Origin: Pontederia crassipes
Taxonomy: Eukaryota; Streptophyta; Magnoliopsida; Commelinales; Pontederiaceae
Length of the DNA: 64,000 bases
NCBI GenBank assembly: GCA_030549335.1
Contig: CM060194.1
Coordinates: 12,030,171 to 12,094,170 of the forward strand
Reading direction: 5' to 3'
Below are positions 1 through 64,000 of the stretch, piece after piece. The position numbers were made by a program, and so were the translations under genes. The notes beneath the pieces are model-generated. The model had not been told where the DNA came from and did no database searches. It saw only the letters and a list, made by a program, of their open reading frames with translations. The first letter of the stretch is position 1. Every line of letters starts with the position of its first letter.

Positions 1-1194
1 ATATTAATCTGGAAGCAAATTGTGGTGATTATTATTTAAGTAGTTTGCAATTGTGATTTCACATGCTTACCTCTGTTTAGCATTCAGGCTTATGATGTAC
101 AAATCAAATAGAGTGCTATTCCACATATAAGCAAAGCCAAACAACTTCAAAGTCAAAAAATAATTTCAGATTTTTCTTTATGACATTTTCTTGCAAAGAG
201 TGTAGCTTCGAAAAATTTTGATCTCAATAGTTCAGCACCTGGGGATATGTTTGTGCTTGAAAATTAAAATTTTAACTCCTTGTTATATGCTAACTTGCAT
301 GTTACTTATTAACATAGAAATCACATCATGATATCATTTGGAGATTTATGTATTACATATTTTGTTCTCTAGCATATTTCTTGGACAATTGGAGGAATCC
401 AATATCTAAAGTTTTTATATTGATATGATTTTGGTATGAGTGAGTAGAATTAGATGAGCATGAGATCTTTAACTTTTTCTTGTAGTCTGTAATGTGAACA
501 AAAGTGAAATAGTATATAAACATGTGAAATCCATTGAAATAAACTACAATATATGGGCATATATAACATGCTTAAATTCAATGCATTTGCAACTCATCAA
601 TCGGGCACTGGCTTAAGCCTTCTTGAAAGAGTTTTAAATTAGTTTGTGAACTATTTTTTAGTTTAATAAATGTCTATTCGTGCTAATTTCTTGTTTATTC
701 AAATGCTTGTGATTGCAGGTTTGCTCCAATAGATTTTCAGACATCTTATGCAGGTGACTATCCGGCTATGGTTAGCAATTATTCATTACCTATATAATTA
801 ATATTTTCTAATCATTTATATTATAATTTCACAGATTTTGAAGATGTGAAATTTGAAGATAACAAGTACAACATTTGCATCCTTTTGAAGACAACGACAT
901 TTGTTTATTTTTATATTTTGGATTATGAAGATATGATACACTCATATTGTATATTGTGGCTGATGTTGGAGGAGGATATGAAATTTAGGCACAAATGTGT
1001 ATGGACGAATGTTGGAAAGCATGAATATTGTCATTTTATAATGGAATACCATTTTTTACATTTTATTATTCTTATATTGTCATCCCTCTTAGTTTTGTGC
1101 TTTCAGGCAAATTTTTATTATGTCAATATTTGTTATGAATTGATACTAAATGTAAATGATAATTATTTAGGACAAAAAATATGATAATTAATAA

Positions 1195-1557
1195 TAGAAA
1201 ATTAATTATTAAGGATAAAAAACTGGTCATTAATAACTAGCAATGACAACCTATTGAATAGTCATAAATGATCTCTAACGTCCAAGTTCATGGTCGTTAG
1301 AACATTTTAACAAAAAGTAATTGAGTGGCAGCTGTTCATCATTAACGGCAAGATACTTGGTCGTCAATATGTTTTTGGCGGCCATCTTTTTACTGGTCAT
1401 TAAATGTTTTAACGACGAGATTTTTTGTCCCGTCGCTATTGATCTTTAACGGCGGAGCCTATAACGACGATTGACGACCAGATTTTCTCGTCGTTATTGA
1501 TCAATAACGACCGGATTTTCATTTATAACGGCCATTTTTCCCTTCGTTAAAGGCCCC
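1195..1557. repeat. CACTA subterminal repeat zone
   Basis: Short motifs such as TTAACGACGA, CGTCGTTATTGATC and AACGACCGGATTTTC recur in both orientations up to the terminus. In CACTA elements such subterminal repeats are transposase-binding sites and can fold into hairpins. That role is family knowledge; the sequence shows only the repeats. Confidence 0.7.
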
Positions 1558-1570
1558 TTTTCTTGTAGTG
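1558..1570. repeat. CACTA terminal inverted repeat (right end)
   Basis: TTTTCTTGTAGTG is the reverse complement of CACTACAAGAAAA, the classic plant CACTA terminus. Confidence 0.85.
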
Positions 1571-2760
1571 CAACCTAAGCCGGTATCACAAGAATCACTA
1601 TAAACGACATAGTCTCCACTTCCCGAAGGAATGACCAGGATTGGTACTGTGGTGTCTTCTCTTGAGTTCTTGGAAGCTTGCTTCACATGCTTGTGACCAT
1701 ATAAACTTCTCGCCCTTCCTTGTCAACTTTGTCATAGGTGCGGCTATCTTCGAGAAATCTTGGATAAACCTTTTATAATATCCGAAAAGTCTCAAGAAAC
1801 TTCTAATCTCGATCACATTATTGGGTCTATGCCAATTAGTCACTGCCACAACATTATCCGAATCCACGGCCACTCCATGCCTTCATACAATATGTCCAAG
1901 GAACATCACTTCTTCAAGCCAAAATTCACACTTAGAAAATTTGCCGCAGAGCTTGTTTCTTCTCAAGGTTACCAATACAATGCGAAGATGTTCTCGATGC
2001 TCTTCCGGGCTCGATGAGTAGACGAGGATGTCATCCACAAATACGATCATAAATTTGTCCAAGTATGGATGAAAGTCCCTATTCATCAAATCCATGAATG
2101 CGGCAGGCGCATTCACTAGTCCAGAAGGCATTACCAAAAACTCATAGTATCCATACCTTGAACGTAATGCCGTCTTGGGAACATCTTGCTCGGCTACCCT
2201 TAATTGGTGGTAGCCACTCCTTAGATCGATCTTTGAGAAAACTGACGCTGACGCTAATTGATAAAAAAATCATCAATTCTTGGTAAGGGATACTTGTTCT
2301 TTACTGTCACTTTGTCGAGCATTCGGTAGTCGATGCACAACCTTAAAGAGCCATCCTTCTTCTTGACAAAAAGTACCGGTGCGCCCCATGGTGAGATGCT
2401 TGGCCTAATAAATCCCTTGTCCAAAAGCTCTTGCAATTGGGTCTTCAATTCGTGCATCTCCGCCGGGGCCATTCGGTAGGGCGGCTTTGAGATGGGTGCG
2501 GTACCCAAAAGTAGTTCAATATTGAACTCAACTTCCCTTCTTGGTGAAAATCCCGCAATGTCTTCTGGAAAGACATTGGGATATTGCTTCACCACATCCA
2601 AGGATTCAAGAGCCTTGGATTGCGAATCCGTCTTAATGACACTTGCCAAAAATCCTCTTTCCCCTTTCTTGATCATCTTGTTTGCCTTAGTTACTGAAAT
2701 TAGCACTTTGACTTCCTTGGATGGAATTCCTCGAATCGTTGTGGGTTTTCCATGATGGTC
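1571..2760 (-). pseudogene. gypsy pol fragment: reverse transcriptase and partial RNase H
   Basis: Polymerase region of the minus-strand gypsy relic. The stretch 2706-2254 carries the RT N-terminal part ([11 protein letters not shown], then [20 protein letters not shown] and [11 protein letters not shown]). A frame break follows at the T-run near 2260. Bases 2253-2138 still read [13 protein letters not shown] in another frame. The stretch 2137-1883 carries [10 protein letters not shown], with the catalytic Asp pair near 2030-2035. The stretch 1873-1598 covers the RT-RNase H connection (RSFLRLFGYYKRFI). Several frame changes make it a pseudogene. The CACTA insertion cuts it in RNase H. Confidence 0.88.
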
Positions 2761-2781
2761 ACATATAAAAATTTTCTTTTC

Positions 2782-3228
2782 TTAGCAATACATGCGAGCA
2801 TCATTATAGGATAACCAATCCATCCCTAAGATTACATCATAATCTAACATAGGAAGTAATATTAGATCACATGGAAAATTCTTCCTATCTATTTTTATAG
2901 ATACATTGGGGACATATCTCCTAGTGGCTACCATTCCGGTAGGAGTCACTACCTTTAGTTGACAATTAGTAACTAGAGGCCTTACTTCTAACATTCTAAC
3001 AAATGCATGAGAGATAAAAGAATGCGTTGCACCCGAATCGAAGAGGACATTTGCATAGTGTCCGGCAATTAGAATATTACCTTGGATCACATCATTTGCT
3101 TGGTTGGCTTCACTTCCATGGAGAAAACTCTTGCCGCGGCTCTTGGCGAATCCGTAGCTATCTTCCCTTTGTTGCGGTTGTCCCCACTCTTCTCCGGGCA
3201 ATCCTTTATGTAATGACCGCCTTTCCAC
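2782..3228 (-). pseudogene. gypsy aspartic protease region
   Basis: A 148-codon open stretch contains the retropepsin motif DSGATHSFIS with its Asp near 3037-3039, and later DVILGMDWLS, the conserved C-terminal protease block. The protease would cleave the Gag-Pol polyprotein in the virus-like particle. Catalytic residues look intact, but the stretch is separated from gag (3206-3862) and from reverse transcriptase by frame breaks. Confidence 0.85.
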
Positions 3229-3868
3229 ATTGTAAGCATGTCCCGGCCCTCATGCGGCATTTGCCGGGATGATATCTACCACAATGGTCACATGCACTTT
3301 TTACTTGCTCCCTCTTCTTTGGAGAATGATAAGGGGCTTTTCTTGGGCTCTTCCCTTGAACCTTTCCATCGTACTTCTTGATTGCCTTTCCTTTAGCACT
3401 CATCCTTTCGTTGTACTTTCCCTCATGTTCGGCGGCAAGTTCTACCACATCCTTCATAGTGGTACAACGACCACTCCTCACCCAAGGTTGCGATCCGGGA
3501 TTCAAACCATTAATGAACCTCTTGGTCCTTCTAAGCTCATTTTTGTTGAGCTCATCATACTTTTCCAGCCTAGGTATGTGTTCAAGTATAGATCCACGGA
3601 CATGTTGCCTTGGACGAGATTGAGAAATTCATCTCTCTTCTTTCCTTTTACATGATCCAGGAAGAAGCGAGCCTCGAACACTTCCACGAAAGCTCTCCCA
3701 TTCAACATCTTCCTCACTCTTGAAAGTAGTCTTCAAGAGTGACTTCCACCATATTCTACCTTGGCCGCAAAGGCGATGTGTAGCATACATCACCTTACGG
3801 TCTCTTGGATATCCCATGACCCTGAGGGTATCCTCTATCTCTTCAATCCATGACTCGGCCAACTCTGG
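3206..3868 (-). pseudogene. gypsy gag fragment with zinc knuckles
   Basis: The gag core reads W.EEIEDTLRVMGYPRDRKV and GRIWWKS at 3862-3629. It is followed in other frames by DEFLNLVQGNMSV (to 3502) and then a cysteine-rich segment CDHCGRYHPGKC...CLQCGK near 3292-3215, a double zinc knuckle of nucleic-acid-binding type. The first 100 or so residues normally upstream of the core are missing. At about 3868 the sequence changes to non-coding DNA, so gag is 5'-truncated. At least two frameshifts are present. Confidence 0.82.
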
Positions 3869-6291
3869 AAGACTTCATAGGTAATAACAATAAAGTCCAA
3901 TAACATAAAACACAACAGAAGACTTCATAGGTAAATAAAAACCTAAGATAACAATACTAGCCCATGGGCCACATTGGCTCTAACATCAAGACCCAACATA
4001 GGGTTCATAATACATAAAGGAGTCCAAAAAAAAGTAATGACTCTAAGGCCCATAGGCCATACATACATGACTAACTATGAGTCCATCATCATAAATAAAA
4101 GACTAAAAGATAACTTGGGACATAGCCCGACCAACCCATGTGCAATGTCACCATCATGAGACTCTCACCACCGAACCTAAGCCTCGTTCATACCTGTACG
4201 GATCCATGGGGTGCAGGGGATTTCTCCCGTTAGAGTATGTTAAGGCTCATTCATGCTATGCTCCTATAACATGATCTCTATACGTCATGGTATATGCATT
4301 TCATCATCATAGTATATGAATCATATGCATGCTATGAGCTACTTATGCACGCTACATGGCATATGAACATATCATCATGGCAAGATAAGATAAGCATGTA
4401 ACATCATAATCATTAGATTAAAACATATCATAACTTATCATTATGTTAAGGCATATCATTGTTTATCTTGCTTTTCTTTAACGTCTTCTTACATAACATC
4501 TTATGACAAGGGGACATACATTAGCATCCTATTTGGTGCTTTCATCATCATCTTCATCTTTATGTCCCAAGTCATCTTTGGAAAGTACATACATACTTGT
4601 CAGACTTTACTTTCCACTTTACATCATCTTATCGTCTTCTATCATGATTAAGATAGCTTATTATCTTGGTGATTGGGAAGACCATGTTGATTCGCGGGAC
4701 CTTGGCTAGCTAGGCCGGGACGATTGTCCCATTAGAAGTATTCTTCCCCGGGAATATGACACATATGCTAGCATGTGAAGACTTTATTCCCCTCCACGAT
4801 TACAACAGGACACTTTCATACCAATCCGTCTTTTAATTACATTCATCAATATATCCAATCCTTCAATACATGTTACATGTTTTAACCCTATTTAAGGTTA
4901 TACATACTTCAAATCATGCTAAGTGTGGACATTCAATCATAACCAATCATCAACCCAGAACGGACGATCGTTTTCACTTTAGGTCGACCGGTGGACTCGA
5001 ATAACGGACAATCATTATGGTATCGGTCGATCGTTATCAGTCTTTCGGACGATCGAACTGAGCGTTGGGTTGACCGCTAATCACAGAGAGCATGACTGCT
5101 CTAAATCGGACGACCGCTAGGATATCGATCGACCATTATCTGGTCGACCAAAACTGGACGTTAGGTCGACCGCTAATCATAGAGAGCATGACTGCTCTAA
5201 ATCGAACGACTGTTGGGGTATCGGTTGATCGTTAATTACAGAGAGCAACGACTACTCTAAACGAGCATCCGAACGGGTTTCGGACGACCGTTGGACAGAT
5301 ATCGAGACTACTTTGTCGCCTAGAATGGTCGACCAATAATGTATCGGTCGCCCATTTTGGGACGACAAACCACACAATCTTTACATTCTTCCTTTCTATT
5401 CAAGCATATCTTGACACATTGAACACATAAGTGGTTCCAAACAATATATGAAACATTCCTCAACATTCTTAGCATTCTAATAAATGAAGTAAATGGGTTT
5501 TCACATGAACACATTAATCACATTCATATATACACATGAGCATTAGAAAATTCCATTTTGAGCTAGCATAAGTAACAATAAGCATCCTACATCTAGGCAT
5601 AATTAGCAATAGAACCTTAATCTTAATGATACATGAAGCACATTGGATTCTAATCATGATTAGCAATGGAATAGTAAACAAAGGAACATTGACTATTAAA
5701 TGCACATTTACGTAATCCTCTCTCTAAGAACAAAGGGTTTGTTCTTCATGCCCTAATCGACACATTCAAACATCATTAGGGAGAGATTAGGAAGGTTTCG
5801 ATCCCCTCAAACATACCTTAGTTTGTTAAGCTTAATCACCTAGTTCCTTCCTCTCTTTTCCTTTCTTCTTCCTCTTCCAGCCGAGCCCACTGCTTCTCTT
5901 TCCTTACTGTTGTCCAAGAGCTCTAATGGGGTTGCTACAAGGAGTTAGGAAGAGAAAATGGTGAGCTGATTTGTTGAAGGGGAGGCTATTGTAGCCACAA
6001 TAATTGGATTACTGTAGCACATGGCCATGAACTAAGTAGAGGGTGATGTGGCCGAATGCGAAACAATGGGGACTTACTGTAGCAAGGGATGGGCTCTTCC
6101 TTGTTGCTGGCCGTGTGGAAATGATGAGGGAGAGGGAGAGAGGGTGAGGTGGTCGGTTGGGGTAGGTAGAATGCAACTTTGCCTTTAGCTTTTAGGTCAT
6201 ATTATAATCTTGTGGGCTTTTGGAATTCATGCGGCTGGGCCTTTTGGTTTTCTTTTCCTTTTTTTTTTCCATTTTCTTTTAGAATGTTACA
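3869..6291 (-). repeat. LTR and untranslated region of the Tekay-like relic
   Basis: About 2.4 kb without coding signal lies between truncated gag and satellite A, where a 5' LTR of a minus-strand element is expected. Tekay LTRs are usually long. The right end on the minus strand starts TGTAACATTC. The inner LTR boundary and primer-binding site are not recognisable; 3974-3988 resembles the tRNA-Met site only weakly. The 17-bp string gaagacttcataggtaa occurs twice near 3868 and 3919. The segment also contains a GTCGACCG-rich tandem repeat (5060-5270). Confidence 0.55.
5060..5270. repeat. Tandem repeat of about 96 bp rich in GTCGACCG-type motifs
   Basis: The phrase gaccgctaatca[c/t]agagag followed by catgactgctctaaatcg occurs at about 5070 and again 96 bp later. 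A third partial copy (gttaattacagagagc) lies near 5230. Flanking DNA from 4965 to 5360 is dense in TCGACC, CGATCG and GGACGACCG motifs. Confidence 0.65.
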
Positions 6292-7325
6292 CTTTGGGTA
6301 TCCTAAGAGTTGATAGGCCCGTAGAACTTTAACTCTATTTTAAATCGTAGTGAACCGTTACAATCAATGATAAAGGTCTTGGGGATTAGACTATTAGGGT
6401 AAGGTTAAAAGCTCTAACATATGGATACTTATTATAATCTTTGGATATCCTAAGAGGTGCTAGATCTTTAGAACTTTAACTCGATTTCATAAGAGGTGAA
6501 CTATTACAATCGATGATAAGTTCTTGGGCCTTACAGTCTTAGAGTAAGTTTCAAAGCTCTAAGTTATAGATACTTAATATAACAATTGGGTATCCTAAGA
6601 GGTGATAGATCTTTAGAACTTCAACTCGATTTCAAATCGTAGTTGAACCATTACAAACAGTGATAAAGCTCTTGGGGATTAGACTCTTAGAGAAAGGTCC
6701 AAAGCTCTAACTTATAGATACTAATTATAACCTTTAGTATCCTAAGAGGTGGTAAATCTTTAGAACTTTAACTCTATTTCAAGCCGTAGTTGAACCGTTA
6801 CAATCAATGATAAAGATCTTGGCGATTAGAGTCTTAGTTATAGATACTTATTATAACCTTTGGGTATCCTAAGAGATGGTAGATCTTTAGAACTTTAGCT
6901 CTTTTTCAAACCGTAGTTGAAACTTTACAATCAATGATAAAGATCTTGATGATTAGAGTCTTGAAGTAAGGTTCAAAGCTTTAAGTTATAAATACTTATT
7001 ATAACCTTTGGGTATCCTAAGCGGTGATAGATGTTTAGAACTTTAACTCTATTTCAAACCGTAGTTGAACCATTACAATCAATGATAAAGTTCTTGGGTA
7101 TTGGAGTGTTAGAGTAATGTTCAAAGCTCTAAGTTATAGATACTTATTATAACCTTTGGGTCTCCTAAGAGGTGATAGATCTTTAGAACTTCATCTCTAT
7201 TTCAAACTGTAGTTGAACCGTGACAATCAATGATAAAGCTCTTGGGGATTAGAGTCTTAGAGTAAGTTTCAAAGACTGAGTTATATATACTTAATATAAT
7301 CATTGAGTATTCTAAGAGGTGGTAG
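6292..7325. repeat. Satellite A block 1 (about 148-bp monomer)
   Basis: About seven tandem monomers. A typical monomer contains, in order, CTAAGAGGTGATAGATCTTT, AACTCTATTTCAAACCGTAG, TTGAACCGTTACAATCAATG, ATAAAGCTCTTGGGGATTAG, AGTCTTAGAGTAAGGTTCAA and AGTTATAGATACTTATTATA. A consensus counted by eye is 148 bp. It has no coding potential. The first monomer starts part-way, at the gypsy LTR edge. Confidence 0.9.
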
Positions 7326-8548
7326 TGTAGGATCCCAAAGAGCACCAAGAGGGGGGTGAATTGGTGTTCTATAAAAAAATATCGATTTCACAAAAATCAT
7401 CGCAGATCATAAGCATAATATGAGAGGGAGTAAGAGAGAGACAAAAAGAAATACAAACATACGGTGGTTGTTGATGAGGTTCCGCGACACCTTGGCCTAT
7501 GTCCCTGCTCCGACTTCTCGACCTCGAGACCGTCTGAGATTCCACTAGAATCATTTCATTTATTCCAAATGGGGCAAGGAAGAAAGCCCTCTACACAACC
7601 ACATTTTCTCCGCTATGACAGGCAAGGCAAACTTCTCCTCCTATGAAGCTAATTTTTTCTCTCGCTCAGGATGTATGATTTGGAACCTCTTTCACACAGG
7701 AATTCTCACAATCTTTCTGAAAAATGGTTTGTCTCTTTTACAATAGAGCGCTCACAAGGAAAAGTGAGAAAGAAAGAAAGCTCTAAATGATAACTTCAAG
7801 TGAAATGATCTTTTTTTGATTTTTTGAAGTTTTGCTTCAATGCTTGTATGGATGCCTTTGCTTCTGGCTTTGGCACTCCTTTTATAGGCTCTACTATGTG
7901 GAAAATTCGTCCAAAATTTATTCCACATTTTTTTCCTTAAAATATAGCTGTTACTATTCATTGTAGTAGTGGATTGGTCGACCGGTCTATACGACTGTTG
8001 CGTTGATTTTGTTTACTGACTGCAGTTGCGTTGATTTCATTCACTAACTACAATTGCGTTGATTTCGTTCACTGACCGTAGCTGGTCGGTCAACCGGTGT
8101 TGTCTCGGCGTCGACCGGTATAGTCTCGTCATTGAACTGAGCAGCTCATGCATTGATCAGTCGACTGGTGTCATTTTGACATTGTCCGAAGTAGCTCATG
8201 TATTTATTGGTCGACCGGTATCTCCAGATCGGTCGATCGGGTTTCTATCGATCAGTTTTCATTGTGTCGACCGGTAGGTTGACTGTCCTGCACTGATTTG
8301 ATCATAGCTTTTTCACTGTTATCCAAATTAGATAATGTTGGATTCTATGTATAGCTAACAGGATTCTCTACAACTTTGATATTTATGATTCATCCAGAAT
8401 CTAATCAGATCATAGCTAATTATTTAATCAAAGTGTAGCGCAAAAAGTTATCCATTTTATTTAAACATTTTAAGCATTTAATTTTAATCTTTTGCGATTT
8501 GTATCATCAAAATATAATTTTATATGTCATTAAAACTTAGATCCAACA
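7326..8548 (-). repeat. Copia 3' LTR (minus strand)
   Basis: Bounded by TGTTGGATCT at 8548 and GGATCCTACA at 7326 when read on the minus strand, the same ends as the LTRs at 14762-16028 and 58068-59319. A TATA box (ctataaaag) is at 7887-7879. The middle (about 7970-8290) is packed with GGTCGACCGGT-like palindromes. Length 1223 bp. Confidence 0.9.
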
Positions 8549-8566
8549 ATCTCCCCCTTTTTGATG
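8549..8566 (-). promoter_or_regulatory. Polypurine tract of copia relic
   Basis: On the minus strand the sequence immediately upstream of the LTR is AAAAAGGGGGAGATT, the plus-strand DNA primer site expected there. It shows that this LTR is the 3' one. Confidence 0.8.
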
Positions 8567-9220
8567 AAGACAAATCGAGAAATATGAAAAATGTTTAAGT
8601 TGTGAAAAAAGTTGTAAAATAAGTTGCATTGTAAAGTCAATTTTACTCCCCCAAACACTTAGCTTTCCTTAGAATGATAGATATTCACATAAGTATAAAT
8701 TGTAAGGAACTCTTCATATAAAGTGATATTCAAATCATATTTCTTCTATATTTTCCCCCTTTTGTTTCATAAAAAAGAATAACTTATATATGAAGCATAT
8801 AAGAAATCATATGTAAGTCCCCCTTAATCATATTTTCAAAAATTTATTCTTCCCCTTTTGTCATATAATAGACATGTAAAGTATTGCATATAAAGATTTT
8901 AAAAGATAACTCCCCCTAAATTTATGGTCATTTTATAATGAAAACCAATTTATGAAAGCCCTAGAAAAATATATTAAGAAACCAATTTTTTCATAAAACT
9001 TTGATCCAACAATGATTATGTCAAAATAAAGTTTTAACATACTCCCCTTATCACTATTTCTAATTTTCATTTATATGTTCCTCTTTTCAAAGAAATAGTA
9101 ATTTTGAAATTTTTTAGTAAAATAAAAATTTAGTTGATACTTTTACCATAAGCTTTTTTTCTTCACATTTCCAATTCCATATGTCCTTCGTTTTACATGT
9201 GAGGCATACCTGAAAAACAA
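8567..9220. other. Non-coding remainder of copia internal region
   Basis: AT-rich sequence between polypurine tract and gag remnant with many stops in all frames. Several CCCCC/TTCCCC tracts resemble the untranslated 3' internal region of this kind of copia element. I see no gene. Confidence 0.5.
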
Positions 9221-10374
9221 TCAAGTAACTTTTGGTACCCAAACTTCTTTGGGTCCTATTTTGTTAGACAATGTTCCTTTCGGAACCCAAATCATGCCAT
9301 GTTGTGATGATTTTTTTATTTTACATTGATATGCCTAATGACCATAAAGTCCACATGTAAAAAATATTTCGGATGTGATTTTCTACCATATGAATGATTG
9401 CATTTCCAATAAGAATTTTCATGTACAAAATGATTACTAAGATTATTTTTCGTTATATGAGAAATAGTCATATCACATTTTGAGTATTTTTCAAAGAGGC
9501 ATTTTCTTGTTTTACTTTTTGTAATGAACATGCTAGTTTTACAATTTCACATGCATGTGTAATTTCCAAAGTTTCAATTTCATTTTTGAGATTTTCATTT
9601 TACATAGAACATGTATCCTTTTCCTCTTTTAATTTTTTAATCTCATGTAGTAATTTTTCATTTTCCTCTTTAAGCGAAAAGTATCTTTTTATAAGTGAAG
9701 AAAGTTCTTTATTCACATCTAAAGAAAGATTTTCTTCGGAAGAGTTCGATGAGTCATCATTTGAAGGATAGAAGTTATCACATCATCGCGTGCCATTAAG
9801 CATAAGTATGCTTCATCACTGGAACAACTTGACAAGTCACTTGTTTCGCTTGACTCTTCATAATTTTTCTTTTTACCTTTTCGAGATGTCTCCTTTTTGT
9901 AATTTTTGTATGATCTTTGGGTAGGCTTCTAATTCTTCTTTTTCATCATCACCAACTTAAGATACTTGTCTAGTTTTCTTGTGTAGCAAGCGAGTCTCTT
10001 TTCGTCCACTTCTTCTTCACTCGAGTCTTCTTCATTTTTGTTTGCTTTCATAGCCAATGTCTTCTTTTTGGGAGCATTTGACTCTTCTTCTTCTTGGATT
10101 CCGATCTCATAGGTTAATAGTGAACTGATTAGATCATCGAAGTCCAGACTATTCAAGACTTTTTCTTCAATCACGGTCCTCTTTGTATGTCATTTGGAGG
10201 TGAGCTACCTAAGAAACTTTTTCACTTTTTGGGGGTTAGTTCTTGGCTGGCCCAAGGAGGCTAATCCATTCACAATATCCATAAATGTAACAACCATATC
10301 ATTTATGGATTTATTTTCATGCATCTTGAAAGAATCGTATTGATGATTCAAAATATTTAATCCAGATTCTTTGA
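9221..10374 (-). pseudogene. Copia gag relic with decayed zinc knuckle
   Basis: From 10374 leftward: gag core (KESGLNILNH, then DIVNGLASLGQPRTNPQKVK), the LDFDDLISSLLTYEIG block, an acidic stretch EEDSSEEEVDEKRL, and a canonical gag tail with serine-rich text ending in SSDEAYLCLMA. The zinc-knuckle region at about 9450-9350 reads CNHSYGRKSHPKYFL, where the second and last cysteines of the usual CX2CX4HX4C are lost. It is followed by WVPKGTLSN wording typical just after the copia zinc knuckle. Frameshifts and stops are frequent. It shows what the normal gag C-terminus of this family looks like, which matters for the chimeric copy at 60268. Confidence 0.75.
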
Positions 10375-13300
10375 CTTTATAGACACTTAATATAACCTTT
10401 GGGTATCCTAAGAGTTAATAGATCCTTAGAACTTTAACTCTATTTCAAACCGTAGTGGAACCGTTATAATCAACGATAAAGTTCTTGGGGATTAGACTAT
10501 TAGAGTAAGGTTAAAAGTGCTAACATATAGATACTTATTATAACATTTGGGTTTCTTAAGAGGTGACAGATATTTAGAACTTTAACTCTATTTCAAACTG
10601 TAGTTGAACTGTTCAAATCAATGATAAAGCTCTTGGGGATTATAGTCTTAGAGTAAGGTTCAAAGCTCTTAGTTATAGCGACTGATTATAACCTTTAGGT
10701 ATCCTAAGAGGTGGTAAATCTTTAAAACTTTAACTCTATTTCAAACCATAGTTGAACCATTACAATCAATGACAAAGCTCTTGAGGATTAGAGTCTTAAA
10801 GTAAGATTCAAAGATCTAAGTTATAGATACTTATTATAACCTTTGGGTATCCTAAGAGGTGGTATATCTTTAGAACTTCAACTCTATTTCAAACCATAGT
10901 TGAACCGTTCCAATCAATAATAAAGCTCTTGGGCATTGGAGTGTTAGAGTAATGTTCTAAGCTCTAAGTTATAGATACTTATTATAACCTTTGGGTATCC
11001 TAAGAGGTGGTAGATCTTTAGGAGTTCAACTCTATTTCAAACCATAGTTGAACCGTTACAATCAATGATAAAGCTGTTGGGAATTAAACTCTTAGAGTAA
11101 GGTTCAAAGCTCTAAGTTATAGATATTTATTATAACCTTTGAGAATCATAAGAGGTGACAAATCTTTGGAACATTAACTCTATTTCAAATCATAGTTGAT
11201 CCGTTACAAACAATAATAAAGCTCTCGAGGATTAGACACTTAGAGTAAGGTTCAAAACTCTAAGTTATATGTACTTATTATAACCTTTGGGAATCTTAAT
11301 AGGTGATAGATCTTTACAACTTTAACTTCATTTCAAACCGTAGTTGAACCGTTACAATCAATGATAAAGCTCTTGGGGATTAGAGTCTTAGAGTAAGGGT
11401 CAAAGCTCTAAGTTATATATACTTATTATAACCTTCGGTTATCCTAAGACGTGGTATATCTTTAGTACTTCAATTTTATTTCAAACCGTAGATGAACCGT
11501 TACAATCAATGATAATGCTCTAGGGGATTAGAGTCATAGAGTAAGGTTCGATGTTCTAGGCTATAGATACTTATTATAACCTTTGGGTATCCTTAGAGGT
11601 GGTAGCTCATTACAATTTTAACTCTATTCCAACCATGGTCGAACCCTTACAATCAATGATAAAACTGTTCGTGATTCAACTCTTAGAGTAAGGTTCAAAG
11701 CTCTAAATTATAGATACTTATTATAACCATTGGGTATCCTAGGAGGTGACAAATCCTTAGAACTTTAACTCTATATCAAACCATAGTCGAACTGTTACAA
11801 TTAATGATAAAGCTCTTGGGGATTAGACTCTTAGAGTAATGTTCAAAGCTCTAAGTTATAGATAATTATTATAACCTTAGGGTATCCTAATAGGTGCTAG
11901 ATCTTTAGAATTTTAACTATATTTCAAATTGTAGTTCAACCGTTACAATCAATGTTAAAGCTCTTGGGGATTAGAGTCTTAGAGTAAGGTTCAAAGCTAT
12001 AAGTAATAGACACTAATTATAACCATTATGTATCATAAAAGGTGATAGATCTTTAGAACCTTAACTCTATTTCAAACCATAGTTGAACCGTTTCAATCAA
12101 TGATAAAGCTCTTGGGTATCAGAATCTTAGAGTAAGGTCCAAATCTGTATGTTATAGATACTTGATATAACCAATGGGTATCCTATGAGGTGATAGATTT
12201 TAGAACTTTCCCTCTCTTTCAAACTGTAGTTGAACCGTTACAATCAATGATAAATCTCCTAGGGATTAGAGTCTTACAGTAAGTTTCAAAGCACTAAGTT
12301 ATAGATACCTATTATAACCTTTGGGTATCCTATGAGATGATAGATCTTTAGAACTTTAACTCTATTTCAAGCCATAGTTGAATCATTACAATCAACGATA
12401 AAGCTCTTGTCAGTGGAGTCTTAGAGTAACATTCAAAATTTGTAGTTATGGATATTTATTATAACCTTTGGGCATGCTAAGAGGTGATAGATCTTTAGAA
12501 CCTTAACTCTATTTCAAACCGTAATTGTACTGTTACAATCAATGATAAAGCTCTTGGTGATTAGATTCTTTTAGTAAAGTTCAAAGCTCTAGGTTATAGA
12601 CACTTATTATGACCTTTAGGTATCCTAAGAGGTGGTGGATCTTTAGAACTTTAACTCTATTTCAAATCGAGGTTGAACCGTTAATATCAACATTAAAACT
12701 GTTGGGGATTAGAGTCTTAGGGTAAGGTTAAAAACTCTAAGTTATAGATTCTCCCTTTGGGTGTCATAAGATGTGGTAGATCTTTAGAACTTTAACTCTT
12801 TTTCAAACTGTAGTTGAACCGTTACAATCAATGTTAAAGCTCTTGGGGATAAGAGTCTTAGAGTATGTTTCAATGCACTAAGTTATAGATACTAAGGGTA
12901 AATTACACGAATGGTCCCCCAACTTTGAGTCGATTTTCAGTTGGTCCCCCAACTTCAATTTATAACCAGAACGTCCCTCATCTTTTATTTTCTTGCATGA
13001 TTAGTCCTCTTGACTGGTGATAGTGGATTTCCTGATTGCCTTTCATACGTGGCCAACACGTGAGCCATTTCTCTCTCATCCACGTCATTTAAGTCATCCA
13101 CGTCAAGAGGATCCTATAATCATTTAAGTATAGATATTTATTATAACTATTGGGTATCCTAAGAGGTGATAGATCTTTAGAACTTCAACTATATTTGAAA
13201 CCATAGTTGAAATGTTACAATCAATGATAAAGCTCTTGGGCATTAGACTCTTAGAGTGAGGTTCAAAGCTCTAAGTTATAGATACTTATTATAACCTATG

Positions 13301-13910
13301 GGTATCCTTTGAGGTGATAGATTTTTATAGCTTTAACTCTATTTCAAACCATAATTGAATCGTTACAATAAAAGACTAAGTTCTTGGGCATTGTAGTCTT
13401 AGAGTAACGTTCAAAGCATTAAGTTATAGACTCGTAGAGCAAGGTTCAAAGCTCTAAATTATAGACACTTATTATAATCTTTGGCAATCATAAGAGGTTA
13501 TAGATCTTTAGAACATCAACTCTATTTCAAACCCTAGTTGAAACATAACAAACAATGATAAAGCTCTAAGAGATTAGACTCTTAAAGAAGGGTTCGAAGC
13601 TCTAACTTATAGATATTAATTATAACCTTTAGGTATCCTAAGACGTAATAGATCTTTAGAACTTTAACTCTATTTTAAACCATAATTGAATCATAAATAT
13701 CAATGATAAAACTCTTAGTTATAGATACTTTTTATAACCTTTGGGTATCCTAAGAGGTGGTAGATCTTTAGAACTTTAACTCTATTTCAAATTGTGGTTG
13801 AACCGTTTCAATCAACGATAAAGCTCTTAGGGATTTGTGTCTTAGAGTAAGGTTTAAAGCTCTAAGTTAAGGATACTTATTATAACTTTTGGGTATCCTA
13901 AGACGTGGTA
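10375..13910. repeat. Satellite A block 2
   Basis: About 22 monomers of the 148-bp satellite in the same orientation as block 1, with point differences and occasional truncated monomers (for example near 13400-13450 and 13690-13720). It is interrupted by a small insertion at 12894-13128. No genes. Confidence 0.9.
12894..13128. mobile_element. Small non-autonomous DNA element (MULE/MITE-like)
   Basis: A 235-bp insert in a satellite monomer starts AAGGGTAAATTACACGAATG, a phrase common at ends of short plant repeats, and contains ACGTGGCCAACACGTG and repeated CCACGTCA words. It is flanked by tatagatact (12884-12893) and tatagatatt (13129-13138), a 10-bp target duplication with one mismatch. Duplications of 9-10 bp are typical of Mutator-like elements. 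Terminal inverted repeats are weak, so the family call is tentative. Confidence 0.6.
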
Positions 13911-14284
13911 CACTACTAGAAAAACGCGGATTACCGACGGTCCGAACCGTCGGTAATCAGCCCGAAAACCGTCGGTAACGCAATTACCGACGATTTTTCA
14001 GTCGGAATCGATCCGTCGAAAAAATGCTCGTCGCAAACGGATTTGCGACGGTTGAAAAAATTCGTCGAAAATATCGACGGTTCTGGACGTCGGAACAGTC
14101 CCCAGCGGTTCGACCCGTCAAAATTTTCCGACGGTTGCAACCGCCGGAAAAGTCCCCGGTGGTTCGAACCGTCGATATTTTCGACGGTTGCAACCGCCGA
14201 AAAAGGCCGGCGGTCCGAACCGTCGATATTTCCGACGGTTGCAACCGCCGGAAATGCGGTTCGAACCTTCGCAACTTTTTGAAC
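13911..14284. mobile_element. CACTA fragment with one terminus
   Basis: It starts with CACTACTAGAAAAACGCGG, a CACTA terminus, followed by GC-rich subterminal repeats (ACCGTCGG, CGACGGTTGCAACCGCCG). The satellite resumes exactly after 14284, with GTA on both sides (13908-13910 and 14285-14287), as expected for a 3-bp CACTA target duplication. The right end has no matching inverted terminus (it reads cgcaactttttgaac), so it is either truncated or a one-ended event. The short reading frames inside are by-products of the repeats. Confidence 0.75.
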
Positions 14285-14761
14285 GTAGATCTTTGGAACT
14301 TTAACTGTATTTCAAACCGTAGTTGAACCTTTACAATCAATGATAAAGCCCTTGGAGTCTTAGAGTAAAGTTCAATGATCTAAGTTATAGACACTTATTA
14401 TAACCTTTGGGTATCCTTAGAGGTGTTAAATCTTTAGAACTTTAAGTCCATTTCAAATCGTAGTTGAACCGTTACAATCAATGATAATGCTCTTGGGATT
14501 AAAGTCTTAGAGTAAGGTTCAAAGCTTTAAGTTATGCACACTTATTATAACCTTTGGATATCGTAAGTGGTGCTAGTTCTTTAGAACTTTAACTCTATTT
14601 CAAACCGTCGTTAAGCCGTTACAATCAATGATAAAGTTCTTGGGGATTAGAGTCTCAGAATATGGTTCTAAGCTCTCACGTATAGATACTTATTATAACC
14701 TTTGTGAATCCTAAGAGGTGGTAGATCTTTAGAACTTTAACTCTATTTCAAACCATAGTTG
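14285..14761. repeat. Satellite A block 3
   Basis: About three 148-bp monomers between the CACTA fragment and the solo copia LTR, in phase with block 2. Confidence 0.9.
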
Positions 14762-16028
14762 TGTAGGATCCCAAAGGGCACCAAGAGGGGGGAGGGGTGA
14801 ATTGGTGTTTAACCGAAAATGTCGATTTCACGAAATTCATCGTGGAAGCATAAAACCGATTCTTAAAAACCTTTGCAATTCAGATTATAAACACAATATT
14901 AATGGGGAGAGAGAGAGTGAGAGAAATCAAACACGATGAACACGGGTGGTTGTTAATGAGGTTCGGCCTCACCTTGGCTTACGTCCCCATTCTGACTTCT
15001 CGACCTCGAGACCGCCGGAGATTCCACTAATCCCTTCTTTTGTTCCAAATGGGGCAAGGAAGAAAGCCCTTTACACAACCACCTTTTTCTCCGCTTCGAG
15101 AGGCAAGACAACCTCTCCTCCTAGGAAGCTAATCTTTTCTCTTGCTCAAGAGGTAAGATTTGGAACCTCTTTTACACAGGAGCTCTCACAATCTTTTTGA
15201 AGAATAGTTTCTCTCTTTTACAATAGAACACTCACAAGAAGAGAAGAGAGAAAGAAAGACGGCTCTAAAATGATAACTTTAAGAGAAATGATCTCATTTT
15301 GATTTCTTGAAGTTTTGCTTCAATGCTCGGATTTATTAGTTACTTTTGCTTCTGGCCTTGGCACTCCTTTTATAGGCTCTGGTATGTGGAAAATTTGTCG
15401 AGAATTAATTCCATATTTTTCTCCTCAAAATATATCCATTACTGTTCATTTCAGTAATGGATCGATCGACCGCATTTATGGGCCGGTCGATCGGACAATA
15501 TGACTGTTGCGCTGATTTCTCCAATTACCGCAGCTGGTCGGTCGACCGGACTATCGACCAATGTCTCGACCAGTATACTCTCGCAGTTTTGATTTGTAGC
15601 CGTTGAGCTGATCGGTCGGCCGCTGGATCGATCAGTCTATCGACCGATATAGTCTCATAGTTTTCATTTGAGCAGCTTATGCCTTGATCGGTCGACCAGT
15701 ATCTCCGATCGGTCGACCGGACTGTCCCGACCGGCCTTCATAGCTTCGACCGGCAGGTTGATTGCCCTGCACTATTTTAAGCATAACTTTCTGCACGGTT
15801 ATCCAAATTAGATGATCTTGGAGTCTATGGAAAGGTAACTGAATTCTCTACAACTCTGGTTCCACATTCTTCCAAAACTAATGAGATCAGTGACAATTAT
15901 TTAGTCAAAGTATAGTGTGCACAAAGTTATATCTTTTTCTTTAAACTTCTTAGCATTTTATCTTTAATCATTCGAGCTTTGTATCATCAAAATATAATTT
16001 AATATGTCACTAAAACTTAGATCCAACA
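14762..16028 (-). mobile_element. Solo copia LTR
   Basis: A 1267-bp LTR, minus orientation, same family as 7326-8548 and 58068-59319. It is flanked by a perfect 5-bp target duplication AGTTG (14757-14761 and 16029-16033); removing it restores the satellite phrase ..TAGTTGAACC. A TATA box (ctataaaagg) lies at 15375-15366. About 15465-15770 is rich in GGTCGACCGG motifs. Solo LTRs arise by recombination between the two LTRs of a full element. Confidence 0.93.
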
Positions 16029-18533
16029 AGTTGAACCTTTACAATCAAAGAAAAAGCTCTTGGGGATTAGACTCTTAGACTAAGGTTCAAGTCTCTAAGT
16101 TATAGATACTTTTTATAAACTTTTTATAATACTTTAACTATATTTCAAAGTATAGTTGAACCGTTACAATCAATAATAAAGTTCTTGGGGATTAGAGTCT
16201 TAGAGTGCAGTTCAATGCTTTCAGTTATAGATACTTATCATAACCTTTTGGTATCCTAAGAAGTGGTAGATCTTTAGAACTTCAAGTCTATTTCAAACCG
16301 TAGTTGAACCGTTAAAATTAATGATAAAGCTCTTGGAGTCTTAGAGTAAGGTTCAAAGCGCTATGTTATAGATACCACTTATAAACTTTGGGTATCGTAA
16401 GAGGTGGTAGATCTTTAGAACTTTAATTCTATTTCAAATCATAGTTGAACCGTTATAATCAATAATAAGGCTCTTGGTAATTAAAGTCTTAAAGCAAGGT
16501 TCAAAGCTCTGAGTTATAGACACTTATTATAACGTTTAGGTATCCTAAGAGGTGGTAGATCTTAAGAACATTTAACTCTATTTCAAATCGTAGTTCAACC
16601 GTTACAATCAATGATAAAGCTCTTGGGGATGAAAGCCTTAGAGTAGGGTTCAAAGCTCCTACTTATAGACACTTATTATAACATTTGGGTATCCTAGGAG
16701 GTGGTAGATCTTTAGAACTTTAACTGAATTTCAAACTATTGTTGAACCGTTACAATCAATGATAAGCTCCTGGGGATTAGAGTTTTACAGTAGGGTTCAA
16801 AGCTCTAAGTTATAGATATTTTTTATAACCTTTGGGTATCTTATGAGGTGATAGGTCCTTAGAACTTAGAGTAAGGTTCAAAGCTCTAAGTTATAGACAT
16901 TTATTATAACCTTTCGGTATCCTCGGAGGTGGAATATCTTTAGAACTTTAACTTTGTTTCAAAACCGTAGTTGAATCGTTAATATCAGTGATGTAGCTCT
17001 TGGGGATTAGACTCTTAGAGTAGGTTTCAAAGCCCTAAGTTATAGATACTAGGGGGTGATAGATCTTTAGAATTTTAACTCTATTTGAAACCGTAGTTGA
17101 ACTGTTACAATCAATAATAAAGCTCTTAGGTATTGAAATCGTAGAGTAAGGTTTAAATCTCTAAGTTCTAGATACTTATTGTAACCTTTGGGCATCCTAA
17201 GAGGTGGTAGATCTATAGAACTTTAACTCTATTTCAAACTGTAATTGAACCTTTACAATCAATGACAAAGCTCTTGGGCATTGAAGTCTTAGAGTAACGT
17301 TCAAAGCTCTAAGTTATGGATACTTATTATAACTATAGGTTCTCCTAGGAGGTGATAGATCCTTAGAACTTTAACTCTATTTCAAACCGTAGTTGAACTG
17401 TTACAATCAACGATAAAGCTCTTGGAGATTAAACTCTTAGTGTGAGGTTCAATGCTCTAAGTTATAGACACTTATTATAACCTTTGGGTATCGTAAGGGG
17501 TGATAAATCTTTAGAATTTTAACTCTATTTCAAACCGTAGTTGAACCGTTACAATCAATGATAATGCTCTTGGGGATTACAGTCTTAGAGTAAGGTTCAA
17601 ATCTTTAAGTTATAGATACTTGTTCCAACCTTTGAGTATCCTAAGAGGTGATAGATCTTTAGAACTTTAACTTTATTTCAAACCGTAGTTGAACCGTTAC
17701 AATCAATGATAAAGCTCTTGGGCATTGGAGTCTTAGAGTAACGTTCAAAGCTCTAAGTTATCGATACTTATTATAACTATAGGTTCACCTACGAGGTGAT
17801 ACGTCCTTGGAACTTTAACTCTATTTTATACTGTAGATGAACCGTTACAATCAACAATAAAGCTCTTGGGGATTAGTCTCTTAGAGTGAGGTTGAAAGCT
17901 CCAAGTTATAGACACTTATTATAACCTTTGGGTATCCTAAGAGGTGATAGATCTTTAGAACTTTAACTTTATTTCAAATCGTAGTTGAACCATTACATTC
18001 AATCATAAAGCTCTTGGGCGTTGGAGTCTTAGAGTAACGTTCAAAGCTCTAAGTTATGGATACTTATTATAACAATAGGTTCTCCTAGGAGGTGATAGGT
18101 CCTTAGAACTTTAACTATTTCAAACCGTAGTTCAGCCGTTACAACCAATGATAAAGCTCTTGGGTATTAGATTCTTAGAGTAAGGTTCAAAGCTCTAACA
18201 TATAGATACTTGTTATAAGCTTTGTATATCCTAAGAGGTGGTAGATCTTTAGAACTTTAATGTTATTTCAAACTGTAGATGAACCGATGTAATCAATGAT
18301 AGAGTTCTTAGAGATTAGAGTCATAGAGTAAGGTTCAAAGCTCTAAGTTTTATATACTTATTATAACCTTTGTGAATCCTAAGAAGTGGTAGATCTTTAG
18401 AACTTTAACTCTATTTCAAGTCATAGTTGAACCGTTACAATAAAAGATAAAGCTCTTGGGAATTAGACTTTTAGACTTTCAAAGCTCTGTTATAGATAAT
18501 TATTATAACCTTTGGGTATGCTAAGAGGTGATA
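16029..18533. repeat. Satellite A block 4
   Basis: About 17 monomers. A variant with the phrase AATAGGTTCTCCTAGGAGGT or close relatives recurs near 17330, 17780 and 18080, roughly three and two monomers apart, indicating local higher-order repeats. Some monomers are shortened (near 16120, 16860 and 17045). Confidence 0.9.
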
Positions 18534-21383
18534 TGTCACGGACGTGCTTCACAAATATCATTTTAACATAATCTTGCTCTTAATTAGCATTTTAAGTAAG
18601 TTTAGATGCTTATATAGTCATGATTGCGTGTAGCAATTAACCTTTGGATTAAAGCATAATCAAAATTAAATTATCGATAAGCATTATAAAGAAATTATAT
18701 AAAATTATTAGGAATAAATTCTAATATTTGTAAATGTTATAATAAACATTTTTAATTATTATTAACTAATGTTAATTAGAAGTTTAATACTAATTTTTAA
18801 CCAAATAATATGATTGGACCTCCATTTCAACCAATAGGGTTTCAAGCAGCTGAAGCAGACAGCTCACTAGCTGCTTAGAAAAAGATTTTTTCAAACTATC
18901 ATATGACGTGTTAAAATTCTGAAAACAATATATAAAACATTTATTTGTATTATCTACAATCCGAAAAATTCCCAAGATCAGATCGATTGCCGAACAGCCT
19001 GAGGAAATTCGACAAGTTTTCAGGGTTAGGGTGAATCTGCGGATGCGAAACCAACCTTCAACTTCATATGATCATGTATTCGTAATTAGTTCTTCATAAA
19101 TCCTGAAAATTTTCATCTGGATCCTCTCGATGTTAGATTTCTAGGACCACAAGAATCATATAAAAAGGACTTCTCTAGAGAAGGTTATAAATCGAGCACC
19201 ACAGGACGCTCACTCTGTCCCGAGTCAGAGATAGGTCCGCCTTGTAGATTAGGGTATGATTAGGGTAAATAGAATTAGGGTTTGAAATTTAGACATGTTA
19301 AATTATACTTCACAGGAGTTCGGTGAGAATTGGAATCATCCAATTTGGATGTGTAGATGTGAAAAAATGAATTTTTCATTTCATAGTGATTTTTCTATCA
19401 GGTTTCAGGAAATTAATAGAACACGACTCGAATTGATTATTTTTGTTATAGAGTTATACAAGAAGTTAAATTCTCTAATTTTTATGCCAAAATAGTAATG
19501 AAGTCTAGTTTTCAGAAAAATTATGATATGATTAAATGGACAAGTATGAATAAACATATAAATCAATCTTTCTATGGCACAAGTCTGCCAGGACACAAAC
19601 CCTAGGTAAGATTGCCTTAGATGTTATGACTTACTCACTTGGAGTTAGTTAATGATATTTGAGGGTTGGAAACCTTAATAAGTGTAGTTTCTGATTTATG
19701 CAGAATCATGAGATTTGTCTTTGTGGTTGAAGTTATGAATTATTCATTGACGAGTACTCAGTCTAAAATCCTAAGACATCACCTAGTTAAACTTTGGAAA
19801 ATTGAATAGTTGGGAGTGTGAAGTAGCATATGAACATAAACACTTGAAATTACAAATTAGTATTAGAAAGTATTATATGCATTTTAAGGTGAATAAGTTT
19901 TCATGCATGAGCATGCATTGCATATTGTTATTATTAGTAATTGGAAAATAAAATAGCATCATTACTTGTAGGGAACCAACAAGCTACAAGTGAAAGGAGG
20001 AAAATCTAGTAAACCTCTTTGAAAACATAAAGCATAAGGTGAGTGGGTAAATTTACAACATAGCAAAAATATTATATGTTAGTTCTTTTATTTATGGTAT
20101 TACCTTAAGCAAAGATTATTATTGTTATTATTGAAACATATCTTGAGCTATGAAAAGTATTTATGATATGTTTCAAGGATTTCATATGAGATGGAGTAAC
20201 ATCTTATACAAAAATATTTTCAGGAACAATGCTTGTGAAGTGAAAATAAGTTTTACTCGATAATGATATGACATTATGACGTGTATTTTGATATTATTAA
20301 ACTCCATGTGTTCATTATCCATACTGTTTGAAAAAGGTCTTTGGGACCGCATTCGATATACATGAAGCCTTTGGGGCGGATATCGAGTGTCTTTGCCCTT
20401 TGGGGGCTGCTCTGCGTGCACGTATTGACCCATTATATGCTCTGCGTATCTGAGAATCATGATTGGGTGGTACACAATCATGATTGGGATACGTATTGAC
20501 CCATAATTTGCTCTGTGTATTTGAGACTCTTTGATTGTGAACTCTACTTAACTGTATGACACACAGTCATGGAGGGATACGTATTGACCCATGATTTGCT
20601 CTGCGTATTTGATACTCTTGATTATGAAGCTCTACTTAACTGTATGACACATGATCATAGAGGGATACGTATTGTCCCATGATGAGTATGCGTAATGACA
20701 CATGTGTGAAGTTTAACTGTGAATATGATGATATCTTGAATAATTTATATTTATGTAAAAGTTCATATGATTTGGGAAGTTATGTGAAATGAGTTATGCT
20801 TTAAATATTTTCTCATATTTTCTCATATGATTATTTAAATATTATATGCACTCATATTATTCCCGTATGTTGTATATTTATTCCACTCACTAAGCAAACG
20901 ATTGTTGCTCACATTACCCTTGTTGATTTTCTTCAGATGATTATAAGTTCTTGAGTTGAGTTGACTCGAAGCTTGGTTTGATGCATATAGAAGAGGTCGA
21001 ACCGTCGGAGCATTGCTATTTTTCTTTCACTTTTATTTTCCCTTCACTTTTGTTTTTGAAACATGCATGTAATAGATAATCCTAGATGTTGTAATTAAGT
21101 TTGTGAGAGATTTTTTGTAAGGTTGTATAAAACTTGATCCTGTTGGGTGTTGTATGTGAGGTGGTTAGTGAAAAAAATTATAATGATAATATGTGAATGA
21201 TATATCTTATAATTGTTTATTTGACCTTGATGAATATATATGCATCTTTTGTATGTATTGGCAAATGACATACGATAAATAAGGGAGGAGGCTTTGCTGA
21301 TTTTATTTTTAGAATTGCTAAACATAATTAAGAAGAAAGGTAATAGCTGGGATTATAACTTAGTCACAGAGTGGGGTGTGACA
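18534..21383 (+). mobile_element. Solo LTR of Tekay-like gypsy family (copy 1)
   Basis: A 2850-bp LTR beginning TGTCACGGACG and ending GGGGTGTGACA, flanked by a perfect TGATA target duplication (18529-18533 and 21384-21388) inside satellite A. A TATA-like tataaaaagg is at 19159-19168. It is closely similar to the 3' LTR at 26895-29736 and more distantly to 30322-33062. The short open frames in it are not genes. The satellite to its right is also shared with the DNA right of 29736. Confidence 0.93.
20421..20710 (+). repeat. Tandem repeat inside the gypsy LTR
   Basis: Units beginning CGTATTGACCCAT..TTGCTCTG start at 20421, 20492, 20580 and 20668, giving spacings of 71, 88 and 88 bp. The same array is present in the other two LTRs (from about 28770 and 32101), so it is an old family trait. 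Confidence 0.8.
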
Positions 21384-21902
21384 TGATAGATCTTTAGAAC
21401 TTTAACTATATTTCAAACTTTAGTTGAACCATTACAATCAATGATAAAGCTCTGGGGGACAAGACTCTTAAAGTAAGGTTCGAAGCTCTATGTTATAGGA
21501 GGTGGTAAATCTTTAGAACTCTAACTTTATTTCCAACTGTAGTTGAACTATTTCAATCAATGATAAAGCTATTGGGGATTAGTTATAAATACTTATTGTA
21601 TCCTTTGCGTATCCTAACAGGTGGTAGATCTTTAGAACTTCGAGTCTATTTCAAACCGTAGTTGAATCGTTAGAATTAATGATAAAGCTCTTGAGGATTA
21701 GACTCTTAGAGTAAAGTTCAAAGCTCCATGTTATAGATACTTATTATAACCTTTGGGTATTCTAAGAGGTGAGAGATCTTTAGAACTTGAACTCTATTTC
21801 AAACCATAGTTGATCCATTACAATCAATGATAAAGCTCTTGAGCATTGGAGTCTTAGAGTAACGTTCAAAGTTCCAAGTTATAGAGTAACGTTCAAAGTT
21901 CC
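21384..21902. repeat. Satellite A block 5 (duplicated flank)
   Basis: About 500 bp of satellite that matches 29737-30230 monomer for monomer, including unusual variants such as GGGGGACAAGACTCTTAAAG and the shortened monomer TGTTATAGGAGGTGG. It is therefore a copy of the same flank. It ends with a 21-bp direct duplication (21855-21875 and 21882-21902) at the junction with CACTA sequence. Confidence 0.88.
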
Positions 21903-22480
21903 GTCGGAAATAGCTGAAATATTGCAATTTTTAGCAGATTTTTTCGATACTTACCGACGGTTATATCCGTCGGTACACAATTATCGACGGTCGTAGCCCA
22001 CGAGTAAAATCGTCGATACAAGATTGTCGACGGTTTTAACCGTCGATACTATCAACGGTTCAAGCCGCCGATATATATCGACGGTTAAAACCGTCGATAG
22101 TATCCACGGTTCAAGCCGCCGATAGATATCGACGGCATGAACCGTCGATATTATCGACTGTTTAAGCCGCCGATAAATATCGACGGCTTGAACCGTCAAT
22201 ACTATTGTCGGTTCAAATCGTCGATATATATCGGCGGTCCTAACCGTCGATAATATTGACGGTTCGCCCCGTCGATATTTAACGTTCGACTGCCGCGCCC
22301 GCCAGCTAGACCGTCTGTAATACCGACGGTTCAGAAGAAACCGTCGCAAAAAATTTGCGACGCCCCTTTTTCGCACGATCATTGTCTGTCGAAAGAACCG
22401 TCGGAAATCGTGATTTCCGACGGATCTGGCCATTTTACCGACAGTTAGGACCGTCGATAAAAGGCAATTTTCTTGTAGTG
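21903..22480. mobile_element. CACTA right-end fragment
   Basis: It contains many alternating ATCGACGGTT / AACCGTCGAT subterminal repeats and ends GGCAATTTTCTTGTAGTG at 22480, a CACTA terminus. The next base continues a gypsy LTR at its internal position of about 2693, so the transposon had inserted in that LTR. Its left part is missing and is replaced by satellite A through a rearrangement junction. The 199-codon minus-strand frame here is a repeat artefact. Confidence 0.85.
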
Positions 22481-22634
22481 CTTGATGAATATATATGCAT
22501 CTTTTGTATGTATTGGCAAATGACATAAGATAAATAAGGGAGGAGGTTTTGCTGATTTTATTTTTAGAATTGCTAAACATAATTAAGAAAGGTAATAGCT
22601 GGGATTAGAACTTTGTCACAGAGTGGGGTGTGAA
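22481..22634 (+). repeat. Truncated 5' LTR (3' end only)
   Basis: Matches the last part of the LTRs at 21226-21383 and 29579-29736, but ends GTGTGAACG instead of GTGTGACA and is followed by the primer-binding site. Confidence 0.85.
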
Positions 22635-22640
22635 CGAGTT

Positions 22641-22652
22641 TGGTATCAGAGC
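22641..22652 (+). promoter_or_regulatory. Primer-binding site (tRNA-Met initiator)
   Basis: TGGTATCAGAGC, complementary to the 3' end of plant initiator tRNA-Met, a few bases after the LTR end. Confidence 0.88.
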
Positions 22653-23356
22653 TTAGGTTATAAGATTTTGTAGACAGTATGAGTTAAGTTTAAGGTTAGG
22701 TGACATTATGTGCATTAGATTGATAGTGCTTGCTTTTGATTGTTTTTCTTATTTTATATTTTGAAAGGATAAAGATATCACCACATGAGTAATGTGGTGA
22801 GGGTCAATTTGATATTATTGGCATTTGTAAATTTGCTCCGTTTGACGGTCGGCCTATTAGGAGTTCATTTTCATCTCATGCATTATGCATCGGTACATGG
22901 TGTGGAATTTGATGTCGACAATGATTCTCCCTATGTGATGATGTGATCATAATGGGTCCATGAATAATGTTTTATGATGACAATGTTACGGATCAAACAA
23001 GTATTGCTTGCAAAAGATATAAATGAATATGGAGTCAAAAGTGACTAAGTGGGAAATGATGACATATTTCATTTCTTTAAATATTTAAGACTATAATGTC
23101 TTACCCAAAGGTGATTGATTATTTCGTCAACATGCCACTTCACGTTGTTTTAAAGAAGAAGTTTACTTTGAGTTATCAGGAATATTAAGAATTACATTTT
23201 CTGATAAATGTTAGAATTTTCTCTTCTTGCATTATTTATATAATAATGATAGATAAGTTAATTAGAAAGGGATGAGAAGTTTACTTTGCTTTTGTCATCG
23301 AGATAAAGGAAAAATGGGTCACGATTGGAAGATATTCCAATCATATAGGAATTTGT
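22653..23356 (+). other. Decayed gag/protease region
   Basis: Expected position of leader, gag and protease in the gypsy element. AT-rich, many stops in all frames; I cannot identify a domain. Confidence 0.4.
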
Positions 23357-23950
23357 AAAATATTCTTAGAAGATCTTTCTAAATTATGACCGAGGAGATA
23401 GATGGAATTCTTTATGGATCTAGTCCATATAACTATTCCTACTTTTAAGACTTCTTATTGTAGAACACCTATAAGATTAAAAGACTATTGGAGCATTCCG
23501 ATGAGGTTTGTATTCAATCAAAATTCTAAGTTTCAGACTTATTTTTCAAGAAGAAAGATATGTTCTTTAGTTGGGCATCAATTATGGATGTCTAGACTAA
23601 ATGATTGTGAAGAATAGTTTATCAAGAATGAGTTACTTGCTTGATGAACTACAAGTACCACTCGATTCTCAAAAATGACTTTAAGAGATGGATACCATTA
23701 GCTAAAGTTAAAAAAAATAGTATATCTCAACCTCTATATACATGGAACTCAATATGATTATTGTGAATTTTTTTCCATCAAACCACTCACAACCTTATGA
23801 TCTCTCAATTCCGAAGGTCGTGCACATCATGAGAGATACTTAAACACTATTTCACAAAATTATTGTGGGAAAAATAAAATTAAGAGTCAAATTATGAGTG
23901 AGTTTTGGCATGACTTCATAGTATTAGATCATGTCAATTCTAAGAAAAAC
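23357..23950 (+). pseudogene. Gypsy reverse transcriptase relic
   Basis: One frame, crossed by several stops, still follows the gypsy RT pattern. Starting at 23357 it reads FLEDLSKL then MEFFMDLV, parallel to the FPEDLPGL...EFxIDLVPG entry of Tekay RT; from 23666 FSKMTLRDGYH*LKL parallels [13 protein letters not shown]; near 23730-23775 TQYDYCEFFSIKPL parallels TRYGHYEFLVMPFG; and HHERYLNTISQ...MSEFWHDFIVLDHV near 23820-23940 parallels EHxxHL...KCEFW..xVxFLGHV. The segment that should hold the catalytic YxDD/FxDD motif is missing: only about a dozen residues separate the two last blocks instead of about 50. It is non-functional. Confidence 0.75.
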
Positions 23951-25909
23951 AAATCATGTCCTCGGTGCATATGATCATATGATATATGAGTTTGATCAAT
24001 TAATTATTATGTAGCCTTTCTTCCTAATATAGAAAGGACGTATGATGTGTTCTCTTGTACCCAATCTAAGAAAATATGAACTAATCATTTACATATGACT
24101 GAGTATGAACAACTTATTGATTTGAACAAGAACTTGTTACATAAAGAACAATTAGTTTGCATCTTATATCAAAAAGAAAATACAAAAGATAATAAAAGTC
24201 ACAACCTAAGATATTGTGTTATAAAAGTTATGCAATGAGACATTGAATTTTGGAATAAACACATTTGAATCTTATGAAGGTGTGATGAAAGGATATTTAC
24301 AAGCTACTCTTCATAGTTTTGTATTTAACATACATTGGAATACCCATATGTATGAGAATTAGATAATAGATATGTATTACATCATTGTTATTCTAATTTT
24401 AATAATCAAGTCTTTGGATTTAAACGCTATATTTGTTCGACTCTCTCAAGTGATTATGGTTATTCTAAATTTGTGAATAATATACATATGAGTTGACTTT
24501 GAAGCTTAATTCTACCAGATCCAAGTAAAATATGCTAATAGAAAGTTTAAAAAAAGAATAAAATATAGTTATGTTGCTTTGAATAGTCAAAATCAATTTT
24601 CAAAAGGTGCTATAAATAACATAGGTGAAATATGAATATGATCATGAAAACTTTTAAAATATATATGAATGATCCTTATTATGAAACTAGAAATTACTTG
24701 TGTTGGATGTGTAGTTGGTAAGTATGAGTTTTGTTCTTTGGGTTTGATAACATCAAATCTTAACAAGATTTTACAAGATATTGAAGGTTCTATAGGGACA
24801 ATAAGTAAGAGAATAGATTCTTGTAATACTATGAAGACATTATGAGATGTCTATATTAATAAGAAATGATAAACATTTTATAAAAATGGATAATAATATT
24901 AAACTACGCATAAAGGTTGGAGAACCAATCATCAAATCAGTTTAGTGTTGAAAATTGATACCTATTTGATGTGATTCAAATTATATGATGATCATTACAT
25001 TGTTATTGTCTAATGTGAATTATTATCGGTGATCAAACAACATTCATCGTTATACATTCTGAATCATTGACGATTCTTGATTAGTTGTTATTGATTGTGA
25101 TTCTTCATATTTGGGAATTAATTTTTACTCATCATTATCTACCACATTTCATCTAGGGTGACTGATTAAACCATCATTGTCACTCCTTTATGAGTGATAA
25201 ATGATTTGCCATTTTGGACTTTAGTACGTCCATTAATTTTGAAAGTTTAAAGGAGTTGTGAGAAAGCTTCTCGAAAGATTATTGGAGTGATGCATCCTCT
25301 GGTCATCTATCGAGAACTTTAATTAGGTGTTCATCAATCACGAAATGTTGGTTGGATGTGTAGCGAATGAGCGATTGGAGGGGGACGCCTTTCTGATCCT
25401 TGATCGCGAACTCGAATTGACATTTCAATATTGTAAATCAAATAGAGAGAAAAAGTCTTATTCATAAATTTTATTGTTTCTCACACTGACCGTTATTCTT
25501 ACGAATGATAGTGATAGTCTTTAACCTATGAATACGTGATAATCGTGCTCATTCCCCTTATCTATAATGTCTCACCTTCTTTCGTTTGTCATGATACACT
25601 CTATAATTATTGAAATTCTACCCATAATTCTTGTTATGCATAAATCTTATCAAATATTTGAAGATTTCCTTGCAATTAGTTTTTCACTCACAACCATGGT
25701 ACTTATCTTTATTGGAACCTTGTATAAAATTAGTTATGGGCAGCAAAAATAAATGAAAGAATTAATCCTTTTATGGAATGCTAAAGACATACATTCAAAA
25801 GAATATTATAGCCAAAAGAATTTTAATAAACCAATGAAGCCGAAAAATAAATAAATGCATGATTATTGTGAAATATCAAGAAAAATAAAAAGAGATCACA
25901 ATAGTTAAT
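23951..25909 (+). other. Decayed RNase H / integrase core region
   Basis: Position fits RNase H and the integrase core of the gypsy element. The sequence is AT-rich with stops throughout; no motif is convincing. Open frames such as 25567-25752 are not recognisable proteins. Confidence 0.4.
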
Positions 25910-26024
25910 TCACAAGGAAAGTTATGTCCAAAATATATAGGTCCATATGAGATTTTGACATGTATTGGGTCAACTATTTATTTGTGTATTCACAATATCT
26001 TCAATGTTTCTATGCTTCGATGAT
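25910..26024 (+). pseudogene. Gypsy integrase C-terminal relic
   Basis: The frame reads GKLCPKYIGPYEILTCIGS and then HNIFNVSMLR. It parallels the GKLSPRFIGPYEI..xVGxVAY..HxVFHVSMLRKY block that closes Tekay-type integrases just before the chromodomain. Roughly nine residues between the two blocks are deleted, and a stop follows LR. It marks the end of pol; no chromodomain is recognisable afterwards. Confidence 0.8.
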
Positions 26025-26093
26025 ATTGATCAAACTCTTGACAGACAAGCTTATCAATCAACAAATCATCAAGCTTCAATGTCACTTGGATTA

Positions 26094-26651
26094 AGATCTT
26101 TTCTTTTCCTTATATAAGTCATTAGACTGCAATGACTGCTTATAGTTATTGTAATTATGACAACAAAGAATATACTAAGTAACATTTCTAAACCATCATA
26201 TGTACCTTTTGTTTGATCTTTAGTTAGAAGACAAACGACTACAGATATCAAAGCTTAAGTCATCAGAATGATCAATGTCAAATCTTGTAAAGCATCCCAA
26301 ACAAACATCTAGAAGCTTCTTCGTGATTTTTTACGTACTTGTTGAAAGAAAAAGATATCCTACCTGTCATTATGTCAGCATCAAGTGAAACAGACATCTT
26401 TGCTATTCCATCTAGTCCTCCATTTCTCTTCAAACCCTTGTTATTATGTCCACGTACAATGGGTGCTAACTCATCTGGGTTGATGCAATAACCAACTTTT
26501 CTCATCTCTTTTGGGATATGATATTCCGGTATGCTATGAGTTAAAGCAAAAATCAAAGACAACAGAATTTCAACAAAGAATAGTACATACAATTACCTTT
26601 TGCTCATAGAGAATTAAAAATTGTACCATCAATAAATTGTGGAGCAACCTT
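26094..26651 (-). pseudogene. Captured fragment of an autoinhibited Ca2+-ATPase gene (P2B type, ACA4/11-like)
   Basis: Antisense to the retrotransposon. Exon A (26651-26597) reads KVAPQFIDG, preceded by a ..TATATGCAG acceptor and followed by G|GTAATTG, a plausible donor. A short intron-like stretch ends CTTTAACTCATAG. Exon B (from about 26533) reads PEYHIPKEMRKVGYCINPDE, then LKRNGGLDGIAKMSVSLD, and after a frameshift FVWDALQDLTLIILM (helix 1), KGTYDGLEMLLSIFFVVIIT (helix 2) and KQSLQSNDLYKEKKR. This order is that of plant ACA pumps, which export Ca2+ from the cytosol: end of the N-terminal regulatory domain, helices 1 and 2, then the cytosolic actuator side. VSVSL points to the ACA4/ACA11 group. 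Stops (one in exon A, one after helix 1) and a frameshift make it a pseudogene. Retained intron signals imply capture of genomic DNA or pre-mRNA. Confidence 0.85.
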
Positions 26652-26878
26652 CTGCATATAAAGAGAAACTCAATCTATTCTAGTATAAGAATGTTTGTCT
26701 CGAGAAGAAAATATAGTATAAATTATAAGGGTCAAGGAAAATGAATTTTGGAAAAGAAATTTTTCCTTAGTGTTAGTGTGATACGGAAAAAAATCATTAG
26801 TTAGAATGACCAAATAAGAATGAAGTATTTATTCTTATCCTTCACAACATATATCTAAATTTCGGGGACGAATTTTTT
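26652..26878. other. Region between captured gene fragment and polypurine tract
   Basis: The left part may be further intron of the captured gene. The right part (about 26850-26878, TTTCGGGGACGAATTTTT) is the stretch usual before the polypurine tract in Tekay elements. No gene. Confidence 0.5.
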
Positions 26879-26893
26879 TTAAGGAGGGGAGAA
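26879..26893 (+). promoter_or_regulatory. Polypurine tract
   Basis: TTAAGGAGGGGAGAA directly before the LTR start TGTCACGG; primer for plus-strand DNA synthesis. It shows that the following LTR is the 3' one. Confidence 0.85.
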
Positions 26894-26894
26894 T

Positions 26895-29736
26895 TGTCAC
26901 GGACGTGCTTCACAAATATCATTCCAACATAATCTTGCTTTTAATTAGCATTTTAAGTAAGTTTAGATGCTTATATAGTCATGGTTGCGTGTAGCAATTA
27001 ACCTTTGGATTAAAGCATAATCAAAATTAAATTATCGATAAGCGTTATAAAGAAATTATATAAGATTATTAGGAATAAATTCTAATATTTGTAAATGTTA
27101 TAATAAACATTTTTAATTATTATTAACCAATGTTAATTAGAAGTTTAATACTAATTTTTAACCAAATAATATGATTGGACCTCCATTTCAACCAATAGGG
27201 TTTCAAGTAGCTGAAGTAGACAGCTCACTAGCTGCTTAGAAAAAGATTTTTTTAAATTGTCATATGACGTGTTAAAATTCTGAAAATAATATATAAAGCA
27301 TTTATTCGTATTATCTGCAATCAGAAAAATTCCCAAGATCAGATCGATTGCCGAACAGCCTGAGAAAATTCGACAAGTTTGCTGGGTTAGGGTGAATCTG
27401 CGGATCTGAAACCGACCTTCAACTTCATATGATCATATCTTCGTAAGTAGTTCTTCATAAAACCTGAACATTTGCATACTCTAGATGTTAGCTTTCCATG
27501 ACCACAAGAATCATATAAAAAGGACTTCTATAGAGAAAGTTATAAATCGAGTACCGTAGGTCGCTCACTCTGTCTCGAGTCAGAGACAGGTCCGCCTTGT
27601 AGATTAGGGTATGATTAGGGTAAATAGAATTAGGGTTTAAAATTTAGAAATATACTTCACAAGGGTTCGGTGAGAAGTAGAATCATCTTTGGATGTGTAG
27701 AGGTGAAGAAATGAATTTTTCATTTCATAGTGAGTTTTCTGTCAGGTTACAGGAAATTAATACAACACGACTCGAATTGATTATTTTTATTATAGAGTTA
27801 TACAAGGAGTTAAATTCTCTATTTTTTATGCCAAAATAGTAAGGAAGTCTAGTTTTCAGAATAATTATGATATAGTTAAATGGATAAGTATGAATAAAAC
27901 ATATAAATCAATCTTTCTGTGACACACAGTCTGCCAGGGCACAAACCCTAGGTAAGATTGCCTTAGATGTTATGACTTACTCACTTGGAGTTAGTTAATG
28001 ATATTTGAGGGTTGGAAACCTTAGTAAGTGTAGTTTCTAATTTATTCAGAATCATGAGATTTGACTTTGTGGTTAAGAAGTTATGAATTATTCATTGATG
28101 AGTACTCAGTCTAAAATCCAAAGACAATACCTAGTTAAACTTTGGAAAATTGAATAGTTGGGAGTGTGAAATAGCATATGAACATAAACACTTGAAATTA
28201 CACATTAGTATTAGAAAGGATTATATGCATTTTAAGGTGAATAAGTTTTCATGCATGAGCATGCATTGCATATTGTTATTATTAGTAATTGGAAAATAAA
28301 ATAGCATAATTAGTTGTAGGGAACCAACAAGCTACAAGTGAAAGGAGGAAAATCTAGTAAACCTCTTTGAAAACATAAAGCACAAGGTGAGTGGGTAAAT
28401 TTACAACATAGCAAAAATATTATATGTTAGTTCTTTTATTTATGGTATTACCTTAAGCAAAGATTATTATTGTTATTATTGAAACATATCTTGAGCTATG
28501 AAAAGTATTTATGATATGTTTCAAGGATTTCATATGAGATGGAGTAACATCTTATACAAAAATGTTTTCAGGGAACAATGCTTGTGAAGTGAAAATAAAA
28601 TTTACTTGATAATGATATGACATTATGACATGTGTATTTTGATATTATTAAACTCCATGTTTTCATTAGCCATACTGTTTGAAAAAGGTCTTTGGGACCG
28701 CATTCGATATACATGAAGCCTTTGGGGCGGATATCGAGTGTCTTTGCCCTTTGGGGGCTGCTCTGCGTGCACGTATTGACCCATTATATGCTCTGCGTAT
28801 CTGAGAATCATGATTGGGTGGCACACAATCATGATTATGATACGTATTGACTCATGATTTGCTCTGCATATTTGAGACTCTTTGATTGTGAAGCTCTGCT
28901 TAACTGTATCACACACAATCATGAAGCGATACGTATTGACCCATGATTTACTCTGCGTATCTGATACTCTAGATTATGAAGTTTTGCTTAACTGTATGAC
29001 ACATGATCATAGAGGGATACGTATTGACCCAAGATGTGTATGCGTAATGACACATGTGTGGAGTTTAACTATGAATATGATGATATCTTGAATAATTTGT
29101 ATTTATGTAAAAGTTCATATGATTTGGAAAGTTATGTGAAATGAGTTATTCTTTAAATGTTTTCCCATATGAAATAAATATGATTATTTAAATATTATAT
29201 GCACTCATATTGTTCCCGTATGTTGTATATTTATTCCACTCACTGAGCAAACGATTGTTGCTCACATTACCCTTGTTGATTTTTTTCAGATGATTATAAG
29301 TTCTCGAGTTGAGTTGACTCGAAGCTTGGTTTGATGCATATAGAAGAAGTCGAACCGTCGGAGCATTGCTATTTTTCTTTCACTTTTATTTTCTCTTCAC
29401 TTTTGTTTTTGAAACATGCATGTAATAGATAATCCTAGATGTTGTAATTAAGTTTGTGAGAGATTTTTTGTAAGGTTGTATAAAACTTGATCCTGTGGGG
29501 TGTTGTATGTGAGGTGGTTAGTGAAAAAAATTATAATGATAATATGTGAATGATATATCTTATAACTGTTTATTTGACCTTGATGAATATATATGCATCT
29601 TTTGTATGTATTGGCAAATGACATACTATAAATAAGGGAGGAGGCTTTGCTGATTTTATTTTTAGAATTGCTAAACATAATTAAGAAGAAAGGTAATAGC
29701 TGGGATTATAACTTAGTCACAGAGTGGGGTGTGACA
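26895..29736 (+). repeat. 3' LTR of gypsy element (copy 2)
   Basis: A 2842-bp LTR, TGTCACGG to GTGTGACA, very similar to copy 1 (18534-21383) over its whole length. Tandem repeat from about 28770; TATA-like tataaaaagg at 27514-27523. Followed by TGATA. Confidence 0.93.
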
Positions 29737-30321
29737 TGATAGATCTTTAGAACTTTAACTATATTTTAAACTTTAGTTGAACCGTTACAATCAATGATAA
29801 AGCTCTGGGGGACAAGACTCTTAAAGTAAGGTTCGAAGCTCTATGTTATAGGAGGTGGTAAATCTTTAGAACTCTAACTTTATTTCCAACTGTAGTTGAA
29901 CTATTTCAATCAATGATAAAGCTATTGGGGATTAGTTATAAATACTTATTGTATCCTTTGCGTATCCTAACAGGTGGTAGATCTTTAGAACTTTGAGTCT
30001 GTTTCAAACCGTAGTTGAATCGTTACAATTAATGATGAAGCTCTTGAGGATTAGACTCTTAGAGTAAAGTTCAAAGCTCCATGTTATAGATACTTATTAT
30101 AACCTTTGGGTATTCTAAGAGGTGAGAGATCTTTAGAACTTGAACTCTATTTCAAACCATAGTTGAACCATTACAATCAATGATAAAGCTCTTGGGCATT
30201 GGAGTCTTAGAGAACGTTCAAAGTTCCAAGTTATAGATACTTGTTATAAACTTTGGGTATGCTAAGAGATGATAGATTTTCAGAACTTTAATTCTATTTC
30301 AAACCGTAGTTGAACCGTTAC
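29737..30321. repeat. Satellite A block 6
   Basis: About four monomers. 29737-30230 is the counterpart of block 5; the remainder continues as ordinary satellite to the next LTR. Confidence 0.9.
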
Positions 30322-33062
30322 TGTCTCGGATGTTCTCCAAAAATTCGTTTTAAAATAATCTTGCTTTTAGTTAGCATATTAAATCAGTTTAGATGCTTAC
30401 GTAGTCATGGTTGCGTGTAGCAATTAACTTTTGGGTTAAAGCATAATGATAATTAAATTATCGATAAATGTTATAAAGAAATTATAATAAACATGTTTAA
30501 CCATGATTAACTAAGGTTAATTAGAGGTTTAACACTAATTTTTAACCAAGTAATATGATTGGACCCAAGCAGGCAGCTCACCAGCTGCTTAGAAAAAGAT
30601 TTTTCCAAATCGCCATATGACGTGTTAAAAATCTGAAAAAAATATATAAATTAAAATATCTTACCTTCGGAGAGGTGAAAAATTAGCAGAGGCAAATAAC
30701 AAGCAGAACCACCTGAGCAAATTCGCCAAGGTCGCTTGGTTAAGGTAGGGTTTTTGATTTGAAATTGACCTCCGTTTTTATATGATCATCTCTTCGTCGA
30801 TTGTTCTTTGTAAATCCCGAAATTGTGCATGGTTCGTCCTCTCGCAGTTAGCTTTTGATAACACAAGAATCATATAAAAAGGACGTTTGTAGAGATAGTT
30901 ATGGACCTAGCACCATAGGTCGCTCACTCTGTCCCGAATCTAAGACAAATCCAATTGTAAATTAGGGTATGATTAGAATATAATGAATTTGGAATTTGGA
31001 TATGATTGATTAAAGGGTTCCTTGAGAAGTGGAATCATCCTATTTGGAATTGTATTTGGGAGAAATAAATTTTTCATTTCATAGTGATTCTTCTATCAGA
31101 TTCGAGGACATGGACAGATAACAACCCAAATTAACTATTTTTGTTATAAGGTTTTACAAGGAGCTAAATTCTACCATTTTTATTTATAAACACTACTGAA
31201 GTATAGATTCTATGAAAATTAGGATCTCATCAAATGGATAATTATTGTTAAGGATATAAATTACTAAATTCAGTGATACACGGTCTCCAAAGCATAAACC
31301 CTAGGTCAGATTGCCTTGAATTTTATGACTTGATCACTTCGAATTAGTTAATGATATTTGGGGATTGGAAACCTTAAGAAGTCTAGTTTCTAATTTATTC
31401 ATAATCATGAGATTTGCCTATGTGGCTAAGAACTTATGAATTATTTATTGACAAGTACTCAATTTGAAATCCTAAGACAACACCTAGTTAAACTATGGAG
31501 GATTGAGAAGTTCCAATTGTGAAATAGCCTATGAACAAAAATACCTGAAGTTAAAAAATGGTAATAGAGGAGATTATAGGCTTTTTATGGTGTATAAACA
31601 TTCATTCATCATGCATTGCATATAACCTTATCAGTGGTTGAGAAGTAAAAAGGTATTATTACTTGTAGGAAAACATCAAGTTGCAAATGAAAGGGAGGAA
31701 ATCTAATAAACCTCCTTGAAGGGATCAAATACAAGGTGAGTGAGTAAATTTACAACATGGAAAAATGTTATATATTAGTTCTTTTATTTATGATATTGTC
31801 TCAAGCAAATATTATTATTATTATTATTGAAACATATCAAAGTTACGAAAGATATTTATGATATGTTTCAAGAATATCATTTGAGATAGAGTAACCTGTT
31901 ACACAAAAATGCTTGTGAAGTTAAAATAAGTTTTTTTGATAATGATATGGGATTATGACATGTGTATTTTGATATTATTAAATTCCATGTGTTCATTCGT
32001 CATGCTATTTGAAAAAGGTCTTTGGCACTGCATTCGATATACATGAAGCCATTGGGGCGTATATCGAGTGTCTTTGCCCTTTGGGGGCTGTTCTGCGTGC
32101 ACGTATTGACCCATGATATGCTCTGCGTATTTGAGAATCATGATTGGGTGACACACAATCATGATTGAGATGCGTATTGACCCCTGATTTTCTCTACGTA
32201 TTTGACTTTTTGATTGTGAAGCTCTACTTAACTATATGACACACAATCATGGAGGGATATGTAATGACCCATGATTTGCTCTACGTATCTCATACTCTTG
32301 ATTATGAAGCTTTACTTAACTGTATGACACATGATCATAGAGGAATACATATTGACTCATGATGAGTATGTGCAACGACACATGTGTGGAGTTTAACTGT
32401 GAATATGATGATATCTTGAATAATTTGTATTTATGTAAAAGTTCATATAATTTGGAAACTTATGTGATATGAGTTATGTTTTAAATGTTTTCTCATATGA
32501 AAGAAATGTGATTATTTAAATGTTATATGCATTCGTATTGTTCCCCTATGTTGTACTTTTATTTCACTCACTAAGCAAACGATTGTTGCTCTCATTATCT
32601 TTGTTGAAGTTTTAAGATAATTCTAAGTTCTGGAGTTGAGTGGACTCGAAGCTTTGTTTGATGCATATAGAAGAGGTTGAACCGCCGGAGCATTGATATT
32701 TTTCTTTCACTTTTATCTTCCTCTTCACTTTTGTTTTTGAAACATGCATGCAATAGATAATCTTAGATGTTGTAATTAAGTTTGTGAGAAATTTTTTTGG
32801 TAAGGTTGTATAAAACGTGATCATGTGGGGTGTTATATGTGAGGTTGTTAGTGGAAAAAAATTATTATGATAATATGTGAATGATATCATATAACTATTT
32901 ATTTAACTTTGATGAATATCGATGCATCTTTTGTGTGTATTGGCAAATAACACAAGATATATAAGGGAGGAGGTTTTGTCGATTTTATTTATAGAATAGC
33001 TAAACATAATGATGGAAGATAATAGTTGGGATTAGAACTTAGTCACGAAGTGGGATGTGACA
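30322..33062 (+). mobile_element. Solo LTR of the same gypsy family (older, diverged copy 3)
   Basis: A 2741-bp LTR, TGTCTCGGATG to GGATGTGACA, with perfect GTTAC target duplications (30317-30321 and 33063-33067) inside satellite A; removal restores CCGTTACAATCAAT. It shares the tandem repeat and overall sequence with copies 1 and 2 but has many more differences and small deletions, so it is an older insertion or another subfamily. TATA-like tataaaaagg at 30873-30882. Confidence 0.93.
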
Positions 33063-36000
33063 GTTACAATCAATCATAAAGCTCTAGCTGATTAGATTCT
33101 TAGAGTAAGGTTCAAAGCTCTAAGTTATAGACACTTATTGTAACCTTTGGGTATCCTAAGAGGCGCTAGATCATTAGAACTTTAACTCTATTTCAAGTTG
33201 TGGTTGAACCATTACAATCAATGATAAAGCTCTTGGGATTAGAGTCTTAGAGTAAGGTTCAAAGCACTAAGTTATAGATCCTTATTGTAACCTTTGGGTA
33301 TACTAAGAGGTGGTAGATCTTTAGAACTTTAATTTTATTTCAAACCGTAGTTGAACCATTACATTCAATGATAAAGCTCTTGGGCATTGTAGTCTTAGAG
33401 TAACGTTCAAAGCTCTAAGTTATAGATACTTATTATAACCTTGGGTTAGCTATGAGGTGATAGATCTTTAGAACTTTAATTCTATTTCAAACCGTAGTTG
33501 AACCATTACAGTCAATGATAAAGCTCTAGGGGATTAGATTTTTAGTGTAATGTTCAAAGCACATAGTTATAGACACCTATTATAACCTTTGGGTATGCTA
33601 AGAGGTGGCAGATCTTTAGAACTTTAAACTCTATTTCAAACTATAGTTGAACCATTACAATCAATGATAAAGCTCTTGGGCATTGGAGTCTTAGAGTAAC
33701 GTTCAAAGTTCTAAGCTATATATACTAAATATAACCATTGGGTATCCTAAGAGGTGATAGATCTTTAGAACGTCAACTCTATTTCAAATCGTAGTTAAAC
33801 CGTTGGAATCAATGATAAAACTCTTGGGGATTGGACTCTCAGAGTAAGGTTCAAAGTTCTAATTTATAGATTATTATTATAACCTTTGAGAATCTTAAGA
33901 GGTGATTGATCTTTAGAAATTTAACTCTATTCCAAATCTTAGTTGATCCATTACAATCATTGATAAGTTCTTGGGGATTAGAGTCTTAGAGTAAGATTCA
34001 AAGCTCAAAGTTATATATACTAATTACAACCTTTGAGTATTCTAAGAGGACGTACATCTCTAGAAATTTAACTCTATTTCAAATTGTAGTTAAACCGTTA
34101 CAATCAACGATAAAGCTCTTGGTGATTAGAGTCTTAGAGTAAGGGTCAATGTTCTAAATTATAGATACTTATTATAACCATTGGGTATACTAAGGGGTGG
34201 TAGATCTTTAGAATTTAACTCTATTTCAAACTGTAGTTGAACCGTCACAATCAATGATAAAGCTCTTGGACATTAGACTCTAAGACTAACGTTGAAAGCT
34301 CTTAGTTATAGATACTTATTATAATCTTTTGAACTTTAACTCTATTTCAAACCGTACTTGAACCGTTACAATCAATGATAAAGCTCTTGGGATTAGAGTC
34401 TTAGAGTAAGGTTCTAAGCTCTTAGTTATAGATACATATAATAACTTTTGGGTATCCTAAGAGGTGGTTGATCTTTAGAACTTTAACTCTATTTCAAATC
34501 GTAGTTGAACTGTTAGAATCAATGATAAAGCTGTTGGGCATTAGTTTCTTAGAGTAAGGTTCAAAGATCTAAGTTATACATACTAATTATAAACTTTGGG
34601 TATCCTAAGAGGAGGTAGATCTTTAGAACTTTAACTCTATTCCAAATTATAGTTGAACTGTTACAATCAATGATAAAGTTCTTGGAAATTAGATTCTAAG
34701 AATAAGGTTCAAAGCTCTAAGTTATAGACAACTTGTTATAACATTTGGGTATCCTAAGAGGTGTTAGATCTTTTGAACCTTAACTCCATTTCAAACTGTA
34801 GTTGAACTGTTACAATCAATGATAAAAGCTCTTGGAGATTTGATTCTTAGAGTAAGGTTTAAAGCTCAAAGTTATAGACACTTATTATAATGTTTCAGTA
34901 TCCTAAGAGGTGGTAGATGTTTAGAATTGTAAATCTATTTCAAACATTAGTTGAACCGTTACAATCAATTATAAAGCTCTTGGCATTGGACCCTTAGAGT
35001 AACGTTCAAAGTTCTAAGTTATATATACTTAATATAACCATTGGGTATCTTAAGAAGTAATAGACCTTTAGAACGTCAACTCTATTTCAAACCGTAGTTG
35101 AACCGTTAGAATCAATGATAAAGCTCTTGGGGATTGGACTCAGAGTAATGTTCAAAGCTCTAATTTATAGATACTTATTATAACCTTTGAGAATTTTAAG
35201 AGGTGATAGATCTTTAGAAATTTAACTCTATTCCAAATCTTAGTTGATCCGTTACAATCATTGATAAGTTCTTGGGGATTAGAGTCTTAGAGTAAGGTTC
35301 AAAGCTCGAAGTTATATATACTAATTCTAACCTTTGAGTATTCTAAGAGGACGTAGATCTCTAGAAATTTAACTCTATTTCAAATCATAGTTGAACCGTT
35401 ACAATCACTGATAAAGCTCTAGGGTATCCGAGTCTTAGAGTAAGGTTCAAATCTCTAAGTTATAGATAGTTGATATAACCATTGGGTATCCTACGAGGAG
35501 ATAAATTTTTAGAACTTTAACTCTATTTCAAACTGTAGTTGAACCGTTATAATCAATGATAAAGCTCTTGGGGATTAGAGTCTTGGAGTAAGTTTCAAAG
35601 CACTAAGTTATAGATACTTAATATAACCATTGGGTATCCTAAGAGGTCATAGATAGATCTTTAGAACTTTAAGTCTATTTTAAACCCTAGTTGAATTATA
35701 ACAATCAATGTTAAACCTCTTGGGGATTAGAGTCTTAGAGTAAGGTTCAAAGCAATAAGTTAGAGATACTAATTATAACCTTTCGGTATCATAAGAGATG
35801 GTAGATCATTAGAATTTTAACTCTATTTCAAACCGTAGTTGAACCATCATAATCAATGATAAAGCTCTTGGGGATCAGAGTCTTAGAGTAAGGTTCAACT
35901 CTCTATGTTATAGATAGTTAATATAACTATTGGGTATCCTAAGGGGTGAGAGATCTTTAGAACTTCAACTCTGTTTCAAACCGTTGTTGAACCCTTACAT

Positions 36001-39000
36001 TGAATGATAAAGCTCTTGGGGATTGGACTCTTAGAATAAAGTTCAAAGCTCTAATTTATAAATAATTATTATAACCTTTGTAAATCTTAAGAGGTGATAA
36101 GTTTTTAGAACTTTAACTCTATTTCAAATCATAGTTCAACCGTTACAAGCTCCGATAAGTTCTTAGGGATTAGAGTCCTAGAGTAAGGTTCAAAGCTCGA
36201 AGTTATATATGCTAATTATAACCTTTGGATATCCTAATAGGAGGTACATCTCTAGAAAATTTAACTCTATTTCAAAACGTAGTTGAACTGTTAAAATCAG
36301 CGATAAAGCTCTTGGTGATTAGAGTCTTAGAGTAAGGGTCAATTCTCTAAGTTATAGATACTTATTATAACCATTGGGTATGCTAAGAGGTGGTACATCT
36401 AAGTCTATTTGCAAACCGTAGTTGAATCATTACAATCAATGATAAAGCTCTTGAGGATTAGACTCTTCGACTAAGGTTCAAAGCTCTTAGTTATAGATAC
36501 TTATTATAACCTTTGTGTATCCTAAGAGGTGGTAGATCTTTTCAACTTTAACACTATTTCAAACCATAGTTGAACCGTTACAATAAATGATAAAGCTCCT
36601 CAGAATTAGATTATTAGAGTAACGTTCAAAGGTCAAACATATAGACACTTATTATAATGTTTGAGTATCCTAAGAGGTGATAGATCTTTAGAACTTTAAA
36701 TCTATTTCAAACTGTAGTTGAACCGTTTCAATCAATGATTACACTTTTGGGCATTAGTTTCTTAGAGTAAGGTTCAAAGATCTAAGTTATACACACTAAT
36801 TATAAACTTTGGGTATCCTAAGAGGAGGTAGATCTTCAGAACGTTAACTCTATTTCAAACCGTAGTTGAACTGTTACAATCGATGATAAAGCTCTTGGGA
36901 ATTAGATTCTTAGAGTAAGGTTCAAAGCACTAAGTTATAGACACTTATTTTAACGTCTGGGTATCCTAAGAGGTGGTAGATCTTTTGAACCTTAACTCTA
37001 TTTGAAACTGTAGTTGAACCATTACAATTAATGACAAAATCTCTTGGGTATTAGATTCTTAGAGTAAGGTTCAAAGCCCAAAGTTATAGAGACTTATTAT
37101 AACATTTGTGTATCGTAAGAGATGGTATATCTTTAGAACTTTAAATCTATTTCAAACTGTAGTTGAACCATTACAATCAATGATAAAGTTCATGGGGATT
37201 AGACTCAGACTAAGGTTCAAAGCTCTTACTTGTACATACTTATTATAACCTTTGTGTATCCTAAGAGGTGGTAGATCTTTTGATCTTTAACTCTATTTCA
37301 AACCGTAGTTGAACCGTTATAATCAATGATAAAGCTCTTGGGGATTAGACTCTTAGACTAAGGTTCAAAGCACTTAGTTATACATACTTATTATAACCTT
37401 TGTGTATCCTAAGAGGTGGTAGATCTTTAGAACTTTAACTCTATTTTAAACCGTAGTTGAACCGTTACAATCAATGATAAAGCTCTTGGTGATCAGAGTC
37501 TTAGAGTAAGGTTCAAAGCTCTTAGTTATAGATACTTATAATAACCTTTGGGTATCCTAAGATGTGGTAGATCTTTAGCACTTTAACTCTATTTCAAAAC
37601 GTAGTTGAACCGTTACAATTAATGACAAAGCTCTTGGGAATTAGATTCTTAGAGTAAGGTTCAGAGCTCAATGTTATAGACACTTATTATAATGTTTGTG
37701 TATCCTAAGAGGTGGTTGATCTTTAGAACTTTAAATCTATTTCAAACTGTAGTTGAACCGTTACAATCAATGATAATGCTTTTGGGCATTAGTTTCTTAG
37801 AGTAAGGTTCAAAGCTCTAAGTTATAAACACTAATTATAAACTCTGGATATCCTAAGAGGTGGTAGATCTTTAGAACTTTAACTCTATTTTGAAGCGTAG
37901 TTGAACCGTTACAATCAATGATAAAGCCCTTCGGAATTAGATTCTTAGAGTAACGTTCAAAGCTCAAAGTTATAGACACTTATTATAATGTTTCAGTATC
38001 CTAAGAGGTGGTAGATCTATAGAACTTTAAATCTATTTCAAACTGTAGTTGAACCGTTACAATCAATGATAAAGCTCTTGAGCATTAGTTTCTTAGAGTA
38101 AGGTTCAAAGACCTGAGTTATACACACTAATTATAAACTTTGGGTATCCTAAGAGGAGGTTGATCTTCAAAACTTTAACTCTATTTCAAATCGTAGTTGA
38201 ACTGTTACAATCAATGATAAAGCTCTTGGGAATTAGATTCTTGGAGTAAGGTTCAAAGCACTAAGTTATAGACACTCATTTTAACGTTTGGGTATCCTAA
38301 GAGGTGGTATATCTTTTGAACCTTAACCCTATTTGAAACTGTAGTTGAACCAATACAATTAATGATAAAAGCTCTTGGGGATTAGATTCTTAGAGTAAGG
38401 TTCAAAGCTCAAAGTTCTGGACACTTATTATAATGTTTGAGTATCCTAAGAGGTGGTAGATCGTTAGAACTTTAAATCTATTTGAAACTGTAGTTGAACC
38501 GTTACAATCACTGATAAAGTTCTTGGGGATTAGACTCAGACTAAGGTTCAAAGCTCTTAGTTGTACATACTTATTATAACCTTTGTGTATCCTAAGAGGT
38601 GGTAGATCTTTTGAACTTTAACTCTATTTCAAATCGTAGTTGAACTGCTACAATCAATGATAAAGCTCTTGGGGGTTAGACTCTTAGACTAAGGTTCAAA
38701 GCTCTTAGTTATACATACTTATTATAACCTTTGTGTATCCTAAGAGGTGGTAGATCTTTAGAACTTTAACTCTATTTCAAACCGTAGTTGAACCGTTACA
38801 ATTAATGATAAAGCTCTTGGGGATTAGACTCTTAGACTAAGGTTCAAAGCTCTTAGTTATAGATACTTATTATAACCTTTGTGTATCCTAAGAGGTGGTA
38901 GATCTTTTCAACTTTAACACTATTTCAAACCACAGTTGAACCATTACATTAAATGATAAAGCTCCTTGGAATTAGATTATTAGAGTAACGTTCAAAAGTC

Positions 39001-39286
39001 AAAGTTATGGACACTTATTATAATGTTTGAGTATTCTAAGAGGTGGTAGATCTTTAGAACTTTAAATCTATTTCAAACTGTAGTTGAACTGTTTCAATCA
39101 ATGATTACACTTTTGGGCATTAGTTTCTTAGAGTAAGGTTCAAAGCACTAAGTTATAGACACTTATTTTAACGTCTGGGTATCCTAAGAGGTGGTAGATC
39201 TTTTGAACCTTAACACTATTTCAAACTGTAGTTGAACCATTACAATTAATGATAAAAGATCTTGGGGATTAAATTCTTAGAGTAAG
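33063..39286. repeat. Satellite A block 7 with higher-order structure
   Basis: About 42 monomers of 148 bp. Blocks of several distinctive monomers recur: 33712-34078 with 35015-35380 (offset about 1303), and 36757-37260 with 38087-38590 (offset about 1330, nine monomers). A further copy of another block begins about 2370 bp later (36520 versus 38890, 16 monomers). The array stops at 39286, where satellite B begins without spacer. No genes. Confidence 0.92.
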
Positions 39287-42200
39287 AAAATGGCACGAAA
39301 AGGCGTGCGTACGAATTTTCACACCCCCAAAAAATTTTCGCCCGATTCCATTTTTGTGTCTCAATCAATCTCACCATGCATTAGCATGCACGAAAGCGTC
39401 AATAATTTCGCGTCTTTTTGCCTTCTTGGTTGAAAACACGGGTAAAAGGCGGGAGAAGGCGCAGGCGCGAATTTTCGCACTCCCAAAAGATTTTCGTCCC
39501 AATCATATCACCATGCATCAACATGCGCGAAAGCGTCAAAAATTTTGCATCTTTTCACAGCATAAAAATTTTTGCATCTTTTGACCTTCATGGCTAAAAA
39601 CACGAGTAAAATGCACGGAAAGGCAAGCGCGTGAATTTTCGCACCCCCGGAAAATTATCACTGGAGTCCATTTTTTCTTCCCAATCATCTCACCATGCGT
39701 TAACATGCAAGAAAGCGTAGAAAATTTTGCATCTTTTGTCAGCGTAAAAAATTTTGCGTCTATTGACATTCTTGGCTGAAAACATGAGTAAAAGGCACGT
39801 AAAGGCGCGCGCAAGAATTTTCACACCCCAAGAAAATTTTCGCCCGTGACCATTTTTTCGTCCCAATCATCTTATCATGCATCAACAAGCATGAAAACGT
39901 CGAAAATTTTGCATCTTTTGACAGTGTAAAAAATTTCGCGTGTTTTGACCTTCTTGGATGAAAACACGAGTAAATGGCGCAAAAATGCGCGTGCGCGAAT
40001 TTTTGCACCCCCGAAAAATTTTCGTCCGAGTCCATTTTTTCATCCCAATCATCTCACCTGCATCAATATGCATGAAAGCGTCAAAAATTTCGCGTCTTTA
40101 GGCCTTCTTAGTTGAAAACACGCGTAAATGGCGAGAAAGGACGCGGGAGCGAATTTTCGCACCCCCGAAATATTTTTGCCCGTGTCTTTTTTTCGTCCCA
40201 ATCATCTCACCAGGCATCAACATGCACGAAAGCATTGAAAATATTGCATCTTTTGACAGCGTAAAAAAATTCGCATGTAAAGGCATGTAAAGGCGTGCAG
40301 GAATTTTTGCACCCCCATAAAATTTTCGCAAGTGTCCATTTTTTCATCCCAGTCATCTCACCATGCATCAACAAGCACGAAAGCGTAAAAAAATTTGCGT
40401 CTTTTGACCATCTTGGCTGAAAACACGAGTAAAAGGCGCGCGCGCGAATTTTCGCACCCCCGAAAAATTTTCGCCCGAGCCTTTTTTTCGTCCCAATCAT
40501 CTCAACATGCAAAAACATGCATGAAAGCGTCGAAAATTTTGCATCTTTTGACAGCGTAAAAAATTTTGCGTCTTTTGACCTTCTTGGCTTAAAACAAGAG
40601 TAAAAGGCGCGTAAAGGCGCGTGCAGGAATTTTCGCACCCCCGGAAAATTTACCCCCGTGCCCATTTTTTCGCCTCAATCATCTCACCATGCATCAACAA
40701 GCACGAAAGCGTCAAAAACTTCGCATCTTTTGACAGCGTAAAAAATTTTACATCTTTTGTCCTTCTTGGCTGAAAACTCGAGTAAAAGGCGTGAAAAGGC
40801 ATGAGCGCGAATTTTCGCACCCCCGAAAAATTTTCGCCCGAGTCTATTTTTTCTTCCCAATCAGGTAACCATGCACACACATACAAGAAAGCGTCAAAAA
40901 TTTTGCATCTTTTGGCCGCGTAAAAAATTTTGCGTCTTTTGACCTTCTTAGCTGAAAACACGAGTAAAAGGCGTGAAAAGTCGCACGCACGAATTTTCGC
41001 ACCCCCAAAAAATTTTCACCCGAGTCTATTTTTTTGTCCCAATCATCTCACCATGCATCAACATGCACGAAAGCCTCGAAAATTTTGCATCTTTTGACAG
41101 CATTAAAAATTTTGTGTCTTTTGACTTTCTTGGCTGAAAACAAGAGTAAAAGGCGCAAAAAGGCGCGCGCACGAATTTTCGCACCCCCGAAAATTTTTGC
41201 ACATTTCCATTTTTTCGTCCCAAACATCTCACCATGCATCAACAAGCACGTAAGCGTCAAAAATTTTGCATCTTTTGACAGCGTAAAAAATTTTGCGTCT
41301 TTTGACCTTGTTGGCTGAAAACACAAGTAAAAGGCCCGTAAAGCCGTGCAAGAATTTTCGCACCCCCAGAAAATTTTCGCCAGTGTCCATTTTTTTGTCC
41401 CAGCCATCTCACCATGCATCAACCAGCACGAAAGCATCAAAAATTTCGTATCTTTTGATAGCATAAAAAATTTCGCATCTTTTGACCTTATAGGCTGAAA
41501 ACACGAGTAAAAGGCACGAGAAGGCGCGCACGCGAATTTACGCACCCCCAGAAAATTTTTGTCCGAGCTTTTTTTTTCGTCCCAATCATCTCACCATGCA
41601 AAAACATGTATGAAAGCATCGAAAATTTTGCATCTTTTGACAGCGTCAAAAATTGTGTCTTTTGACCTTCTTGGCTTAAAACAAGAGTAAAAGGCGCGCG
41701 TAGGAATTTTCGCACCCCTAAAAAAATTTTCCCCGTGTCCATTTTTTCGACCCATCATCTCACCATACATCAACAAGCACGAAAGTGTCGAAAACTTCGC
41801 ATCTTTTGACAGCGTCAAAAATTTTGCGTCTTTTGACCTTCTTGGCATACACATGCACGAAAGTGTAAAAAATTTTGCATCTTTTGACCGCGTAAAAAAT
41901 TTCGCGTCTTTTGACCTTCTTGGCTGAAAACACGAGTAAAAGACGCACGAACGAATTTTCGCACCCGCGAAAAATTTTCACCCGAGCCCTTTTTCATCCC
42001 AATCATCTCACCATGCAGAAACATGCACGAAAACGTCAAAAATTTTTCATCTTTTTCCAGCGTCGAAAATTTTGCGTCTTTGGACCTTCTGGCTGAAAAC
42101 AAGAGTAAAAGGCGCAAAAAGGAGCGCGCACGAATTTTCGCACCCCAGAAAATTATTTCCCCAAGTCCATTTTTTCGTCCCAATCATATTACCATGCATC

Positions 42201-44460
42201 AACAAGCACGAAAGCGTCAAAAAATTCGCATCCTTTGACAGCGTAAAAAATTTCACATCTTTTGACCTTCTTAGCTAAAAACGCAAGTAAACGACGCGTA
42301 AAGGCACGCGCAAGAATTTTCGCACCCCGGAATATTTTCGTCCATCTCCATTTTTTCATCCCAATCATCTCACCATGCATCAATAAGCACGCAAGCATAA
42401 AAAATTTCGCATCTTTTGACCTTCTTGGCTGAAAACACGAGTAAAAGGCACGTAAAGCCGCGTAGGAATTTTCGCACCCCAGGAAAATTTTTGTCCGTGT
42501 TCATTTTTTCGTCCCAATCATCTCACCATGCATCAACAAGCACGAAACGTCGAAAGTTTTACATCTTTTGACAGGGTCACAAATTTCTCGTCTTTTGACC
42601 TTCTTGGGTGAAAACATGAATAATGGTGGGAAAAGGCACGCACACGAATTTTTGCACCACCGAAAAATTTTTGACCGAGTCCATTTTTTCGTCCTAATCA
42701 TCTCACCATGCAAAAACATGCACGAAATGTCTAAAATTTCGCATCCATCGACAACGTCAAAAATTTCACGTCTTTTGACCTTCTTGGCTGAAAACAAGAG
42801 TAAAAGGTCCGTAAAGGCGCGCGCAAGAATTTTTGCACCCCCGAAAAATTTTCCCTCATGTCCATTTTTTCGCCCCAATCATGTCACCATGCATCAACAA
42901 GCAAAAAAGCATAAAAAGTTTCGCATCTTTTGACAGCGTATAAAATTTCGCGTCTTTTGACTTTGTTGGCTGAAAACACGAGTAAAAGGCGCGTAAAGCC
43001 GTGCAAGAATTTTCGCACCCCCGAAAAATTTTCGCCCATGTCCATTTTTTTGTCCCAATCATCTCACCATGCATCAACAAGCATGAAAGCATCGAAAGTT
43101 TTACATCTTTTGACAGGGTCATAAATTTCTCGTCTTTTGACCTTCTTGGCTGAAAAAATGAATAATGGCGCAAAAAGGCGCGCACGCAAATTTTCGCACC
43201 ACCGAAAAATTTTCGACCGAGTCCATTTTTCGTCCCAATTATCTCACCCGCAAAAACATGCACCAAAATGTCAAAAATTTTGCATCTATCGACAACATCA
43301 GAAATTTCGCATCTTTTGATCCCTTCTTGGTTGAAAACAAGAGTAAAAGGCCGTAAAGGCGTGCGCAGGAATTTTCGCACCCCCAAAAAATTTTCCCCCA
43401 TGTTCATTTTTTCGTCCCAATCATGCACTATGCATCAACAAATACGAAAATGTCGAAAATTTCACATCTTTTGACAGCGTAAAAAATTTCGTGTCTTTTG
43501 ACCTTCTTGGCTTAAAACACGAGTAAAAGGCGCACGCACGAATTTTCGCACGCCCGAAAATTTTTTGCCCGAGTCAATTTTTTTGTTCTAATCATCACAC
43601 TATGCATCAATATGCATGAAACATTTTGCGTCTTTTGGCCTTCTTGGTTGAAGGAATTTTCGCACCCACGAAAAATTTTCGCGCATGTCCATTTTTTTGC
43701 CTCAATCATCTCACCATGCATCACCAAGCACGAAAGTGTCGACAATTTTGCATCTTTTGACAGCGCCAAAAATTTCACGTCTTTTGATCTTGTTGGCTGA
43801 AAATACGAGTAAAAGGCGTGAAAAGGCGTGCGTGCGAATTTTCGCATCCCCGAAAAATTTTCGCTCGAGTCCATTTTTTCGTCCCAATCATCTCACCATG
43901 CATCAACATGCACGAAAGCATAAAAATTTTGACGTCTTTTGACAGCTTCAAAAATTTCACGTCTTTTGACCTTCTTGGTTGAAAATATGTGTAGAAGGTC
44001 GAAAAAGCCGCGTGCACGAATTTTCGCATACCAGAAAAATTTTTACACGAGTCCATTTTTTCGTCCCAATCATCTTACCATGCATCAACATGCACAAAAG
44101 CGTAAAAAATTTTGCGTCTTTTTACAGCGTCAAAAATTTCACATCTTTTGACCTTTCGGCTGAAAACAAGAGTAAATGGCGTGAAAAGGCCTGCGTACCA
44201 ATTTTCGCACCCCCGAAAAATTTTCGTTCGAGTCCATTTTTTTGTCCCAATCATCTCATCATGCAGCAACATGCATGAAAGCGTAAAATATTTCACTTCT
44301 TTTGGCCTTCTTGGTTGAAAACACGCGTAAAAGGCGGGAAAAGGCGAGGGCGCGAATTTTCGCAACCTCGAAAAATTTTTGCCCGAGTCTAGTTTTTTGT
44401 CCCAATCATCTCACCATGCATCAAAATGCACGAAAGCGTAAAAAATTTTGCCTCTTTTGA
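39287..44460. repeat. Satellite B, first orientation
   Basis: A tandem repeat unrelated to satellite A. Each unit contains GAATTTTCGCACCCCCGAAA, CCATTTTTTCGTCCCAATCA, TCTCACCATGCATCAACATG, CACGAAAGCGTC and CTTTTGACCTTCTTGGCTGA. Short units are about 155 bp and long units about 182 bp; long units have an extra 27-bp piece holding GCATCTTTTGACAGCGTAAA. The GCGCGCGC core and many CG dinucleotides are kept, with frequent CG/TG/CA variation between copies. Long open frames on both strands come from the repeat and are not genes. Confidence 0.92.
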
Positions 44461-47400
44461 CGCGAAATTTTGAAGCTGTCAAAAGATGCAAAAATTTCAA
44501 CGCTTTCGTGCATGTTGATGCATGGTGAGATGATTGGGACGAAAAAATGAACTCGGGCGTAAATTTTTCGGGGGTGCGAAAATTCGCGCGCGCGGCTTTT
44601 CGTGCCTTTTACTCGTGTTTTCAACCAAGAAGGCCAAAAGACGCGAAATTTTTGACGCTTTTGTGCATGTTATGCATGGTGAGATGATTGGGATGAAAAA
44701 ATAGATTCTGGCGAAAACTTTTCAGGGATGCGAAAATTTGCGCGCACGTCCTTTTTGCGCCTTTTAGTCATATTTTCAGCCAAGAAGGTCAAAAGACCCG
44801 AAATTTTTGAAGCTGTCAAAACATGCAAATTTTTTCATGCTTTCGTGCATGTTGATGCATGGTGAGATGATTGGGACGAAAAAATTGACTCGGGTGAAAA
44901 TTTTTCGGGGGTGCGAAAATTCGCGCGCGCGCCTTTTCTCGTGTTTTCAGCCAAGAAGGTCAAAAGACGTGAAATTTTTGAAGCTGTCAAAAGATGCGAA
45001 ATTTTTTACGCTTTCATGAATGATGAGATGATTGGGGTAAAAAAATAGACCCGGACGAAAATTTTTCGGGGGGTGCGAAAATTCGTGCACGCGCCTTTTC
45101 GCACCTTTTACTCGTGTTTTGAGCCAAGAAGGTCAAAGGATGCAAAAATTTTTAAACTATCAAAAGATGCGAAATTTTGACACTTTCGTGCATGTTGATG
45201 CATGGTGAGATGATTGTGACGAAAAAATGGACTCGGTCGAAAATTTTTCGGTGGTGCGAAAAATCGCACGCGCCTTTTACTCGTGTTTTCAGCGAAGAAA
45301 GTCAAAGGTCGCGAAAATTTTTAAGCTGTGAAAAGATGCAAATTTTTTTACGCTTTCGTGCACGTTGATGTACGGTGAGATGATTGGGACGAAAAAATGA
45401 ACTCGGGCGAAAATATTTCGGGGTTGCAAAAATTCGCAGCGCGCGACTTTTCGCGCCTTTTACTCGTGATTTCAACCAAGAAGGGCAAAAGACGTGAAAT
45501 TTTTTATGCTTTCATGCATGTTGATTCATGGTTAGATGATTGGGATGAAAAAATAAACACGGGCAATAATTTTCCGAGGATGCGAAAATTCCTGCACCCC
45601 TTTACGTGCCTTTTACTCGTGTTTTCAGTCAAGAAGTCCAAAAGACGCAAAATTTTTTTTGCTATCAAAAGATGCAAAATTATTGACACCTTTGTGCATG
45701 GTGAGATGATTGGAATGAAAAATGGACTCAGGCGAAAATTTTCGGGGGTCCGAAAAATCGCATGCCCATTTTTTCGTGCTCTTTTACACGTGTTCTCAAC
45801 CAAGAAGGCCAAAAGACGCAAATTTTTTTACGCTTTCGTGCATGTTGATGCATGGTGAGATGATTGGGCGACAAATGGACTCGGGCAAAAATTTTTTGGT
45901 GTTGCAAAATTTCTTGCGAGCGCGCCTTTTACTCTTGTTTTCAGCCAAGAAGGTCAAAAGACGCGAAATTTTTTACGCTGTCAAAAGATGCAAAATTTTG
46001 GACTCTTTTTGTGCATGTTGATGCATGGTGAGATGATTGGGATGAAAAAATGGACTCGGACAAAAAGTTTTCGGGGGGTAAGGATGCAAAATGTTTTATG
46101 CATTCGTGCATGTTGATGCATGGGGAGATCATTGGGACGAAAAAAGGACTCGGGAGAAACTTTTTCGGGGGTCCAAAAATTTGCGCGCGCGTCTTTTCCC
46201 GCTTTTACGGGTGTTCTCAACCAAGAAGGCCACAAGACGCGAAATTTTTGACACTTTCGTGCATGTGGATGCATGGTGAGATGATTTTAATGAAAAATGG
46301 ACTTGGGCGAAAATTTTTCGGGGTTGCAAAAATTACTGCGAGCCTTTAGGTGCCTTTTGCTCGTATTTTCAGCAAAGAAGATCAAAAGACGCGAAATTTT
46401 TGACGTTGTCAAAAAATACAAAATTTTCAACGCTTTGGTGCATGTTGATGCATGGTGAGATGGTTGGATGAAAAATTGGACTCGGACGAAAATTTTTCGG
46501 GGGTGCGAAAAATCGTGCCCGCACCTTTTCCCGCCTTTTACACGCGTTTTCAACCAAGAAGGCCAAAAGACGCGAAATTTTTTACGCTTTCGTGCATCTT
46601 GATGCATGTTGAAATGATTGGGACGAAAAAATGGAATCGGCTGAAAAATTTCTGGGGGTACGAAAATTCATGCACGCGTCTGTTCTCGTCTTTTACTCTT
46701 GTTCTCAGTCAAGAAGGTCAAAACAAGCGAAATTTTGGTGTCAAAAGATGCAAAATTTTTTACTCTTTCATGCATGTTGATGCATGGTGACACGATTGGG
46801 ACGAAAAAATGGACTCAGACAAAAATTTTCGGGGGTGCAAAAATTCACGCGCGCGCCTTTTCACGCCTTTTACGTGTGTTTTCAACCAAGAAGGCCAAAA
46901 GACGTGAAATTTTTTTACACTTTCGTGCATGCTGATGCAAAGTGAGATGATTGGGATGAAAAAAAGGACTCGGGCAAAAATTTTTCGAGGATGCAAAAAT
47001 TCGAGCCGCGTCTTTTCACGCCTTTTACCGGTGTTCTCAACCAAGAAGGCCAAATGACGGAAAATTTTCGACGCTTTCGTGCATGTAGATGCATGGTGAG
47101 ATGATTTTAACGAAAAAATGGACTCGAGCTAAAATTTTTCGGGGTTACGAAAATTCCTGCTCGCTTTTTGCTCGTATTTTCAGCCAAGAAGGACAAAAGA
47201 CGCAAAATTTTTGACGCTGTCGAAAGATACGAAATTTTTGACGCTTTCGTGCATGTTGATGCATGGTGAGATGATTGGGACGAGAAAATGGACTCGGGCG
47301 AAAATTTTTGGTGGTGCGAAAAATCGTGCCACCGCCTTTTACGTGTGTTTTCAACCAAGAAGGCCAAAAGACGCAAAATTTTCGACGCTTTCATGCATGT

Positions 47401-47934
47401 TGATGCATAGTGAAATGATTGGGATGAAAAAATGGACTCGGGCGAAAATTTTTCGGCGGGTGCGAAAATTTGCGCTGGTGCCTTTTCGCGCCTTTTACAT
47501 GTGTTTTCAACCAAGAAGGGCAAAAGACGTGAAATTTTCGACGCTTTCGTGCATGCTGATGCATGGTGAGATGATTGGGACAAAAAATGGACTCAGTTTT
47601 TCGGGGGTTCGAAAATTTGCGCCCGGGCCTTTTCCCGCCTTTTACGTGTGTTTTCAATCAAGAAGATCAAAAGAGGCAAAATTTTTTACTCTTTCGTGCA
47701 TGTTGATGCATGGTGAGATATTAGGACGAAAAAATGGACTCGGGCGAAAATTTTCCAACGGGTGCGAAAATTTGTGCGCGCGCCTTTTCGCGCCTTTTAC
47801 GCGTGTTTTCAACCAAGAAAGCCAAAAGACGCAAAATTTTCGACGCTTTCATGCATGCTGATGCTTGGTGAGACTATTGGGATGAAAAAGTGGACTCGAG
47901 CGAAAATTTCTAGGGGTGCGAAAATTCATGCGCG
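44461..47934. repeat. Satellite B, inverted orientation (arm 2)
   Basis: Same repeat on the opposite strand (CATGTTGATGCATGGTGAGA, TGATTGGGACGAAAAAATGG, CTCGGGCGAAAATTTTTCGG). It begins at a head-to-head junction near 44460 and is interrupted by a chromovirus at 47935. Short units predominate toward the right. Confidence 0.92.
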
Positions 47935-48466
47935 TGTCCCGGGGCTTTTTCGGTGGCACGTCGAGTTCTCTTACTTCATGTATTTTTTTTTTCAACCCAC
48001 TTTTGTACTTAGTTTTATTTCCAAGTATGATAGTGGAAGTTTTGTAATTTGTGCACTTTTGAAAAGTGCTCCCCTTAGCTTGTCCTCCACATCACACGTC
48101 GTACAGTGGCCTCCTTGCCTATGGTATAGTAGGGGAGACCCGCTAGTGCTCCCCCGAAGCGTTGTAACCATCCCTATTTTCTTAACAAAGATTTCAAACT
48201 TTCAAAAATCTAGCACCGTGCTTCGAGCGTGGGGTGGCAACTCACAAAAAGAGTGTCCCAAGATCGAGCGTTACGCTGAGGTGCCCGTTTGTTCACAAAC
48301 GCCTCCACCGAAGAAGCGTCCGCTCGGGACCGTGCATCCCAAAAAACTGTGGCATATGAAAAGTGACATAAGCAAGCTTCTGCAAAGCGCTCAAAAGAGC
48401 TTGCCTAGACGTTGGGCACATCTAGGCGCCACACGGGTTGGTCGAGCAAAAAATGACCCCGTGACA
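47935..48466 (+). repeat. 5' LTR of chromovirus
   Basis: 532 bp, TGTCCCGGGGC to CCCCGTGACA. Differs from the 3' LTR at many positions, for example GTTGTAACCATC versus ATTGTAATCATC. Confidence 0.92.
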
Positions 48467-48469
48467 AGT

Positions 48470-48481
48470 TGGTATCAGAGC
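48470..48481 (+). promoter_or_regulatory. Primer-binding site (tRNA-Met initiator)
   Basis: TGGTATCAGAGC three bases after the 5' LTR. Confidence 0.92.
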
Positions 48482-48614
48482 GGCTTTTCTGGGATCGCTC
48501 AAGTTGGCGTTCGACGATCAAGGGGAAATGACGTCGAACTCGGAGATAACGAATGAACCCGTCGCACCGGAGAAGGGTCGCTAGGAGCAAGGGCGCGCCC
48601 GCTCGAAGGACGCC

Positions 48615-49403
48615 ATGTCCGCCTTCGAGCAATGCCTCGGCCAATTCAAATTGGACGTGGGCGAGATGCAAGACCAACTCGCAACGCACGAGTGGGAGTT
48701 GGAGAAGACCGTGGATCTCGCAACGGTGCGGGACAAGATGCCGCCATTGTATACACGGCTCGAGCCCATGGAGGTGACAATCATGGACGTGCGGGAGACC
48801 TTGGACAATGGTCTCTCAAACATGCGGTTCGAGATGGAGCAAGAGTTCAAGACCATTCGGGAAGAGGTCAAGCGATGCTATGGAGATGAGCGGCGTCCCG
48901 AGGCGCCTACCCCGCATGAAGTAAGAATCGATGTGCCAAAGCCGAGGCTCTACAAAGGCGAGCGGTCGGCAAAGGAGATCAATGACTTCCTGTGGAACGT
49001 CCGAAGGTACATGGCGGCCTTGGACGTGACGTCTGAAGCGAGGATGGTGAAGACCGCATCCTTCTACTTGCAAGATGCGACGAGTCTATGGTGGCGGTTC
49101 ATTGCGACGGCGTGGAGCGTGGCAACGGTGATCCCATTGAGAGGTGGGACAACTTCAAGAGGCAGCTTACCAACTATTTCTGCCCTGTCACGTCGGGACT
49201 AGAGGCTAAGATTGCGTTGTTCAACATTTGCCAGAAGGGCAGGTTGAAGGAGTACGTGAAAGAGTTCACCGACCTCCACCTATAGAATTCCTAGGTGGAT
49301 GAAGAAACATTGCTGGCGGTTCCTAGGTGGATGAAGAAACATTGCTGGCGGTCTTCGTGAAGGGTTTGAAGTCATGGGCTAGGACAGAGTTGGAGCGACG
49401 AAA
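48615..49403 (+). pseudogene. Chromovirus gag (broken)
   Basis: Starts at ATG 48615 (MSAFEQCLGQFKLDVGEMQD), a coiled-coil-like N-terminus, then the gag core PRLYKGERSAKEINDFLWNV with SLWWR near 49080-49095. The frame then shifts by one (continuing from about 49093 as GNGDPIERWDNFKRQLTNYF) and meets TAG at 49283. Immediately after this is a perfect 32-bp tandem duplication (49288-49319 and 49320-49351), which adds a second frame change. The core then continues as VFVKGLKSWARTELERR toward the zinc knuckle. Gag would form the particle; this copy cannot make it. Confidence 0.88.
49288..49351 (+). repeat. Perfect 32-bp tandem duplication in gag
   Basis: Two adjacent identical copies starting TTCCTAGGTGGATGAAGAAA. 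32 is not a multiple of three, so it disrupts the frame. Confidence 0.95.
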
Positions 49404-50165
49404 TTGCCCAACCTCTGCTCGCTAGCCGCCGCTGCTGAGTCGCTCGTGGAGTATGCCAAAACGAGCGCTCCACCACCAAAGCCCTCGGGCAAGGGCAATG
49501 GTAGGGGAGAGAAGCGAAAGTCGCAAGGAGGCAAGCCGCACTACCAGGACAAAGGAAAGGGACATCAAGATAGGAAGCCCAACAATGAAAGATTCAAGAG
49601 GGACGGAAAGCCGCCAAAGCCTTGCTACATTTGCAAGGGTCCACATTGGAGGAGCGATTGCCTGCAGAAGGCGATAGTCAACGCAATGTATTGCCCCGAC
49701 GAGAAGGAGAAGGAGGAGGCATGTCTCAGTTCGATGCACGTCCTCAGCACCATCAACGCCTCAAAGGGTCCTTCATCGGCTGCTCAACTTTATGTGGACA
49801 TCGAGTTGAACGGGCAAGTCTTCAACGCCCTCATCGACATGGGAGCATCGAAGTTGTTCGTGTCAGAAGTGGCCTCCAAGAAGCTGAAGCTGCCACTACA
49901 GAAGACTAATGTCACGTTCAAGACGGTGAATGCGAAGTCTATCTCGACCACAAGAATTTTTCCTGGAGTGAAGGTTCACATCGGCAAGTGGTCGGGAAGC
50001 TTCGACGTGATGGTGGCACCAGTGGACGACTACGAAGTGGTGGCGGGCATATCTTTTCTGCGACACATTGCTGCATGTGTCATCCCGCTCACCAACTCGA
50101 TGGTCATCTTCGACCCCAAGGGACCTTACAATGTCCCCGTGAGGTCAGGCGGAGACCTCAAATAG
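49404..50165 (+). pseudogene. Chromovirus gag C-terminus and protease
   Basis: A 253-codon stretch. Basic linker, then a zinc knuckle CYICKGPHWRSDC at 49623-49661 with CX2CX3HX4C spacing, one residue shorter than the commonest form. The retropepsin follows: FNALIDMGAS with Asp at 49836-49838. The residue after Asp is Met where Thr or Ser is required in the DTG/DSG triad, so the protease is probably dead. YEVVAGISFLRHI near 50030 is the C-terminal protease block. A TAG at 50163 ends the stretch, but the same frame carries on in 50181-50444. Confidence 0.88.
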
Positions 50166-51623
50166 AAGACCCTCTCCACCATGCAAGTGGCGAAGGTGTT
50201 GCGCAAACAGGAGCACACCTTCATGGTGACCGCCATCTTGGAAGATCCGAGGCCCTCCACTCCAACACCTCCCAAAGTCCTCGAGACCCTTGAGTACTTT
50301 GCGGATGACACGCCCCTAGAACTTCCAAAACGGTTGCCGCCGAAGCGTGAAGTGGACCATGACATCGACTTGGTCCCAGGATCAAAAGCCCCACATGGAG
50401 TCCCCTATCGGCTTGCCCCTCCGGAACTCATAGAACTCCGTTAGCAACTCACTGAACTATTGGATGCAGGATACGTTCGGCCTTCGAAGTCTCCATATGG
50501 CACCCCGGTTCTCTTTCAAAAGAAGCATGACGGTTCCCTCCGAATGTGCATCGACTATCGGGCAATCAACAAGCTTACGGTGAAGAACAAGTACCCCATC
50601 CCCTTGGTGGCAGACTTCTTCGACCAACTTGGCGGTGCAAGATGGTTTACCAAGTTGGATCTTCATTCGGGCTATTGGCAAGTCTGAATCGCGGAAGATG
50701 ATGTGCAGAAGATGGCATGCATCACAAGATACGGCTCCTACGGGTTCCTCGTGATGCTTTTCGGCCTCACCAATGCCTCGATGACCTTCTGCACCCTCAT
50801 GAACAAGGTATTGCAAATTCCTTGGCAGGTTCGTGGTTGTCTACCTCGACGACATTATGATCTATAGCCGCACCTTGGAGGAGCATATCGAGCACATTCG
50901 GCAAGTGTTCGAGGTGTTGAGGCAGAACGAGCTCTACGTCAAGCGGGAGAAGTGTGCCTTCGCTCAACCGGAAGTGCACTTCTTGGGACATGTCGTCAGA
51001 AGTGGAAAGCTAAAGATGGATGGCGCGAAGATTCGGGCCATCATGGAGTGGGAGCCGCCCAGGCGGGTTCCCGACATGCGTTCGTTCCTTAGCTTGACAA
51101 ACTACTATAGGCGGTTCGTAAAGGGGTATTCACATGTGACGACCCCTTTGACGAATCTCCTCCGGAAGAATGTGAAGTGGGAGTGGACGCCAACATGCCA
51201 GGAAGCGTTCGACACCCTCAAGAGGGCCATGACGGAGGAACTGGTGCTCGTCCTGCCAGACCACACCAAGCCCTATGAGGTACAAACAGATGCTTCTGAC
51301 TATGCCATTGGAGGAGTTCTTATGCAGGAGGGGCTGTGGCGTTCGAGAGTCGCAAACTCAATGACACGGAGCGGCGCTACGCCATCCAGGAGAAGAAGAT
51401 GACTGCGGTGACCCATTGTCTTAGAACATGGTGGCACTACCTTCTCGGATCACGATTTCACATCAAGACGGACAATATCGTGACAAGTTACTTCGGGACA
51501 CAGAAGAAGCTCTCACCGAAGCAAGCAAGATGGCAAGATTTCATGGCGGAATTCAACTATGTCTAGGAGTACAATCCTGGCAAGACAAATGTCGTTGTCG
51601 ACGCCCTCAGCCGACGCGCGGAA
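50166..51623 (+). pseudogene. Chromovirus reverse transcriptase and RNase H
   Basis: Same frame as the protease after a stop. Contains GVPYRLAPPELIELR, stop TAG (50442), [20 protein letters not shown] and [14 protein letters not shown], then stop TGA (50685). A frameshift near 50820 leads to VVYLDDIMIYS with an intact catalytic Asp pair (about 50845-50850) and CAFAQPEVHFLGHVV. RNase H begins near 51285 (VQTDASDYAIGG), with a further frameshift near 51335 and a stop at 51564. It ends in NPGKTNVVVDALSRRAE. The tags look like C-to-T or G-to-A changes of Gln or Trp codons, as in methylated silenced copies. Confidence 0.9.
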
Positions 51624-52928
51624 TTGGTGGCCATGATCTCCTCTCAGTCCGACCTCATCGAGAGGATCAAGAAGGGATTGGAGTCAGATCCCACGGCGAA
51701 GAACTTGTTCGAGCAGGCGAAGGAGAGTAAGACACATCGCTTTTGGGTGGAAGATGGGCTGATCTTCATCGAGGAATGTCGCATCTACGTCCCACTCTTC
51801 GACAACTTGCGGCGCACTATCATGCAAGAGTGCCATGACTCCAAGTGGGCGGGACATCCGGACATCCGCCGCACTTTGGCACTCATCGAAGACAACTACT
51901 TCTGGCCAAGGATGGAGGATGACATTGAAGCTTTCGTGAAGACATGCCTTGTTTGCTAGCAAGACAAGAACCTCAATCAAGCGCCCGATGGACTTATGGA
52001 ACCTTGCCTATCCGAGAGCGTCCATGGAAAGATGTCTCCATGGACTTCATCACAGGCCTGCCCAAGTCTAAAGGGGCAGGTACTATCATGGTGGTCGTCG
52101 ATCATTCTCCAAGTATGCCATCTTCGCCGCCGGCTCTGCAAGTTGTCCTGCTACTGAAGCTGCGGAGTTATTAATAAAGCATGTAGTGAAGTATTGGGGC
52201 GTACCACAAAGAAACATCAGCGATCGGGATGGGCGATTCGTTAGCAACTTCTGGAAGGAATTGTTCAAGATGATGGGCTCCAACCTGCATTTCTCGACAT
52301 CACTTCATCCTCAAACTGACGGCCAAACTAAGAGAGTGAATTGTATCTTGGAGATCTACTTGTGGCACTACGTGAGTGCCAATCAGAAGGACTAGGCGAA
52401 GCTACTCGACATCGCGCAATTCTCCTACAACCTACAACGAAGCGAGTCGACCAATCGGAGTCCCTTCGAGATAGCGACGGGGCAGCAACCTCTTACGCCC
52501 TAGGCCATCACCACTTCTTATGGTGGCAAAGTCCCCGCCACTCACCGCATGACGAGGGAATGGCATGAGCAGAACGACAAGGCAAGAGCATGTTTACACA
52601 AGGCATCGAAGCGCATGAAGAAGTGGGCGGACACCGCCCGATGGGACGCCAACTTTGAAGTCGGAGACTTGGTCCTAATGAAGTTGGTTCAACATCTTCG
52701 GCTAAGTGGGAAGAATCTACACAAGGGCCTCGTTAGGCGTTACGAGGGCCCGTTCAAGATCCTAAAGAAGGTAGGCAAGGTGGCCTACAAGTTGGAGCTC
52801 CCGCCGCAGATGCAACAACACCCCGTCTTCCATGTTAGCCTGCTCAAGCCTTTCGTTGAAGACCCTGAAGATCCCAGGCGTGGGGTTTCAGACCGCGCCT
52901 CGCCGGTCATCCGTCAGCAGTTCACCGA
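51624..52928 (+). pseudogene. Chromovirus integrase
   Basis: Zinc-binding N-terminus (CHDSKWAGHPDIRRT...CLVC) up to a TAG at 51957 where Gln is usual; frame changes near 51995 and 52105; catalytic core pieces DFITGLPKSKGAG (about 52045) and ISDRDGRFVSNFWKELFKMM with HPQTDGQTKR (52210-52340). A TAG at 52393 replaces a Trp codon and another TAG interrupts near 52501. The C-terminal part (52549-52860) reads RYEGPFKILKKVGKVAYKLE and HPVFHVSLLKPFV. The enzyme inserted element DNA into the genome; this copy is inactive. Confidence 0.88.
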
Positions 52929-53073
52929 TCAAGTTGAAGAAGTACTCGCTGTCTGCACGAAGAATCAGAAGAAGGAGTATCTTGTTCGATGGAGCGGAAG
53001 ACCGGACGCCGACACAAGTTGGGAGACAACTGAAGACCTATGGCACTTCAAGCAAAAGATTGAAGAATTCTAA
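52929..53073 (+). pseudogene. Chromodomain at integrase C-terminus
   Basis: VEEVLAVCTKNQKKEYLVRW followed by SGRPDADTSWETTEDLWHF, a chromodomain of chromovirus type, with natural stop TAA at 53071. In active elements this domain binds modified histone tails and steers integration to heterochromatin, in keeping with residence in a satellite. The domain itself has no internal stop. Confidence 0.85.
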
Positions 53074-53101
53074 GCTGCAGCTCCAGGGACATCGCTGACT
53101 T

Positions 53102-53114
53102 GAGTGGGGGAAAA
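53102..53114 (+). promoter_or_regulatory. Polypurine tract of chromovirus
   Basis: GAGTGGGGGAAAA immediately before the 3' LTR. Confidence 0.85.
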
Positions 53115-53662
53115 TGTCCTGGGGGCTTTTTCCGGGGCACGTCAAGTTATCTTACTTCATCTATTTTCCCTTTTTCAGCCCACTTTTGTACTTAGTTTTA
53201 TTTCCAAGTGTGATAGTGACAGTTTTGTAATTTATGGACTCCTAAAAAGTGCACCCTCCTAGCTTGTCCTCCACATCACACATGGTATAGAGGCCTCCCG
53301 GGCTTGCGGTATAGTAGGGGAGACCAGCTAGTGCTCTCCCGAAGTATTGTAATCATCCCTATTTTCGCAACAAAGATTTCAAACTTCTCAAAATCTAGCA
53401 CCGTGCTTCGAGCGTGGGGTGGCAACCAACCAAAAGAGCATCCCAAACTGTCCGAAGCCATCGAGCGTTACGCCGAGGTGCCGGTTTGTTAACAAACGCC
53501 TCCACCGAAGAAGCGTCTACTCGGGACCGTGCATCCCAAAAACTATGACATACGAAAAGTGGCATAAGCAAGCTTCCGCAAAGCGCTCAAAAAAGTTTTC
53601 GTAGACGTTGGGCACATCTAGGCGCCGCACAGGTTGGTCGAGCGAAAAACAACCTCGTGACA
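53115..53662 (+). repeat. 3' LTR of chromovirus
   Basis: 548 bp, TGTCCTGGGGG to CTCGTGACA; homologous to 47935-48466 with numerous substitutions and small indels. Confidence 0.92.
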
Positions 53663-56600
53663 CGAGCGCCTTTTCGTGCCTTTTACTCTTGTTTTCAGCC
53701 AAGAAGGTCAAAAGACGCGAAATTTTTGACGCTATCAAAAGATGCGAAATTTTCGACGCTTTCGTGCATGTTGATGCATGGTGAGATGATTACGACGACA
53801 AAATGGACTCAGGTGAAAATTTTTCGGTGGGAGCGAAAATTCGTGCGCGTGCCTTTTCGCACCTTTTATGCTTGTTTTCAACCAAGAAGGCCAAATGACG
53901 CAAAATTTTTGACGCTTTCGTGCATGCTGATGCATGGTGAGACGATTGGGATGAAAAAATGGACTGGGGCGAAAATTTTTTTGCAGTGCCAAAATTCGAG
54001 CGCACGCCATTTTGCGCATTTCACGCGTGTTTTCAACCAAGGTCAAAAGACGCGAAATTTTTGACGTTGTCAAAAGACGCAATTTTTTTTACGTTTTCGT
54101 GCATGTTGATACATGGTGAGATGATTGGGACAAAAAAATTGACATGGGCGAAAATTTTTCGAGGGTGCAAAAATTCCTGCGCACCTTTACGCGCCTTTTA
54201 CTCATGTTTTCAGCCAACAAGGTCAAAAGACGCGAAATTTTTTACACTTCAAAAGATGCAAAATTTTTTACACTTTCGTGCATGTTGATGCATGGTGAGA
54301 TGATTGGGATGAAAAAAGGACTCGGGCGAAAATTTTCGAGGGTGCGAAAATTTGCATGCCCACCATTTCGTGTCTTTTACATGTGTTCTCAACCAAGAAG
54401 GCCAAAAGACGCAAAATTTTTTACACTTTCGTGCATGTTGATGCATGGTGAGATGATTGGGACGAAAAAAAACTCGGGTGAAACTTTTTCGGGGGTGCGA
54501 AAATTCGCGCGCGTCTTTTCGCGCCTTTTATAGGTGTTCTCAACCAAGAAGGCCAAAAGACGCAAAATGTTTGACACTTTCGTGCATGTGGATGCATGGT
54601 GAGATGATTTTAACGAAAAAATGGACTCGGACGAAAATTTTCCGGGGTTGCAAAAATCCCTGCGTGCCTTTTCGCGCCTTTTACTAGTATTTTCAGCCAA
54701 GAAGGACAAAAGACGATAAATTTTTTACACTGTCAAAAGATACAAAATTGTTGACACTTTCGTGCATGTTGATGCATGGTCAGATGATAGGGACGAAAAA
54801 ATGGACTCGGGCGAAAATTTTTCGGGGGTGCGAAAAATCGTGCCTGCGCCTTTTCCCGCCTTTTACGCGTGTTTTCAACCAAGAAGGCCAAAAACGCGAA
54901 TTTTTTTACGCTTTCAAGCATGTTGATGATGGTGAAAATGATTGGGATGAAAAAATGGACTCGGCCAAAAATTTTTTGGAGATGCGAAAATTCATGCGCG
55001 CGTTTGTTCGCGTCTTTTACTCTAGTTCTCAGCCAAGAAAGTCAAAACAAGCAAAATTTTTTACATTGTCAAAAGATGCAAAAAATTTTACACTTACATG
55101 CATGCTGATGCATGGAGAGATGATTGGTACGAAAAAATGGATTCGGGCGAAATTTTTTGGGGGTGCGAAAATTCGCGATAAATACGCTTGCGCGAAAAAT
55201 GGACTCGGGCAAAAATTTTTCAGGGGTGCGAAATTTCATGAGTGCCTTTTACTCTTGTTTTCAGCCAAGAAGGTCAAAAGACGCGAAATTTTTGATGCTG
55301 TCAAAAGATGTGAAAATTTTAACTCTTTTGTGCATGTTGATGCATGGAGAGAAAATGTACTCGGACGAAAATTTTTCGGCGGTGAAAAAATTTGCGTGCG
55401 TGCCTTTTACTCGTTTTTTCAGCCAAGAAGGTCAAAAGACAAAATTTTTTACGCTGTCAAAAGATGCAAAAAAAGGACTCGGGCCTTTGCGTGCATGCCT
55501 TTCGTGCATGGTGAGATGATTGGGACGAAAAAAAGGACTCGGGCGAAACTTTTTCAGGGTGCAAAAATTCGCGCGCGAGTCTTTTCGCTCCTTTTACGAG
55601 TGTTCTCAACCAAGAAGGCCAAAAAACGCGAAATTTTTGACACTTTTGCGCATGCTGATGCATGATGAGACAATTGGGACGAAAAAATGGACTCGGGCGA
55701 AAATTTTTTGGGGGTGCAAAAATTCGCGCCCACGCCTTTTCCCGCCTTTTACGCGTGTTTTCAACCAAGAAGGTCAAAAGATGCAAAATTTTCGACGCTT
55801 TCATGCATGTTGAGATGATTGGGATGAAAAAATGGACTCGGGCGAAAATTTTTTTGGTGTGCGAAAATTCATATGCGCGCTTTTCGTGCCTTTTACTCTT
55901 GTTTTTCGCGAAGAAGGTCAAAAGTCGTGAAATTTTTTACGATGTCAAAAGATGCAAAATTTTCGACGCTTTCGTGCATGTGTATGCATGGTGAGATGAT
56001 TGGGACGAAAAAATGTACTCGGGCTCAAATTTTTCAGGGGGGGCGAAAATTCCCCTTTTACTCGTGTTTTCAGCCAAGGTCAAAAGACGCGAAATTTTTG
56101 ACGCTGTCAAAAGATGTAAAGTTTTTTACGCTTTCGTGTATGTTGATGCATGGTGAGATGATTGGGACGAATAGATAGACTTGGGGGAAAATTTTTCGAC
56201 GGGGGCGAAAATTTGCGCGCGCGCCTTTTACGCGTGTTTTCAACCAAGAAGGCCAAAAGACGCGAAATTTTCGACGCTTTCGTGCATGCTGAGACAACTG
56301 GGACGAAGAAATGGACTCGGGCAAAAATTTTTTGGGGGTGCAAAAATTCGCGTCCGCGCCTTTTGCTGCCTTTTACGCATTTTTTCAACCAAGAAGGTCA
56401 AAAGACACGAAATTTTCGACGCTTTTATGCATGTTGATTCATGGTGAGATGATTGGGATGAAAAAAATGGACTTGGGCGAAAATTTTTCGAGGGTGCGAA
56501 AATTCATGCGCGAACCTTTTCATGCCTTTTACTCGTGTTCAGCCAACAAGGTTAAAAGACGCAAAATTTTCAAGATTGTCAAAAGATGCAAAATTTTTTA

Positions 56601-58067
56601 TTCTTTCATGCATGTTGATGTATGGTGAGATGATTGATACGAAAAAATGTACTCGGGCGAAAATTTTCCGACGGATGTGAAAATTCCCACGTGCATCTTT
56701 TCGCGCCTTTTACACGTGTTTTCAACCATGGCCAAATGGCGCAAATTTTTTTATCTTTCATGAATGCTAATGTATGGTGAGACGATTGGGGCGAAAAAAT
56801 GGATTCGGGCGAAAAATTTTTTGGCGGTGCGAAAATTCGTGCGCACGCCTTTTTGCGTATTTCACGTGTGTTTTCAACCAAGAATGTCAAAAGACGTGAA
56901 ATTTTTGACGTTGTCAAAAGATGCAAAATTTTTCACGCTTTCGTGTATGTTGATGCAAGGTGAGATGATTGCGACGAAAAAATGGACACAGGTGAAAATT
57001 TTCTGGGGTTGCGAAAATTCCGGCGTGCCTTTACACGCATTTTACTCGTGTTTTCAGCCATGAATGTCAAAAGACGAAAAAAAATTTACCCTGTCAAAAG
57101 ATGCAAAATTTTTTACACTTTCGTGCATGTTGACGCATAGTGAGATGATTGGGATGAGAAAAAGGACTCAGACAAAAATTTTTCGGGGATGAGAAAATTG
57201 TGCACACGTCTTTTCGCGCCTTTTACTCTTGTTTTTAGCCAAGAAGGTCAAAAGACGCAAAATTTTTGACGCTGCCAAAAGATGCAAAATTTTCGACGCT
57301 TTCGTGCATCTTGATGCATGGTGAGATGATTTGGATGAAAAAATGGACTCGGGCCAAAATTTTTTGGGGGTGAGAAAATTCGTGTGCGTGCCTTTTACTC
57401 GTGTTTTCAACCAAGAAGGTCAAAAGACGCAAAATTTTTTATGCTGTCAAAAGATGTGAAATTTTTTACGCTTTCGTCCATGTTGATGCATGGTGAGATG
57501 ATTGAGACGAAAAAATGGACTCGGGCAAAACTTTTTCGGTGGTGCAAAAATTTGCGCACGCGCTTTTTCGCACCTTTTACGCGTGTTATCAACCAAGAAG
57601 GCCAAAAGACGTGAAATTTTTGACACTTTCGTGCATGCTGATGCATGGTGAGACGACTGGGACAAAAAAGTGGACTTGGGCAAAAATTTTTTGACAGTGC
57701 AAAAATTCGCGCCGACGCCTTTTCCCGCCTTTTACGCGTGTTTTCAACCAAGAAGGTCAAAAGACGCGAAATTTTTGACGCTTTTCGTGCATGTTGATGC
57801 ATGGTGAGATGATTGGGACGAAAAAATAGACTTGGACGAAAATTTTTTGACGGGAACGAAAATTCGCGCGCGCGCTTTTTCGCGCCTTTTACGCTTGTTT
57901 TCAACCAATAAGGACAAAAGACGCGAAACTTTTTACGCTTTCGTGCATGCTGATGCGTGGTGAGACAATTGGGATGAAAAAATGGACTCGGGAGAAAATT
58001 TTTCGGGGGTGCGAAAATTTGAGCCCGCGCCTTTTCCTGTCTTTTACAGGTGTTTTCAACCAAGAAG
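53663..58067. repeat. Satellite B, arm 2 continued
   Basis: The inverted-orientation satellite resumes right after the chromovirus and runs to the copia LTR. Mixture of about 155- and 182-bp units, some deleted (for example 55170-55205 and 55320-55360). The 305-codon frame at 54748-55665 is repeat noise. Confidence 0.92.
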
Positions 58068-59319
58068 TGTTGGATCTAAGTTTTAATGACATATAAAATT
58101 ATATTTTGGTGATACAAACCTCGAACGATTAATAATAAAATGCTGAAAAAGTTTAAAGAAAAAGAGATAACTTTATCCACTACACTTTTTTAAATAATTG
58201 GCACTAATTTTATCAGTTTTTGATGAATGCGGAATGTCAAATTTGTAGAGAATTCTGTTAGCTTTCCGTAGACTCCAAGATCATGTAATTTAGATAACTG
58301 TGCAAAAAGTTATGCTCAAAATAGTGCAGGGCGGTCAACCTGTCGGTCGAAGCTATGAAGGCCGGTCGAGACAGTCCGGTCGACCGATCGGAGATATCGG
58401 TCAACCGATCAAGGCATAAACTGCTCAAATGAAAACTGCAAGACTATACTGGTCGACAGTCCGGTCGAAGCACTGGTCGACCGATTAGCTCAACGGCTAT
58501 AAATCAAAACTGTCAGAATGAAACGATCGAGAAACTTGTCAATGGTTCGATCGACCGACCAGCTGCGGCAACTGGAGAAATCAGCGCAACGGTCATATAG
58601 ACCGGCCGACTGGTCCATAAATGCGGTCGACCGGTCCATTACTGAAATGAATAGTAACGGCTATATTTCGAGGAGAAAAATGTGGAATTAATTATGGACG
58701 AATTTTCTACATACCAGAGCCTATAAAAGGAGTACCAAGGCCAGATGCAAAAGCATCTATCCAAGCTTTGAAGCAATACTTCAAGAAATCAAAAGAAGAT
58801 CTTTTCCTTGAAGTTATCATTTTAGTTGCGCTCTTCTTTCTCTCTTCCACTCTTGTGAGCTTAGCATTGTAAAGAGAGAAATATTTTGTTCAGAAAAATA
58901 AAGAGAGCTCCTGTGTAAAAGAGGTTCTAAATTTTACCTCTTGAGCGAGAGAAATAGATTAGCTTCCTAGGAGGAGAAGTTGCCTTGCCTCTCGAAGCGG
59001 AGAAAAAAGTGGATGTGTAAAGGGCTTTCTTCCTTGCCCCATTTGGAACAAAGGTAGTGCTAGTGGAATCTTCGACAGTCTCGAGGTCGAGAAGTCGGAG
59101 CGGGAACGTAGGCCAAAGTGTGGCCGAACCTCGTCAACAACCACCGCGTCTATTTGTGTTTGATTTCTCTCACTCTCTCTCCCTCTAATATTGTGTTGAT
59201 AATCTGAATTGCAAAAGTTTTAAGAATCGGTTTTGTGCTTCCGCGACAAATATTGTGAAATCGATATTTTCGGTTAAGCACCAATTCACCCCCCTCTTGG
59301 TGCCCTTTGGGATCCTACA
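58068..59319 (+). repeat. Copia 5' LTR
   Basis: 1252 bp, TGTTGGATCT to GGATCCTACA. GGTCGACCG-rich segment at about 58335-58640. The end CACCCCCCTCTTGG..GGATCCTACA is conserved in all three copies. Confidence 0.93.
58731..58740 (+). promoter_or_regulatory. TATA box of copia LTR
   Basis: CTATAAAAGG, conserved at the equivalent place in the two minus-strand LTRs. It lies about 665 bp into the LTR and probably sets the transcript start (U3/R border). Confidence 0.65.
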
Positions 59320-59321
59320 AT

Positions 59322-59333
59322 TGGTATCAGAGC
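59322..59333 (+). promoter_or_regulatory. Primer-binding site (tRNA-Met initiator)
   Basis: TGGTATCAGAGC, two bases after the LTR end. Confidence 0.92.
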
Positions 59334-59445
59334 GGGTTGCTTTTTTTATCTTTTGAATCTTTTCGTTTTCAGATCTAATCATTTTAGATCTAATCATTTT
59401 TTTAAGATTCAATCATTTTTTTAAGATTTAACAATCTTAAGAGCT

Positions 59446-60267
59446 ATGGCATCAAGTTCATTTGTTTTTGTCAAAGGGCAATCAGTTAGTCTTCTCCCAT
59501 TTAAATGCATCAATTTTGCATATTGAAAAATTCAGATTCAAGCCTACATATGTTCTATTGATATAAACATGTGGGATATTGTCGAAAAAGGCTATTACTT
59601 ACATGAAAAGTTACCTTCCAAACATGACGAAAGACAGAAAGTTTTTTCGAAATTGGATTGGAAAGCAAAGAACATTTTTTATTGTACTTTGAATTCAAAG
59701 GATTTTAATCGGATTTCAAATTGTGAAAGTGCAACTGAGATTTGGAATAAACTCATCACTACTTATGAAGGAACCGATAAAGTTAAAGAATGTAGATTGA
59801 ATATTTTGAATCATAAATATAATTCCTTCAAGATGCGTGAAAATGAATCTATAAATGATATGGTTGCTTGATTTAATGATATTGTGAATGGCTTAACCTC
59901 TTTGGGCGAGCCAAGAATTAACACTCAAAAAGTGAAAAAGATTCTCAGATCTCTCTCCTCTCAATAGCATACAAAAAGGATGGTGATCGAAGAAAAAGAT
60001 TTGAACAAATTGGGTTTTGACGATCTAATTGGTTCACTTCTAACCTATGAGATCGGAATCCAAGAAGAAGAATAAAATGCTCTAAAAAAGAAGACATTCA
60101 CTTTGAAAGCAAGCAAAAGTGAAGATGACTCGAGTGAAGAAGAAGTAGACGAAAAGAGACTCGCTCTCTACTCAAGAAAACTCGATAAGTATCTCAAATT
60201 GGTGAAAAAGAAAGAAAAGAATGTGAAGCCTACCCGAAGATCATACAAAAATCACAAAGAAGAGACA
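59446..60267 (+). pseudogene. Copia gag with premature stops
   Basis: Starts at ATG 59446 (MASSSFVFVKGQSVSLLPF) after the leader. One continuous frame with no frameshift but stops at about 59524 (TGA where Trp is expected), 59869, 59965 and 60073. The gag core of plant copia (UBN2-like) is clear: MWDIVEKGYY, DWKAKNIFYCTL, FNRISNCESATEIWNKLITT, YEGTDKVKECRLNILNHKYN and DIVNGLTSLGEPRINTQKVK. An acidic block EDDSSEEEVDEKRL follows. Point nonsense mutations without indels suggest a fairly recent death. Confidence 0.88.
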
Positions 60268-60669
60268 TCTGAAATTTTAAGTGAAGATCCGTTCTTGGAC
60301 ACCGAAGTCATAATCACAAACAAGTTGAACCCTCCACTAAGACAGCTTTACAAACAATGTTATCAAATCGAAAATTTGGAGAGACAACTTGCAAATTTTC
60401 GAACGAAGGATGTCATCACATCATTTCTCACATCAAAGCCTTCATCTGAACCAAAAGTTGACCTTGAAAAGATGTTTGGTCAATTTGTTACAACAATTGA
60501 AAGGGAGCTTCAAACTCAAGACCAACATATCTAGAATTTGGCCACTTAATTAACACAAATTCAAAAGCAAATTGAAGGAGATGATTCAGTTCAAAATTTT
60601 GATACCGAGGCCACGTTTGATGTCTTGGAAGCAAAGTTGCATGATTTAGAGAGTCAAGTTGCACAATAA
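60268..60669 (+). pseudogene. Unrelated coding-like sequence fused in frame to copia gag
   Basis: The reading frame of gag continues but its sequence no longer matches the family: NKLNPPLRQLYKQCYQIENL, LEKMFGQFVTTIERELQTQD, then after two stops LTQIQKQIEG and FDVLEAKLHDLESQVAQ. It looks like a helical, coiled-coil-rich segment. The ..QxFVTTxERxLQxQDxxIxNLxxxLxQI pattern resembles the C-terminal part of Athila/Tat-type gypsy gag, but I hold that loosely. No zinc knuckle follows. Confidence 0.5.
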
Positions 60670-61260
60670 CTTCTCTAAATGCTGAATCTATGAAGCACAT
60701 TGACGAAAGTCCAACCATCATCATGTATCAAATAAGGTGGCATGCAAAACCATAGGCTTCAGCAAGGACAACAACTACGAGAAAACATGTAAAGGAGACA
60801 TGTGCATACGCCATAGAAGATGAACAAATACGAAGGAGCTAGCCTTCAGAGGTCCCAACTACTTAAACTTCATCTCCAACACCGACGTCATCATCAACAA
60901 CACAAGAAGCCACATCTTTGAAAAATAAAAAATCACCAAGGAGAGAAATAACACCACCAACATTAATAAAAATCCCTCTTACTACTACACAAAAGTGGCA
61001 AATCAAAAGAAAACAAAGAAGCATGCCACCAGCACCAAAGACAACAACCAAAGTACTAAGCACATCAAACCAATGTCGACCCAAGAGTCACTCAATTATT
61101 CATGAATCAACAACACAACCTCCAAGTTCAGCTTAAAAAAGTTGTACTTGAAGAACCTCCACCACTGGACGATGACATAAGGGTGGAGACATTGGGCGTC
61201 ATCCACCACTACACGTGTTGAGTTTCACCGCATCGAATGATCACATCAAATAATCCTAGT
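60670..61260. other. Unrecognised Pro/Thr/Lys-rich coding-like segment
   Basis: ACAA/CCACCA-rich DNA with a 72-codon frame (60918-61136) rich in Thr, Pro and Lys. No known domain. It may belong to the same unidentified element as 60268-60669. Confidence 0.35.
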
Positions 61261-62229
61261 TAGATTGTTTTTTAATTACAAATTCATATATTATTCTAAT
61301 TGATTATCTTATATCGGTCTCAGCATAAGCATATGTGGAAAGTAGAGCTAATGACTTTAAATTAGAACTACTTTCTCAACTTTTAACTCTTAGCATTGAT
61401 ATTTTTTTTGCTTACATTAATCTTTCTTTTCTTAATTTAGTTTTGTAGTTTTCTTAGTCCTTGTTATTTTTATTTTAGGATCATCCTATAATGTAACGAG
61501 TCCAAAACAAAATTTACTTGAATTTAACGGGTCGTTACCACCATATCACGAGTGTTATTGCCAAATAATGGATCATAACATCAAATTCACAAGTGCCAGT
61601 GATGACTGCCTCCCTCGTGAAACGTGGCCGAATGACATTCTAGCTAATGACCCCATGCGACAACGAGAATGAGAAGATATTACATTTTAGGTGTTTAGAG
61701 AGACCACCTCTAGATATATATGAGCGAAAAGGCTTGTGTTTTGAAAAGAAAAAGAATTCAGTAATTTTTGTTCTAACACTAATCATTTCTTGTCTTTTTA
61801 TTCTGATTTTTCTTTGTAGATATGTAGGAGTGGAGTACATGAAGTTACAATTTCTATCTTGCAAGGATCTTGTTGAGTGTATGATAGGATGTTTGAAAAA
61901 TTTGTCTTCTTGCTTTGAAATTTTATATTTGTTTGATGTGACTAGTTAGCAGGGTTTGGTTGTGAGAGGTGTTCAATGTCATTCCTCTTTCATTTTCTTA
62001 TTTTTTGGATGTTGATTCATCTTATTTGTGCTTTACATTAAATTTCTGGAAAGAATATTTTCTAACACTTAGTTATCTTTGATTGACTTGTTTTTATTTC
62101 TAGATTTTCTTATGATCCTAGAATCTTAATCATTTCCTTAAATCAATCCTTGTGTTCAACTAAAATTTTTTATTCTAATGATTGTTATAATCTTCCATGT
62201 TATTTTAAAAAATCATTAGCATCTGCATT
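61261..62229. other. AT-rich intergenic sequence
   Basis: No confident feature. A 100-codon open frame at 61647-61949 has a hydrophobic stretch (VLTLIISCLFILIFLC) but no recognisable family, and I do not call it a gene. Confidence 0.4.
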
Positions 62230-62340
62230 AGTTGAACTCTATATTTGTCATAGAAGATATGAGATTATTTTCTTTGGTGATATTTTGATTTATAGTAATC
62301 CTTTGTGCGACCATCTTGATGATGTTTTGAGTTGTAGTAA
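62230..62340 (+). pseudogene. Possible gypsy reverse transcriptase scrap
   Basis: In the frame 62150-62386 the words EIIFFGDILIYSNPLCDHLDD parallel the RT catalytic block VVYFDDILIYSxxLxxHLxHL, with the first Asp of the pair changed to Gly. Only this block is recognisable, so it may be a relic of an old gypsy element or a coincidence. Confidence 0.4.
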
Positions 62341-63183
62341 AGATTTTCATGATTCCTTCCATCTTGATTTAACCATATTTATTTAAAATTTTTAGAATAA
62401 TTATATAGGATAAAATTCTACTGAGATTTTGTATGAGGGATTGCTTTGGTTGTTTTAGGAAACTAGTTACTTTACTTGTAGGCTTAGGATTTTTTTTCCA
62501 CTGCTTATTATGGTACTTAGGGCCTATAAATACTTAGGGCCTATAAATACTAGTATCTGTAAATATTTTACACATCTTTGAATCTATTGAATTACGACTT
62601 AATTGTTTTTGTTGTGAGGAAACTCTTGCAATTCATTTTTCGAGAACTTTCACTCTTAAGTACAAGGTTGACAATTTTGTGACTAAATCCATATATTTAT
62701 AATATCGATTATTCGGTTCATCGATAATCTTAAAGTTGATATTCTCCGCTACTTGAAATTCATTTGATCTTATTTCTCTTGATTATCATATATTGTTTCG
62801 GTCACTCAAGACATTTTTGAGGCATATTTGAATCTATGCAGTTCAGAAACACTAGGATAATCAACCACAGGTCAGTAGAGAAACAGAAAGCTGTATGAAC
62901 AGGATAAAATGACCCTAGAGAAACATATATAGACAAATTTTCTTTCAAGTTATAAGATAGTAGAAGAAATATCAACTTGATCAGGTCCTAAGACTACTTT
63001 TCATAGAAAATGCAGTTTGTGGGAACTGGGAGGACTCATAGGTCAAGCCCTAAATACCCACTTACACTCTTACGTAAGTGTTGTAGTTACCTCAGCATTT
63101 ACATATCTATTAAACAAGGGATAAATCAAGAGTAGACTCGAAGATGACAAGGCAGTAGCAAACATATTCTCATGAAAACGCCT
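62341..63183. other. Downstream flank of the monooxygenase gene
   Basis: AT-rich, no ORF of note. A 17-bp direct repeat (acttagggcctataaat) occurs twice near 62516-62549. The part close to 63183 should include the 3' UTR of the gene; no clear polyadenylation signal can be fixed. Confidence 0.4.
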
Positions 63184-64000
63184 TCAAAGAGTTCCACAGT
63201 CGTATTGATCGTGGCTAAGGGAATTACCACCGAAAAAGACGCTTAAGATGAATATGCACATTAACTTCAAGAAGCCTGATAAACTTGTTAGCAGAATGCG
63301 AAGAATATATGTCTGGGTGGACAATCTGAGCACCCTCAGCCTCCTTTCCTTCACATATTTACTTAATGCTGCGCCAACTCCTTTTTGCACTTCCAAATCA
63401 CTGACTGTGCCCCCAATGCCATGAGGCATTTCTTGTGCTAAGCATCTGGCAAGAACAATACTGTCTTCAAGACCAGCAGAGCCTCCTTGGCCAATGAAGG
63501 GTCCCATGACATGCATTGCATCCCCTGCAACAGTCATTGTGCCGTCCCAGAAGTTACCTGTCAACAAGTGCCACGGTGCGCGATGGTGAGCCATGGAAAT
63601 GTTCAATGTGCATAGATCACAATCCTTCACCATTTCAACCATCTGAGAAGGGTACCCACTGAGACAATCCAGAGCATATTGTTTGATGCAACTGTGATCG
63701 TTGTAAACTTCATCTGATTGTGAATTTGAATGTAAATTTAGTTCACTTCTCAAGCATTTGTTGATGACAAATGATTGGCATCAATGAAGTCAGAATGATT
63801 TGTTGTATATATCCCTTACCTTTAGGAGGAGACGTCGCACCCAGAAACCAATGGACTAACTTGTCATTGATTGGAACCCTCCCTACAACTCTAGAATCGC
63901 CCCGCAACATGAGAAGGTTAGAAGGAACAGTATGACCTTCTTCATATATTGTGAAACCTCGTACGACCCAAAATTGAAAACTCTTCGGGGCCTGTAGTCC
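63184..64000 (-). CDS. FAD-dependent monooxygenase (MO1/MO2-like), last two exons, partial
   Basis: The only apparently functional cellular gene. Exon n-1 (64000-63820) reads FQFWVVRGFTIYEEGH, MLRGDSRVVGRVPINDKLVH and WFLGATSPPK and ends AAAG|GTAAGG. The intron is 63819-63714 (106 bp, ending AATCAG). The last exon is 63713-63184, and the joined codon GAT keeps the frame. Its key motif TVAGDAMHVMGPFIGQGG (Asp codon 63522-63520) is the GD motif that contacts the FAD ribityl chain; LEDSIVLARCLA follows. The C-terminus has a hydrophobic stretch (FLKLMCIFILSVFF) and ends HDQYDCGTL, the usual end of this plant family, so TGA/TAA at 63186-63184 is the true stop. About 237 of the roughly 400 residues are present; the N-terminal GxGxxG part lies beyond the window. 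Family members are NAD(P)H- and FAD-dependent aromatic-hydroxylase-like enzymes; the substrate cannot be told from sequence. Confidence 0.92.

Follow-up and report, generated by a model that had tools for sequence, protein, structure and literature searches.

How does a piece of a host calcium pump gene come to lie reversed, with an intron still in it, inside an LTR retrotransposon, and is it confined to a single locus? The question is raised by a 64,000-nucleotide stretch of Pontederia crassipes DNA (contig CM060194.1, positions 12,030,171 to 12,094,170 of the forward strand; hereafter the window), in which a sequence-only reading had recognized, within a gypsy-like element, ordered minus-strand peptides of a plant P2B Ca2+-ATPase (ACA). 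We consider it very likely that the element is a decayed Ty3/gypsy member whose ancestor captured a reversed and unspliced stretch of host ACA sequence that then spread with it, a read-through route being the likeliest way in.

When four plant ACA proteins (P0001 from oil palm, P0003 from banana, P0009 from Dendrobium, and P0045 from grape) were compared with the whole window by tblastn, E values being calculated for a database of 1.13 Gb, the sole match at E values up to 10 was at the fragment site, on the minus strand and in the proper order. For the oil palm protein, the matching segments were residues 64-77, 82-153, 142-213, and 216-233, with significant E values of 1.5e-12 and 8e-15, and 200 shuffles of the same protein gave no match in the window at E up to 10. 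The peptides are spread over more than one reading frame. Their wording had been likened to the ACA4/ACA11 group, which agrees with the dicot proteins so named among the 120 matches listed; the monocot matches carry other numbers, and the nearest ACA proteins in that list are those of palms and banana.

Within the genome (1.13 Gb, 43 contigs), a host ACA gene was located on contig C6 (L041), its exons of interest including a 667-aa open frame that shares 82% identity with oil palm ACA over 97%. A match to PF12515, the exon of the N-terminal autoinhibitory domain, lies at C6:16573214, ~11 kb upstream of the ACA exons, and from this order and spacing we infer that all belong to one gene. Window positions 26687-26081, read on the minus strand, align with L041 452-1090 at 80.0% identity over 641 columns (blastn) and are colinear with it through exon 2, the intron, and part of exon 3, which fixes the exon and intron borders given in the table. 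The element holds ~0.65 kb of the host gene, antisense to itself. The span first proposed for it, 26094-26651, was right as to the site and slightly short at both ends, as the homology covers 26081-26687 and continues weakly to ~26040.

Features of the ACA-bearing element, in window coordinates (strand relative to the window)
Feature	Position	Strand	Basis or remark
5' LTR stub (3' remainder)	22481..22635	+	22481-22628 vs 3' LTR: 94.7% of 151 columns
Primer-binding site TGGTATCAGAGC	22641..22652	+	sequence
Relic of integrase C-terminal end, element sense strand	25901..26039	+	SH3_Tf2-1; alignment to L050
ACA fragment, exon 2 to exon 3 including intron	26081..26687	-	blastn to L041 452-1090; tblastn with four ACA proteins; weaker homology to ~26040
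Former exon 3, part (host L041 604-1090); small deletions, 2 in-frame stops, 4 frameshifts	26081..26540	-	pairwise alignment; frame check
Retained intron (host L041 514-603, 90 bp in host); donor GT kept, acceptor AG lost	26541..26626	-	pairwise alignment; splice-site inspection
Former exon 2 (host L041 459-513)	26627..26680	-	pairwise alignment
Stretch between fragment and polypurine tract (~190 bp)	26688..26880	+	26764 onward common to ACA-free element L049
Polypurine tract	26881..26894	+	sequence
3' LTR, TGTCACGG...GTGACA	26895..29736	+	self-comparison; sequence

The two ends of the homology differ in character. On the exon 3 side, window 25900-26080 compared with host 1091-1500 gave a score reached by 2 of 300 shuffles, and in six other copies this tail matches host sequence lying inside 1198-1233, at scores attained by 0 or 1 of 200 shuffles. 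Upstream of exon 2, no clear homology to the preceding host intron was found in the window copy (61 of 300 shuffles reach the score) or in the same comparison for the six others, where between 25 and 93 of 200 shuffles reach the score for five copies and 8 of 200 for L023; a permissive alignment there extends to host 407. Since shuffles reach the score against the host intron beyond exon 2, the upstream break was probably within ~15 nt of the exon 2 splice acceptor. The exact junctions are uncertain by a few bases because the ACA-free relatives compared were only two and neither is a clean empty site.

Searches with the open frames gave little else. A Pfam search with two minus-strand ORFs of the window matched no ACA family, and phmmer with the 104-aa ORF against solved structures returned weak ribosomal-protein matches only; the same ORF had no match among 5.8 billion proteins, so that this query traces the family in no other species. 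Rfam gave 0 matches on the window at gathering scores. Elsewhere in the genome, on contig C5 (L042, 53026300-53028300), there is another ACA stretch in which exons 1 to 3 are continuous without introns and which breaks off early, resembling a partial processed copy. About 6 kb from it there is a further match to PF12515.

The element around the fragment has the expected parts of an LTR retrotransposon in the window, namely a 5' LTR stub, a primer-binding site (presumably of the initiator-Met tRNA type), a polypurine tract, which the earlier reading had also noticed, and a 3' LTR; in the family, the LTR is about 2.85 kb and the internal region about 4.2 kb. The integrase relic noticed beside the fragment was also confirmed, by a match to Pfam SH3_Tf2-1 at 25901-25960 (E 8.6e-5; its 23 bits fall short of the curated cut-off of 30) and by 63% identity over 150 columns between 25914-26039 and the integrase end of a related element, L050. 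When the window and three further copies (L028, L034, and L032) were scanned for coding sequence, using 54 of 57 stop-to-stop pieces (45 aa or more in the window, 50 aa or more in the others), no gag, protease, reverse transcriptase, or RNase H was present among the 11 Pfam families matched at E up to 0.5, with one member each; the integrase-end family SH3_Tf2-1 was among them (E 5.2e-5). Because no coding capacity was found, the element, a decayed member of a Ty3/gypsy family, is probably non-autonomous, and its lineage may be Tekay/Del.

Two relatives that share its ends are informative. L050 has the common polypurine tract and LTR start, together with integrase parts broken by stops (SH3_Tf2-1 at E 4.4e-25; rve at E 0.0045, below cut-off), and no ACA in the 1.4 kb read. 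The gypsy-type integrase is represented in the ACA family by the end relic alone and in L050 by these parts, with reverse transcriptase and gene order seen in neither, over the same 1.4 kb in the case of L050. L050 demonstrates that there are related coding elements, and as mobilizer of the ACA family it would be only a candidate. L049 shares the tract, the LTR start, and the last 130 bp before the tract; its upstream sequence is unrelated and contains no ACA, and so a different insert may occupy the same place there.

The fragment is far from private to this locus. In each of the 24 family loci compared it occupies one place, antisense, behind the integrase relic and ahead of the polypurine tract, and a single alignment spans both junctions. 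These loci are 20 of the first 22 non-window places (two tandem copies on contig C14 being left out) plus four, L045-L048, from the list of protein matches; in the search that supplied copies, 40 of 647 first-look candidates were scored, and copies were read mostly from the best-matching end of the family. L045, taken as a possible host gene for its longer open frame, turned out to be an element copy. Across the 20 fetched copies the window LTR and internal region align piecewise and in order, and the 10-kb stretches contain both LTRs in 12 of the 20 and one LTR in the other 8. The match to the host gene starts at 444-469 in all 24 loci and ends within 1089-1136, at 1089-1090 in five and at 1129-1136 in 19. 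A host-homologous segment is thereby present in every compared copy while the host gene itself lies elsewhere, on C6, and the earlier proposal of an intron-containing, antisense ACA capture between pol and the 3' LTR of a gypsy-type element gains support from both the host alignment and the constancy of placement within the LTR element.

Short probes give the scale. A 30-mer from the fragment occurs at 206 places genome-wide with up to 3 mismatches (control, 0); the 100 places listed include two within host loci (L041 and L042) and one more near L042, so that at least two are in host genes. A 35-mer from the left flank occurs at 132 places (control, 0), and the polypurine tract with the LTR start, again allowing up to 3 mismatches, at 471 (control, 0). 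The ACA-bearing unit is present at about two hundred places. At 71 places the tract and LTR start are exact, and for 23 of these the matches listed include one to the family no more than 2.5 kb away toward the internal region, 18 to the ACA fragment and 5 to the left flank only, with one match at 1,995 bp. With 5 more found by other lists and L051, a further element copy that was among three places chosen for having no listed ACA match, 29 of the 71 have a family match. Two of the remaining 42, L049 and L050, were read and both are without ACA, a result whose scope is these two. On the tract-place counts and these two relatives, the ACA fragment is common, yet not universal, among elements with these ends. 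On contig C14, three ACA-element copies at 28042445, 28123577, and 28205744 are 81-82 kb apart and have near-equal scores, like a large tandem duplication.

The retained intron and the reversed orientation are both preserved, which limits the possible routes of capture. Together they disfavor a plain spliced sense mRNA as template and call for either an antisense read-through RNA or genomic DNA; in either case, we infer that the ACA piece entered as unspliced sequence. Retroviral transduction is an established route and provides the model for capture by read-through. On this model, an element inserted within or next to the ACA gene in antisense orientation would lose its own 3' part, and read-through RNA from the truncated element would cross the ACA gene in antisense; because such RNA is antisense to the gene, its introns could not be spliced. 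The reverse transcriptase would then change template, joining an ordinary element RNA at a point before the polypurine tract and so regaining the 3' end, and propagation would depend on the enzymes of a related autonomous element.

The close rival to this route, though not to capture itself, is repair at the DNA level, in which genomic ACA sequence served to fill a break in an integrated copy of the element. We regard this as less probable than read-through while giving it appreciable weight. It accommodates the intron and the orientation, impossible from a plain spliced sense mRNA, and under it neither would say anything about RNA. The upstream break near, not at, an exon edge also suits it, and the probable closeness of that break to the splice acceptor is a position that the read-through route does not predict and a point against the latter. 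However, repair filler need not fall between the integrase end and the polypurine tract, where retroviral-type transduction would place it. Read-through therefore appears the likeliest route on our analysis, because the piece sits where an element that had lost its 3' part would join host DNA.

Whatever its route, the fragment might have been kept for a function. Divergence among 25 copies, in differences per site, is 0.1315, 0.1073, and 0.1071 at the first, second, and third codon positions, as compared with 0.1174 in the intron, 0.1128 in the upstream flank (0.0993 without L036, whose outer flank is unrelated), and 0.1154 in the downstream flank. The fragment shows neither a third-position excess nor better conservation than the surrounding sequence as a whole, and it evolves like the non-coding DNA around it; the main reading does not account for the greater variability at codon position 1 than at position 3, which counts against it. 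Comparison of the copies with the host gene gave 0.1868, 0.1514, and 0.1399 at the three positions and 0.1927 in the intron, values that we read as change mostly on the element side. In the exon 3 part, none of the 25 copies is free of stops and frameshifts. A coding function was rejected on the codon-position values and the broken frames.

The splice signals tell a mixed story. Those between the first two peptides had been thought plausible, and the donor GT is indeed kept in 25 of 25 copies, but the host acceptor AG survives in 0 of 25, having been removed by a 5-bp deletion common to 23 copies and changed in two. The window copy has the deletion, and its remaining AG is inside the former exon.

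With no sign of a present-day protein role in these sequences, any effect on the host would run through RNA. Antisense-RNA or small-RNA matching to host ACA is possible: of 565 host 21-mers from the spliced exon stretch, 112 occur exactly in at least one of the 25 copies and 37 in the window copy, and 22 of the 25 copies hold at least one. The proposition that the antisense piece has been kept since its RNA or small RNAs would damp the host ACA gene or the element draws on these exact matches and on the role suggested for captured fragments in the available text of PMC2773423. We consider it unlikely, as divergence among copies is about the same for the fragment as for the intron and the flanks (the upstream flank being taken without L036), which gives no sign of the sequence being kept.

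A third proposition is that the ACA piece lies inside an independent DNA transposon (Pack-MULE, Helitron, or CACTA) that was nested in the element before amplification. Such elements are known to capture gene fragments, and the window does contain a short element (21886-22480) that we take to be CACTA-like, though it lies outside the fragment. Against this, the fragment edges in the window copy have neither inverted similarity (389 of 500 shuffles reach the score) nor direct similarity (413 of 500), Helitron ends being outside this test, and the surrounding LTR element is common to 24 of 24 loci. The absence of edge similarity and the constant LTR-family context make nesting very improbable. 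The short element itself has a CACTACAAGAAAA end and GACGGTT-rich repeats, and it interrupts the 5' LTR of the ACA-bearing element.

Least probable of all is that several independent captures were made from one ACA gene, a view to which the differences between subfamilies in where the match stops on its 3' side (host 1089-1090 or 1129-1136) and in the 5-bp acceptor deletion might lend themselves, but later deletions explain these, all 24 loci have a match start at host 444-469, and the host sequences fall on one side of one branch. In the unrooted tree of 28 sequences (the window, 20 copies, four further loci, L051, and two host stretches), that branch has support of 100/100; a single element clade follows if the root is on the host branch. 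A single ancestral capture followed by spread with the element would fit this tree and agree with the common upstream start. The original proposal would accordingly be refined to an ancestral and family-wide capture of a fragment that appears to be without coding constraint. In 12 LTR pairs, the Kimura distance is 0.022-0.145 with a median of 0.053, which at the grass substitution rate of 1.3e-8, uncalibrated for this plant, corresponds to roughly 2 million years.

Gene pieces in LTR elements are already known, and the ACA family departs from the known cases in orientation, in its retained intron, in the number of places, and in having a known donor. The usual form of gene capture by retroelements has the introns spliced out, and maize Bs1 is said to have lost those of its captured pieces. 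Bs1 is an LTR element that carries pieces of a plasma-membrane H+-ATPase gene and of two other host genes, and to judge from the available text it is alike in bearing a P-type ATPase gene fragment, but its transduced segments form a chimeric gene whereas the ACA piece is reversed, intron-bearing, non-coding, and present at ~200 places (PMC13317346). In maize, 425 LTR elements with gene fragments represent at least 189 captures, according to the portion of PMC2774510 available; there too a host gene piece lies inside intact LTR elements, but that set averages about two elements per capture, as opposed to one capture and ~200 places for ACA. Twenty cases of gene pieces in LTR elements are described for one 22-Mb maize region in the available text of PMC2773423. 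The words orientation and antisense are absent from the main text of PMC2774510, and intron, antisense, orientation, copies of, and ATPase from that of PMC3726574. A search of the literature for an intron-bearing, antisense, or ACA capture by an LTR element found no case in titles and the starts of abstracts, where coverage of subscription papers is thin and absence is unproven.

In position, orientation, and presence in most copies, the fragment resembles the antisense additional ORFs between pol and the 3' LTR of Grande, RIRE2, Retand, and PvRetro13, as described in the available text of a review and a research paper (PMC7264820, PMC11963269). These inserts differ in being reading frames without known host relatives, whereas the ACA donor is identified and its frame is intact over the exon 3 part in 0 of 25 copies; because no reading frame is maintained, the ACA fragment is a parallel to such inserts and not one of them. 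Their origin is left open in the same available texts, where the arguments against gene capture are that captures are usually sense, that they exist in one or few copies, and that the inserts have no relatives outside transposable elements (PMC7264820, PMC11963269). Transduced sequence is usually in gag-pol orientation (PMC7264820, available text) and spliced, and the ACA fragment is neither. With its donor identified, its reversed orientation, and its ~200 places, the ACA family is a traceable counter-example to all three expectations, and it offers a system in which to test whether captured antisense fragments feed small RNAs back on the donor gene. That ~200 loci with reversed, unspliced ACA act genome-wide as an antisense source, with LTR-driven RNA or small RNAs acting in trans on the pump gene, and that the antisense pol-LTR inserts of other families arose likewise from host genes now too diverged to be recognized, would have sequence matches as its positive basis; we hold this broader picture to be unlikely, slightly more so than the retention of the piece for its RNA.

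Large retrotransposon derivatives (LARD) combine long LTRs, no coding capacity, and many copies. The ACA family is LARD-like in its long LTRs, in the lack of coding capacity in the four copies scanned, and in its many copies, but a host gene piece, present in the internal region of the ACA family, is not a defining part of the internal region in LARD.

The remainder of the window is rich in satellites. Blocks of a 148-bp tandem satellite occupy 6292-7325, 10377-18533, 21581-21885, 29934-30321, and 33063-39286, with LTR elements between them. Alone in this satellite, with TGATA on both sides, is a full-length LTR of the same kind as that of the ACA-bearing element (18534-21383); because this LTR plus 0.5 kb of flank is 95% identical to 26895-30237, the arrangement suggests that the satellite stretch and element were duplicated, one of the copies then being reduced to a solo LTR. 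Another satellite (about 151-182 bp) flips orientation at ~44.47 kb (39491-44461 vs 44478-47934 and 53892-58067), with a GC-rich gypsy element breaking into its later part. A gypsy element at 48615-53073 contains a chromodomain along with reverse transcriptase, RNase H, and an integrase end (Pfam RVT_1 9e-13, Chromo 8e-10) and is apparently of a different family from the ACA-bearing one. Finally, an open frame at 63184-63753 contains an FAD-binding domain (PF01494, E 1.7e-5, above cut-off) and is perhaps part of a plant monooxygenase gene.
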